DNA from: Ianthella basta
Lineage: Eukaryota > Porifera > Demospongiae > Verongiida > Ianthellidae
Reading direction: 5' to 3'
DNA length: 64,000 bases
NCBI GenBank assembly: GCA_964019415.1
Contig: OZ025871.1
Location: forward strand, 5,114,129 to 5,178,128
The notes beneath the pieces were generated by a model. That model ran no database searches and was not told where the DNA came from. It was given only the letters and a program-made list of their open reading frames with translations. Below, one piece after another: positions 1-64,000 of this stretch. Both the position numbers and the translations under genes were made by a program. Numbering within the stretch: position 1 is the first letter of the stretch; every line of letters begins with the position of its first letter.

Positions 1-870
1 CCAGTGATATCCTGCTAGTATCCGAAGGTGTCTACGATGTGGAGTGCACAGCTCTGCTTCTCTATGAGGGATGCGGTTAGCCCCAATGTCCCACAGCCAT
101 AGAGCAACACTGATCTGACCAGGGCATTCCACACATGAATCTTCAGTTCTAGTGAGGCACCATCTCCCGCAAATAGTCCATACACATGACAGAAAGCCAA
201 ACGTGCTAGCTGCATCTGTCTAGTCACATCCTATTCTTCACCTAGTAGTACACCCAATGTCTTGGTATTCTTCCTCTCTACACACATGTACACGTTGGGT
301 TTTCTCTGTGCTGCCTATTAGATGACATTGGGGTAATTCAGTATTTTGTACATTTAACACATCAACAAGAAAGCAGTAACTGGTTGAAATGAAGTCAGTA
401 TCGTTGGCTTATTGCATCACCACTGGGACTCCTATGTAGTCGAACATCTGCTGATGTTGTTGTTGGAAACTGTGACCGTGTTTGTTGAAGGACCATCTCA
501 AAGGTTGCAGTGAAGGCTACTAGGCTGAAACTCTCCCCTTGTGGGACACCCACTGTTAACTTGAAAGGCCTGCCCATTAAGTCTTCGACAGGTACACTAA
601 GACTTGTGTTTGACAGTGGTTTGGTAGCAGTTTGCATGTTGTCTTCATTGTTGTCGCTTGCAGGGTGAATAGATTCGAGAATGAGATCCCAAGTTTGTGT
701 ATTGAAGGCCTTGCTGAGATCCAGACAGAGGAAGTGTACATCTACTGTACATCATACATGATTGCAGTAGAGCAAAGCAGACTCTTTGAAAATATGATGT
801 CTGTACAACTGCGGCCTTTACAGAACCAGCTTGACTGGCAGGGATGTAACTTTTCATGTGGGATCTGAAT
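1..870 (-). mobile_element. LINE reverse-transcriptase fragment, degraded
   Basis: Reading the reverse strand from about 755 down to 15 gives the order of a non-LTR retrotransposon reverse transcriptase. First comes FLCLDLSKAF (catalytic-palm motif A), then KLTVGVPQGE (the GxPQG motif of finger/palm) near 540. Next is the region before the YADD box (ISQRY near 395), and finally the thumb segment VRSVLLYGCGTLG near 70-120. The frame shifts near the YADD box and there are stops, so this is a dead copy. It continues off the left edge. It may lie in an intron of the gene to its right. The clade is not determined. Confidence 0.8.
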
Positions 871-1305
871 CTATGTATAGTTTACCATCTTTGGCAACGA
901 TACTCAGTACATTTTGTGGTCGAATATTTATTGCTCTGAGAGCTACAATCATCTTCCCTCATTTTCACCTCTTCAACTGCTACTTTCTTCTCCAAATTTT
1001 ACCTGCCTTTATGTCTGAGCATGGTAGTCAGCACACTGCATTTCCTACGGAGCTCTGCTGTCTTTTCAGCATTCCGACTTCTAGTTCTTTTGTGACATGT
1101 GTAGTGGGAAGTCTTTCACTCTGTCTGGGATTCTGTCACTCTGTGGCTGTCCCACTAAGTTGTTGCTACAACATGGCTCATTTGTCTGTGCAGTGACACT
1201 AACAGTTGACACGTATTCTGAACATTGGTCACTTTGTGTGCACATTATTTTGTTAGAGCACATTAAGTTTTTGTGGTCTGTACTGTTCATCATTCACTCC
1301 TGCAG

Positions 1306-4300
1306 TCATCAGTACCACAAACACTTGTATACAAGTTTGGAGTGGCAGCCGTGAGAGGAGTTGTCAGGAACAAGAACATTACAGAGTTCCAACTGGAGCC
1401 TCGGAAATCTGACCAACAGGTAGTTAGTGGTATACTAGCACAACTTGCAGCACATGAGAGAATGAAGTTCAGAGTTGGACAAGGTACTGTTTATGGTGAT
1501 CCCACCATTGTGCTCTGTCCAGTTGGTGAGTGGTGCATAGTCAGTCTCCTCTTGCAGTGTCTGTGCTGTGTTTGTCAAGTCCTCAGTCATTTGTATCAGA
1601 GAAGCAGCAGCTCATTCCCCAGCTGGCTGTGCTGGGTTGGGTGGGGCTAGCTCTCTCTTGTGTGTGAACCCTGTATCACCTGTAGGTGCTGAAGTGAGCT
1701 TCTTGCTTGACTGCCTTGAACTGCAGTTCTGTCATTACTACATGAGTGGGCATGTGTAGCACCCAATGTACATGTATCAGGACCTACATTGCTGCCTGAA
1801 TGCTGTAGTGCAGTCAGTTGAGGTGCAGTAGAGTGCAGATATGCTACTAGATATCTACTAGATATGGTGGTATTGTCCTAACACTTGAGCACTAGTTTAT
1901 GGATCCAAATAAGAGATTTATCCCTCGTGTGTGTAAGGTATGTAAGTACATTACTGTGTGTGGTTAGACTTTGGAATACATTCCCATTGTGTGCAAGGAG
2001 ATCTCCTTATTCATCCCAGTCACTCAAGCACACCACCTTCCCCTCTTGCCCTGTGTGTCTGTCTGTTCACATGCTGTGGTGTTTGGTCACCTCCTGTAGA
2101 GTGAGCCTCATGTAGTGAGATGTCCACTGTCTCTGTCCTTGTCTGTTTCACTCACACACAGGTGACACCTCATCAGGTGATGCTCCTCACTCAACAGGTT
2201 CCCAGCCAACTAATGAGGACACAATGATGGACCTGGACAGGACTGAGGTCAGTAACATTTCAGAGAGCAGTCTACATTGTACCATTTCCAACACAATGCC
2301 ACAGTTGTCCAGTAGAGCCTGCCCTGTCCTTTGCCCTCCTTGTCCTGTCCTGCATGGTGTCTGCAATGTGACTGTTTACCTGTACATTGTCTAACTTGTC
2401 CTGTGAGTCCCTATACTGGACAGACTGGGACATACTCAGGACATCACTCATACATACATACACTTTAATCAGTTGCTAACTAGTTGAGCTGCAATTCTCA
2501 GTTCTCAGTTATTATTCATCAGCTACTGTACCTTTGTTTATGGTTCATAGTTTTGCACCAGTTGTCACTGGCTATGTAATGCCAGCCCTCACATGATCCT
2601 TCACATGGCAAGTAGGCTAACAAGATGGACAAAGAGATTGGTACTCTCTCAAACTCTTTTGTTAGTGATTTTACATGTGTGCTATGTTTTGTTTCATGAG
2701 ATACTGCACATGTATAGTGATCACTGATCTTCCCAATGGTTGGACCCATTCCCATTCCAACTGTTCACTGACCAGTTGTCAGGTTTACTGCCAGTTATTA
2801 CAGTACCAGTTACCAGTTATGGTCCACTGAGTTCACAGCTCTACACACTGTTTGTCTCCATTGGATGTGGACATCCTCTGTGTGTCCCCTCACAAGCACG
2901 TCCACCCACAGTTCTATATATCTTTTCAATGCATAGGCGGAGGAAGATACTTTCATTTAGGGGGGCACTACAACTACCTTAATCAAGACGTCTCTACCTC
3001 ACACATCCTGTCTGTTTTCCTCCTTGGATGTGGGAGATTCTCTGAACTATATGTAGTGACTACTGAGTCCACAGATCTGGAGTGTCTGCAGAACCAAATT
3101 TACTATCACAAAAATTACTGTGCATGCACAGTACTCATACTCATGGTCCAGTGTGTACTGGTTTTACTGAGTCCTTATATTGGTGAGAGGTCTTGTTACA
3201 GTTAAAGTTCTCCTAAACACTTTGGGACAGTTCTCTGTCATCACTCACTGTAGACATGTGGCTCCACATTGCATGGGCTATAATGGACCCTTCCCCTACA
3301 GTATATTGCTGTAAAGTATGATTACTGGTGTTGTCAGAACCTCTCTTAGTAATCTTGAACCCGACACTTTCCCTCCTGTGCTGATGCTAATTGTGTGACC
3401 TGTTGTATCTTGTAAGCGTCATACTGTAACAATGGCTCAGTTCCAGTACTGAATAGGTGCATGTCCTCCCTGTCATAACACACAGTTTCCCCCACCAGTC
3501 CATGCAAAGGACACACTCAGGCAAACGTAGGATAGAGATTGTATGTATGTGCTCTGTTTGAACTGTTTACCAGTGTCATCTAAGAACAGGAGAACCTTGT
3601 CTTTGTGCACTGGTACTGTTGGCCGTAGTACCTCAACATTTTATAGCAGGTCAATTCTGCTCACATTCACTGTATGCCATAGACTGATGTGGTGTTGTGT
3701 CTGTTGTCACTGTATTGTGGTGCCGATTTCAGTGCCGGATGTGATATATAGACTGTGTGCTGATACCTATATTGTATGGTTAGCTATAATGCAATGCATG
3801 TGTATGTACGTACATGCACACACATGCACAAATGCCCGCTATCTACCTACCCCTCTCTAGCACCCTCAGACTGTCCTGGCAGGCAGGACCCCAGAGGAGG
3901 AAGAGGAGGACAAGAAGGAGGAAGGGACCTCTCCACCTGTAAAGAAGAGTAGAAAGCTGGTGCAGGGCCAGGAGGAGGTGGGTGTGGAGAGGTGCCTGCA
4001 TGGTACTGTCAATACTGTCAATTCACACTGTACCACTTCCTGTTTGGCACAGGATGGCAAAACTGGTCAATTGGGAGACCCCACCTCACAAGCATCCCCG
4101 AGCATTGGTGCTTCTATCACCTCCTCTGCAACAGTAGTCATTGACCTGAGTGATGACTCACAGATGAGCTCCAGCCACTATTACTCACAGGATGAGGATG
4201 AGTACGCTATGCCGCCCACACCACTGGAGTTCACTCGAGTGGGTGGGTCACCTGACTGTGGAGAGCATTCAGCCCGCACCAACCTCAGCTACATTCACCC

Positions 4301-6223
4301 ACTGAATGCCAAGTACTTGAAGAGAGCCACCATTAGTCCAGAAGAGAAGGTTGGTCTGGGCAGGTGGTGAAGTGAGAGAGGGAGCTGGAGTTGGCATTAG
4401 CTTCTCTTGGTGACCCTTAATTGATGCTAGCGCAGTAGTTGTCCTTGTGAGGTGGCACACATTCAACAGTTGCCATGTGTCAGATTGGGTCAGAGTGCAT
4501 GGCTGGTTTAGTTGTACCTCCAACTTCATTCCACACTCTTCACTTGTTATTAGTACTTCAATTCCTCATTCATTAATTCATTTACGTAGTGTGATTAGGT
4601 TGTTTGTGTCAGCTCCTGCTTATTCATAAAATTAATAGTGTCGGGTGAGCTAAATGGATGTGCACAGCTTCATGTACCTCTTTTTACTGTCTCCTACTAA
4701 ACAGGTGACCAGTCTAGTCCCAACCACTCCCACTACTGCCCACCTAAGCACTGGGCAGTTGTCGACAACATTTCCAGCCATCTTGTTTGCCCAACACTCA
4801 CTCCTATCCCAACCTGTCTCCATGGCGATGACCATTCAAGCACTGCCAACTGTTTACGCCACGGCTCACGCTACTGTTGCTCCTGAGATGCACAGTCAAG
4901 GCAGACTAGGACACCACAGCATGCACCAACACCCCGAGGTGGTGTGGGGACAGCATCAAATGCAGCAGTTAGCAGCCACACAGTATCAACAGCAGCAGCA
5001 AATGTCTACCAGTGAGGCTGGGCCTACTGGCTCCTCCTCCTCCAATCCCATTCCCTACAACACCTATTACTGGAATAATGGCTCAGTGACTGGCATACCA
5101 CAGTGTGTGGCAGTGGGCTCCTGTAATAGGGTACTATCTACCAGCCTACCTCAGCAGCAGCAGCATATGGCAGTAATTCACCAATGGTATACTGCAATAC
5201 AGTTAGCTCTGAGGGGTCTTCACCCTTTGCCTGAGATGACCCAAGAGCGGTACCAGGCCTGCCAGACTGCACTGCAGGGCACTCAGGTGCAGCAGTTGAG
5301 GCAGATGGAGCAGACGGCACAGCAGCCCACCACTCCTGAGGTGGGTGTGGTGCAGCAGGCAATGGTGCACCAGACACCTCCCCACCTCACGTCACTACAG
5401 GACTCCTCTGTGAGACAGACCCCCTGCCAGTCAGTGAGGAGCCAGTTGTCTGCAGTGGACCCTCCCTTACAAGGTGCAGTGCAGTGGTTGGGCATATGTG
5501 TTGAGGCTTTGAGCTACTGAGGGCACCACTGAAGCAAAGTGCATGTCTTTGTGGACACTGCTTCAGTGACACTGTCACTAACACACCAACCAGTTACACA
5601 TGCAACACTACAGGACAGTCATTTGTATAGCAACAAGATGTTGTTCAATAGAAATGATGTGTTTACAGTATGATCTTCTCCAAACTGGCCAACAGGTGTT
5701 CTCACTGTTGTGGCACATGTCGTGTTGATATAGTGAACTGCATGAGTACAACTACTATAGACTGGACAGGCAGTAGTGGAGCAGTTTGTCTAACCATGAG
5801 CCCTCTGTACTTGGATGTGACTGACATATTTCCTCATCAATGCATGGTCTGCCGTGGTGATACCCAGTTTCCAGAAAGTTCACATAATAATAATTTGTTA
5901 AACAAAATGTACTGTACATAGTAATCTTCTGTGCTAAGTTTCAACTGCTGTCAGTGGACAATAGCTACATTTTAATGGTAACATTCAGAATGTTTTAGTA
6001 TATGCTCTACATGTGTAGAGTGCTGTATGCTGTAATGGTTTTAAATGTTTGTGAATTATGTGCAGTTTTGCATTATTTATATTGGCACTGTCTGCAGACC
6101 CTGATGGATCAGGTCCCTCAGTTGGTGGACCTCCATCATCAAAGGAAAGCAAAGGAGATAACACACGGCAAGGTTATTATGAATTATATACTGAGTGTGC
6201 TAAATGTAATGGATAGCCCGCAA

Positions 6224-6309
<86 letters not shown>

Positions 6310-6565
6310 AGTAGTTCAAATTCTGATAGTGGCTCACTAACTTAATTGCCTTTGGATTCACAACGCAAGGGGAGTGCCATCTTCTATGCACAAGAGAGTG
6401 GTGGGAGGCTCTGTCATCCAGGACCTGCCCCCCAGCCTGCCACCATTGTGTCATGTGCCATGTTTGCTGTATATTCCTCCCCTGCATGCAGGCAGCAGGA
6501 AGGGCAAACGGAGTGCTACAGAAGGTGCTCCTTTTTTGGCAAAGAAGGGGAAAGACAACTCCTAA
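1306..6565 (+). CDS. Gln/Ser-rich probably nuclear protein, exons 1-6 (5' end missing)
   Basis: Six exons chain in phase: 1306-1525, 2162-2247, 3861-4349, 4705-5473, 6098-6172 and 6492-6565 (TAA). All have AG/GT borders, and junction phases agree (1, 0, 0, 1, 1), giving 570 residues. Exon 1 is a folded-looking segment I do not recognise (FGVAAVRGVVRNKNITEF and on). Exon 3 is acidic (TPEEEEEDKKEE), carries a KKSRK basic patch and ends near HPLNAKYLKRATISPEEK. Exon 4 is rich in Gln runs and Thr/Ser/Pro, like transcriptional co-activators. Exon 6 is strongly basic (GSRKGKRS ... AKKGKDNS), compatible with nuclear import. No ATG precedes exon 1 in frame, so earlier exons are missing from this model or lie off the window. 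Function is inferred only from composition. Exon 3 could contain an undetected intron. Confidence 0.6.
5474..6097 (+). other. Intron holding a conserved but probably non-coding frame
   Basis: This stretch lies between exons 4 and 5. An open frame from 5670 to 5921 has a counterpart at 12289-12606 in unit 2, but the differences between copies almost all change the amino acid (for example I/S, A/T, R/H, S/G, T/I, P/A, C/W). It therefore does not look protein-coding. Confidence 0.6.
6226..6309 (+). repeat. (GT)n microsatellite, 84 bp
   Basis: Uninterrupted GT dinucleotides in the intron between exons 5 and 6. The unit 2 counterpart (12901-12975) is shorter and interrupted, as expected for a slippage-prone tract. 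Long (GT)n can adopt Z-DNA. Confidence 0.95.
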
Positions 6566-6640
6566 TCTGACCATTTGTAAATGGACGCACACACATATAT
6601 AGGTATGCTGCTCCTGCTTGAGTGAACACACATGTGCATG

Positions 6641-6654
6641 CACACACACACACA

Positions 6655-6691
<37 letters not shown>
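6641..6691 (+). repeat. (CA)n microsatellite
   Basis: CA repeat with one T interruption just downstream of the exon 6 stop codon. The unit 2 counterpart is at 13205-13282, where the tract opens with CACACC hexamers. Confidence 0.9.
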
Positions 6692-6692
<1 letters not shown>

Positions 6693-6795
6693 ACACATGC
6701 ACACACTACACACACTCGTGCGCACACACATGCACACTACACACATGTGCACACACACATGTCCATGTACTGTACTGTCTCCAATTCTCCCAGCA

Positions 6796-7004
6796 CTTCA
6801 GACACCACAGGACCACTCCCCAATGTGCACCTTCCCTCAGCAGCCTTTCCCACCACTCATGTAGCCCCACCCACATTCAATGTAGCCCCACCCACATTCA
6901 ATGTAGCCCCACTCACATCCAATATAGCCCCACCCACATCCAATATAGCCCCACTCACATCTATTGTAACTACACCCCTCGACAGAGTCAACAACAGAAG
7001 CTAA
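6796..7004 (+). other. Candidate alternative terminal exon with heptapeptide repeats (unit 1)
   Basis: After a pyrimidine-rich acceptor ending in CTTCAG an open frame reads TTGPLPNVHLPSAAFPTT and then five copies of a VAPPTFN-like heptapeptide, encoded by a 21-bp DNA repeat at 6861-6965, ending DRVNNRS and a stop at 7004. The copy at about 13375-13602 keeps the frame through the repeats and the stop, but has six repeat units. The acceptor distance differs by one base between copies, so the splice phase is uncertain. It could be an alternative last exon of the Gln-rich gene or merely a minisatellite in its 3' region. Confidence 0.35.
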
Positions 7005-8542
7005 CAGGTGTGTGTGTTGTTATGGCAACGGGTTGTGTTTGCATTCATCACACACTCTAGTGTTTGTTGTACAGGCCACTTCCTATTGTATCCACTACAA
7101 CCACACTCTCCTGCTGTGTGTCTGGTTGAGTGACTGCCAGCATCATGTCTCCACTGTCCTGACCACAGTACCTACCCACTCCTCACACCAGCTACATGTC
7201 TGAAGGACACTCATCTCAGTGGACTACTAATACCAATGTCATTGTACCCTTCCAACATGCACATGTACACACACACACACCTCATGTGAGTCTGTAGTCC
7301 ACACTTTGTACCAAGTCTGATTATGACCAGACCACATTCTAGACTGCCCTCTTGTCTCCTTGTGGTATCCACTCAACTCTTTCATTAATGCTAGTAATGG
7401 ACACTTTCCCCCTCCCTCTCTCCTTCTACCAATCACCAGGAGGTGCAAGCACACACACACACACACACCATTGCCTGCAGTACTCCTCCCAGTACAATAT
7501 GGATTCCTGTCTACCTCTGCCCCCACCTCCTCTTCCCCTGACCACTCCCCCAGCAGCAGTCAGGTAGTCCACTGCAGAGTGTGCACACCTCACCCACTGC
7601 ATGCTCCATTACTTGTGCTCCGGCTAGCAGGCTATCCCGCTAGACCAACCCAGGGTAGAATGGTGCTCATTGACATGTTGTTACACAGTGCACAGATACA
7701 GTGCAACCTGCCCAGATGGAGTCTGTCACTCACGGCAATACTTAATGGGCCAAAGCAGGGAAATCTACTTTTTGTACATCAATGTAATTTGTTGCTATGC
7801 TATTGTACGTGAATACCACATTGTTGGTGCAATCTTTTAATTCATTCATTGACTCCATTTCACATTTCAACCCATGCAACCTATACTGTACATGTATGTA
7901 TGCGTGTTCTTCCCCTATCCCTCCCTCTCTTTCCTTTACTCTTCCTCCTCCCCTCCCTCTATTGCAATGTCTGGCAGTGTCAGGTGTCTCAGTCCTCCAG
8001 TAGTGGACCCAACCAAGGAGTGAGCCCCACTCTGTAGAACTACCCTACACTCCACCTCCAAGACACACAAGGTATGGCAGTTTGTGCACAGCTTAATTAC
8101 ATAATGCTGACTTGCCGAGTGTCAGTAACATGGTGGTCTGTGCTTGCACGCACATTGACTATGACCAACCACATAGCACTGATGGGACAGTGGGAACTCT
8201 CTTAGTTTAATTCCTTGAGCTATTCCTTGTGCTGTTCATAGCACTCTACAGTGGACAGCAGTGGATGGTGTGGCTAGTCCATAGGGAATTGCTAACTCCC
8301 TATGGACTGACCATGTGCTGTGTGTACTAGTCTGTGGCTCATGAAGTATTATATCATAGTCATGTAAGTGTTTGTAATACTACCAACTACCTCGGGCATG
8401 CAGTGAGTTGTACATATTCAGTACCATGTGTGTTGTCTTGCTCATCCCCTGTGTGATGTCATGTCTGCATGATGGATGCAGTGAGTCCCTCCACTGACCT
8501 CTGTGTGCACCCTCTCTCCATGTGACCTTGCACACTATACAG
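7005..8542 (+). other. 3' region of unit 1 with small candidate exons
   Basis: No convincing full gene. A Ser/Pro-rich frame follows an acceptor near 7480; in unit 2 the same frame reads through to SITCTPSSRLSR and a stop (14258), while unit 1 has lost one base and the frame. At 7979-8075 a short exon-like block (CQVSQSSSSGPNQG then a stop, donor GTATGG after ACACAAG) is identical in unit 2. A (CA)n tract lies at 7449-7468. Confidence 0.4.
8276..8308. repeat. Perfect 12-bp hairpin, conserved in both units
   Basis: AGTCCATAGGGA (8276-8287) and TCCCTATGGACT (8297-8308) flank a 9-base loop. The same structure stands at 14884-14916 in unit 2. Role unknown; it could be an RNA fold in the transcript or a small palindromic insertion older than the duplication. 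Confidence 0.75.
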
Positions 8543-8715
8543 CTATGATGAACTACCTCATCATGATGCAGCCCACCCTGATGGTCCCACCATGGCAGTG
8601 GCCACAGGCACCTCCAGGTGGGTGGGGCCAGGGCGGGGCAAGTGGTGAAGTAGTCCATGCACCATTTGAAAGGCAGCACCACTGCATGGGCAGCCAAGGT
8701 GGTAGTCTACTGTAA
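8543..8715 (+). CDS. Candidate terminal exon, Met/Pro/Gly/Gln-rich (unit 1)
   Basis: A phase-1 acceptor (CACTATACAG) precedes AMMNYLIMMQPTLMVPPWQW, then PQAPPGGWGQGGASG and on to SQGGSLL and a TAA at 8713-8715. Exon 5 of the Gln-rich gene ends in phase 1, so this could be spliced on as an alternative C-terminus. The copy at 15153-15325 has the same length and acceptor and differs in this stretch by two silent changes and one R/G change. That pattern is mildly in favour of coding, but numbers are small. No domain recognised. Confidence 0.4.
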
Positions 8716-9081
8716 TTACACATACACTATCTTCTAGGTGTACCTGGTGAAGTGCAGTATGGGTGGGTATATGCAGGTGTACTGGATCTGGACTGAGAAC
8801 AAAGGCTTACTAGCACTTTGAGATGTTAGCATTGAATGGACAGGTAATCTAGGACACACTTGCAGTGAGACTGCCAGTCTGTTCAGTGTCAACCTCTGTG
8901 TGGTGTTTTGTGCATGCACTGCAGTGAATTCCAGAGTAGTTGGTAATTAAGTGTCACCTACATATGCCTCTCCATTTCTCATTCACCCAAACACACATTA
9001 TACACACACTAGGTAATGTGAATATGTTGTGTGTGTATATGTTCACTTGCATGTGTTTGAGCATATGTATGCATGTATGTG

Positions 9082-9084
<3 letters not shown>

Positions 9085-9140
<56 letters not shown>
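9085..9140 (+). repeat. (GT)n microsatellite
   Basis: 56 bp of pure GT. The unit 2 counterpart (15690-15818) has become a compound higher-order repeat. Confidence 0.95.
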
Positions 9141-9142
<2 letters not shown>

Positions 9143-9879
9143 CACCAATATACATAACACCTCAACTAATGTCATTGTGTTATGTGCAGAACTGTGCACA
9201 GTCAAGCAAAGTATCATTTACAACACATGTATACACACAAAGTGCCCTCCAGACTAATTCTCACAAGTGTTGCTTACAAAAGGAGAGAGGGTGTGTGTGG
9301 GGGTAGTACAATAATAACAGTTGTGTTTGTAGAACATCTGTTCTGTTAGTAGTGATAACAAGCTGAGGTCATGTGTATTCTTGGAGGGATGGGAAGTTGT
9401 TTGTGTGTGCATGTCTGCGATCATGGTGTTTGTGCAACTGTGCATATTACTGGTAGCGAGTGTGTTCGTGTGTGCACATGCGTGTGTGGTCTGTGTCAAC
9501 CTCTCCATACAGTCTGATTGTAATGCAGCGCAATCCATCGTGGATCACAAGACCTGGGCTGCCTCAGTGTAGGAGAGCTAAACAACAAGACTGCTCTGTA
9601 AAGGAGATCTTCTTGCCTGATATCATACACCGAACTTAGCTGGACCTAAGTCGGCAATACTCTGTGCTGACATTTTATTTTACCTTTTTGGCAATATTGC
9701 AGGACTAATTGTTAGGAAATGTGTGATTATGGTTACTTTACGGTATGTACTTTACCATTAACATTGTACCCCAAACGTGACACCAGTAATGTTTCCTTGT
9801 ATTAGCTATAATGTGGTAATTGTACACTACATCTTGCAGTGTTTAGAATGGCTAGTGTGTAGGTATATGTGAGTGAGCA

Positions 9880-10500
9880 CACCTCACCCACTGCATGCTC
9901 CATTACTTGTGCTCCATCTAGCAGGCTATTCCACTAGACTAATTATAACCCAGGGTAGAATGGAGCTCATTGACATGTTGTTACACAGTGCACAGATCTT
10001 GACTGAGAACAAAGGTCACTAACATGCACTTTGAGATGTTAGAATTGAATGGACAGGTGATCTAGGACACATATGTAGTGAGACTGCCTGTCCTATTGTG
10101 CGTGTGCGTGTGTGTGTGCGTGTGCGTGTGTATGTGTACATGTGTGCAAGTGTACACATTTTTGTGCGTGTTTGTGTCTTTCATTCATTTGCTGACCTCA
10201 CGCCATCATGGATCACAAGACCTGGGCTGCCTCAGTGCAGGAGAACTAATGACAGGGTTGCCAAGGATAATTTCTTGCCTGTTACTAGACTTAGCTGGAC
10301 TGAAGTTTGCAGTACTTGATGTTGAGATTTTATTGTATCATTTTAGCAGTTGCTTGCATGACCTTTAGGGAAATGTGTGATTTCTGTGACAAAGTGACAC
10401 CAGTAATGTTTCCTTGTATTAGCTATAATGTGGTAATTGTACACTACATCTTGCAGTGTGTAGAGTGGCTAGTGTGTAGGTGTATGTGAGTGAGCATTGC
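9880..10500 (+). repeat. Mosaic local duplication inside unit 1
   Basis: The block joins segments resembling 7590-7690 (cacctcacccactgcatgct), 8795-8880 (ttgactgagaacaaagg), the exon-like piece at 9535 (atcatggatcacaagacc, here at 10204) and 9778-9870 (gtgacaccagtaatg). Unit 2 runs straight through at 16465-16590 without it, so it arose after or outside the 6.2-kb duplication, probably by template switching or nested unequal exchange. Confidence 0.7.
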
Positions 10501-11673
10501 ATTGCATGTGCCACTTTCCTGCAAGCCAATAGCTGTATGGACATCATACACCACATCTGTACATGTGCTGTGTGGCATTTGTAGGTGTGTGTGGTGGACA
10601 TATTGCATGGCTGCTGGTTATCTGCTTGAGTGGTATAGACAATTATTGCAAACGGCTACACCGATCCCCTCTCGTCATCAGTCTATACTAGTGCATGCAG
10701 TCTGCATGGTTTCTTCATTATGCATTATCGATTTGGATACACACAGGAACTTTAGACCACATGCAAACATAAGCTTCTTCCCTCACAGCTGAACATGACA
10801 CGTGGGCAAGTGTGTGCTTGCCAATTGCAAAATGACTTTTGCATAATTATAACATTATTATAATTCATGCCAATTAAGTCCATAACCCATTCAAGGTTAA
10901 TATTACATCTTTGCCATGCCTTATAGCTTAGCTGGTTTCCAAACAAGTGCAGCTGTGCATGATCTTTAATTGCCCAAAAGGCCAGTGGATGTCATTGACC
11001 TTCTATTTAATTGCCACCATAATAGACTACTATAATTGTATGCAGTTGAGATCATGAATAATATAGAACAAACTTTATATTATAGCGTGTACAAGTTGAA
11101 AATGAATCAGATCATGCCACTTGGCTCACTGATATGATTCATCTGACATCAATACAGAAAGAATAGTATTTAATAGTTAAGAATGGCAATCTTTGATCGC
11201 AGGCACTCATATGATCATCGTAGAAGTTAGCTATAGTTCTGTGTACACTTTGATATTTACATAGCATACGTATCATGTGCTATTTGCACTGAAAAGACCA
11301 TTTTGCATGCACACACTGTCCCTGCATGTGCTCCACTTTGATAATTATTGCCATACTCTTCCCCATGTACTGCTGCCAACACCTCATGCAGAGTGACATG
11401 CACCATGGGACCACACCACAGTACACACGTGCTCCCTCCACAGCATCAGCTTTGTATCTCCTCAATCTCACCACAATGGACATGGCCAGCCCCACCAACC
11501 TCTGGTGTGGCTCCATATTATTCTGCAGCACAGTAGCGTGTTGCCATGGCAACTGGTAATTCATACAGCTCAATCTTTGCAACAAATATATAATTGCCTC
11601 AACCTACTCCATGCCTGTGCACGCAAGTCATGTTCTGTTGAATCTGCATGATGTGTTTCCATGTGATGACCCA
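10501..11673 (+). other. Unit 1 right part, no gene seen
   Basis: AT-rich sequence with scattered short open frames in several frames. It matches 16570-17889 but no reading frame is better kept than the others. A frame at 11326-11559 is rich in His/Thr and has a shifted counterpart in unit 2. Confidence 0.6.
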
Positions 11674-11836
11674 TACAAGGTGCAGTGCAGTGGTTGGGCA
11701 TATGTGTTGAGGCTTTGAGCTACTGAGGGCACCACTGAAGTAAAGTGCATGTCTTTGTGGACACTGCTTCAGTGACACTGTCACTAACACACCAACCAGT
11801 TACACATGCAACACTACAGGACAGTCATTTGTATAA

Positions 11837-12262
11837 CAACGCTGAACTGAAGGTTTCATCTTTAATTAGCGTTCTTTGAAACCAACTAAGCTTTCTCTAC
11901 AAAGATCCAATGGCGCATGTTTTTGCTTCCTTGCATGTGAAAAGGATTAAGAGGATACAAAGTAACCAAATGCCATGGCTTCTGTTGACGACGACCATTT
12001 GCTGATACTGAAATACTACAAGAAATGTAGCAAGTAAAGTGCGTATAAAACTTCCAACTTACCCTAAAAAGTGTTCATAGCGGTGCTCAAACCAGAGCCT
12101 TTCGATCCACGGGCGGCTACTTACTGTAACCAATGGGATGCGTGTGCTCCCTATTAGTGTCCTGCGGACTCTCTTGGTTTGCACAAGTGTGCCGCACATA
12201 CCTATTACTGGTGGTGTGCCAGCATGTTGTGTCCCGTGGACACTGGAGTTTTATCAGTGTTG
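11837..12262 (+). other. 425-bp stretch unique to unit 2
   Basis: The flanks align to 5635 in unit 1, where this stretch is absent. It holds ordinary mixed sequence with a short open frame from 12138. No terminal repeats recognised, so insertion here or deletion in unit 1 are equally possible. Confidence 0.6.
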
Positions 12263-12696
12263 TTCATTAAAAATGATGTGTTTACAGTATGAGCTTCTCC
12301 AAACTGACCAACAGGTGTTCTCACTGTTGTGGCACATGTCATGTTGATATAGTGAACTGCATGGGTACAACTACTATAGACTGGACAGGCAGTAGTGGAA
12401 CAGTTTGTCTAACCATGAGCCCTCTGTACTTGGATGTGATTGACATATTTGCTCATCAATGGATGGTCTGCCGTAGTGATACCCAGTTTCCAGAAAGTTC
12501 ACATAATTTGGCAAATGTACTGTACATAGAAATCTACTGTTTTAAGTTTCATTTGCTGTCAGTGGCCAGTAGCTACATTTTAATGGTAACATTCAGAATG
12601 TTTTAGTATAATTTATGCTGTATGCTGTATTGGTATATCCACTATGCCTGTGAATTATGTGCAGTTTTGCATTATTTATATTGGCACTGTCTGCAG

Positions 12697-12771
12697 ACCC
12701 TGATGGATCAGGCCCCTCTGTTGGTGGACCTCCATCATCAAAGGAAAGCAAGGGAGACAACACAGGGCAAG
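12697..12771 (+). CDS. Duplicate of exon 5 (alternative 3' exon)
   Basis: 75 bp encoding DPDGSGPSVGGPPSSKESKG then DNTGQ, phase 1 at both ends, with AG acceptor and a good GTATGC donor. Against exon 5 (6098-6172) the copy shows four silent changes and one amino-acid change, which suggests that both copies have been kept under protein-level selection. Without its own upstream exons it is most simply used by splicing from exon 4 (or from the copied donor at 11674-11680). Confidence 0.55.
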
Positions 12772-12901
12772 GTATGCCTCCATCTACTCCTGATATTGTA
12801 TTACATCAGCTCTATTTATTATATGACATATAACGAGTTCACCGGCTTTCTTTATGTGGCATAAATTGAGTGTGCTAGATGTTATGGTTAGCCTGCAAAC
12901 G

Positions 12902-12949
<48 letters not shown>

Positions 12950-13079
12950 CGAGTGTGCGTGTGTGCGTGTGTGTAGCCACTGTACATCACATAAATCTAT
13001 ATATAGCACGAACTGAAGTAAGTCCAACTAGATTTGTCCATTGTGTCGTGTGCCTTGTTTGTTATGTTCCTGCATGCAG

Positions 13080-13168
13080 GCAGCAGAAAGGGCAAACGCA
13101 GTGCTGCAGAAGGTGCTCCTTTTCTGCCAAAGAGAGGGAGAGACAACTGGAAATCTGATCATTTGTAA
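13080..13168 (+). CDS. Duplicate of exon 6 with different C-terminus
   Basis: A phase-1 acceptor, then GSRKGKRSAAEGAPFLPKRG and RDNWKSDHL before TAA. Basic residues are kept relative to exon 6 (K/R swaps, several silent changes), but the end differs because the stop region carries an indel: ...KDNS in exon 6, ...RDNWKSDHL here. Together with 12697-12771 it offers an alternative basic tail for the same gene. Confidence 0.55.
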
Positions 13169-13374
13169 ATGGTCGCACACACATATACAGGTATGCTGCT
13201 CCTGAGTGAACACACACCCACACCCACACCCACATCCACACACACAAACACACACACGCACACACACACACACACACACACACTTTTGCAGGCTAACCAT
13301 AACATGTACCCATGTACATAAACACACATCCATGTACTGTTCACTCCTTGTCCTGTCTCCAATTCTCCCAGCAC

Positions 13375-13602
13375 TACAGAGTCACAGGACCACTCCCCAA
13401 TGTGCACCTTCCCTCAGCAGCCTTTCCCACCACTGATGTAGCCCCACCCACATCCAATGTAGCCCCACCCACATTCAATGTAGCTCCACCCACATCCAAT
13501 GTAGCCCCACCCACATCCAATGTAGCCCCGCCCACATCCACTGTAGCCCCACCCACATCTACTGTAACTCCAGCCCTCAACAGAGTCAACAGCAGAAGCT
13601 AA
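13375..13602 (+). other. Candidate terminal exon with heptapeptide repeats (unit 2)
   Basis: Counterpart of 6796-7004. The frame reads TGPLPNVHLPSAAFPTT then six VAPPTSN-type heptapeptides (21-bp DNA units, 13438-13563) and ends NRVNSRS stop. Five versus six units between copies marks a variable-number tandem repeat. Confidence 0.35.
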
Positions 13603-15152
13603 CAGGTGTGTGTGTTGCTAAAGCAACGGGTTGTGTTTGCATTCATCACACACTCTAGTGTTTGTTGTACAGGCCACTTCCTATTGTATCCACTACAACC
13701 ACACTCTCCTGCTGTGTGTCTGGTTGAGTGACTGCCAGCATCATGTCTCCACTGTCCTGACCACAGTACCTACCCACTCCTCACACCAACTACATGTCTG
13801 AAGGACACTCGTGAAATAGGAGGCCACACCTCAGTGGACTACTAATACCAATGTCATTGTACCCTTCCAACATGCACATGTACACACACACACACACCTC
13901 ATGTGAGTCTGTAGTCCACACTTTGTACCAAGTCTGATTATGACCAGATCACCTTCTAGACAACCCTCTTGCCTCCTTGTGGCATGCACTCAATTCTGTC
14001 ATTAATGCTAGTATTGGACACTCTCCCCCCCTCTCTCTCCCTCTACCAATCACCAGGAGGTGCAAGCACACACACACACACCATTGCCTGCAGCACTCCT
14101 CCCAGTACAATATGGACTCCCCTTCTACCTCTGCCCCCACCTCCTCTTCCCTGGACCACTCCCCCCAGCATCAGTCAGGTAGTCCACTGCAGAGTGTGCA
14201 CACCTCACCCACTGCATGCTCCATTACTTGTACTCCATCTAGCAGGCTATCCCGCTAGACCAACCCAGGGTAGAATGGTGCTCTTTTACATGTTGTTACA
14301 CAGTGCACAGATACAGTGCAACCTGCCCAGATGGAGTCTGTCACTCACTGCAATACTTAATGGGCCAAGGCAGGGAAACCTACTTTTTTGTACATCAATG
14401 TAATTTGTTGCTATGCTATTGTACGTGAACACCATATTGTTGGTGCAATCTTTCTTAGTTCATTTGTTGATACTCCATTATCACATTTTAACCCATGCAA
14501 CCTACTTTATATACGTATTTGTGTTCTTCCTCCTCCTCCTCCTTTGCTCTTCCCCCTCCCCTCCCTCTATTGCAATGTCTGGCAGTGTCAGGTGTCTCAG
14601 TCCTCCAGTAGTGGACCCAACCAAGGAGTGAGCCCCACTCTGTAGAACTACCCTACACTCCACCTCCAAGACACACAAGGTATGGCAATTTGTGGACAGC
14701 TTAATTACATAATGCTGACTTGCCGAGTGTCAGTAACATGGTGGTCTGTGCTTGCACACACATTGACTGTGACCAACAACATAGCACTGATGGGACAGTG
14801 GGAACTCTCTTAGTTTAATTCCTTGAGCTATTCCTTGTGCTCTTCATAGCACTCTACAGTAGACAGCAGTGGATGGTGTGGCTAGTCCATAGGGAATTGC
14901 TAACTCCCTATGGACTGACCTTGTGCTGTGTGTACTAGTCTGTGGCTCATGAAGTATTATATCATAGTCATGTAAGTGTTTGTAATACTACCAACTACCT
15001 CGGGCATGCAGTGAGTTGTGTACATATTCAGTGCCATGTGTGTTGTCTTGCTCATCCCCTGTGTGATGTCATGGCTACATTATGGATGCAGTGAGTCCCT
15101 CCACTGACTTCTGTGTGCACCCTCTCTCCATGTGACCTTGCACACTATACAG

Positions 15153-15325
15153 CTATGATGAACTACCTCATCATGATGCAGCCCACCCTGATGGTCCCAC
15201 CATGGCAGTGGCCACAGGCACCTCCAGGTGGGTGGGGCCAGGGTGGGGCAAGTGGTGAAGTAGTCCATGCACCATTTGAAGGACAGCACCACTGCATGGG
15301 CAGCCAAGGAGGTAGTCTACTGTAA
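15153..15325 (+). CDS. Candidate terminal exon, Met/Pro/Gly/Gln-rich (unit 2)
   Basis: Counterpart of 8543-8715 with the same acceptor, phase and length and the same final SQGGSLL stop. It differs by few, mostly silent, substitutions. The same caveats apply: no domain, and membership in the Gln-rich gene is inferred from phase and position. Confidence 0.4.
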
Positions 15326-15689
15326 TTAGACATGCACTGGGTTGACCTGGTGAAGTGCAGTATGGGTGAGTATATGCAGGTGTACTGGATCTGGGCCGAG
15401 AGCAGCCTTCACTCACACTTTGAGATACATAATTAGCATTGAATGGACAGGTGATCTAGGACACATTTATAGTGAGACTGCCTGTCCTTGTGCTCAGTGT
15501 CAACCTCGGTGTGGTGTTTTGTGCATGCACCACAGTGACTTCAGGTGTAGGTGGTGATTAAGTGTCAACTATGCCTCTCCATTTCTCATTCACCCAAACA
15601 CACTTTATACACACACTAAGTAATGTTAATATGTTGTGTGTGTGTATATGTTCACTTGTATGTGTTTGTGCATATGTATGCATGTATGT

Positions 15690-15818
15690 GGGTGTTTGTG
15701 TGTGTGTGTGTGTGTGTGCGTGTGTGTGTGCGCATGCGTGTGTGTTTGTGTGTGTGTGAGTGTGTGTGCGTGTGTGTGTGCGCATGCGTGTGTGTTTGTG
15801 TGTGTGTGAGTGTGTGTA
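15690..15818 (+). repeat. Compound GT/GC microsatellite with higher-order unit
   Basis: Two consecutive units of about 50 bp each contain GT runs, a palindromic TGCGCATGCG core and a TTTG interruption. Alternating purine-pyrimidine sequence of this kind favours Z-DNA. Confidence 0.85.
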
Positions 15819-16605
15819 GCATCAATATACATAACACCCCAACTAATGTCACTGTGTTATGTGCAGAACTGTGCACAGTCAAGCAAAGTATCATTTACAA
15901 CACATGTATACACACAAAGTGCCCTCCAGACTAATTCTCACAAATGTTGCTTACAAAAGGAGAGAGGGTGTGTGTGGGGGTAGTACAATAATAACAGTTG
16001 TGTTTGTAGAACATCTTTTCTGTTAGTAGTAATAACAAGCTGAGGTCATGGGTATTCTTGGAGGGATGGGAAATTGTTTGTGTGTGCATGTCTGCGATCA
16101 TGGTGTTTGTGCAACTGTGCATATCACTGGTAGCGCGTGTGTGTGTGTGTGTGTGTGTGCACATGCGTGTGTGGTCTGTGTCAACCTCTCCATACAGTCT
16201 GCTTGTAATACAGCCATCATGGATCACAAGACCTGGGCTGCCTCAGTGCAGGAGAACTAAACGACAAGATTGCTCTGTAAAGGAGAACTTCTTGCCTGAT
16301 ACCATACACTGGACTTAGCTGGAGCTAATAGGGCAATACTCTGTGCTGACATTTTATTTAACCATTACCGTTTTAGCAGTCTTGCAGGAATAATTGTTAG
16401 GAAATGTGTGATTAGGGTTACTTTAAGGTATGTACTTTACCACTAACATTGATCCCCAAAAAGGTGACACCAGTAATGTTTCCTTGTATTAGCTATAAAG
16501 TGGTAATTGTACGCTACATCTTGCAGTACGTAGAATGGCTAGTGTGTAGGTGTATGAGAATGAGCATTGCATTGCATGTGCCACTTCCTGCAAGCCAATA
16601 TATAA

Positions 16606-16714
16606 TCTGACGTAGCCCAGACCCACTTCCAGCCATTATACGTATATTGCACAAAGGGCCCTTTGCACAATATAAATAGCTGTAAGTGCATGGCCAGGTC
16701 TGGGCTACGTCAGA
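16606..16714. mobile_element. Palindromic MITE-like insertion (109 bp)
   Basis: Perfect 18-bp terminal inverted repeats: TCTGACGTAGCCCAGACC at 16606-16623 and its complement at 16697-16714. A second, 32-bp perfect palindrome centred on AAAGGG/CCCTTT lies inside (about 16642-16673). The unit 1 counterpart at 10526 (cctgcaagccaatagctg) is the empty site. In unit 2, gcaagccaatata is present on both sides, consistent with a target-site duplication of roughly 13 bp. No coding capacity. Confidence 0.85.
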
Positions 16715-18037
16715 CTAGCAAGCCAATATATATATATAGCTATATGTAGCTGTAGGGACATCATACACCACATCTGTGCTGTGTGGCATTTGTAGGTGTG
16801 TGTGGTGAACATAGTGCATGGCTGCTGGTTATCTGCTTGAGTGGTATATAATAATTATAGACAATTATTGCAAACGGCTACACTGATCCCCTCACGTCTA
16901 TACTAATGCATGCAGTCTGCATGGCTTCTTCATTATGCATTATGGATTTGGATACACACAGGAACTTGAGACCACATGCAAACATAAGCTTCTTCCCTCA
17001 TAGCTGAACATGACACGTGTGCAAGTGTGCATGTGCTTGCCAATTGCAAAATGACATTGTGTTCTTTTGCATAATTATAACATTATTATAATTCATGCCA
17101 ATTATGTCTATAACCCATTCAAACTTAAGGTTAATATTATATCTTTGCCATGTCCTAAGGCTCCAAGCAAGTACAGCTGTGCATGATCTTTAATTGCCCA
17201 AAAGGCCAGTGGATGTCATTGACCTTCTATTTAATTGCCACCATAATAGACTGCTATGATTGTATGCTTTTTGAGATCATGAATAATATACAACAAACTT
17301 ATATTATAGCATCTACAAGTTGAAAATGAATCAGATCATGCCACTCGGCCCACTGATATAATACATCTTACATCAATACTGTAAGAATATTGTTAAGAAT
17401 GGGAAATTCTGATCACAGGCACTCATATGATCATCGTAGAAGTTAGCTATAGTTCAGTGCACACTTTGATGTTTACATAGCATAAGTATCATGTGCTATT
17501 TGCACTGGAAAAGGCCATATTGCATGCACACACTGTCCATTCATGTGCGCCACTTTGATTGCTATAATCTTCCCCATGTACTGCAGCCAACACCTCATGC
17601 AGAGTGACATGCACCATGGGACCACACCACAGTACACACGTACATGCACCCTCCACAGCATCAGCTTTGTATCTCCTCAATCCCACCACAACGCACATGG
17701 CCAGCCCCACCAACCTCTGGTGTGGATCAATATTATTCTGCAGCACAGTAGTGTGATGCCATGGCAACTGGTAGTCCATACAGCTTGATCTTTGCAACAA
17801 ATATATAATTGCCTCAACCTACTCCATGCCGGTGCACACAAGTCATGTTCTGTCAAATCTGCATGATGTGCTTCCATGTGGATGACCCAGAGGGTCCTTA
17901 AATCCTTCCAGTCATTGGGCTCACTTGGAGATATCCCGTTTTGAGTACTTGTACTAGTCCGTAAATTTAATGTCATCTTCGCTCTCTGTTCAGAAGGACG
18001 TACCTCCTTTTCTCTGCTACTGTTCCATGTCCTTCAG

Positions 18038-18430
18038 GATCACTACTCCTCCCCACCCTCTACTACACCCCCCATCCCACCCCCTGTCCCGCCTTCTGCT
18101 TCACCCCCTGCCCAGCCACTGCCCCGCCCACATAGCCAGGTGAAAGGCCTAAACAGTACCACCAGTGACGACATAGTACCATCCCTGCGTGTATCCAAGG
18201 AGGTGTACACGGCTTCCAGGAGGGTTGATCACACTCTTCTCTCTAGCATTACAGGAGGAGCACCTCATCCTTTGCCTCCTCCTCATGTGAACTGCTCCCT
18301 CCAAACATTTGCATGTCATGTGTTCTAAGTGAGAGGCCTGGAGCTCTGGACCCCAGTCAGTAGACCAGTCGGTATACACCTCCTCCTCCTCTTCCAAATT
18401 TCCTTTGAGCAGTGTGACCTGCTCCTCCAC
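18038..18430 (+). CDS. Pro/Ser-rich exon sequence just past the duplication
   Basis: After an acceptor (CATGTCCTTCAG) a frame reads DHYSSPPSTTPPIPPP and on through TSDDIVPSLRVSKEVYTASR to a stop at 18328. Two further overlapping frames down to about 18430 are also Ser-rich (STSSFASSSCELLPP; SVDQSVYTSSSSSSK), as if small exons follow. It is probably the distal end of the Gln-rich gene or of a neighbour. The acceptor frame is phase 0 and does not join exon 4 (phase 1) directly. Confidence 0.4.
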
Positions 18431-19560
18431 AGACTGAAGAGGGCAGTGTCCTGGTTGGGACTGAACAGAAGGCACATATAGTCTGTGTGTAGGGAAGTGC
18501 TTTATGACTCGTGTCACCTCTTGTCCTAATCAGTTCTTATTTTAACTCAACTGATTCTTGAAACACTGTGTCCCACCAGTACACACTTGGCTCTAATGCC
18601 TGTAGTTTGGGACATTAAATGTACTTTGTCACAAATCTTATTGTATTCTTGTGGATATGTTTGTGTAAGCAATGAAGTACCTTATTGGAGGCCACGAGAG
18701 TGGAACTGCTGGTTTGAGGTGTGGAGCTGGAGCTGTCACCTAATGTCTTATCCAATTATATGTATAGCACAATGTCATATACAGTACAATTAATATAACC
18801 AGTACTGTATCACATGCAGTGTCTCTATAATAGCTAGCCATGACACTTTCCCCCATTTCTGCTGTTGTGTGCACAGCTGCACGTGCAGTATGAAAGTACA
18901 GACAGCTGGGAAAAGCTGGCTACTTCAGACTATAACACCAGTACCATGCAGAGTATTTTGATGCTGTTATAACTCAATTCACACCAAACAGATGTAAGCT
19001 TATGCCAATTATATTATGCATGTCCACCTGTTGGAGGGATGTGGGCCAATCATTACACATCCCTGTACATACACGTGCTAGCTTGGCCATGCATTCATCA
19101 CCTGCAGGGGTCATGTAGCCGGTTGCAATTGAGACTGACATATTGTGTACAAAAACCTGCATGGAAAGAGAGATGAAATAACTATAGCTAGCTAGCTTTT
19201 ATGTAGCAACATTAATAGTAGTCGCTAACTATCTAAGTATTAGTTAGTTATAACACCTCCTGGAGGTGTACGTTAGAATTGATTTATGTTACCAGTTGCT
19301 TAGGTTGAGTTTGACTTTTTAAACTGATTATTAACTACTAACACTTAGCTATGTCTAGATCCTCACACCTCTAGCTAGCTAGAGCTGGTTTAGAACATTT
19401 ATGAGTGCACAATAAACATAGCAACCATCTAGCAACGGGAAATGAGACTACCTAAAGTCGGTGAATATCCATGCTGGCATCAGCTGTATGGCCTGTATGT
19501 ATGTAGTATTGTACACATGCCTATAAATATGCACGTACATTTGTTGCGTACTGAGAGTGC
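18431..19560. other. Intergenic stretch, no gene seen
   Basis: AT-rich. At 19252-19269 the sequence ACACCTCCTGGAGGTGT resembles the two tips of the inverted-repeat element at 60924-61030 joined end to end. About 50 bp at 19397-19445 (cataaagcaaccat-type sequence) reappear inverted at about 60203-60260. Confidence 0.5.
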
Positions 19561-19561
19561 A

Positions 19562-19722
19562 TGACGTCATATGGCCGCCATCTTGGGATATCCCCTTTCT
19601 ATCATTAGTAGGAGAGTTTCATGTGCTGAGTGAAATCTGTGTAGCCACGTTGAGAGACGGCAAGAAGACCAGATTAAGTCCTTCGTGGAATTGCCGACTG
19701 TGCACAGATCACGATCACTGAG
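19562..19722 (+). promoter_or_regulatory. Promoter and non-coding first exon of 2A gene A
   Basis: A perfect cAMP-response-type palindrome TGACGTCA (19562-19569) is followed at once by GCCGCCATCTTGG (19574-19586), a good match to the YY1 consensus. The first exon ends at 19722 before GTGAGT. The stretch around the donor resembles those ending at 29686 (gene B) and 38667 (gene C), including shared GGAATT.CC wording and similar downstream intron sequence. TSS position is not determined. No ATG-led frame continues into the next exon. Confidence 0.55.
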
Positions 19723-20306
19723 GTGAGTATTTCGTTAATACCGTACATAGCTAGCTAGCTAGCCAGGTAAATCGGCCCTTCAGTCCTAGAGTGAACTGCC
19801 CGTTATTGAAGAGTACCGACTCTAGTCCCACTCCGCTCTAGTACCAACCTTGCTACGCATGGCTGAATTGTGTGATTCCACACTTTTTTGTTGCCTGCCC
19901 GTCGCCAGTGCGTTTGTCCTGGCCTGTGGGTTGTCGTGTGGTAGACAACGGTAGTTAAATAGCTAAATGGCCAGTTACGTAGATGGTTTTAATGGACTCC
20001 ATTGAGTTAACAGTGCGCAAAATGGATGTGTTGTACAATCTACGCACGTATTTCAGATGGCAATAAAGCCTGTGATCACCCTGGACCACTTGAGCCCTGT
20101 CATGATTGTGTCAAGTGTCTCAGCTAGACTTCAGTCTAGTCAATATTTGCTACCAGTAGATCCCGCTTTTTCAACAGTATAATAATAAATCAACATGACA
20201 CAAAGATACATAGGGCACACATGCGCACTACCCTGGAAATAATGTTAGTCATAGTATTAATAATGATGTAGCATATAAGCACGTGAGACAAGGAATTGTG
20301 AGGGAA

Positions 20307-20442
20307 CTATGTAATAGTTAAATGCTGACCGAGAAGTATCTCTGAGATTTAGAGCATGAGGCACAAGGGCGCCAAGCGCTAGAGTGCCGAGTGGTCTAAA
20401 TCTTCGGAGACAATGATTGGTCAGCATTTAAGTGTTATATAG
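20307..20442. mobile_element. MITE-like element with 24-bp inverted ends
   Basis: Left end 20307-20330 and right end 20419-20442 share TTAAATGCTGACC and its complement plus a near-match of the outer 11 bp. The interior is a second imperfect palindrome (GATTTAGA ... TCTAAATC). Non-coding; lies in intron 1 of gene A. Confidence 0.75.
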
Positions 20443-20833
20443 ATCCCAAATGATTGGGTAAGGAGCTGGCAGTGAATCAGTTTATGTACTCGTCCTCTCA
20501 TCATCATGCATCTACCAGAAGTAGTTAGCTACTCCTAACAAGGACGGAGAAAAGGTTGTGTGATTCAGGTCTCAAGTTGGGTTGTTCATCTCGCAGCAGA
20601 CGTTTCCTACAGTGGATGCAGTGCGTCAGCTAAACCTAAAGTTACTCACTGTCAGCCACGTCAGCCACAGCGTTTCCCAGAGCCGTGTACGTAGCTACCA
20701 AAGCCTGTTCCCCGCGTAGCTTGTAACCAGCTGCAGTTCCAATTTCTTGGCTCTGGTTCATAGCCGGATTGTTGCTGTACCCTGTTTATTGACGAAGCAA
20801 GTAAGCCAGGCGACCTGAGCATTGCATCGTATG

Positions 20834-21350
20834 TTATGGCACTACAATTGTTATCACAGCTGCAGTTCTGTTCAGCTGCAGGGATCTACGGGATTTAGAC
20901 ACCCGGTATCTTAATGATTTAGATCCTGCGCGAAATACAAGAGAAAGTCTACAAGTTTTAGAAACATTGCTTAGAACGCCCGTTACCTTATTAACAGGAT
21001 CTAGTGCACGTAGGTTGGAATACAATTGTGATGAATAGAGTTAAGCTGAGGGGATATGACCCTCAGCTGCAGCTAGCTCAATTTGCTGGATGCTTTGGTG
21101 GTTGAATCTCACAGTCCTAGAGTCTCTGACTGCTGCAATAGCAGATCCCATCAGGCAGAATGAGAGCCTACATCTGAGCCATGTCATTGCCATCTTGTAT
21201 CTTAGCCCTCTCTTCTGTGCCAGCAGAGACGCTAGCCGCTTGTAGACAATGGTGGTGGAGGGGGCCATTCCTAGTAGATCCCACACTGGTGTATTGTTCC
21301 CACTCTTACTGCCTGTGCCCTGTACGTAAAGGCTGGTTAATTGCTGTCAG
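20834..21350 (-). mobile_element. Fragment of a mobile-element open frame
   Basis: The reverse strand reads GTGSKSGNNTPVWDLLGMAP and then KRLASLLAQKRGLRYKMAMT, WLRCRLSFCLMGSAI, ending EGHIPSA and a stop at 21041. The WLRC.LSF.L..SAI pattern is one I associate with frequently repeated retroelement-borne proteins of aquatic invertebrates, but I cannot name the class. It sits inside intron 1 of gene A and looks truncated. Confidence 0.5.
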
Positions 21351-21492
21351 TTAAGGGAAGGTATACAAATGAACAGCTAATTGAAATAGACTTGACCCAT
21401 GTGGATGTTAATCAGGTTGACTAAGGTTGGGTGTAATGTATTGAATGGGTAACTGTATGGGTATCCAGTTTATCACTTTTCTTTCTGTGCAG

Positions 21493-21912
21493 GTGTCATG
21501 CCTATTTCAAATGAACAGTGGCGTGTGGCTGTAGGACTGTGGGTTGCCCACATTCAGCGGACACTCATCATTAGGAGAGGAGTGAAGCGAGCAGAGTCCA
21601 GTCAGGAGGGTGCATCTTCTCCGTCTGGTCAATCACACAGTGGGGAAAAGACGTCCATGCTAAAGAGGAAAGGGAGAAAGAAACACAAAGAAGACTCATT
21701 GGGCAATCAGGTTATCACAGCTGATGACTTGTACAGTGGCTTGTGTGATCTTACACAAAACAGCAAGTGCAGAGACAGCACAGACAGGAGTCGGTTAAGC
21801 CCTTTGCTGGAGCTGTTAGAGTGCACTAAATGGACTTCACTTCTTGTTGTCATAATGATCCTCCTATTCCTAAGTGGTGACATTGAAACTAACCCTGGAC
21901 CCATGGAGAGAG
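21493..21912 (+). CDS. 2A leader exon of gene A (CARD exon not found)
   Basis: Exon 21493-21912 with ATG at 21498 encodes 138 residues ending in phase 1 (donor GTAGGT). It contains MPISNEQWRVAVGLWVAHIQ, a basic stretch (KRKGRKKHKED), then the hydrophobic run TSLLVVIMILLFLS directly followed by GDIETNPGP (21876-21902, residues 127-135). The latter matches the 2A consensus DxExNPGP, which makes ribosomes skip the Gly-Pro bond. A hydrophobic run just before 2A recalls the 2A signal sequences known from sea-urchin NLR proteins. No CARD or NACHT exon was found before 24.3 kb. Gene A is therefore either a relic, or its leader is spliced to exons further on (32986 is in the right phase). Confidence 0.7.
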
Positions 21913-21949
21913 GTAGGTAGTTGTTGTTAAATGGACAGTTTACACAGTT

Positions 21950-24280
21950 CATAAAGCACTTATTGTGCCCTAGTACAGGTCATATCAGCAGTCACTAGTT
22001 GTGCTTCTTTTTGACTGTAGTCTTGGGCTGGACTAGATGAATATCTGTCCCCGTTTGTATATATGTATGTATGTATGTATGTATTTATGTATATAGGTGT
22101 ATATATCCGTCCCAGTCAACCAGAGACACCTAGATTGTGCAATACCCCGGTGTTCTCCGCAGGCACTCACGACAACAAAAAGCTCTACTTGGCCACCATC
22201 GGCCGCGAAACTGCTGCATACTCCACTTCATTGCTGCACACTGTGTTCAGATTGTTGTTAACGTTGCCCGTTGCTCCAGCGAGGGCTACACGCATTTTGG
22301 TGATTCATTCTGTTTGTGCTGCTTGCTTGACTGTAATGTTGGCTGGAGTCCAGACTAGCTGTTAGTTACTGCTTTGTGACATAGAGCTTTGGAGCTACTG
22401 AGGATGACAGGGTTAAGGACTGTGTTTGTCATCTTTTATATGTGCTATTGGCATACTCTCACAAAGACGTGAAATATCAGAAGATGGGTCCTAGCTACTA
22501 ACTGAAGCATGCCAATTGTGGGCATGTGGTACTGTATGCCTATAGATGACATGTAAACAAGCCAGTTCAGTAACAGTGATTCAGTCTCAGGTGACCAGAC
22601 AGTACTGAGCATATTAACATGAGAGTATTATCTTAAGATTTTTGTCTGCTGAAAGCATTGATAGTAAATATCCCCCCGTTATGGCGTGTGACCAGAGTCA
22701 CCATGCACAGTGTACTTAAAAGATAGTAGCTACAATGCATAATGTGTGCAAACCATCCCGCAGACCATGCCTTTCATCAGGCAGATGTCCTACTGTTGAT
22801 TTTCTGTATGTCCTTTGAAGAGTTCTATAAAGTAGCAATAGAAGTAATGACTCGCTAGAAAGGTAGATGAGGAAGGGAAGATGTGCCACCAGCTGGAGTT
22901 GTACCCGGGACAATTATCCTTCACTCTAACACACTGAGTTTCAGCTGCCCGAGCCAACTACCTGGTGGTGACAATTCGCTTTTCCTCACCTTACATGCAT
23001 ATACGTACAAACATATGGGGTAGTTGGAATAATGGCGAGCTAACCTTGAGGGTGAACTGTTCACTAATGCTACTCAGAAACTGCTTGCCATGGAATGCTG
23101 TTAAGGTTCCAACTTGACTGGCAGGTTGCTGACTGCAGCCATTTAAATAACCTTGTACAGTCTCCTATGTCTTGGTATGTAAGTTTGGTGAGTTGGTTAT
23201 GCTATAGACAATCAGATAAAAGTGACAATTCGAAAGAAAAGCAGACAAGGAAGGAATATTTGCTACTAGCCAGCCTTGAACCTGGGACAACCTACACTCT
23301 TGTGCTATTTTTGGGGCACTGAAGGCATCCCTATATTGTTTTCACTTTTAGGTATTTGTACGGCTTCATGTTCGTATAAATGTATGTATATAATTATATA
23401 TTTCTGTCATTGCAAATAGCGGCGCTCATGTCGTTCTTTACAAAGCTTTAAATTGTCTCTAATGGCGTTTCGCCGTCTTTGAATCAAACGAATGTGGTCA
23501 TGAACATGTGTTAATAGAGTGATACTAATAAAAAGCCTAAGGAATGTCTCTTCTGTGAGATACAGCTCCAATTATCACTGACGGACATTGTATTATGGCC
23601 GCGCGCTCGTCGCTCGCTATTTGCTAAGCTCAAAATCATATTTTTTAATATTTCGCTGTGTATTCAAAGAACGCAAAGTGTTTCTAGAACATGTTTAAGT
23701 AATAGTATTGTAGTAGAAAGCTTACCTAACTGTTCTGCGAGGTACAGCCATTACATACAGCAGGGGTCGAATGACCCATTGGCCAATAATGGCAGACAAG
23801 CGAAGCATGGCATTACCTCATAGGTAGCCTATGCTCTTCCTCTAGGCACACAGGAACAAGTACATCCTCATTCAGAATGTTATATAGATCAAAATGCAAT
23901 CTGCAAACACTTTGACAGTTTAGTCAGGGTGCTTTCACTGGATGACTGGCTGCTCTGGAGACTTGAAGCTCTTGCGAACCCAACAGTCTAGCACTAATTC
24001 GATGTATTGATCTTTCAGGCCAACAACAATGCTATACCCCCAACTATCTGATTTACTGAACAAACATAAGGAAATTTTTAGCAAGTAGCGAGTCCAGGGT
24101 GCCCCGGCGCCCCACGAGTTTTTTTAACTCGAAATACTTGTTAAATTAATGCTACTTCATTGGACGGCCATGTGCATGCCTTGAACTAAACGAATTGTGC
24201 ACTGCCAGTGTGTATTACAGTGAGATGGAAGGCTGTGTGCACGTTGATGTCATGTACACTACATGTGCTCACAACATACG
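21950..24280 (+). other. Intron-like stretch after leader A
   Basis: 22,350-22,900 resembles 32,060-32,580 behind leader B, so both derive from one ancestral intron. About 320 bp near 22,010-22,345 are extra in A. 23,340-24,058 is paralogous to 43,075-44,215 behind the 2A exon of gene C, where a 489-bp repeat has inserted. No exon recognised. Confidence 0.6.
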
Positions 24281-24699
24281 TGTATAGCCTGGGATTTGTT
24301 GTCGAGCACTTAGATGCGGGAATCTCTATTGGTATACACTCAAAGACTTGGAATGATCCCTTCCACACATAACAGGAGAATGTAGCCAGACCCAGTTTTC
24401 CTTTTTGTAGGTGTTGCCGTGTATCTCCTGGTCATTGATAGCTTTCCTTCTCTCATGTGGTGTAGAGAGCTTCGTAAGCTCCAGGGCATAGGCTTCTCCA
24501 GAGACTGTGTTGTATCCCTCGGGTTCACAGGGACCTCAGACAATCGTCTCGCGCAAGGCTGCAATTCGCCAAGACAGGGTTCACGATCAAAACCACAAAA
24601 CTCATTAACCAACTGCGCATGCGTGATCATATTCAGGCAGTGTACAAAACTAACTACATAATGCTAACATGCAACAAACACTACAACTCCTTCCCCCTT

Positions 24700-27600
24700 A
24701 AAATTACAAGTGGGTAAACATGTGATCACAACTCAACAATCACGTCACCACATGCAATAGTTAAAGCAGTTACAACAGTCTGGGATGGTAACAATCAGGT
24801 TCCGTCCTGTGTCATCGAGGATAATGGTGAGATGACACAGCTGGTTGCATTGTCTGTGTCACGGCCGGCTGAGATGCCATTGCACTGTTATCCAACGTAC
24901 CCTCATGCTGCGAGGGCTGTGCTGACGTTTCTCCATCAGAAGCATCGTCCACTGGAAACTCCACTCCAGGCAACTCAGAATTCGACTGATCTGTCTCAAG
25001 CAACGCTTGGCTTTGCCTGGGCCTCATGTGATCTTGATGTCGCCTGAACAATCGACCATCTGTTCCACGGATCAGACAGGAAACAGAACTTGTATGCTTG
25101 ACTACTCTATCCGGCAACCACATCTGTCCTCTACCAAAGTTTCTAGCATACACCTCTTCTCCCTTCCGGAATAGGTGAGGACACGTGACAACATTGTGAT
25201 TAACCTTTTGTTGCAGCTGTTTACCTTCAACATGTTCTGCAGTGTTTGGTCTGACTAAGTCTAACTTAGATCGTGATCTTCTCCCCAACAACAGCTCAGC
25301 TGGAGAGATGCCAGTAATGCCTTGGGGAGTCAGGCGATAGGCAAACAAGACTTTTGCCAATCGTGCGCTCAGAGTACCTTGAGTGACTTTCTTCAACCCA
25401 TGCTTAACAATTTGGACAGCACGCTCTGCCAACCCATTTGATGCAGGGTGGTATGGCACTGATGTTAAATGCCTTATTCCATTCATCTTTAGGAACAACT
25501 CAAATTCATCACTGGTGAAACACGTGCCATTATCAGTCACTACTGTCAACCAAACTGCGCAAAGACTTGTCTCAGACACTCCAATGTGGCACTTGATGTG
25601 GCAGAAGTAGTGCAAAATGCCTCAATCCACTTCGAGTGGGCATCGATCAGAATTAGAAACATTCTGCCCAGGAACCTCACCCAGGGTCGTGTGGGCCATT
25701 TCCATGGTTGCATCGGGGTCTCTGGAGGTGCTGACTGATTCAGCTGACACTCCTGACAGGCACACACATTCCTCAATCTCCTTGTCAATCCCCGGCCACC
25801 ACACGTACATCCTGGCAAGTGACTTCATCCTCGTCATTCCTGGATATTCCTCATGCAGCTCCTGCAAGACCATTTCCCTGCCTTGCTTTGGCACAACCAC
25901 CCATGAACCCCACAAGATGCAGCCCTCATGTACTGACAACTCATCTCTCTTGGATGAAAAAGTTGCGAACTTAGGGTCACCTTGGTCTGGCCAACCTTGT
26001 AGCACATACTGAAGGACAGGTGCCAGGGAGGGATCTCTCTTGGTCCAAGAACAGATCTGATCTGCTGTCACCGGTGAGTTGGCAAGATGTTCCTTAAGCA
26101 GGACCAACTCTGGTGGCGTCAGAACCTCAGCTAGTACAGTGGGCAGTGGCAGCCAGCTTAATGCATCAGCATTACTGTGTGCTTCAGTCTTGCAAAAGAC
26201 TAGGGTGTACTCATATGCTGCCAGCAACAGTGACCACCGACGGATCCGGGCAGACGCTTGGGGAGAAGTGGATTGGTGTTCTTTGAACAGTGCTAACAAT
26301 GGTTTGTGGTTTGTAACCAACTCGAATGGATGACCAAAGAGATATGAGTGAAAACGTTTAACACCAAACACGCATGCCAATCCCTCCTTTTCTATCTGAG
26401 AGTAGTTTTTCTCTGCTGGTGACAATGTACATGAGGTGTAGCCAATGGGTCTTTCTGTGCCATCTGGCAGTCAATGTGCCAGCACGGCGCCCACCCCATA
26501 CGCCGATGCATCACAGGCCAAGGTCAACGGAAGGCTCGCATCGAAGTGCACCAGGAGCTTGGATGATGTCAGTAACTTCTTGGACTCACGAAATGCCTTC
26601 TCCTCTTTGGTTGACCAACGCCACCATGTGTCTTGCCTCAGCAACCGGTACAGTGGCGCTAGCACTGTGGACACATCTGGTAAGAACTTGCAATAGTATG
26701 TCAGTAGCCCCAGGTAGGCTTTCAATTTTGGTACGGACTTGGGGCTCGGTGTCTCTACCACAGCTTGCACCTTGTCAGCCAGCGGATGCAACCCTTCCTC
26801 ATCAATCTGATGGCCAAGATAGGACATAGAGGGCACCATAAACTCACATTTGCTCTCTCGAGCTTGCAACCCTGCCTTCTCCAAGCGATTGAACACCATC
26901 TCCAACTTCTGAAGGTGTTCCTCCTCAGTTGCGGCTGAAACCAAGAAATCATCCAAATAGGCAATCACTCCAGGGATCCTTTGCAGTACACTCTCCATGA
27001 CCCTTTGGAAGTTACCTGGCGCCGAAGAGATGCCAAATGGAAGCCTTGTGTATTGAAACAACCCTTTCTGAGTGTTGATTACCACAAGCTTCTTCGACTC
27101 TTCCTCTAACGGCAGCTGCTGGTAGGCCTGGCTCAAAGCAACTTTTGTGAACAACTTTCCACTGGCCAGCGTGGCAAACAGGTCTCCCACCTTCGGAATG
27201 GGATACCTGTCTAATTTGGATACGGGATTCACTGTATGCTTAAAATCCCCTCAGATACAAATACTTGTCTCGTCACTCTTTAGCACCACCATGATTGGTG
27301 CAGCCCAGTCTGCAAACTGCACTGGTTGTAGGGTGCCTTCCTCCACCAGACGACTCAGCTCTGCATCTACCTTGCCCCTTAACGCATAAGGAACCGATCT
27401 CACCTTGCAGAACCGAGGGGTGGCCTCTGGATCAGTAACAATCTTCACCTCATGACCATGCAGGGTCCCTAGCCCTTCCTGGAACAGGGCCTTGTGACGC
27501 TGTAGCACCAACTGCAGTGACAGGGGTCGCAGAAAGTAGATTTCTCGCTAATCAAGGTGAACTTGTTGCAGCCAATTTCTGCCAAACAAGCTTGGTCCTT

Positions 27601-28560
27601 CACCCTTAACGATTAGCAGTGGTACTTGAGCTTCCTGTTCCTTGTATCTGGTGGTTACTTCGGTCTGTCCTGCCACTGGGATCTTTTCTCCCGAGAAGGA
27701 GCATAGCTGCACTGATGAATGATCCAGACTTCTCTCTGACCATAACTCTTTGAAAGTGGCCTCCGACATCAGTGACAACGCTGCACCCGTGTCTATCTCC
27801 ATTGTCACCGACTGCCCATCCACTTCCAGCGTCACCTTGTACGGGGAGCCCATATCAGCTGGTCCCAGGCGAAACAGCGAGTACTCTTCAGTCTCCTCCT
27901 GCTCCTGCACCAATTGTACAGGTCGGGGTGGCCCTGACTTCTTGGCCGCCGTCCCCCTCGTCTTTCCATAACACATTGCCTGCACATGACCAGACTTCCC
28001 ACAATGGTAACATTGGGCATCTTTGAACTTACACTTAGATGCCACATGACCTGGCTTGCCACACCTGAAGCATGTGTGGTCTGACTTCCCTCTGCACTGG
28101 GGTGTTACTTTGGCTTGTCTCCCTTTGTACTGCAATGTCACCTTATTGACCTCTCTAGCGGGGGCTGACACTGTACCCCCCTGCAGCTCCTTCACGTTCT
28201 GTGCTGCAGTCTCCATCCCTTGTCTGAGTTTGAGTGCCTTGTCAAGTGTCAACGGGACTTCTGCCAAAAGGCGACGTTGAATGGCACTGTCATTAATCCC
28301 GCACACAACTCGATCGCGTAACATAGCCTCTAGTGAAGCCCCAACAATTCTGCAGCAAACGTTGCAACCGATTCTCCTGGCTTTCGACACTGGCTATGAA
28401 ATTTGTACCTTTGCACTGTCTCTGACGGAACTGGCTTAAAGTGCTCTGTTAGCATCTTCACCAAATCTTGGTAGGACTTGTGACCTGGTTTATCTGGCGA
28501 CACCAGATATTCTTTCATCAAGGCCATTTATCTGTGGATGATGGACACTTGCTTATTCTG
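24700..28560 (-). mobile_element. Ty3/gypsy-type retroelement fossil
   Basis: Reverse-strand remnant with parts in the usual order: gag with two CCHC knuckles (near 27.95-28.1 kb) and an aspartic protease (DTGA, near 27.8 kb); then reverse transcriptase (LDDF box near 26.95 kb), RNase H and an integrase with its HHCC-type and catalytic regions (24.8-25.9 kb). It is split over several frames and looks broken, with roughly five or more breaks. Long terminal repeats were not recognised at either side, so its age cannot be estimated from them. It lies between leaders A and B. Family: Ty3/gypsy (Metaviridae-like). Confidence 0.85.
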
Positions 28561-29430
28561 TGTTGAATACCTAACAGCATGAACAGCCTTCTGTTTAAGG
28601 CATTCACAAATTCCTTGCCCTGATTAGTTATGCAGGTGACAAAGCAGTCCTGATGCAAGTGAACTTCTTTAGTGATTGAAGTGATCACACACTAGATGTA
28701 CTTCATTGTAAATGCAATTAAGCCATTACATCCAACATGTAATTGGTGTTGTACATGTCCTCCAATGAGTGGCCATGCATGCTGCGTATGTGGAGCCATT
28801 TCCACATTATGCACAATGTGGCGTTCATTACTTTGTGCAAGTGTGATTATATAGACTGTGTGAATGGGGTGAATTAGCATTGTAACAATGGTAATACCTC
28901 CTACACCACACTGTGAATGGGGTGAATTGGCAGCTTTGACTACTGCTTATCCCGCTTCATGCAAGTGTGCTTGGTATTCTGAAGGTATACACCCAGATAG
29001 CCTCATAAAATAGCTGCAAGCATGTGTGAAGTGATGTGTTATGAAGCGGGTGTTTTGGGGTTTCTACATGTGTCGCTAGGCTTTGGGTGTTTCATGCAAA
29101 CTACATAGACCGTTTTTCAATGGCCTTGTTGTGTGATGTCACTACCCTATTATTCCTGTCTGGTACGTACCACTGGGCAGAACACTTGTTCCAGGCTAAG
29201 TGGCCCTCACTGGCACAGGGATGACAAACATACCTGCATGCTACTGCATCAACACATGCACCTTCACAAGTAAGAATAATAAATACGAGAGCACCAAATT
29301 ACATACACGCAGGCACGGTTGCGCAGGGGGAACTGGAATCCTAGAGGGGGACCTCCAGTCCTAGGATTCCATTCCGGGGGGGGGGGGGGGGGGGATATCC
29401 TGTTACACCGGCCGAAGTATGATGCCGCAC
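28561..29430. other. Spacer before promoter B, no gene seen
   Basis: AT-rich with the first copy of a 109-bp direct repeat (29041-29149), a short palindrome (GGAATCCTAG / CTAGGATTCC near 29335-29368) and a run of 19 G (29376-29394). Confidence 0.6.
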
Positions 29431-30069
29431 CTTAGTCTAACGTATAGACTGAAAATTAATGTCCCGGGGGAGGGGAGAGCCAAACCATAGAAGAGGACAC
29501 CCACACTACGACAACGTCATAAGCATCATTTGGGGAGCTTCACCACTTCCCGTCTGGCGTGCCAGTGTGATCAGTATTGAACCTTTCCCCGGCCACGATT
29601 TGTGTTACCACAGAGAACGCTAAGAAAGTGTCATTCCATAGCTTCTGTGTCCTTCATGGAATTTCCAATTTGCTCTGATCGGTGAGGTGAGTTTAAATCG
29701 TACATTCGTTTAACGTTAAGCGAACCACCCTCTACTGAAGTGCGGCGGCTCTAGTCTCACTCATTTACACTTTCTCTGTTACTCTTTTTTATCGTATCCC
29801 TTCTCAACTTATCCACTATGTCGCTAGTGTGTTTCGTGCCCTCTTTACACGTGTATGTTGTGTGGTAGACAGCAAGTCGACGGATATGAACGACTTGTAT
29901 TAACTTAGCTCTGAACAGACTTGGTAGATGGAAGTTCCCCTAAAGGTGTGTGTCCAGTTAATGAAGTGGGTGTTTTTGGGTTTCTACATGTGTCGCTAGG
30001 CTTTGGGTGTTTCATGCAAACTACATAGACCGTTTTTCAATGGCCTTGTTGTATGATGTCACTACCCTA
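29041..30069 (+). repeat. 109-bp direct repeat bracketing promoter B
   Basis: 29041-29149 and 29961-30069 match except for three differences (gcggg/gtggg, one in the T/G run, gtgtgatg/gtatgatg). The two copies enclose the promoter and first exon of gene B. Possible remnants of an insertion duplicating its target, or of a local recombination. Confidence 0.85.
29500..29686 (+). promoter_or_regulatory. Promoter region and first exon of gene B
   Basis: The sequence before the GTGAGT donor at 29687 matches that of gene C (TGGAATTTCCAA ... CTCTGAT.GG) and less closely gene A. Intron sequence behind the donor is also shared (ctgaagtgcggcggctcta in B, ctgaagtgtggtggctcta in C). The core promoter is not defined; there is no TATA box at a fixed place. 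Confidence 0.5.
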
Positions 30070-30669
30070 GTTATTTACTGCTCCTCTTCATGCCAATTGC
30101 CAGTTATTACTGTCATGTATATGCCAGACCCTTAATTTGATCCATCAATTTCTGGAGAAAAGGAGAGCTAGCTGGCTAGCTAGTGTCAAGAGAGACTCAC
30201 CAAACACTTTCAAGGCTACAGTTGACTAGCTCTACTGTACATGGTGCAATCAATTATAACTCCTTTCTTCAACATTGTACAACAGTTACTCTGTGATTGT
30301 ATTCGTACACTTGTGGGCAATGCTTTGCAGTGCCACTGCATTAGCTCCTTTTCATTGTTAAGATTTTGACATACTGTTCTAACACACGCCTAAGTGTATA
30401 TTATACATCAGAGTTACTTGATTACATGACCACCGTTATTCACCTGCATGTACACATCTGTCATTTCCCTGCATTCACATTTACCACCATCATGTTGATT
30501 TAGTAAACTAAATGATATAACGTAATTGTTGAAAATTTTGTTGTGTTGAAATTTTCGTGGTTGCCTCCATCCACGAAATTATGCCCGAAAATGTATGTAC
30601 AAAGAATACAGTAGTAACTAATATAATACGTCTAATATATTAAAACGATACGGAGATCTGCATCTGAAC

Positions 30670-30960
30670 TCGCGCGGCACTTGTGTTTGTAGGAGCTGTG
30701 AAGGATGGCTCTTCTGAGGTGCCTACAGCGGAATGAATTTAAGGACTTCTAGATCCATGTAGCTCACTAGTGTCTGCTATACTACCTTCGCAGCAATCGC
30801 AAAAGCGAACATGGAGGTCCGCGCTGCACGGAGTGCGAAGGGGAAGCGCCGACCTTACCAGCACTACAGTGCCGCCGCTAGCCCTAGGTTTGGACCGCAA
30901 ATAGGCAAGAACTCTGCTTGCGTCGCGGCATGGTTGTAGCAACGCGCTTCCTCTTTTCTA
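30670..30960 (+). pseudogene. CpG-rich insertion with transposase-like N-terminus
   Basis: This block is much richer in CG than its surroundings. A short frame from 30812 reads MEVRAARSAKGKRRPYQHYS, recalling the KR.PY..Y basic start of transposon-encoded helix-turn-helix proteins such as the one at 34407-34629, then stops within 50 residues. The flanks carry complementary CGAAAATT-type motifs (30,540-30,600 and 31,060-31,170), like the MITE at 53,955-54,303. The identity is tentative. Confidence 0.3.
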
Positions 30961-31548
30961 GGGAGCTGAATCATTGGGTCAACGAGACTACAGTGTGTTC
31001 GGTCAGGAAGGCTTACGTTGGAGAACGAGGAAGAATATAGAAGATCTTCACTTGGCAGTTACATTTTGTGGGGTTTAAATTTTGTGTGTAGCCCAGGCCA
31101 CGAAAATTATGGCCCACAAAATTTGACACACAAAAATTTGCCCTACGAAAATTTCTACGATGACGGTAAAGTATATCAATAATATTTTGGATTGGTCTCC
31201 ATGGAGTAAGGATGCCATTTTGCTGTATTATATGCGAAGCACAAGTGCTGTAAATTAGCCAACTGACTTAGAGGCCACTCCATAGGTATTCGTGTCTGTA
31301 TGTGTTCACTTTTAGGTCACACACTCTCCACAGCTCATGTAGACCCCCCCTAGCAGCGCACTGGTCTACCTGAGTGGCTTCCTACTATCAGGTAGATTTA
31401 ACATGGATTATACCTTTGAAGGTAATGCACAAGGGGTTGAAGAGCTGAATACTCTGCCCGTCAGCTTGAATAGGTTTATGTCATGTAATGAATGGGTTAA
31501 AATATCTATTAGTATCCAGTATTTCACTTTTCTTTCTGTGCAGGTGAC

Positions 31549-33966
31549 ATGCCTATTTCAAATGAGCAGTGGCGTGTGGCTGTAGGACTGTGGGTTGCCC
31601 GCATCCAGCGGACACTCATCATCAGGAAAGGAGTGAAGCGAACAGAATACAGTCAGGAAGGTGCATCTTCTTCATCAAGCCAGAAAGAGTTCTTAATGAA
31701 GAGGAAAGGGAGAAAGAAATGCAAAGAAGATTCTTTGGACAACCGGGCTGTCATAGCTGATGTCTTGTACGATGGCTTGAATGATCTCACAGGACAAAGC
31801 AAGTGCAGAGACAGCACAGACAAGAGTCGGTTAAGCCCTTTGCTGGAGCTGTTAGAGTGCACCAAATGGACTTCACTTCTTGTTGTCATAATGATCCTCC
31901 TATTCCTAAGTGGTGACATTGAAACTAACCCTGGACCCATGGAGAGAGGTAGGCAGTTGTTGTTTAATGGACAGTTTATGTGAGTCATGCATGAAGCACT
32001 TATTGTGCTCTAGTACTGGTCATGCCAGCAATCACTGGTTGTGCTGCTAGCCTGACTGTGCCATGAGCTGCTAGTTACTGTTGTGAGATATTGAGATTTG
32101 GAGCTGCTGAGGGTGACTGGGAGAAGGAATTAATGTGTGCAAACATCTTTTATATATGCTATAGAGATGCTTTCTTATATAGAGCTGAGAATAACAGCAG
32201 AAGGGTCACTAGCTACTGATTGAAGTATGTCAATTGTGTGTGGTACTGTATGCTTACAGATGACATGAATATCAGCCACTTTAAGTAACAGTGAATCAGT
32301 CTCAGGTGACCAGACCGTACTGAGCATATTAACAGGATACTATTAACTTGAGGCCATTGTCTGTTGTGAGCAGTAAAAGCGAATGTTCAGTGCTGTCTCT
32401 ATTCCCCATGTACCTTCCTTAGTATGGGTTGTGACCAGAGTAACCAGACAACGTGCTAAACCATAGTAGCTACAATGCATATGTGCCAACTATCCTGATT
32501 AAAGTTTAGGCGGAACATGCCTTACATCAAGCAGATGTCCTATCAGTTCTCTGTGTGTTGTCTTTGAAGAGATCTGTCCTAAGCTTTCTGATCTAAGTCC
32601 CACAGGACATCGATTTGTTGGCATTTACGTATGCACCATAATGGCTTCAAACTTGGCAAAATGAGTATCCAAACAAGCAATGGGCTTGGATGCTCAATTT
32701 TACTGTAGCCTATTCAGTTGGACCGTGTACTGTATTTAGCAATACAGAGGTAGTCAATTGTCATGTGACTGTAGATATTGAAAAATCCAATATCGAGGAT
32801 ACTACGTAATAACAACCCACTATTATGTATAGTGATGTTGTCATGAAATCCTTCTGACAATAGCAAATGTGAATACATGCATGTCAGATTAGGTTCACAT
32901 TACATATTTTAGTAGTCATTGCCTCTGTGTAAGTGTTGTGAAAATTGAAGCACACATCTCCCTTCCCCACTGTCCTGCACTTCAGACGGCAGAAGCCATC
33001 CCATGAGTCGTTGGAATGATGCTGCCTTAGTTTCTCTAAGAGACAAGCTCAAATTGAATGTACAATTGAGCACGGGTCTCAGTGATAAACTGGAAATGCC
33101 AGCAGGTGGCTTTATGAGTCGCGATGAAGCTCAGATGATAATGCAACTCCCCAACAGCAGGGAACAGATTAACAGAGTCATTGAGACCCTACGTGGTAAA
33201 GAAGATGAAGACTTTCAGACTTTCTGTGCAATGCTGCGAGAATGCAATTATGCTGTATGGGCAGATGAGCTGGAGAAGGAGGCAGAGCGCTTCAAGGCAA
33301 GAGGAGAAAAAGGTACTTGTGTGTGCTAATTGTAATGTGGCCTTGCATCTATTTCGGTGGCCATTTGACGGTCCCATTTGTACTTCAGACCTTACCCACT
33401 AATAACACATCTATCTGCATGGGCACCTAGTGCAAAGTACATGGCTGAGAAAGTTAACTTAAAATTTAGTCACAGTGGGACACCATTTCAAAATCAACAT
33501 CTTACAGCCCATACCGAAGCCATGTCAGAAACAGCTTTACTAACCAGTGCAATTGTGTGATTGCATTGTAAGGAATGCTTATCAGGCAATGTGCTCATGT
33601 GTGCTAACAGTTCAACATGTTAGCCACTCTTCTATGGTGGCTGTCCTGCAATCATTTAGCTCACTACAGGTTACAATATCCCAAGTTGTACAGCTTGTAC
33701 AACTTGTGTGTGTATGTTACTTGTGTGTGTATGCTAGGGATGCGTGGGAAACATTTAATATAGTCCACACATGCATGCATAAATTTGATGATGGTTTGCA
33801 AGTTTGTATAGGGGTCACACGACATTGTTATAATACCATTATAGTACATATATAGTACCATTGTGTTGAGTTGAGTGTGACCATCCTTCAACCATTGCAT
33901 TCTGCATTAGGAACTGGAGAACCTGATGCAGAGTCAACCCCATCACAGAGTGAGAATAGCAAGGAG
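31549..33966 (+). CDS. 2A-CARD protein gene B (leader, CARD, linker exons)
   Basis: Three exons join in phase: 31544-31948 (ATG 31549), 32986-33312 and 33911-33966. Product so far is 261 residues. Residues 1-106: MPISNEQWRVAVGLWVARIQ and a basic stretch; 107-121 hydrophobic; 122-130 GDIETNPGP (31912-31938), a complete 2A motif; then a CARD (about 134-243) with LKLNVQLSTGLSDKL, GGFMSRDEAQMI, INRVIETLRGK and DFQTFCAMLRE. CARDs bind other CARDs in caspase and NF-kB signalling. The last exon (GTGEPDAESTPSQSE...) ends in phase 0 at GAG/GTTGGT, exactly like the linker exon of gene C (same 56-bp length), so a NACHT exon is expected next but none is seen before 38 kb. After 2A skipping the CARD product would begin at Pro-130. 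Confidence 0.75.
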
Positions 33967-33971
33967 GTTGG

Positions 33972-34011
<40 letters not shown>
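33972..34011 (+). repeat. (GT)n microsatellite
   Basis: About 40 bp directly behind the donor of the gene B linker exon. Confidence 0.9.
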
Positions 34012-34012
<1 letters not shown>

Positions 34013-34181
34013 TGAGATAGCTAAGGTGGCAGTTAGTAGGCCACACTGTTGCTCATGGAGACATCAAGCCTAGGCTTTCGCACCGAGGTGGCCCTATGCC
34101 TCTATGATACTTAAAGTACCATAGCTGAATTAAAGATTTGTTATCCTAATATTTTGGCGTAAAAATATGAAATGAATATAG

Positions 34182-34312
34182 TATGGTAGGGAGGTCCATA
34201 GCCAAAATTAATGACCAAGGCGCTTATATTTACCGAAGTGCGAAGTGACAAGGTAAATATGAGCGCTAGCTGAGACCATATATTGAGGCTATACATGGAC
34301 CGACCTACCGTA
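34182..34312. mobile_element. MITE-like element, nested palindrome (131 bp)
   Basis: The outer inverted ends (tatggtagggaggtccatag / ctatacatggaccgacctac) enclose an inner pair CGCTTATATTTACC ... GGTAAATATGAGCG. The same plan, outer plus inner palindrome, as the element at 20307-20442. It stands right behind the linker exon of gene B. Confidence 0.75.
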
Positions 34313-34406
34313 CAATATATAATATATAGTATGGCATTTGTCCTTCTATGGCAGTCAAGGGCAACGGAGCCAAAAGTCAGCTCTCGAGGTAATGCCATGT
34401 CTCGTG

Positions 34407-34629
34407 CTACGCTGCCTGTTTTGCTATCTCAGCCTTTTGTTCATCTGTGAACTTAGTGTACAATTCCCTCTTCGTCTTTGTGGCAGACTGCTGTTCAATC
34501 TGCATGTGCCTCACCTCCGTGTTTGCTGCAGAGATTGCTGATGATGGCACGTATCTAGCAACCCCTCCTTGGGGGTCTGACAGCTTATGATCTGTGCTGA
34601 CTGTGCTGAAATAGTGGAGGAGAGACATG
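34407..34629 (-). mobile_element. DNA-transposon N-terminal fragment
   Basis: The reverse strand from an ATG at 34629 reads MSLLHYFSTVS, then LSDPQGGVARYVPSSAISAA and KTKRELYTKFTDEQKAEIAK, ending QAA and a stop. The pattern PSSAISAAN.EV followed by K(R)..Y.K.T.EQKA.I...A is the start of a helix-turn-helix region that I associate with DDE-type transposases abundant in sponge and cnidarian genomes. Only about 74 residues remain. Confidence 0.5.
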
Positions 34630-34639
34630 GTACCTGAAC

Positions 34640-37450
34640 GATTGCTCCAAATGAATATACTTGATCCAAATGATGCAAATTCTGCCAAAGTTTTGTGGAG
34701 TGCAATTTCCACGGTTGCAAGCTCATCTGCAAAATCTGTGAAAATTGTGTCCTCAAAAATTTGGTGCCATACAGTATACTCTGTCTGGGTAATACCGATA
34801 TCAAAATTTAGTGTTACGTATTTAGCTACTGTGCACCACTAGCAGGATACCAATACAGTACTTACGTAGATGTAGGCCAGTGAGGTAAGATAAAAGAAGA
34901 GAGAAAGTATAAAAAACCTGCAGAGCAAAAGTGCAGGCTTGCCAATGAAAATCTCACCAGCATCTTAACTACAGCAAAGGTTAGCTATCTGGCAGCGAAT
35001 ACTGTATACCTTGGGTTTGCTCACAATCCTTCTTGTGATGATTGCCAATGTTGGGGCTGAAGGGTGGTGGTAGTCCTGGTAGGCCATGCTCTACCCCTGC
35101 CTCGGATCCTCTGTGTGGTCTCTGGGACACCTGCCTGGTTGGCTGACATGGCTGTACCTATCCTAAAGTTATGGCCATTGAAAAACTCCTCATTCATCCT
35201 GGCTTGGTAGGTGTGTACTGAACCCTGTTCACTAATTTTAGTTTGTACAGTGGTGTCCCTTCACTGTTGGTAAACTGCGGACCCAACCATTGACCATCAC
35301 ACATGACCATAGTACATGCAGCACTGTAAGTGAAGTGGTTTGTAAGGTGTACAGTGTGACTGCGATGGAAGGGGGCATAGAGGGTAAGAGAGGCATAGTT
35401 AATAGATGTTGCCATGACAATCTTGAGACATCAACATTTGACTAGTCTGCCTGCCCTTAATTAGAAGGTATAGCAAATTAGGCTAGTGGCTGCCACCTAA
35501 TTGAATACAGTCTGGCAGTGCTAAAACAGTGTGACAGGAGACCATAGTGAGTGTGGTGTGGTGCAAAACAAGGAGATATTGCATAAGGGAGACACAGCAA
35601 TGTGAGGGAGTAGTAATTAGCACGAAGGGGTGCCTGTAGCACTGTCCTCACTGCATACAACACAGAGCATAGAGTCCAGTCCGTCTGTCCAGTTCTATGA
35701 AGCCCTACAACTACACGTGTGTACTCACTGGTCTGGTCTGTGGGCATCACTGCTATGGGCTGTGGTGGTCACTAATTGAAGAGGTGGGAATCACTATTAG
35801 CTGATGAAGACTGTGTGATTCTAGCAGTTGAGGGGCTTGAGGTAAAATAGCATTATGAGGAGAGCTATGTGACTGGTTGTGCTAAACCTGCTGCACATAA
35901 CACGTAATGACCTCTTTGCTACTGAAGCACTAATCAACCTGTGGACTTAAAAATTGGGAGGGAGGAGGGGGGGAGGGGCATTAACTTATTACTACCATTA
36001 TGTGTGTGTGTGACTACATAAACAGTAACGAGACCCCCTTAGTTTCCAAATTCTTCTGCCTTTGCAGCAGGAGTGAGGATAAGAGGGGTTACAAGAAGTG
36101 TGCCAAAAGCACTGTCCCCACTACCTACCACACAGAGATTGTAACAGCATACAGTCCACATCCCACTTTCTCTCCCTGACAAGGGTCCATTTTGTTACTT
36201 TGACTGTAGCACACAACTAGGAGCAATGTACTGTATGTGTACATGTGCACAACGGTTCATGTGTTTGTGAAAGGAAATGTGTGGGAATATAATGTGTGTA
36301 TGCACTTGGTCTGCATTGGGTGTGTGTGTGTGCGTGTGTGCGTTTCCCATCTGTGTGTTTCTGTCATTTGTGTCTTGAGGTATCGAGTCTATATAATTGC
36401 AGTTTCACAGATCAGCAGTTGTACAATACATTTGTCTGCAAATGTCTGAATGCCAATGTATTAAAAAGGAAGTGGGCACTGCTCAGTTGAGTGCATAGCA
36501 GCTGTGCAGGAACTCTGAACATCATGACAGTGTCTGAGTAAACAGTAGCACCACTAGCACCTGCAGGTTGGCAAATACGTACTTCACTAGCAAAATTAAT
36601 ACTTGAACACTGTGTCAGCAGTTGCAAATGTAAATGCAAAATTCTTCAAAAATGACTCCCATGAAATTAATAAACTGCATACAGCATATTGTGTGCTGAA
36701 TGCATGTGTGTGTGTGTATGCTACCTGTGTGTGGGTTGTTTGTACAATGTATACATGGTGTGTGTGTCTGTGAATGTCTGCATGTTTGTGTGCTCACAAT
36801 CGAGTCATTCGGCTTACTTTTGACTTGGCCAATGTAAGATGGTTTCACCACTGTTCATGAGTGAGGGGCGTTCTCAGGATAGGACCACATGTCCTCATCA
36901 CTGTAAGAGGCAGGGGAAGTGAACCACCCTTAAGACATTACTCAACATCTAGGCAGTGCCATTACAGGTACTGTAGGTACAGTGTAGAACTATAAGAGCC
37001 ACAGAGTACCTGAGTGAAGTATATACTTGCTGCACACACATACACAGTGCGTGCGCATGCACACACACATGCACATACAGAGTTAATAAGAAAACTGAGG
37101 CAATAACAGACAAGGTAGTGGTGTTAGCAGTGGGTGGGAGGGGCAGAGGGAAGGTGGGAATGGGGGAAGGAAGGGAGGGGAAGGGAGGGATACGTGAGGG
37201 TAAGGGAATAGGAAGGGAATGGCAGAAAGATGCAGAAAGTGGTAGAGTAGAGAGGTGTAGGGGGTGACCAGACACTGGTACATCCACAGTAGAGAGTGTT
37301 CAGTGATATACTATTGTACATGTACACTAATAACCACTGCCACACAAACTGGCATGAAGCTATAAGGAAGGGCACACACATCACAGGATTCAATGAACAC
37401 ACACCACAGGGCACACTGAGGGAGGGCAAGAAATACTAAACAATATGGGG
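34640..37450 (-). other. Stretch with weak reverse-strand exon candidates
   Basis: No certain gene. Reverse-strand frames at 35194-35415 (INYASLTLYAPFHRSHTVHL ... a stop) and 35640-35750 (RVVVGLHRTGQTDWTLCSVL) look protein-like and could be distal exons of the CH-domain gene starting further right. Related sequence to the second piece recurs near 36,070-36,190. The rest is AT-rich, a purine run (35,955-35,985) and short GT tracts. Confidence 0.3.
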
Positions 37451-37552
37451 TCAAGTGAGAACACTGCTGCTACAGTGAGCTAGGGACACAGTGGAAGAAG
37501 ACAACCAGGTCAACAACCAAACCAATGGTGCACTGTACACCTTCAGGGTCCA

Positions 37553-37738
37553 GCAGATTCTCCACACTGAGCTCAACCTGTGCAGTGTCCAATGTCTGTT
37601 GCAAGTTGTCTGGTGACATAGCCTCGTACACTTGGCTGGTGTAGTGGAGAATGATGGGATGGTGGTGATGGAGGATGGAGCAGAGCACAGTGCCGACACT
37701 CCAACTAGAGGTGAACTTGGTCACTTCAACCACATAAC
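37553..37738 (-). CDS. CH-domain exon, spectrin/plakin-like
   Basis: On the reverse strand an acceptor (CTCCCTCCACAG) precedes YVVEVTKFTSSWSVGTVLCS, ILHHHHPIILHY, then the helix SPDNLQQTLDTAQVELSVEN and LLDPEG, with a donor GTGTAC after CCTGAAG. The spacing VT.FT.SW..G......IHHH.P and ...A..EL.V..LLDPEdV is the signature of the second calponin-homology domain of beta-spectrin, plakins and dystrophin, which bind actin or help the first CH domain do so. The usual DG after SW is VG here, so it is divergent. Only this exon is clear; the rest of the gene, or whether it is a pseudogene, is not seen. Confidence 0.55.
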
Positions 37739-38404
37739 TGTGGAGGGAGCCAACAAGACACATCACACAATATATTAGAAACTGGTACAACACAACAAGA
37801 TCATATGGAAATTAGGACTACAGTGAAACCTGTTTAATGAACCACTTCTGGACCAGAAATGTCTGACCTTGCAACCAAGGAGGAGCTGCTTTAAGATGTA
37901 AAACAATTCTGAGGATGCAACAGTGCATGTGGACAAATCATATAGCTAGCTAGCTACCTGGTGTGCCTTCTGATTAGCTAATAGGCAATGGCAAAAGCAA
38001 ATGTAGAGTGCTCCCTCACCAGCAATGAAGGGGAGAAGCAACTGCTAACAGGGGATGATGGTGTGGTGTTCTTTGAGTGAGTCTTAGTGGTTAAAAGTAC
38101 AAGTTAGTCGACGTGTCCTTGCAATGTACGTATCTGCTGCCAAAAAACTGCTCCATACTTCTTCCTAAGCTGTTGATCAATCAGTCTCTACTGACCGCCA
38201 CATGGCATTGACATGTAGTTAAGACTTCAGTGTGACCTCCGCACTTAAGTATGCCAACTTGCTCTGCCTGATGTTAGCTAGCTAGCAAGCTAGTTAGGCT
38301 ATCACTTGATGCTGAATGAGCTGGCTAGCTACCTCAATTGAAAACAGCTTCAAATGTGTATGTAGCTGCAGTATTCTGTAATGTTGGCAAATCCATTCAA
38401 TCTG

Positions 38405-38667
38405 TCAGCTCAGTCTCACACGCCAGACCCCATGCGAAAAGGGGATCTGGTGCGCGATTCCAGCCAAATCATAAAACAATGCAATCATGTCACATAGCTG
38501 CCATTCGGAATATCCCTCCACTTCTCTGGGTTACTGTGAACACGATTCCTATTGGGTGGCTTTGGATCCTTCCCCACAATCTGTGTTGTCACTTCGATAT
38601 CCTAGATGGTGCAATAAGTTATACAATTTGTCTTTCCTGGAATTTCCAACGTACTCTGATTGGTAGG
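38405..38667 (+). promoter_or_regulatory. Promoter region and first exon of gene C
   Basis: The exon ends at 38667 before GTGAGT and is paralogous to the first exons of genes A and B; intron sequence behind it (38,700-38,900) matches that of B. An imperfect hairpin CGCCAGACCCC ... GGGGATCTGGTGCG lies at about 38,421-38,455. Start of transcription unknown. Confidence 0.5.
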
Positions 38668-38967
38668 GTGAGTTTTATCAACCGTTCACCGCCTGCCTGA
38701 GAATCGTATCTACACCCATCAAACGTCGCCCTTTACTGAAGTGTGGTGGCTCTAATCTCGCTTGCTTTCTCTGTTAATCATATTTTGTCATGTCTTTTGT
38801 CTGTATATACGCTATGTTACCTGTTTGTTTCATGCCGCCTTCTTTACACGTGTAGTTAGCTATGCTGTGTGTTAGATAGCAAGTAGCTAGACAGATATAT
38901 TGGTGACGTGCATTAGTATGAGCTATAAGGTCTCAATCCAGCTCCTCATTCTGTCCTGCTGTAGACC

Positions 38968-41900
38968 ATGAGACCTGATCGGTGTAGAGTGTATACTGCA
39001 CCTGTCCGCCGCCTCCCTCATACACCCTACATCCTGGTCTACTTCAATGATGCCACACTCGGACGTATCGGAGAACAGATGAATGTCCTTCTGCTAACAC
39101 AGACTATTGTTGTCTTCATTCTGTATCTACTCCTTTTACTAACACTGACAGTTGTTCTCAGTCTGTATTTTCTATATCTGTTGGCTGTGGAAGAGCTCAG
39201 CACATCTTCAACACCATCGATAGCAGATAGTGGAATGCTAATATCAGGTAGGTGCAATGAGTGTTGAATGTACAATGGTTAGGGGAGGGAGGAATCGGGT
39301 AGTCCTGTGTATGTTACCAACCTGCTGTTGATAGACCTCACTGACTTCATACACTTTGTTATCCAGTTGCTGCTATTGGCATATTATATGGTATGACCTC
39401 ATCTGGAGTAATGCACATTGATTTCTTCACTTCCTTGTGGGTGGATGAAATGTGAGCAGTTAATGATATCCACTCTTTCTGAACTACCATTCTCAGTTGT
39501 GCAGACATTTTATGGAGTTTGTATTGGAACTGGTGACTTTGAACCACTGCCAAACATGTGCCTACATGTGATGATATGGATACGTGATAAGGTGAGTAAG
39601 AGTGGCCGATGTGCTGTTGTGTGGTCATGTCAATGTGTTGTATGCTGCAGTCAATGCATGACTCCATTCTTGTAATGTGTGATCAAGAGTACACTGACTT
39701 AGCATAGGCAATTGCAATCACAGAATGCAAGACATGTTTCCTAATGATCTTAGTACGTACAAGCTGATTTGCTAATAATCATGGCATAAAGAAAGCCGCT
39801 AGTTTCCACTAACTTGGCAGGTGAATTGCTCACTGCAGCCACTGAACAACTCGCATAGTGCAAGGTCTGCTCTATGTTAGTGGGACCTTGTCATCATTCT
39901 GTGCTGGCCTTAATGGTGTGGTCTTTGGCTGCTGTATGTTGGCTAGGTGGTTTATAGGGTGAGAAGGGTGAATAGGTCAGGTTGGCTAGTTGGCTAAAAC
40001 TCCACTGTAGGGTGTAAGGCAGGGTCTAATACCGGCCAAGTGATGGCTTTTCTCTCCCTCACCTATCTGTTTCAGCCATGGCTTATGCATTGGGTTGGTC
40101 ATTAGTAATTATAATAATTAATACAACAGATTATAGCATCAATTGATTATCCCAATACAGGCACATTTACTCATGTGTGTATACACAATCCGACCATCCT
40201 GATAGCACCTGCAATCATCATTGATCGAGACTCTCACTTCTGTTGCTTGCGTGTATATGCCCTGGAGTGTCTCCTTCATTCAGGACTCAATGTTGAATAC
40301 ACATGATACGATTAAGTTGCTGTACAATTTTGCTAATAATGTATGTACATACTGTGGTCACAATATACTGCAACCGCCAACTAACATAAGATGCTAGTCA
40401 CCATATGGTGGAAGTGATGGTGACGGTAGCGGGGATGTTCATACTGACATTACACAATGTGAGCATTTGGTCACATGACTGAAAATGGCCGATATCATGT
40501 TTCTTGTAATTAGCTTGCACCATTTTCAGCATCTTCAAGGATCCTTTTGGTCCTCCAGTGTGTTGTTTCTTGCCAAGAGCATCTGCATAGGAGTGCAGGA
40601 TTGCAATCCAAGGTGTTTTCTGTGGTTACAAACCTAGTCAGTAACACCTGACAGTTTCCTTTATCATCACCCCTGTACTCGGTGTTGTGTTGTCACCCAC
40701 ATGGTACCATTGTTTGCAACATACATTTCATCCACTAGTTTCTACCGGTCATCACCATCACTTTGACTGTCATTGTCACCTTGATGGTAGATAACATGTA
40801 GTGTGACTGACAAATTGTGACCGTAATGTCACCACTATTTCTACTGCAGTGTTATTGCTGCCTAAAGTAGCCTACCTCCCCTAAACCCCTGCTACTATAT
40901 ACCAACACAGTACAGGGTACCTTCTTAGATCTGAAATATTGAATGACAGTAATGGTGCTGGTATCATACCGAAGTAGGCCATTATATTGTACTGTGTTAG
41001 TGTTTGTGGAACAGTCATGAACAGACTATTACTAACTGTAATGTACTGTTTCTTGTAGGTGTACATGATTCCTGACAAGGTGGGCAGTCTATCCCATCAC
41101 TTGCTAGGCAGGAAATGTTGCAAGACGTTTAAATTGGTTCTGAAACAGATGGCTGCACCAGTCGCCAAGTCCCTTCAGCAAGCTGTGGCAGTTGGTCTGT
41201 TCATCTACCAAGTCCTTTCATCACTTCTATCGATAGCGGCTCACTCTTGTTCAGCTGAGAGCAAGAGAAGTCACAGTGCAGCTTCATCAGCAGGTACAGT
41301 GAACGTTATGCCAGCAACTGGTCTTCCTAAATATGTATTGCATAATTATGTGACACATATTACACTAGTGATGTTTATTACTGTCGATTGTAGGGTCAAG
41401 CTGCCGGCACTGCAAGAACTGCATTTCCAAGTACATCTTTGCTGTGAATTCTTTGAGTGTAGTCATTACCTGCATTTCGGTTAGGAAGAGGTCAGTTCTG
41501 ATGGTAATGCACATCATGCTAGCTGCTGTCATTGTACGTTGTTGCCATGCATTATGTGATACACAAGGGCCCGTCACAGAAATGGAGCGGCTGGAGCAAT
41601 TTTTCATTTGAAGGCTGACCAGCCTATAGGTACCTGCTACTACCTGTACTGGGTTGGGAGACCACAGATGTGTTGAATAACGTGTTAACCATTGGCATAA
41701 AAGATTGGTTAGGATATAGAGATGTTTCAGGAATCCACAATGTATGTGTATAGAGGTGTCACTGTGTCTGAATAAATGTACTTCTTGGAAACCTAATGTG
41801 CTTAGGAAGCCCATTTAGTGATGAAATGCACGTATGATGCTTCCATCATACACCTTGTTCTTATTTCATTACATTCTTCCATGTTCCAATTAGATCTTGC

Positions 41901-44900
41901 CGTAATTTAGAGGTTGGTGTGGGTGATATGCTGTTAATGAATTAATTGCCTCATACCATGCAATTACTTGTGAATCAGATGGTCTGGTGTGATTTAATAG
42001 TGCCTTGATATGCCCATGGCTAAGTATATATCATATGCAGTAGGACCCCTCTAATGTGGACACCCTTTGGAACAAGAAAAGTGTTCTCATTTCAGGAGAA
42101 GCTTACATTTGTTGAATAGGATGGGACAATTAGCAGTGTCCACATTGGGGCAGTGTCCACTTTTCAGGGTGTCCACAGGCTGAGTTCCACTGTAACTATT
42201 TTAGCTGCCATATCTCCTGGTGAACTGAATATTGGAACGTACTTGCTGATCCATACATTATTACATAGCTTCAATTTCATTGAATAGAGTTTTGCTATAC
42301 TATCTCTATTCATAATGTATCAATTTTTGTTGAATGCTATTTATTTACTGTATTGTGCAATTGTTATGTAACCTCTGTGCTAACAGATTTTACTATTTCT
42401 ACTTTCGTAGCTGCGGAATGGACCAGATCATTTTTAATGCGTTAGCTGGTGGGCTAGCTCAACAAGTGCAAACAGCCAAGAAGGGTGCCAGAAGGAAGTG
42501 TGGTTGTTCATCAAGGTCATTCTCCATTCAGTGGACCTATGAGATACCAGTGAGTACAATGACACTCCAGCTGCAGCTAGCACAGTGTCATGTTTGTGTC
42601 GATAGTCATTTCCATCACTCCTTGTTACGATGCTCTCCTCACAGGTCCTACCCTTGTTGGCTCAGGCTGTATCTGTTACATTTCTCAGCCTCCTGTTGAT
42701 CTTGGCTGGAGATGTAGAGGTCAATCCTGGCCCTGGAAAGGGGAAGGAGAGGGCAGCGTCAGGTTTGTCATTACCTTGTTAGTTTTCTCAGTATACGTAT
42801 GGCACTGTGACATTGGTTTATTGTGGCAGGCATTGACGTTGGGTATATTGTAGGGCCTGGCAACATTTCAATTGCTTCAGACTTCATAATAATATAGCAA
42901 TACTAGCAAGAATGACCACTTCCGGTGGGCTTACCTGCTCTGGTGCATCATAATTTTATGCTGGCATTGATCAGCCTTGGACATGGCCGTGTGCATCAGC
43001 AGCAAGCAGTATTCTTAGCTGCACACACTAGTTTGCACTGCAGTTTGTGTTTGCCCCTATAATTATTGTTTTCAGTTAGGTATTCATTTGGCTTCATGTG
43101 TGTAATGATGTATATTTCTGTCTTGCAAATGGCAGCTCTCATGTTGTACTTCACCGTCTCTCAATCGAACGAAATGTGTTAATAGAGTGATGCTAATAAT
43201 AATGAAAGACTGTTTAAAGAGATTATCATGGATGAACTTTGTAACTGGCCTTACTCGTTGCTCTTTATCTGCTAGGCTCATAAGCATCTTTATTCCTACT
43301 AGCTGAATGCCCGCCCTTCGGGTGGGTTCCCAGCATATCGTTTAAAATTGGAGCGTTTAACCAATCGAAACCGTCCATTTAATTGGGAGCATTCCATGGA
43401 CTCGCTCCGTAAAACTCCGTGTGTACAGAAATTTACTTATGTTAATTCATTTCGTTTAAAGGAGTCCAGCGGCGAAGGCACTAACCACCTTAGGTCACCC
43501 CCCGTATTGCTGTGATATACTCTTCCACGTTTGGCGAAGATTGGTGAAAAATTGAAGGAGGAGTTCGTGCACAACCAAACACAATCTTATTCCTATCCCT
43601 TAGATATGGTGGCAACCGTAAAAGTGGCAAGAACTCGGATGGAAAGACCTTATACAAAATTTTGGCTCGGCGAGGTTAGTCACAGTAGGCCTCTTCGTAA
43701 TCCTACCACGTTTCGTGAAGTTCGGTCCAGAATTGAAGGAGATTATCCCGGACAACGAAAATGTGCGTTATGTTTATTATAGTAAGATTTCACCATGTAT
43801 CCAAAGAAGGCAAGTGTTTCTAGAAAAGGTTAAGTAATAAAATTGCAGTAGAAAGCTTACCTACATAACTGTTCTCCTGCGAGTTACAACCCCAAATACA
43901 AAAAGTTGAATGACCAGTTGGCCAATAATGCTGGAGGCAAGCAAATCATGGCATTATAACTTAGGGCAGGCTTTTAGCCAAAATACTCCTCCAGACTCAA
44001 AGTAACATTTAACAAGTACATCCTCATTCAGAGTGTTACGTAGATCAAAGGCAGTCAGCAAAGTATTTTGACAGTTTGGTAGGCATGTTTTCACTGGGTG
44101 ACTGGCTGTTCTGGAAGCTAGAAACTCCTGAGAACCCAACACAATGGCATTTTGATGTATCGTCAAGGCCATCAGCAATGCTGCATCCCTAGCTATCTAA
44201 ACTATTGAACATACACGACCCGGGGCAACTGCCAGCAAGTAGTTTGAGTTCCAGGGAAGAGGACAGTAGGAAGAGCCAACTACGGAGTGAAAGAGTGCAG
44301 ACAGTGGAGGGTAGTTTGAAGTTTTGGGACAGGTTGAGAGCTAAGTGGAACATGGTTGAACACAGTGAAGGGGAAAGGGTTTAAAGAATGTGGGACGAAT
44401 TCAAAGGAGGTATCTTAGTGGTAGTTGAAGAAGTGTATGAGAAATGTTGAAGAGATAAAAGAATTGGATTGAATGATTCTCCACTGGATGTTGGAGTAAG
44501 GAAGTAGAAGCAGCTATCAGGAAAAGAAGATAGCATACAAGATTTAGGTCCACATGAAAACTGATGATGCAAGAGATGGGTACCTTGGTGCTAAGAAAAA
44601 GCTAGACAAGTGGTAAGGAAGATTAATATATGGAATGGATCAAGTTTGGTGAGTTCCTCCAGCATGACTTTGTAAATAATCAATGGTAGTTTTGGGGGAA
44701 GATAAGTGCAGCAATGAAGGGGACGCAGGAAGTGGGGGAAAGTATGTGATGAGAATGAGCTGGTGATTTGTGAGGAGAGAGAGGTGAGGCCAATGGACAG
44801 CTGCAGCAAACGGTGCATGTGGTTAGGGAAGTACAAGGAAGAGAAGCCCAGCTGGAGGAGACTGTAGATGACATTACTACAGAGGAAGTACATAGAAGTA

Positions 44901-47900
44901 TTGCTAGCCAAGAGTTAAGACTGAGAAAACACCCACCACGGGTGTGTGGGATAAGCGGTGAAATGCTGAAGCCTGGGGGAGAAATACGTAGTAGTAGAAA
45001 TACGTAGTAGAAGCCCACGGGGAGGAAACTGTAGATGACATTACTACAGAGGAGGTACATAGAAGTATTGCTAGAGTAAAGAATAGAAAACACCATGGGT
45101 GTGTGGGATAAGTGGTGAAGTGCTGAAGGCTGGGGGAGAAATACGTAGTAGTAGAATGGTTGCATAGAATTATGAGCAAAGCATGGACGAGTGCATGGCA
45201 TGCCGATGATGGTGTCTTCCAGAAAACCGCTAGTGATCCCAGTACATAAGAAGGGTAGCAAACTTCAATGTAAGAACTGCCGAGGGATCAGTCTGCTAAG
45301 TATATCTGGTAAGGTGTATACTAAGATATTGTTCAGAGGATGAGAGACATTACTGAAGGGATGATATTGGTGGATCAATCGGCGTTCCAGAAGAAAAGAA
45401 ATTGTACGGACCAGCTGTTTACTGTCAGGATGTAAAATGAACAGGTTATTGCGAAAAACAAAGAAATGTTCATGGTATGTGTGGACCTAGAACAAGCCTA
45501 CAATGCCATAAACAGGGAGATGACATGGAATTCGCTGGAAGAGTATTATGGAATCACAATGCTTATTGACAGCAGTATGATCAATACACGTGAAGTGTGA
45601 GGCATGTGAGAAATTGTAAGGAGGTAAATCAAACTGGTTCCAGGTGGAGCAAGGTGTGAGGTAGGGTTGTGTGATATCACCATGTCTCTTCAATATGTGC
45701 ATAGACCACATTTTGAGGGAGGCAATGGAGAGGTTTAGTAGAGGAGTCAAAGTGGACGAAAGAAACGTGCAGCTTCTACTATTTGCAGATGACCTAATGC
45801 TGGTGGCTAAGAAAGAGGAGTATGTAGTGAGTATTCTAAGGATCTTGGATGATGTGATGGCGAAAAGGAATATGAAAATGAAATGAGGTAAGGCAATAGT
45901 TGTGAAAAAGGAGGAGGCTCATGCAATGTTTTGGTGAAGGGAATGGAGGATTGAGGAAGTGAAAGTGATGAAGTATCTCGGGACAATTTTCAATAAAGAA
46001 GAGTCATGCGAAGATGCAGTGGATGGTAGAATTAAGTATACATGCTGAACCATTGGGCACTGAAGTAGTAGGTCGTAGATCGGAAGGAACTAAGCAAGAC
46101 CACACAGTTGAGAGTGTATATATATGCTATCCTAAAGCCTACACTACTTTATGGCAGTGAAACGTGGACACTACAGACCAGGCACATGTATGAAGAAGCT
46201 GCAGGAAACAGTGATGAGATACCATTGAGGAAGTGTCAGGAATTGATAGGCTAAGAAGTGATGACATTAGAGAGAGACTGTGGCAGGAATGTGTTGTAGA
46301 GACTCTACTAAGAAGGGGCAATGGAGGAGGAAGATTGATGAAGAGGAGAGTATCGCAAAGACAGTATATTTGGAGGAAATGTCAGGAAAGAGACCAAGAG
46401 GGAGAACGAGACAAGATGGGAAGATGGCTCGATTTGACAATGTATACAGAACTATATTCATGAACTAGTTATATATGTAGGCATATTATTATTATTGCAA
46501 CTGTTCCAGGTATGTATGTATTCTAGCTACCTCCTGCCTAGGAGAAAGAGCTATTGCTGGTTTGATGATTGATTTATTGATTGAACTACATAATTATTTG
46601 TACACATGCACTATTATGTGTGACTTGATTATGGCAGAAGCACATAATAAGAAAAATGGAGGGAGTGCGCTCCTGATGCTAGTCATATATTATCGAAAAG
46701 AACATAAGTACAGAGAGTCACTACATGTACCCCTCAGATACCATGCACACAGGGCAGGATCAGGATCAGGATCAGTAAATCTTATTTAACATGGGGAACC
46801 ATTAGCCAATGGCTACTTTTAGTGGCACCTAGAAAACATAATGAAACAATCATATTTAGTTACAAATAATTATAATTATTATTATTATTATACAGCTGAA
46901 TAATTGAAATACTGAAATTGAATAAGTGTACATAGTGAAATAACAGTAATTATGTAAATTGATAATTGAATGAATAATCAGAAAGGGTTGGTTCTCTAAT
47001 ACCAGCTTCACAACAGGGTTGAAAACCTTGCCGACGTTTCGACCAGATGCTCTGGTCTTCTTCAGGGCGAAGATCTGAAGAAGAAGACCAGAGCATCTGG
47101 TCGAAACGTCGGCAAGGTTTTCAACCCTGTTGTGAAGCTGGTATAAGAGAACCAACCCTTTCTGATGCCTGAGCCAGCTGAGAAGCCCTCACTTCATGAA
47201 TGAATAATAAAATAAAATTAATAATTAATAATAATAAATGATGCTACAATATTACTAATAATATGGATAAGTAAATAAGAGACAACTAAAGCAGAAACTA
47301 TTAAAAACATGCAGCCTAGTCATCATTAGCAGCGGGGGAATAAGCCCCGCAAATGGCAAAATGCAATCTAGTCAATGTCGCTGGCAGGAAGCGATCCCAG
47401 CATGGAGGCCGCATAGCCCACTTGGATGGCGCTGGAGAGGCGCTGGAGCAGGTAGGCAAATGAACTGGGCTCTCCAGTTACAGACCTGAGGCATTTGCCG
47501 AGGTTTCGGAGAAAAGACATGGACTCAGGCCCTACTGTTCCACAGGTTTCAAAGGCTACAGGCTGGAACAGGTAGGCGTGATCCAAATGGGCATACTTCT
47601 TAGCCTTCCCAGACTCGGCAAGTGCAGCGGCTCCACCAGCCTCTCTGGCTGTAGTTGGCTTGTGAGAGTCACAAGAGGTGTCTACACATGTGGCGTCCCA
47701 CACAAGGAATCTTCCGTTGGACCAGGGTATCATTGTCACTCCGTCTGGGCGTTTGCCGTCTTCCCGGAACAGATTGGATGGTTCCAATCTGCTGGGTATG
47801 TTAGCAGAGGCCAGGGAGTGATGGATGATACTGTTTAGCATGTGATGACGGGGGACTCTCCCTTTGCTGAACCTACAGCTCAGCCCATGATGACCAAATT

Positions 47901-50900
47901 CATCTACAGGATGACTGCAGGAGCTGCAGGGGTGTGGTAGACAAATGGGAGCACCGACACGCAGGCCAATGGCTGTGCGAAGCGCATCATCTGACATGCG
48001 GAGGCCCAAAAAGGAGATTGGGAGTGCGTTAAGCCAAGCTCCAGACTCGCGGGAGCTTGCCCCGAGGATACGGGAACGGGAGGTCTGGTCAACACACCGG
48101 GCCAGGAGGTTGTCAAGGTGAAACTGGATAATGGGCAGGTCCCAAGACTTCTGATGATTCAAGTTGGTGGGGAGGGGGGTGTCTGCTGGCAGAGCACCCT
48201 TCCAAGCAGTGAGTGCACGGTCCTTGGAAATGTATGGGACAGACAGAAGGTGAGGTGGTAAGAGCTTTAACATGAGTTCGGAGGCTCCGTCAGCAGAAGC
48301 CAAAAAGGCAGACGGTGCAAGACTAGAGCAGCTCCGGAACCCAAGGCCACCCTGGTTGACAGGAAGGGTCGCTTGGCACCAAGACAAATCATCAAGTTCA
48401 AAGCAGATGTTGGTTATCCTGGAGACAATAGACCTTAATAAGTTGTCCCAAGTTTCCAAGAAGGGAGATGAGAAGGCAGGGGATGTCCGCAGGATGTGCA
48501 GGAGTTTTGGGATGGAGAAAGAATGGCGGAGAATGGTAATGGCGTCATGCATGGACAGATGGCACAGTCGCTCCCCATGCAATTAGCTTCAATTGATGTA
48601 GTTGTTCCTGCAAAGAAAGGTGCATGGCTGCACCACCTAATGGGGATCCCAACAATTGAGCATGCTCGACATCAGTGAACTGCAAATCAGGGAGAGATGA
48701 GAGGAGGGAGGAAACAAGGTTACAAATTAGCCTGCCTATACTGTCTGATCATTGCTATTGCATGCATGCTTGAGTCAAATGTCATGGCCATTGCAAACAG
48801 TATCTTGCAGCACTGTGCAATCAATGTACGTGGCACACAACTGGAGCCGGCAAATGGCAGTGGATAGCTGCCCCTGCCGAGCCGGTGATGCGATGCTTAG
48901 TGAGCAGGGCTGAAGGCTGAACTTAACGCGTAGCTAGACATGCACTTCATTCTTGTATTGATTTACTATGTAATAGTTATAGACCTCTTAGTTTGTGATA
49001 CGATGCATACACAGCACGAGACCCTCAGGCGTTTCGCTTGCTCGTAGCTACGTATACACATACACTTCTGTTCACTCTTGTATTGATTTGCTATAATATA
49101 AATGTAGAAGCTGCACCGTAGAAGCAGCAATATATTAGGCATATGTGAGATCATGCAGTAGCAGTTCTGTTTAAGTGTATAATGGAAAACCCAGTTGCCA
49201 GTACATTTGTTCCTCTTTCCCACTGTTATATCTCAGGGAGCAGCACTCAGCCCATAAGTACATGGAATGCTGATGCAGTAGTATCCCTGAGAGAGAAACT
49301 GAAACTTAATGTATTATTGCATATGGGACTCATTGATAAACTGGCGAAGGCAGCAGGTGGGTTTATGAGTCATTATGAAGAACAAGCAGTAAGAGAAGTA
49401 TCTGGTAACATTGAAAGGATGGATAGAGTCATTCACATTCTTCTTGGAAAGGGAGATGATGACTTCCTCACCTTCTGCAAGATATTGCGTGAGAGCAGCA
49501 ACAGTACCTGGGCAGATGAGCTGGAAAGGATGGCTGAATGGTTCAAGAATAGTGGAAATGGTATGTATAAATGAACATTGTGTGTGTGTGTGTGTGCGTG
49601 CGTGCGTGCGTGTGTGTGTGTGCAGGTAGAAGTGGTGTGTTCATGTGCATGTAATTGTGTGTGTGTATATGTGTATATAATTTTATGTGAATATATGTGA
49701 TGTCATTGCTCACTTATTCAAAGTCATGCTGTATGTATTGATTCTTTCACGGTGCTGAATTCCATGTACACCGAAAGCGTCGTGATATAAGTGATATTAT
49801 ATGCCATCTATGCTTTTTTGAAAGGCAGGCTTTAGAGAAAACCATTATATAAGCGCCCCTGAGCTGATTTATGCTTCTTAAATTCTGTTATCACCCTGCT
49901 GGCTTGTTCACACGTTTCACCATCACACGGTTAACATGGCAATGGGGTATGTATAATGCACGTACAACTCAGAGGAGGTTGGCCATGCTTTCAATTGCAC
50001 AACTCCATAATTATGTCACTATGCAATATGTAGCACAATGGCTGCAAGTGACCATGAAAGGAGTGAGTTGGCAGTTTTGTAAGTCTTGTCACTGCAGAAA
50101 AGGTGACTAGCTTCGCACACCCTCCCCTTGTTTCCTGCTATGCTTGCTTGTATGACAGCTTCCCATTGATAGCAGACCTAGAATGTGAACTGTGAGCAAC
50201 ACAGACATTAAGAACATCTTGAACTTACTCAAGGGCTCCTTTGGGCAGCAGACTACTGTAAAAATAAGCTTGTCTGGCTATATCACTGGTAATTTTCTCA
50301 TTTAAATGTCACTAGTGAAAAATAGAGACGTTAAGATCAGCGTTTGTGGTAATGTTAATGAGGTCATGTGACCTTTAATGACAGGGAGAATTGCTTTTTG
50401 CAGTTAGCCCCTGCAGGGCAATAGATTGAAAGGGTAATCACTGGATATTACGTCAAGCCTACCAACTACACCAGTATTGGTGTTTCAGTTGGCAACCAAT
50501 GATTGCCTCCCCCAGTCATCCAACAAAGATGGAAGAGCCACAGTCAGTTGTTTTGCCCTAATTGGGGCACATCAGTGTGGCATACTGATGGTTGATGGTT
50601 GGATGACTGGCTGCTTCTGTATCCACTACAAGTTAAACACTTGTGGTGGATACTGAGGCACCAAAACTGGTGTAGTTGGTAGGTTTGGCATAATATCCAG
50701 TGATTACCCTTTCAATCTATTGCCCTGCAGTGGCTAACTGCAAAAAGCAATTCCTTTTTCCTTTTCCTTTCCAAAGCCTTTCAACAATGCTTCAGTCGTG
50801 ATGACTGTAGCCTCCCTTGTCTGTTTCTGTTGAAACCACAAGTGTTTAACTTGTGGTGGATACAGAAGCAGTTGGTAGGTTTGGCGTAATATCCAGTTAT

Positions 50901-53900
50901 GACCCTTTCAATCTATAATGATGTGTATTGACGTCACCTATAGACATTAGTGTGTGAAGCACATATTTGATTAAGATTGTCGTTGAAGAGCTAAACATTA
51001 TCTGCAAAAAATGGAACTTGAATGAAGTTATGTTTTTCTTGTCAAATTTGTATTTAGAGAGCATTCACCTACAGCACAATCAGGAAACTTGCAGCCATGG
51101 AAGATCACTGCAGTTGGTTGTGGAAAACGCCATTCTATGCGAAGGCATTGCTCTACCCATATATACTAACCTTATGTTGGAATAGCTAGCTGCAAATGAG
51201 AACAACTTCATCGGAAACCACTAACGCTCACAGGCTTCATTTAATGTCAGAATTGCTGACGAGTCACCGTAAGGGTTGCGGTTATGTGATGCACGTGACT
51301 TTTGGCGACGTTCATTCAACATTGATCTTAACATCTCTACTACACTAAACATTTCAGTAGCTGATTCAACTAGTTTTGGTTTATAGAGTGTGTACTTAAC
51401 CCTCAGCGTGCATGCACCACAGGGTTACGGTAGTCGTCGGTGTTTGTCTGTCTCACCTTGTTCTTGCCCTACAGCCTACAAAGCGGCTTCAGAGCGACGC
51501 TAACAGCTTCAGTGCAACACTCACTCTAAAACTATCTGGGTGATTGCGCTAAAACGGCCGCATTCCAGAGCTATATAGTAACTGGACGTGTACGTTCGGC
51601 TGCAATGCAACAGGAGCCAAATGGAGAACTATATTGCACAATGTACCTGAGCAAGTAGTAGTTGACGCGCAGGGTGACAGCTGTATGGCCTGAAATTATG
51701 CAATAGAAAATGAATAATCATTAGAACTGTGAAGTGGTACTGGGACAGCGTGTAACAGAGAATTAAGCAGCGAGGAAGGTGCGCACAGTGTGTGAGGTCA
51801 GCTATAGTCCACATCGTGGGCAAAAGTGCGAAGTCAGCAAAACTCCACATGGTTTTAGTGTGTACAGCGAGGCTGCTTGCATTTTGAATGTATGCCCTTG
51901 TTTTACAGTGACACAGTGCACAGGGTTCTGCACTGTGTCACTGCAGTGCTCTCATTTAATCAGCTGGCGATGCATAAGATAAATTTATAGAATGGAATAG
52001 CTTAATTTCTGTATTCATGGTGCCTGATAGGTGTACTTGTGAAGGTCTTGTAAATATGGAGTATTATTCATAACTCTCTCTCAAGACATTAGCACAGACT
52101 AGAATAGTACACTACTAGCTTGTCTGCTTCTTCTCTTGTATTCTGCAGTTGTGGAAAGAGGAGGAATGGGAGAGGCTCCCTTGTCATTCAGTGGAGAGGA
52201 TAAGGTTTGTTAGCTTGGATGTTAAAAGTTGCTGAAAGTTGTCGAATGTGTATATGTGTAAATGTGTGTGTAGGTGCATGTGCGCTTGAACATGTATTTC
52301 TGTCTAATCTGTGGAAGATCAGCATCAACAGCCACTATATAATTATGTATATGCACATTTATAGGAAGATCAGCATCAACAGCCACTATGTATATGCACA
52401 TTTAAAATTAGAATGCCCTTCAATATTTTCTCTTACTATAACTGTGGCTGAAATATTATTATACAGTTATTTTGTGATTCCTTCTTATGTACGTTTTAAT
52501 CAGTCTGTGTAGTGATGATTGTAGCATGATTTATTTATTAATGGAAGTGCTACACACAGTATCATAAAATATAATATACTGCCAAATATAATATAGTTGT
52601 TTAAGACAGCATATTATAAGCTAAAGGGTCGGCTAAAGATCTGGAGGTTGCCGGTGCTGGTCCGGTTCACTGCCATTTTTCCCTTCCCCCCTCTTTCCTT
52701 ACCATGTGTAGTTCCGAACGTTGTCTTTCATTAGCGTCACCATGGTACATAGACCATCTTAATCAACATATTATAAGCTATAGTAAACTGGCAATGTCGA
52801 TAAAATTAAAATAAAAATCTATTGATGGTGCACTCATGTACACCCACATGAAAAAGATATCATTGTAAAGTAATTAAGTCAAAATCAGTAGGCTAAGATG
52901 TCCCCAGCATGGCTGCCACGTTCTTATGCTGTGCGGCCACTGAAATCTGCTGGAGTAGATACTGGTAGGCAAGCTCAGGCCCATTAAGGACTGGCCATGC
53001 AGCTGTGGGGCCTTCCTGTAAGGGTTCCGCCCCATTGTTTATACAGCGGATAGCTATACAAACTGTTTGTGTAAATTATGACCACGACTTCCTGTAAGCG
53101 TATATAAAGGATAGGGCCTAGGGACCTAATTAGTTCAAAATGGCGGACACCAAGCAAATGGCTAAGTGAATCGGAAACGACTCACATACGGAGAAGAAGG
53201 GGTACGTCTTTGCTCCTTTCGCAGTCATTACGCTATTCAGCACTACGAATCACGAGTTTTGGCCAAGGTGCTTGTTTGTAGAGGCTATGGTAGCTTTTGG
53301 AGAGGCATATTTCGCGCTGCAGGATGCTTTCGTTCAGCATCCTTTTGACCCGTTCTCGGCGCTGGTGAGTCCTACAGTGAAGCACCTACGTCACATTAGA
53401 GAACACAATGTAGTAACAAGGAGAGTGCAAAATTTATTCCTATTTGTCCAGGATTTGATCGCCGTATTTTCTGTTTTGGTATTGAAAATGGCTTCAGTTC
53501 GGGTACGCTTTCCAGAGCGACTGTTTCGCCTAGCCCTCAGCTGTGGGTCGCGCTTCACGTCCTGGACACTCTTCCACTCGAAGAAAACAGCAAAAGCTTC
53601 AGCTAGGTTGTACAAGGGGAAAGAAAGCGCATTACATTGTATGCATAAATCATCACGCCATTTTGTGTGCCTGTCCTTAACGCGCTTGAGAGGGGTTCAC
53701 CTGACTGCTGCTGGATTTGATGGCCAAGCTCCAGAAAAAAGGAAAAAAGGCAGGGCCTCTGAGCCAAAAACACCAGATGTTTCGACAGCCACTGGGATGA
53801 TGTGGTGAGTGCTGGCCAGCTCTGCATACTTGGCCCTATTCTTCTGTTACACCTGGTCAGCCACGGCCCCAGTACTCCCAGCAGCCAGGTCAATGCGGGA

Positions 53901-56900
53901 TGGGGCAAAGGTGTCGGGGCACATAGCGTCCCACATCGAAAGACTGCCATTCTCTTGTGTATATCGCAAAATTTTGTGACCTAAAAATTTCGCGAATCGC
54001 TGCCACAACAGGTGTCAGAAATGTTCGTGAATGAAAATTTCGCAAAGGAGACTCTACAAGGTAGACATTAAAGCCTTTTTAGTGTAAATAGCAGGAGCAA
54101 TCACTTCTAAAATGAAGCAAACGAAAGAGCTACACGCTGTTTGTTGATCAGCCATTTTATTATGACATCATGTGCATACACAAGTTATTATTATAACATA
54201 GGTATCATATGCATATAAAATTTGTGATAGAAATTTTCGCGAATTGCTTCATTTGCGAAATTCGCGAAAATTATTGGTTGCGAACATTTTGCAATATACG
54301 GTATCATGCTTTCAAAAATGGTCTAGCCGGCGTTCCGTGAGCTTCAATGCTTCAACCCTGCTGGTGATAGCTGCATCAAATTAATGGATACAGATTGGCT
54401 GATATAGGTGATCCCAAAAGAATGACATCCGTGGGGCTAACCTTACATAAGTCATGGGCCACCTGCAGTAGCTGCTTCCAATGAGTTCCAATCAGCTCTG
54501 TTTTGTGGTGATTGAGGTGTAGACCCATCTCCCGTTTCACCAACTGGAAGTCCTGAAGATCTCCTCTCTGCCTCCAAGTGGCCTGTCATCCAGGTAGAAA
54601 ATTCTGAACACAGGCTGCAGCTATAGAACTAGTGGATAGATAACTGGGCAGAACAGCAGAGATCCAAGTAGATCACCCTGCTGCACACCCTCAGCAGAAA
54701 GCAAAACAGCTTCCTGAAAGGAGAGGGTGGAGGGGGCAGAACAACAGGAAAACAGGTAAGGGTAAAGCTCTGGGATGTACTTACAGGCTGCTTCAAGGAC
54801 CTTGTCTCGCCTGACCATGTTAAAGGCATTGTTAAAGTCCAGTTTGGCAAGAACATGATCTATGGGCAACTCCTTCTGGTATAGCGGGCTGAATGGATTG
54901 CTGCTTCAGCTCCCAATAGCACATCATACCCTAGCTGCAGTGGTGACAGAAATGAGCCCATTTGGTTCTCGCAGATGTTGTGGTCTGAGACCATCTGGCC
55001 CCCCAGCAGAGCCCCTTGGAAAGGAATGGATGGCTTAAGCCACTTCATTCTCACTCACCACCAATGCTGCTTTCAATGCTTACCCTTTAGGTGCTGGTGG
55101 GAGGCATGCAGGTGTCTGGATGAGCAGCTGGGTGCTTGGACCTCAGGGTAGTAATGGTGGCTCCCTTCCGCAATAGTGTCCTCTGAACAGGCTAGGCAAA
55201 CAGCATCCCTAAAATCCCCCTCTTTCAACTTTGCTGAGACCCTGGTAGCAACAAGCTGGAATGCATCAGGATCATCTTGGTGTTTGGTGGGTGACAGAGC
55301 TGGGGGCAGATCCCTGGTAGCTTGTAGGTGGAGGTAGGTTGCTCTTCTCTGAAAGCCAACCAACCAAGTTCCAGCGGTGCCCTCCTCTCCTAGGTACACG
55401 AAGACAATGGTTGGAGAAATTCAGTAGGCACATCCAGGTGGCTACATCATTTGCCACTGTAACTCGTTCTTCTGTGGCTAACTTCCTTGGCTAGATTGCG
55501 TGAAGTCTCGGGAAGCTTCTTCAAAATTGGGATATGCAATCTTCCGGTGAAGACTGCCGGTGCTGTTGCAGGCTCCTGCGGTGGTGGATGACAAACAACA
55601 GCAGCAGCAGTGACAGCAGCTGCATGGACTAGGCCAATGGAGCTAAGTGCTTCTCCTGAGCCAGCGCATCGGTGCCTGACTGGTCCATGTACATGAATGG
55701 CGCCATCTCTCCTCACAGTCATAGTACAAAGGCAAACTGTACACCGTGCACGGGAGGCTGATTGCCCATCCAGGTCCGCACGTCCCTCTGACACGGCCAA
55801 CTTGTCCCACTGCCACAACTCTGCAGCAATTGATGCTCCCATTCAATGCCGAATCAATGCGGAATCAACTGCCCCGATTGCCACCCATCTGCCAACTTGC
55901 ACCTTAAATAGATAGTAACTTGATCATACTTTTGGACAATCAACCACACCAAGAAACACTTTTGTCAACTTGTTTTATATGCCTGATGAAGCCCGCGATG
56001 GATGAAACATTGCATTGAATGAACAAGTGTTTTCTTGTGTGCTTGATCCAAAAGAAGGATCAAGCTACTGTGATTCTTCTGTGTTCCAATTCATCTCAGC
56101 CTTCTGTGGTGTGAAGTTCATGTGCAGACATACAGTGTGAATGTGGTAAAGGCCTGATTAGCTGAGTAGAGTCAGCTCAAACACTAGCCAGTATGATCAC
56201 TAATAATTCAGATGTTTCAGCAGCACTAGCGCTGCTATCTTCAGTGAATAATGACACATGTAGGAGTGTATAAATATGGATAGTTGTGTGAGGCTTTAAT
56301 GAATAATGCTAACACTTGTTGAGGAAGAGTTTGAGCATTAATCACGTGGTAGACTTTGAGTGGGCCTTTGAATTCTTCAGCTGCAGAAATGGGTATACAA
56401 GTATCAAGTTAATTGCTGTTATTTATACCATTCCCCAACCAACGTCTGGACATGGTAATGAATCTCTGTTCTATTGAATTTATTAGCATCCCCACTCATG
56501 TCATATTCACTGATGAATGCAGCCAGCTGAAACATCTGAATTTATTGTAATGGACCTGGCAAGTATTATCACTAGAACTATATCATGACTTGTTAATGTG
56601 CCCACAGATGTTGTCATGGAAACATTTCCATTTATGCAGTTATAATTACCTGTGGCTTCTATTTTGTTGTCACTATAGCTGGGACATTATGGTCAGAGAG
56701 GGAAGTATCTCATCATACAATACAGTAATAAAACTGAATCGTTAATTTGCAGAGCACATGTTTGGCAATTAACTTATTAAAATGTGCAATATAGCCATTG
56801 AAATTCATTACTCATTGTATACATAACTAGGCTTGCTAGACGATCCCTGCATACCTGACTGACTGATTGACTGCATACCTCTACAATCTTCTCCTCCACG

Positions 56901-59611
56901 TAACGTTACAATTAGCTTGTTTGCATCCATGGCTTGATTTTTGCTGCTCCACAAGATATCAATTGATCAATCAATCAGTCAATCGGTATTATTAGAGTGC
57001 ACCACACCAAATGGTGCTAGGACACAAAAGGTCTAATGCAGCACTAGAACACAAGTATAACTACCAGGGATAGTTCAACAGAAGGAAAAAGAAGAACAGA
57101 GTTGGGAGCATGGACAAAAAGGCATGCATGTGCTTACACGCCAAAACAGGCACACCACATAGAGCTAAGATACTTTAGAATCCTAGGATCAGCGCATGCT
57201 AGAGACAGTACAATGGCAGTCTGTTCACTATGACTCTGCTCTTAAAATCTGTCCCAACGATTGGCTTCTGTTATCAAAGGCTGCCTGAGGTGGTCCCAGG
57301 CAGGGCACTGTATTAGCCAGTGGCAGACATCTTCCACCTCTTGACACTGGCATTCCTTGCATACTCTCTCCTCCCTGTCCATTCCTTGCCACCTTCCAAC
57401 CTCTATCTGAAATTGTGCTGTCCTAGAAATGGCCTCTGATGCCCATTTCATTGAACGAATCAGTCAATATACATGAAGCAATAGCATCGCGTAATGCTCA
57501 CAGACGGGGAGATGACTGGAAAGTGATTTGTTTGGGTCAAATGCGCCTGTTCTGCTTTTCCTCTAGCTTACTCCTCTGACTTTTTGTATTCGCTACTGCT
57601 GGCCAGCATGCGAGGCCAATTTCCATTCCAGATTTTGCTATATTATATACATAGATTATCAGCTTGCAATACCACCTAATGTAATTTTAAATGATAATGA
57701 CTCATGTCCTCATGCTGCATGTACAGAACACACTGCAGTGTACACCAGTGCTGTCCTTTCTTTACTTTAATTGATATAATCAGTGTGGTGGTATAATTCT
57801 AGGCACTAAGCAGCAGTACGCAATTTTTTTGCATAGGTGCGTTTTGGATGGACTGTAGACACAGTACCACAGTTTTAATGTAATTGTACTTGAGTCTTAG
57901 CGTGCAGCATGCCTTTCATGTTAAATTTCATTTGCATCTTCTGTAGATGATACTACAGTTTGCAAAGAATGTAGAAGCCTACAATGATGACATGCAACTT
58001 GTACAAGACAATTTCTGCAAGGATCAGACAATGAAGTTTGTTAAGCTTGCAATGGCTCCATTCAAGTTGGACTTTGAGAACCAGCAGAAGAGATTTGTTG
58101 AAGCAGTGTGCGATCCAGAAGGTGTGGACAAGGTGTTAACTCTTGTCAAAGGCAAAGTGAAGTATGATGATCTTCCTGACATGATTAGACAATACAAGCT
58201 CTTAGTCCTAAGTGGTGCTCCTGGTGTTGGAAAGAGCACACTAGCACGGAAGTTGTGTCAAGATATATCTAAAAAGTGTAAGCAACATGACTATCAATTG
58301 GTGCTTCTGTTGGAGCTTCGTAACCTTATTGGTTACGAGGGTAATACCGATGAGTTTCAAACCAAACACTTGCTGGAGCACTTCAGTGGCCTGATGTGTG
58401 AAGGATGCACACCAGAGATTGTGGCTAGAGCAATTGAAAGGGACTTTGGTAAGGGAGTTTTACTCATCCTAGACGGCTACGATGAGCTGTCTGCCCCACT
58501 ACGCCAGTGTCCGTATTTCCATCACCTTCTGACACACTCCCTTCAGTCTCCTCTTTCCAGCTGTGACATTGTACTAACATCCAGGTCAATAGTCACCAGT
58601 GAGATATATCAGCATATCAGTAAATCTACGGCTGCTAGACATTTTGTGAACGTGGAGGTGCTTGGATTTGGAAAGACTGAAATAAGGAATTTTGCTCGGC
58701 AGTACTTTGAGGAGCGTAACCGACCTGACCTGCTGGACTCATTTCTGGACAGGTTGGAGCAGTTTCCCCAAATGAAGAGCCTGCACTCTAACCCAGTGGT
58801 GCTGTCCATAATTTGTGTTGTTTATTTAGCCCAGGAAAACCTCCCCCGCACTCTGACTGAGGTGTATGATGCTTTTATCTGTGAGAAGTTATTGCTCAAT
58901 TCAAGGTCTTCAGATACTCAAGCTGACTCGATCTTACACCTTTCTGATGATCATGATTTTTATCAACTCTGTAGCATTGCTTGTACCTGTGTTGTTGAAC
59001 AGAAGGTCATATTTACATCATCAGAACTCCAGTGTCTTTCATCAAGGTACTCAAATCGTGAAAGTGGGTGTGGTCTCTTAACAGCACGCCCTGTGGGCAA
59101 GTTGAGGAGTACAGTAGCAGCTGTGGACAGCTTCTACTTTCTCCATCTGACCATTCAAGAGTTCCTCAGTGCCGTTCACATTTCCAGGCAGGATATTTCA
59201 GTTCAACAGAAGATCTGGGACAAGTACCTTGGACAACCCCACATGGCTCAAGTGTGGAAATTCTTTTGTGGGATAACCAAACTAGAGAACTTTGATGCAC
59301 TCCACCTCACCTCAAAGGTGAAAGACCAGGACTTCTTATTGCAGTCACTTTATGAGTCACAAAATAGTGATGTGACTAGTGCTGCAATGAAGAATGCTTT
59401 CAACGACCACCCAAAAGTAAAGCCAAGGACCCCTTACAGTGCTGTGGCTTATGGTTACTGTCTACAGCAACACCAGAGCATGAAGAAACTCGCTGTTGTC
59501 TGTCGTAAAGACATTCGAGTTTACATTGGTAATCTTCTATCTCCAGTATTCCAATCAGCTTCTGGCTTGCATCTGACACTCAGTAGATGTCACCCTAAAG
59601 GTGAACCTTGA
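38968..59611 (+). CDS. Membrane leader-2A-CARD-NACHT protein (NLR-type), gene C
   Basis: Coding exons: 38965-39247 (ATG 38968), 39497-39591, 41059-41293, 41394-41490, 42411-42549, 42645-42762, 49237-49560, 52149-52204, 57947-59611. All borders are AG/GT and every junction phase agrees (1, 0, 1, 2, 0, 1, 1, 0), giving 1,002 residues without a stop. Residues 39-74 are strongly hydrophobic; 204-231 hold CRHCKNC and a second hydrophobic run; 283-303 a third, running into GDVEVNPGP (304-312, 42708-42734), the 2A motif. 322-429 is a CARD (SLREKLKLNVLLHMGLIDKL, GGFMSHYEEQA, FLTFCKILRE). The last exon carries NACHT: Walker A GAPGVGKST (538-546), Walker B VLLILDGYDEL (619-629), sensor LTSRS, and the NLR motif FYFLHLTIQEFLSAV (844-858). 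It stops near YSAVAYGYCLQQHQSM, where a first leucine-rich repeat normally begins. Known role of the family: cytosolic pattern sensing and oligomer signalling. The 2A should release a separate N-terminal product of about 311 residues. An optional small exon near 39367 is possible. Confidence 0.75.
39592..41058 (+). other. Gene C intron, no further feature
   Basis: AT-rich intron of about 1.5 kb. No repeat or exon is supported. The short block at 39367-39451 in the preceding intron has an acceptor and an open frame and might be an alternative exon, but does not fit the phases without a second donor choice. Confidence 0.5.
42708..42734 (+). other. 2A recoding motif GDVEVNPGP in gene C
   Basis: The motif matches the conserved D(V/I)ExNPGP of 2A and 2A-like sequences, in which the ribosome omits the Gly-Pro peptide bond and continues. 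It follows directly on the hydrophobic run VTFLSLLLILA. It lies at residues 304-312 of the chained frame. It differs from the A/B version (GDIETNPGP), so it is not a recent copy of them. Confidence 0.85.
43301..43789 (+). repeat. Dispersed 489-bp repeat, copy 1
   Basis: Begins AGCTGAATGCCCGCCCTTCG and continues alike with 63304-63786 to a shared TTATA.TAAGATT end. A CCCGCCCTTCGGGTGGG stem-loop marks the start. The paralogous segment at 23,640 lacks it, giving an empty site. No intact open frame. Probably a SINE or a 5'-truncated LINE-type repeat. Confidence 0.75.
44270..46470 (+). mobile_element. Non-LTR retrotransposon (LINE) remnant, forward
   Basis: Fragments in order: EEVHRSIAS ... GISGEMLKPGGE (region before the RT), MSKAWTS, VIPVHKKGSKLQCKNCRGIS and LLSISGKVYTKIL (fingers), DQSAFQKKRNCTDQLFTVR, FMVCVDLEQAYN (motif A), PCLFNMCIDHILREAM, LLLFADDLMLVAK (YADD-type box at about 45780) and LLYGSETWTLQTRH near the end. 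It has many stops and shifts. A 130-145-bp internal tandem duplication (44855-44999 and 45022-45155) repeats the GEMLK region. The general type resembles RTE/L1-like endonuclease LINEs; the clade is not fixed. Confidence 0.8.
46980..47163. repeat. Near-perfect 84-bp inverted repeat
   Basis: Arms 46980-47063 and 47080-47163 differ at about one base around a 16-bp centre. Each arm holds GACCAGAGCATCTGGTC followed by GAAACGTC. In RNA it would form a long hairpin. It lies about 200 bp beyond the 3' end of the reverse LINE at 47368-48582. Confidence 0.9.
47368..48582 (-). mobile_element. LINE ORF C-terminal part with zinc knuckle and PD-D/E nuclease
   Basis: A continuous 404-codon reverse-strand frame. 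The early part is RT thumb (VNQGGLGFRSCSSLAPSAFL, DQTSRSRILGASSRESGAW). It is followed by CSSC....FGHHGLSC (CCHC-type) and then RPDGVTMI ... FLVWDATCVDT, the RPD and D/E spacing of the restriction-like endonucleases of R2/R4-type LINEs, which nick the target. It ends GYAASMLGSLPASDID. The upstream RT catalytic core is absent, so this copy is 5'-truncated. A second, older copy of the same family lies at 52.9-55.9 kb. Clade assignment is inferred from the nuclease type. Confidence 0.75.
49237..49560 (+). CDS. CARD exon of gene C
   Basis: Acceptor TATATCTCAG, phase 1 at both ends. It encodes SGSSTQPISTWNADAVVSLR and the full six-helix CARD-like region. Its equivalent in gene B (32986-33312) has the same phases and nearly the same length (327 versus 324 bp), with about half the residues alike. 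DFLTFCKILRE.....WADELE is the helix 5-6 part. Listed separately because it lies far from its 2A exon. Confidence 0.75.
50389..50752. mobile_element. Foldback/MITE-like element with 87-bp inverted ends
   Basis: Arms 50389-50475 and 50666-50752 are complementary with few mismatches. The tips read AATTGCTTTTTGCAGTTAGC and its complement. The centre contains another hairpin (GTATCCAC ... GTGGATAC). Part of the right arm recurs at 50869-50918 with several changes, as if an older copy abuts it. No coding capacity. Confidence 0.8.
51907..51942. repeat. Perfect 14-bp hairpin
   Basis: AGTGACACAGTGCA and TGCACTGTGTCACT flank an 8-base loop inside a gene C intron, about 200 bp before the linker exon. 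Confidence 0.8.
52149..52204 (+). CDS. Linker exon of gene C
   Basis: 56 bp, acceptor TTCTGCAG, donor GTTTGT, phase 1 to 0. It encodes VVERGGMGEAPLSFSGEDK. The linker exon of gene B (33911-33966) has the same length and phases. It joins the CARD to the NACHT exon. Confidence 0.65.
52617..52770 (+). repeat. SINE-like repeat tail
   Basis: The sequence from ccttaccatgtgtagttc to tagaccatcttaat recurs at 61510-61577. In front of it stands GGTTGCCGGTGCTGGTCCGG then TTCACTGCC, faintly like the B box of a tRNA-derived promoter. Possible SINE; no A box found. Confidence 0.4.
53026..53690 (+). mobile_element. About 0.66-kb insertion within the LINE
   Basis: LINE protein sequence breaks off at ...QQQSGEP and resumes at LQEGPTAAW. 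The DNA word gggttc stands at both borders, suggesting a short target duplication. Inside, on the + strand, TATATAAAGG (about 53100) is followed some 40 bp later by AAAATGGCGGACACC (a YY1-like start region). An open frame 53272-53808 runs out of the insertion into the LINE, so it is not a real gene as a whole. Nature unknown. Confidence 0.5.
53955..54303. mobile_element. MITE with GTATAT.GCAAAAT ends
   Basis: The left end GTATATCGCAAAATTTTG and right end CATTTTGCAATATACGGTA are inverted repeats. The interior carries several AATTTTCGCGAA palindromes. It sits inside the LINE. AT/CG-patterned repeats of this kind also occur at 30,540-31,170. Confidence 0.7.
55861..57241. other. Intron stretch with hammerhead-like hairpins
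   Basis: 55983-56008 (CTGATGA ... GAAAC) and the two arms of an inverted repeat (56205-56250 and 56504-56543, with CTGA(A/T)GA ... GAAACATCTGAATT) lie here. Otherwise AT-rich; no exon seen. Confidence 0.5.
57242..57451 (-). mobile_element. LINE C-terminal fragment
   Basis: The reverse strand reads FQIEVGRWQGMDREERVCKE then CQCQEVEDVCHWLIQCPAWD. R.C..C...EVED..HWL..CP is the cysteine/histidine ending of many LINE reverse-transcriptase proteins. About 70 residues remain. Confidence 0.75.
57947..59611 (+). CDS. NACHT exon of gene C
   Basis: One 1,665-bp exon (acceptor CATCTTCTGTAG, phase 0) holds the whole NTPase. In exon numbering: GAPGVGKST 90-98, VLLILDGYDEL 171-181, sensor TSRS 211-214, SNPVVLSIIC 281-290, FYFLHLTIQEFLSAV 396-410, stop after codon 554. 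A single large exon for NACHT is usual for NLR genes. The end at KGEP comes within what would be the first leucine-rich repeat. No LRR-like sequence follows up to 64 kb. Confidence 0.9.
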   Translation: MILQFAKNVEAYNDDMQLVQDNFCKDQTMKFVKLAMAPFKLDFENQQKRFVEAVCDPEGVDKVLTLVKGKVKYDDLPDMIRQYKLLVLSGAPGVGKSTLARKLCQDISKKCKQHDYQLVLLLELRNLIGYEGNTDEFQTKHLLEHFSGLMCEGCTPEIVARAIERDFGKGVLLILDGYDELSAPLRQCPYFHHLLTHSLQSPLSSCDIVLTSRSIVTSEIYQHISKSTAARHFVNVEVLGFGKTEIRNFARQYFEERNRPDLLDSFLDRLEQFPQMKSLHSNPVVLSIICVVYLAQENLPRTLTEVYDAFICEKLLLNSRSSDTQADSILHLSDDHDFYQLCSIACTCVVEQKVIFTSSELQCLSSRYSNRESGCGLLTARPVGKLRSTVAAVDSFYFLHLTIQEFLSAVHISRQDISVQQKIWDKYLGQPHMAQVWKFFCGITKLENFDALHLTSKVKDQDFLLQSLYESQNSDVTSAAMKNAFNDHPKVKPRTPYSAVAYGYCLQQHQSMKKLAVVCRKDIRVYIGNLLSPVFQSASGLHLTLSRCHPKGEP

Positions 59612-60920
59612 TGCATGCAACTAGTTATTGTTTCCACTCTGTTTAATAGTAGCTCTGTTTAGATTACCTTCGCAGTTCATGCCTCATCAAGGTGTGTTAA
59701 TTACTGATGTGGAAGTAGTGATTTGCACCTTGCAAGTTGAAGCCCTGCATAGAGAATTACATTGGACTACTTTGAGCTATTTATTGCTATTGTTATGCTG
59801 TGGGGAGCTCCTTTCATGTCGCTGGTACCTTTCAGTTTTCCACCAGGTCCTACTCAAACAATATATACTTGTTGAATGTAATTGAACGGCTGATACTGAA
59901 TAATGTGTATAGGGTGAAGTTTACGAGTCTGTATTTGGTCCAGAAGCACAATGGTACAGCGAGACTGCCAAATAGCGGATAGATTGAGGCTCTGATTCAT
60001 GCCATATACCTTACTTTTGGCAAATTCAGAATTGACTCTTCCTTCCATTGTCCAGCTTTTACCCAATAGCTACTAGTCATTCCTCCTTCAGAACGACCCT
60101 ATAATGCCGTAGCTAATGCAGCATTGTGTGAGGCTTTCTATAATTCTTCTTACAAGTGTGCTATACTTGCGTTACTGTAAGATTGTTCTGCAATGCATCC
60201 TTATTTCCCGTTGCTAGGTGCATGGTTGCTATGTTTATTGCGCACCTATAAATGTGCTAAAGCACCTCTTAAGTGTTGGTAGTTGATAACAATCAGCTAC
60301 CAATGCTTGTATCTGGATATATACGTTGGTAGTTCATTATCAATTTGCAAGCTCATTGTCTCAGTTGCCAAAGGTCAATGGATGCAGATATCTAAAACAT
60401 TGACACAATGCAAGTCATTTGCATCGTGCATTGAATGTGTCCCAACCTACACATGGCATTGGTGCTGGAGGGTTTGATCCCATTCAGTAGTTGCAGCAGT
60501 ATTCGAGCACAAATGCTTCACGCTAAAGCCGACCATCAGTGATGTGAGCATCATTTCCCGCTGTATGGCACGATTTCTTCGTCGTATAGTTAATCTCCAC
60601 TGTTTTCCAAGCTTCTATGCTGTAGTGTTCGGGCATTTGAGATTGCTTCTGCACTTGGCGCATTCCCTAGGTTATACTGCAACAACTGGTTCTTGTGAGT
60701 TGTCTCTGTCATCCAATAACCGGCCGCAGACTAAGATAACTATCTCCCGTGCATCAAAACCACTTGGGATTGCTCCAAGCACAGGTCGGAAGGAACCACT
60801 CTTGCAGATTACTACAATCCAAGGGGAAACATCTGTAGTAGAAGACGCTCAAGGCGCAGAAAACTACCGGCGCACTGCGCTCCTTCCAAAGATAAACCTA
60901 GCAACGAGATATAAATCAAC
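59612..60920. other. Downstream region, no gene seen
   Basis: AT-rich, presumed 3' UTR and spacer. About 60 bp near 60,203-60,260 repeat 19,397-19,445 in inverted orientation. An open frame at 60544-60990 runs into the MITE at 60924 and has no recognisable domain. Confidence 0.5.
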
Positions 60921-60923
60921 TGT

Positions 60924-61030
60924 AACACCTCCAGTCGGGATATGGCTGATTGACAAGCACTCCCCCATTGGGCGCTTCGTGCCCTCATGAGTCGTGCTTA
61001 TAAATCAGCCATATCCCACCTGGAGGTGTT
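60924..61030. mobile_element. MITE-like element with 28-bp inverted ends
   Basis: AACACCTCCAGTCGGGATAT and onward (60924-60951) pairs with 61003-61030 at 26 of 28 positions. 107 bp in all, non-coding. The joined tips resemble 19252-19269. Confidence 0.8.
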
Positions 61031-61585
61031 CTATATAACTAATGCACAAATGCAGATCTATCTGGTGCTTCTATCAGCCTTCAGTCACAAATGGTACATG
61101 TCAGAGACCAAGTAGTGATCTCAGGAACTTGATGCAACACTTTGCTGGAGATGAGCAATATGAGGTGTATAAAGTGGTCATCGCAGGACCTAAACCATTA
61201 ACAGAAATTTCGTATAGCAGGAAAGTATATAGTATGGGAGTATATTATCCCAATTCCAAAATTGACCCAAAGTGTAAATTTTGCAATAATATTTTTTGTT
61301 TTGCTGAACAGATAAGACAGCCCCTTGAAAATGGCAGCTGACTACACACATGCTGCTGGACTACCACAGAACACTTTGAAAATGAAACATTTACATATGG
61401 CAGAATTTCACTCCACTCCTCTGTTCTTTTGCAAGTGTGAGGATGCCTCATTGCGGCGTTGTGTTAATACTCCCCATGCCAAGCGAACAACCAGTAATCT
61501 CCACTTCCTTACCATGTGTAGTTCTGAACGTTGTCTCTTCATTCACGTCACCATGGTACATAGACCATCTTAATTAGTCTCCACT

Positions 61586-62520
61586 TTGCCCATTTATTAC
61601 AGACGCCAAAACAGCAAAAATGGCAGAAACATGGCGCTCTACAGCTCTCGCGTTCGATGGTATCTATGGCAATTTAGCCCAGCTAGGGCTGCCCCTTCCT
61701 TTGGTGTCAATCCTAAGCATGAAGAACCTCACGTTAGAGAGTGCAATGTGGAGCGCAAGATGTTCTGCTTCAGGTTTTTCCGTGACCCTTTTCTGGCCAT
61801 CCGAAGGTGTGAACACGAAGAACATCAAGAACCCAAAGAAGAGAAGCGCAGCAAAGGACTTGTCCAGACTTTCCCCTACCAGACCACGAACAACGGGGTG
61901 AATGCTTCTGTGGGGGTTGAGGCTGTGGGGAAAGATCAACCCGCCACTCCCGTTCGTGTTCCTTCTGTGCCAGTTCTTTCACCTGATACACCATCCGGTA
62001 GCAGAGCTGGTGCCAGTGTACCTGATGAACCAATGGACGACAGTGAGGAGCTGGCAGTGCTGGACACAGTGATCCGGATGAGTGAATGTGTCTGTGATCA
62101 TGATGAGTTTCAACTGACGGAGGAGAGTGGCCCAGCACTGAGATACACAACAAAGAAAGGTGTTGTTGCCCTGACACCAATCAGGATGCCAAGCCTGAGT
62201 GAAGACAGCGAAGACTGCCCTGATGCCACTAGGAAGTATCTAGAGTCCTGCAAAAGTGTAGAGTATGTGCGTGTAGATGGGAAGCCAGGACTCACCGTGC
62301 ACTGAGGATGCTGTCGTTTTTGGGCTGCCATTGAGTTGATCCCGGAAGTGGTCGGAACAAGGCGTGATTAACTGATGGCAATTATGTTGTGTCTTTGTGT
62401 GGATTTTGATTGTGTTTTGTTCTTGTACTGTTTGCTGGGTGCCTTGGAAAGTAGCCCTTGGGCTAAAGGTTTTCCCAGATTAGATAAGATTCCCATATCC
62501 CATCCCATATCCCATTAGCT
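61586..62520 (+). mobile_element. ORF1/gag-like retroelement piece with LINE-like 3' tail
   Basis: Two overlapping frames, 61586-62305 and 61620-61901, cover a region with MAETWRSTALAFDGIYGNLA and FSVTLFWPS, wording I associate from memory with ORF1/gag-like proteins of invertebrate retroelements. Behind it comes an untranslated stretch ending in (CCCATAT)-type short repeats at 62,495-62,515, like the 3' ends of LINEs. No reverse transcriptase is present, so it looks like a shortened, non-autonomous and broken copy. The class is not certain. Confidence 0.4.
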
Positions 62521-62841
62521 ATGTATCCACACTGCTGTGATAGTGGAATGCGGTACTATTGTTGGAAGTACACTATTTACTTTACCTATATATGCCTAAA
62601 GGAGGCTATAATACCATCATCTTGTTTTAGTTCGCCACCAAATGTATTAAAAGCCTCATGCAAAATGGTTGGAGAGAATATGTCTGTGTATCCTATTTGC
62701 GTAAATTGTGATTATATTCTATGGGACTGTGGATATTTTCCTCTTTATGGTATTTGTGGACTTTCTGGTTTCTTCTTAGGGGTCATTGTAACTCTGACTG
62801 GTTATCATTCAATGCTTTCTGTCAGATTCAAGCCAGAGTAG
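62521..62841 (+). other. Small open frame with membrane-like end, unknown
   Basis: 106 codons from an ATG at 62521, rich in Cys, Tyr and Ile; the last third (CGYFPLYGICGLSGFFLGVI and on) is hydrophobic. No homologous domain recognised and no clear promoter or splice signals. It may be chance. Confidence 0.2.
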
Positions 62842-63221
62842 GCTAGCTTTCAATGATCCCCCTACTTACATGCCTTTCAATCTAGGATATAATGATTTGT
62901 TCTGTTGCCATTGCCAAGGGGAAAGTAATTAGTTGTAAACCTCATTCTAATGCACACTAATACAGCCTCAATCTTGAATTGTGAAAAGTGGATTGTTTTA
63001 AGAAACGGATTTGTTTGTAGTTTGATCATATGACTTTCAAATACATTCTGATCTAAGCAGGGAAACTGTATTGGAATGAATAATTAAATGTTACTAGTGA
63101 CTTGTGATCCTATGCAATTGTATGTTAAGTGAACAGGCACTTAATAAGTATGTTTTTGAAATTTTGAATGTTTTGTATACCACGTTGGTTCACTCTATTC
63201 TTCCATGATCTCTGTTTAGAT

Positions 63222-63277
63222 TGGAGAGAAGCTGTCAAGTCTCTGACAATGCATGAAGAAAGACAGGATGCCAAAAG
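63222..63277 (+). CDS. Possible small exon
   Basis: A good acceptor (CATGATCTCTGTTTAG) and donor (AAAA/GTGAGT) enclose a frame reading DWREAVKSLTMHEERQDAK. Charged, helix-like, and the same size as the linker exons of genes B and C. It may belong to a further gene starting near the right edge. Confidence 0.35.
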
Positions 63278-63303
63278 TGAGTCATCTCTTTTATACATAC
63301 TAT

Positions 63304-63786
63304 AGCTGAATACCCGCCCTTCGGGTGGCTCCCCGGTCTACGGTTGGTAATTTGAGTGTTGAACCAATCAGAACTGTCCATTTGATTGGGAGCATTCCAT
63401 AGACTCGCTCCGTAAAACTCTGTGCGTACAGAATTTACTTATGTTCATCCATTTTGTCTAAAGGAGTTCAGCAGCGAAGACGCCAGCCATCTTAGGTCAA
63501 CCCCCCGTATTGCCATGGTGCAAATTTGGTGAAGATTGGTAGAAAATTTAAGGAGGAGTTTCCAAACAGCAAAACACGATCTTGTCCCTACCTCTTAGAT
63601 ATGGCTGCAACTGCAAAAGTGGCAAGAACTCGGACGGAACGACTTTAAACCAAATTTCAGCTCAACGAGGTTACTCTCGCTACACCTCTTCATAATCCTA
63701 CCACTATTCATGCCATTTCATCCAGAATTTAAGGAGTTTTTCCTGAATATCGAAAATGTGCATTACGTTTGTTATAATAAGATTGT
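63304..63786 (+). repeat. Dispersed repeat, copy 2
   Basis: Aligns throughout with 43301-43789 at roughly 85 percent by eye, in the same orientation. Starts AGCTGAATACCCGCCCTTCG with the CCCGCCCTTCGGGTGG stem-loop. It follows the possible small exon within 30 bp. Confidence 0.75.
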
Positions 63787-64000
63787 CTAGGGCCCGGTAC
63801 CTGTATATGGCTCTGGGAGAAGGGTTAGTTTTGAGATATGAATAACATGCCATAGACACGAGGTATCTATAAATCCTGTAGACACTGAAGGAGCTGAGTA
63901 TAAGGTGTTTAGACTGTGATGGCAACCAGCATCATTACGGGGAAGGACCATGCTAGCCAGTTCTACCGAGAAGTGACGACAAAAAGATAGCCGAGTAGTC
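63787..64000. other. Right edge, nothing recognised
   Basis: Short mixed sequence with no repeat, exon or promoter that I can support. Confidence 0.5.

Follow-up and report, generated by a model that had tools for sequence, protein, structure and literature searches.

To our knowledge, few cellular proteins have been described that make natural use of 2A elements, and for the sea-urchin NLRs among them the element is described as a short signal. The core motif of the element studied here is shared with the 2As found in non-LTR retrotransposons and FMDV-type viruses; in contrast to these, the present element is part of a spliced gene of cellular type and located ahead of a CARD-NACHT region. 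A 2014 study by Yuen and coworkers reportedly deals with sponge NLRs.

NLRs have been named among cellular 2A sequences (PMC11512398), and the closest described system is that of the sea urchin Strongylocentrotus purpuratus, in which about 35% of the NLRs (85 of 241) were reported to contain a 2A sequence, 14 entries having a 26-residue 2A at the N-terminus and the rest having it "within the N-terminal region" (PMC4981915). A sea-urchin NLR 2A of the core type considered here was shown to be active, and in cells the skipped product was found in the cytoplasm and the unskipped product in the exocytic pathway (PMC4981915). The locus described below has in common with these NLRs a D(V/I)ExNPGP motif N-terminal of NACHT, a hydrophobic, signal-like stretch in front of it and membership in a large family. 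It differs by a leader of 311 residues encoded in six exons, by the presence of a second leader type and by the occurrence of a 2A leader ahead of 55 of the 56 NACHT exons listed in the array described below, although the sea-urchin report leaves room for longer leaders in that species as well (PMC4981915). Predicted transmembrane NLRs have been reported for the sponges Dysidea avara and Amphimedon (PMC12909245). These share with the present genes a NACHT domain, predicted membrane segments and an expanded, partly clustered organization, whereas here 2A parts the membrane-like segment from the sensor; the term "2A-like" is absent from the main text of that report (PMC12909245). A description of a long membrane leader preceding 2A in an NLR was not found in the literature searched, which consisted mostly of papers outside subscription.

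The DNA analysed, here termed the window, is a stretch of 64,000 nucleotides of contig C4 from a 209-Mb, 96-contig assembly of Ianthella basta. Its positions 38968-59611 contain nine predicted exons:

38968-39247, + strand, E1: start Met, basic N-terminus and long hydrophobic run; donor phase 1
39497-39591, + strand, E2: phase 1 to 0
41059-41293, + strand, E3: phase 0 to 1; hydrophobic run at about residues 166-186
41394-41490, + strand, E4: phase 1 to 2; hydrophobic run 213-231; variant CRHCKNC
42411-42549, + strand, E5: phase 2 to 0; basic loop
42645-42762, + strand, E6: phase 0 to 1; hydrophobic run and 2A (LLILAGDVEVNPG/P)
49237-49560, + strand, E7: CARD-like effector exon; phase 1 to 1
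52149-52204, + strand, E8: linker exon, placed by reading frame and splice sites; phase 1 to 0
57947-59611, + strand, E9: NACHT exon; possible donor after 59600, ahead of the in-frame stop

When the exons were rebuilt from the sequence, the original prediction of nine exons joining in phase over 20.6 kb was reproduced: every intron is bounded by GT and AG, phases agree from exon to exon, and the spliced frame of 3,009 bases comprises 1,002 codons with a single stop at its end; the frames of paralogs are mostly open. The proposed division of this frame by 2A into a leader and a CARD-like/NACHT part, with 311 residues through the Gly of NPG/P followed by 691, is likewise borne out. Exon order and splice phase, which are kept across many copies, support the view that the nine exons constitute one gene consisting of leader, 2A, CARD-like exon and NACHT. 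The E6-E7 intron of 6.5 kb and the join of E8 to E9 are predictions from the DNA sequence. Exon E9 starts with ATG right behind the acceptor TAG (window 57941-57950), so a translation start inside E9 is formally possible. Retroelement-like open frames were noticed by eye at 24815-28393 (- strand), 47371-48582 (- strand) and 45665-45886 (+ strand), the latter two within the E6-E7 intron.

In the leader, the three hydrophobic runs predicted originally were found, together with a fourth that abuts 2A (about residues 38-78, 166-186, 213-231 and 281-309). With the threshold set to a mean hydropathy of 1.4 in 19 residues, five runs are counted in the window leader (the one at 85-103 being marginal), three in the leader of the remote locus L057, where none adjoins the 2A, and a single one in the leader of type II introduced below. 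The unequal number of runs and the presence of basic loops on both sides of the 213-231 run render the topology uncertain, which was counted against our preferred explanation. With hydrophobic runs as the feature observed, the leader may reside in a membrane or serve as a putative signal sequence. The N-terminal cargo, which had not been recognized originally, did not match a known family: a search with the leader of the window, here termed type I, gave no match to Pfam or NCBIfam at E up to 1 or to PDB sequences at E up to 10, and neither the joined exons of a C2-type leader nor the type II leader matched Pfam at E up to 10. CRHCKNC, named originally as part of the leader, is not a conserved feature: the middle position is W in 19 of 21 copies, R in one and C solely in the copy of the window. 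As a zinc motif, CRHCKNC was rejected on the same ground.

The 2A core GDVEVNPGP occupies residues 304-312, NPG ending at 311. It is identical in all 21 array copies compared and conforms to D(V/I)ExNPGP. For the exon containing it, E6, dN/dS is 0.12, compared with 0.45-0.75 for E1-E5. A DNA pattern corresponding to GD(V/I)ExNPGP occurs 355 times in the genome, where some of the occurrences may lie in retroelements, and the reversed pattern not once; positions were listed for the first of the 355, covering contig C2 completely. The arrangement differs from an N-terminal 2A leader of some 26 residues, because NPG ends at 311 and the upstream exons are conserved; as had been claimed, the leader exceeds by far the 26 residues described for 2A leaders at the N-terminus of sea-urchin NLRs (PMC4981915). 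Judged by this motif, ribosome skipping at NPG/P probably yields two proteins per message, and putative skipping might give the equal amounts of leader and sensor proposed originally.

A hand-typed 2A query of 25 residues matched 51 places at an E cut-off of 0.001, and 30 of these form a single array on the + strand of C4 (3.95-8.20 Mb). The array contains 29 copies each of E1, with TGA in two of the 29 rows, and of E3. All 30 array 2A sites are preceded by E5 within 0.5 kb and by E4 within 4.5 kb; 28 of them have E3 at a distance of up to 9 kb upstream, and 27 have E1 at up to 16 kb. At C4 8.14 Mb, E1, E3 and E4 are present with no 2A among the listed matches. For comparison of exons, 20 of the 29 other array 2A sites were taken at 10 kb, plus short loci and the window. 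Loci L001-L008, which overlap with the window or with other loci, were kept out of the stop, dN/dS and distance counts but are contained in the rows on splice sites and lengths; copies with an exon beyond the fetched stretch were left out (e.g., E1 of L017 and E3 of L009).

In-frame stops are confined to one of 23 copies of E1, with none in E2 (0/23), E3 (0/19), E4, E5 and E6 (0/21 each). All 23 analysed copies of E1 begin with M, and E2 has AG/GT borders and an open frame in 23 of 23. Each of the other two sense frames of E1-E5 is interrupted by a stop in all copies; a less clear control is given by E6, where one other sense frame is open in 21 of 21, and for the antisense strand, one frame of which is open in 21 of 23 copies of E2 and 20 of 21 copies of E4. 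Differences in exon length among copies are all -3, and intron lengths are not restricted to multiples of three. Splice dinucleotides are kept apart from the E4 donor, which is GT in 24 and AT in two of 26 rows, overlapping loci included. On account of these AT donors and the E1 stops, some copies may be broken.

The dN/dS values of 0.73 (E1), 0.46 (E2), 0.45 (E3), 0.71 (E4) and 0.75 (E5) suggest mild purifying selection on E1-E5. Mean p-distances between copies are 0.037 for E1, 0.074-0.088 for E2-E5, 0.039 for E6 and 0.074 for intron 5; the divergence of E2-E5 at the level of an intron speaks against a strong constraint on the leader outside E1 and E6 and, like the mild dN/dS, was counted against our preferred explanation. 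The copies are moreover not independent because of recent duplicates such as the unit at 6.83 Mb (C4:6834040-6844039, L012), which is 99% identical to window 37986-47983 at a distance of 1.68 Mb and represents either a recent duplication or a duplication in the assembly.

Relatives of the type I leader also exist outside the array. Twelve 2A sites were taken there with about 2.2 kb each and searched with profiles of the array exons. The E3 profile matched five of these loci at E <1e-6 (best 3.2e-10) and a sixth at 0.0019, the E1 profile matched three (3e-5 to 0.0015) and those for E4 and E5 matched weakly (best 0.005); the E2 profile gave nothing convincing in the 12 loci, nor did the E3 profile in the C2-type loci L056, L057 and L059. 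Six remote loci were modelled from anchors placed by reading, E2 being outside these models. For L057 and other C2-type leaders, exons were identified by reading their order and pattern, and the link to the array E3 runs via the L054-type E3. In L057, a site in the phase of the window is present at every tested boundary of E1, E3, E4, E5 and E6. The other remote models contain most of the window-phase sites and sites in other phases too; an E4 acceptor in the phase of the window was not found in L049, L050, L054 and L060, and the same applies to the E4 donor of L058 and the E5 acceptor of L060. Missing and alternative-phase sites were counted against our preferred explanation, as was a dN/dS of 1.52 for C2-type E3, calculated on three sequences.

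Genome searches with two remote E3 sequences returned 37 and 42 matches, the latter comprising 23 of the query's own type and 19 of the other two groups. These 19 cross-group matches (1.2e-6 to 8.4e-4; array from 1.2e-6, C2-type from 5.2e-6) tie the array, C2-type and L054-type groups together. In total, the genome contains at least 89 copies of E3 on 11 contigs, i.e., the array contig with 29 copies and ten more. On the C2 minus strand, a 2A motif lies 0.69-0.97 kb downstream of E3 in 32 of 33 copies.

With regard to the part following 2A, the predicted CARD-NACHT sensor was confirmed in its second half. The NACHT domain of E9 is clear (Pfam 8.5e-19, 68.4 bits, cut-off 26.7; "NLR family protein 1" in the PDB at 3.4e-7), whereas the CARD match of E7 reaches 14.9 bits, below the Pfam cut-off of 23.9, and was counted against our preferred explanation. 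In a PDB search with E7, Apaf-1 chains made up the top seven of nine rows (E 0.05-0.07), and an AlphaFold model calculated from a two-sequence input shows six helices at a mean pLDDT of 58.9; the effector domain is therefore termed CARD-like here, and weakly so. In E7 paralogs, the splice acceptor is kept in six of six and the donor in five of six.

The original description of the gene as complete is doubtful at the 3' end. This end reads AAAGGTGAACCTTGA in the window and in the class-1 paralog L067, and AAAGGTGAGCATAGG in L068, the sole class-2 paralog for which this end was fetched and in which GEP-stop is absent. The sequence AAAG/GTGAAC after window position 59600 corresponds to AAAG/GTGAGC in L068. 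As L068 has no stop at this point, the window may contain a splice donor after 59600, in which case the gene could extend further. No LRR was found in seven downstream ORFs of at least 85 aa, nor did scanning for motifs in the end of the window and the 10 kb that follow reveal LRR exons; LRR-like stretches seen by eye after one C2 NACHT had no Pfam match.

The window contains a second kind of leader, termed type II, and a second CARD-like exon:

21498-21917, + strand: type II leader and 2A, the latter at 21876
31549-31953, + strand: type II leader with its own 2A, GDIETNPGP, at 31912; upstream of the second CARD-like exon
32994-33305, + strand: second CARD-like exon, 54% identical to E7, with AAAAAG/GTACTT after 33312 (phase 1)

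The type II leader (MPISNEQWRVAVGLW...GDIETNPGP) is encoded in a single exon and is unrelated to type I. A genome search for it gave 107 matches, of which some are partial; its dN/dS is 0.44 on five copies. On the C2 minus strand, where 56 motifs were used and three beyond 6.6 Mb left out, 24 of the 56 2A motifs have no E3, and 23 of these 24 coincide with a type II leader. In the window, the 2A at 31912 lies about 1 kb ahead of the second CARD-like exon, and among the candidates scored (78 of 442) no NACHT exon was found between the latter and the type I leader. Three 2A leaders, two of type II and one of type I, accordingly precede the single NACHT exon found in the window, and together with the second CARD-like exon this means that several leaders could feed one NACHT exon.

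Across the array, counts are lower bounds, because 150 of 368 CARD candidates and 78 of 442 NACHT candidates were scored. There are at least 56 NACHT exons in three classes (85-100, 56-57 and 54-55% identity), one split class-1 copy being counted once. Within this listed set, 55 of 56 are preceded by a 2A leader that lies closer than the previous NACHT exon, the nearest leader being 6.6-36.7 kb away. This nearest leader is of type I for 29 NACHT exons (14, 9 and 6 by class) and of type II for 26 (9, 2 and 15 by class). Window-like E7 exons (84-100%) occur 4.3-7.6 kb downstream of at least eight of the 30 array 2A sites. In four of 20 fetched array loci, the sequence behind the 2A exon resembles that of the window; in the other 16, homology of the leader ends just past the E6 donor, beyond which lies another conserved exon; this exon has a phase-1 acceptor in 16 of 16 and gave no CARD match in Pfam. 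Sharing the same splice phase, both kinds of exon appear to be joined to the type I leader.

On the basis of these data we favor the following explanation, to which we assign a probability of roughly 60%. The gene is one member of a large, tandemly amplified family whose product would comprise a membrane leader, a skip at 2A and a mostly cytosolic CARD-like/NACHT protein. Translation would start in E1, and the leader encoded by E1-E6, with several hydrophobic segments and basic loops, would be inserted in the membrane during synthesis. At the end of E6 most ribosomes would skip the Gly-Pro bond of 2A, releasing a membrane protein of 311 residues, and restart at Pro to produce a presumed cytosolic protein with CARD-like and NACHT parts, at least about 690 residues long, for which an immune role may be supposed. 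Ribosomes that do not skip would give rise to a membrane-tethered sensor. The sequence data show the arrangement of the gene, its conservation and the selection acting on the 2A exon; the remaining steps are proposed.

The strongest competitor, which in our estimate falls somewhat short of even odds, regards the leader as a targeting device: the skipped fraction would set the proportion of membrane-bound or secreted vs. cytosolic sensor, and the released leader would have no further role. This function has been shown in cells for one sea-urchin NLR 2A (PMC4981915), and the intron-like divergence of E2-E5 with mild dN/dS, as well as the occurrence of two unrelated leaders before the same NACHT classes, would fit such a generic role. 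A 26-residue signal would, however, suffice for this purpose, and a six-exon leader maintained in at least 89 copies, with phases kept in a distant relative, would be costly.

More tentatively, and with a chance that we consider somewhat smaller, the leaders could be exchangeable cassettes, i.e., two unrelated membrane-type proteins, each with a terminal 2A and coupled one-to-one during translation with interchangeable CARD-like and NACHT modules throughout the genome. The leader would then be a dedicated membrane partner of an intracellular sensor, acting as anchor, guard or executioner, and some loci, including the window, would choose between leaders for one sensor.

A related and rather unlikely proposal is that the window as such is a compound locus in which alternative starts, one with type II leader and CARD-like exon (31.5-33.3 kb) and one with type I leader and CARD-like exon (38.9-49.6 kb), share one NACHT exon, so that alternative cargo and CARD are put on one sensor. 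It agrees with the single NACHT exon found downstream of two type II 2As and one of type I and with phase-1 donors behind both CARD-like exons. Furthermore, five of the 56 array NACHT exons have a type II and then a type I leader upstream with no listed NACHT exon in between (C4 5.13-5.17, 6.12-6.14, 6.83-6.85, 7.43-7.45 and 7.84-7.89 Mb), the first, i.e., the window, and the third, the 6.83-Mb unit, being recent duplicates. On the other hand, a single leader is the rule for array NACHT exons (one of type I for 24 of the 56 and one of type II for 21), and the additional leader may be a truncated duplicate.

We consider it improbable that 2A is inactive here and the product a single membrane-anchored NLR-like protein. 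Such a product would resemble the predicted transmembrane NLRs reported for sponges (PMC12909245), and the exon could be retained for its hydrophobic run, but it is difficult to see, without recoding, why the core should be invariant in all copies compared and why the type II leader, although unrelated, should end in the same motif. Least probable of all is that E1-E5 are a separate gene, as their large introns might suggest, or that translation starts at the Met of E5 with a short leader as in the sea urchin, a start that was rejected because this Met is I or V in seven of 21 copies, while the order E1-E6 repeats along the array and the tested splice phases recur in the compact relative L057.

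The favored explanation, a membrane leader separated by skipping from a mostly cytosolic sensor, would set these genes apart from the known short-leader 2A-NLRs, compared with which long, exchangeable 2A leaders appear to be new. If it is correct, 2A would be a lasting element of gene design, with long leaders of two unrelated kinds, and invertebrate NLR-like sensors would be linked to a membrane partner that is synthesized in fixed proportion to them. The direct question raised is what effect the leader has on the sensor.
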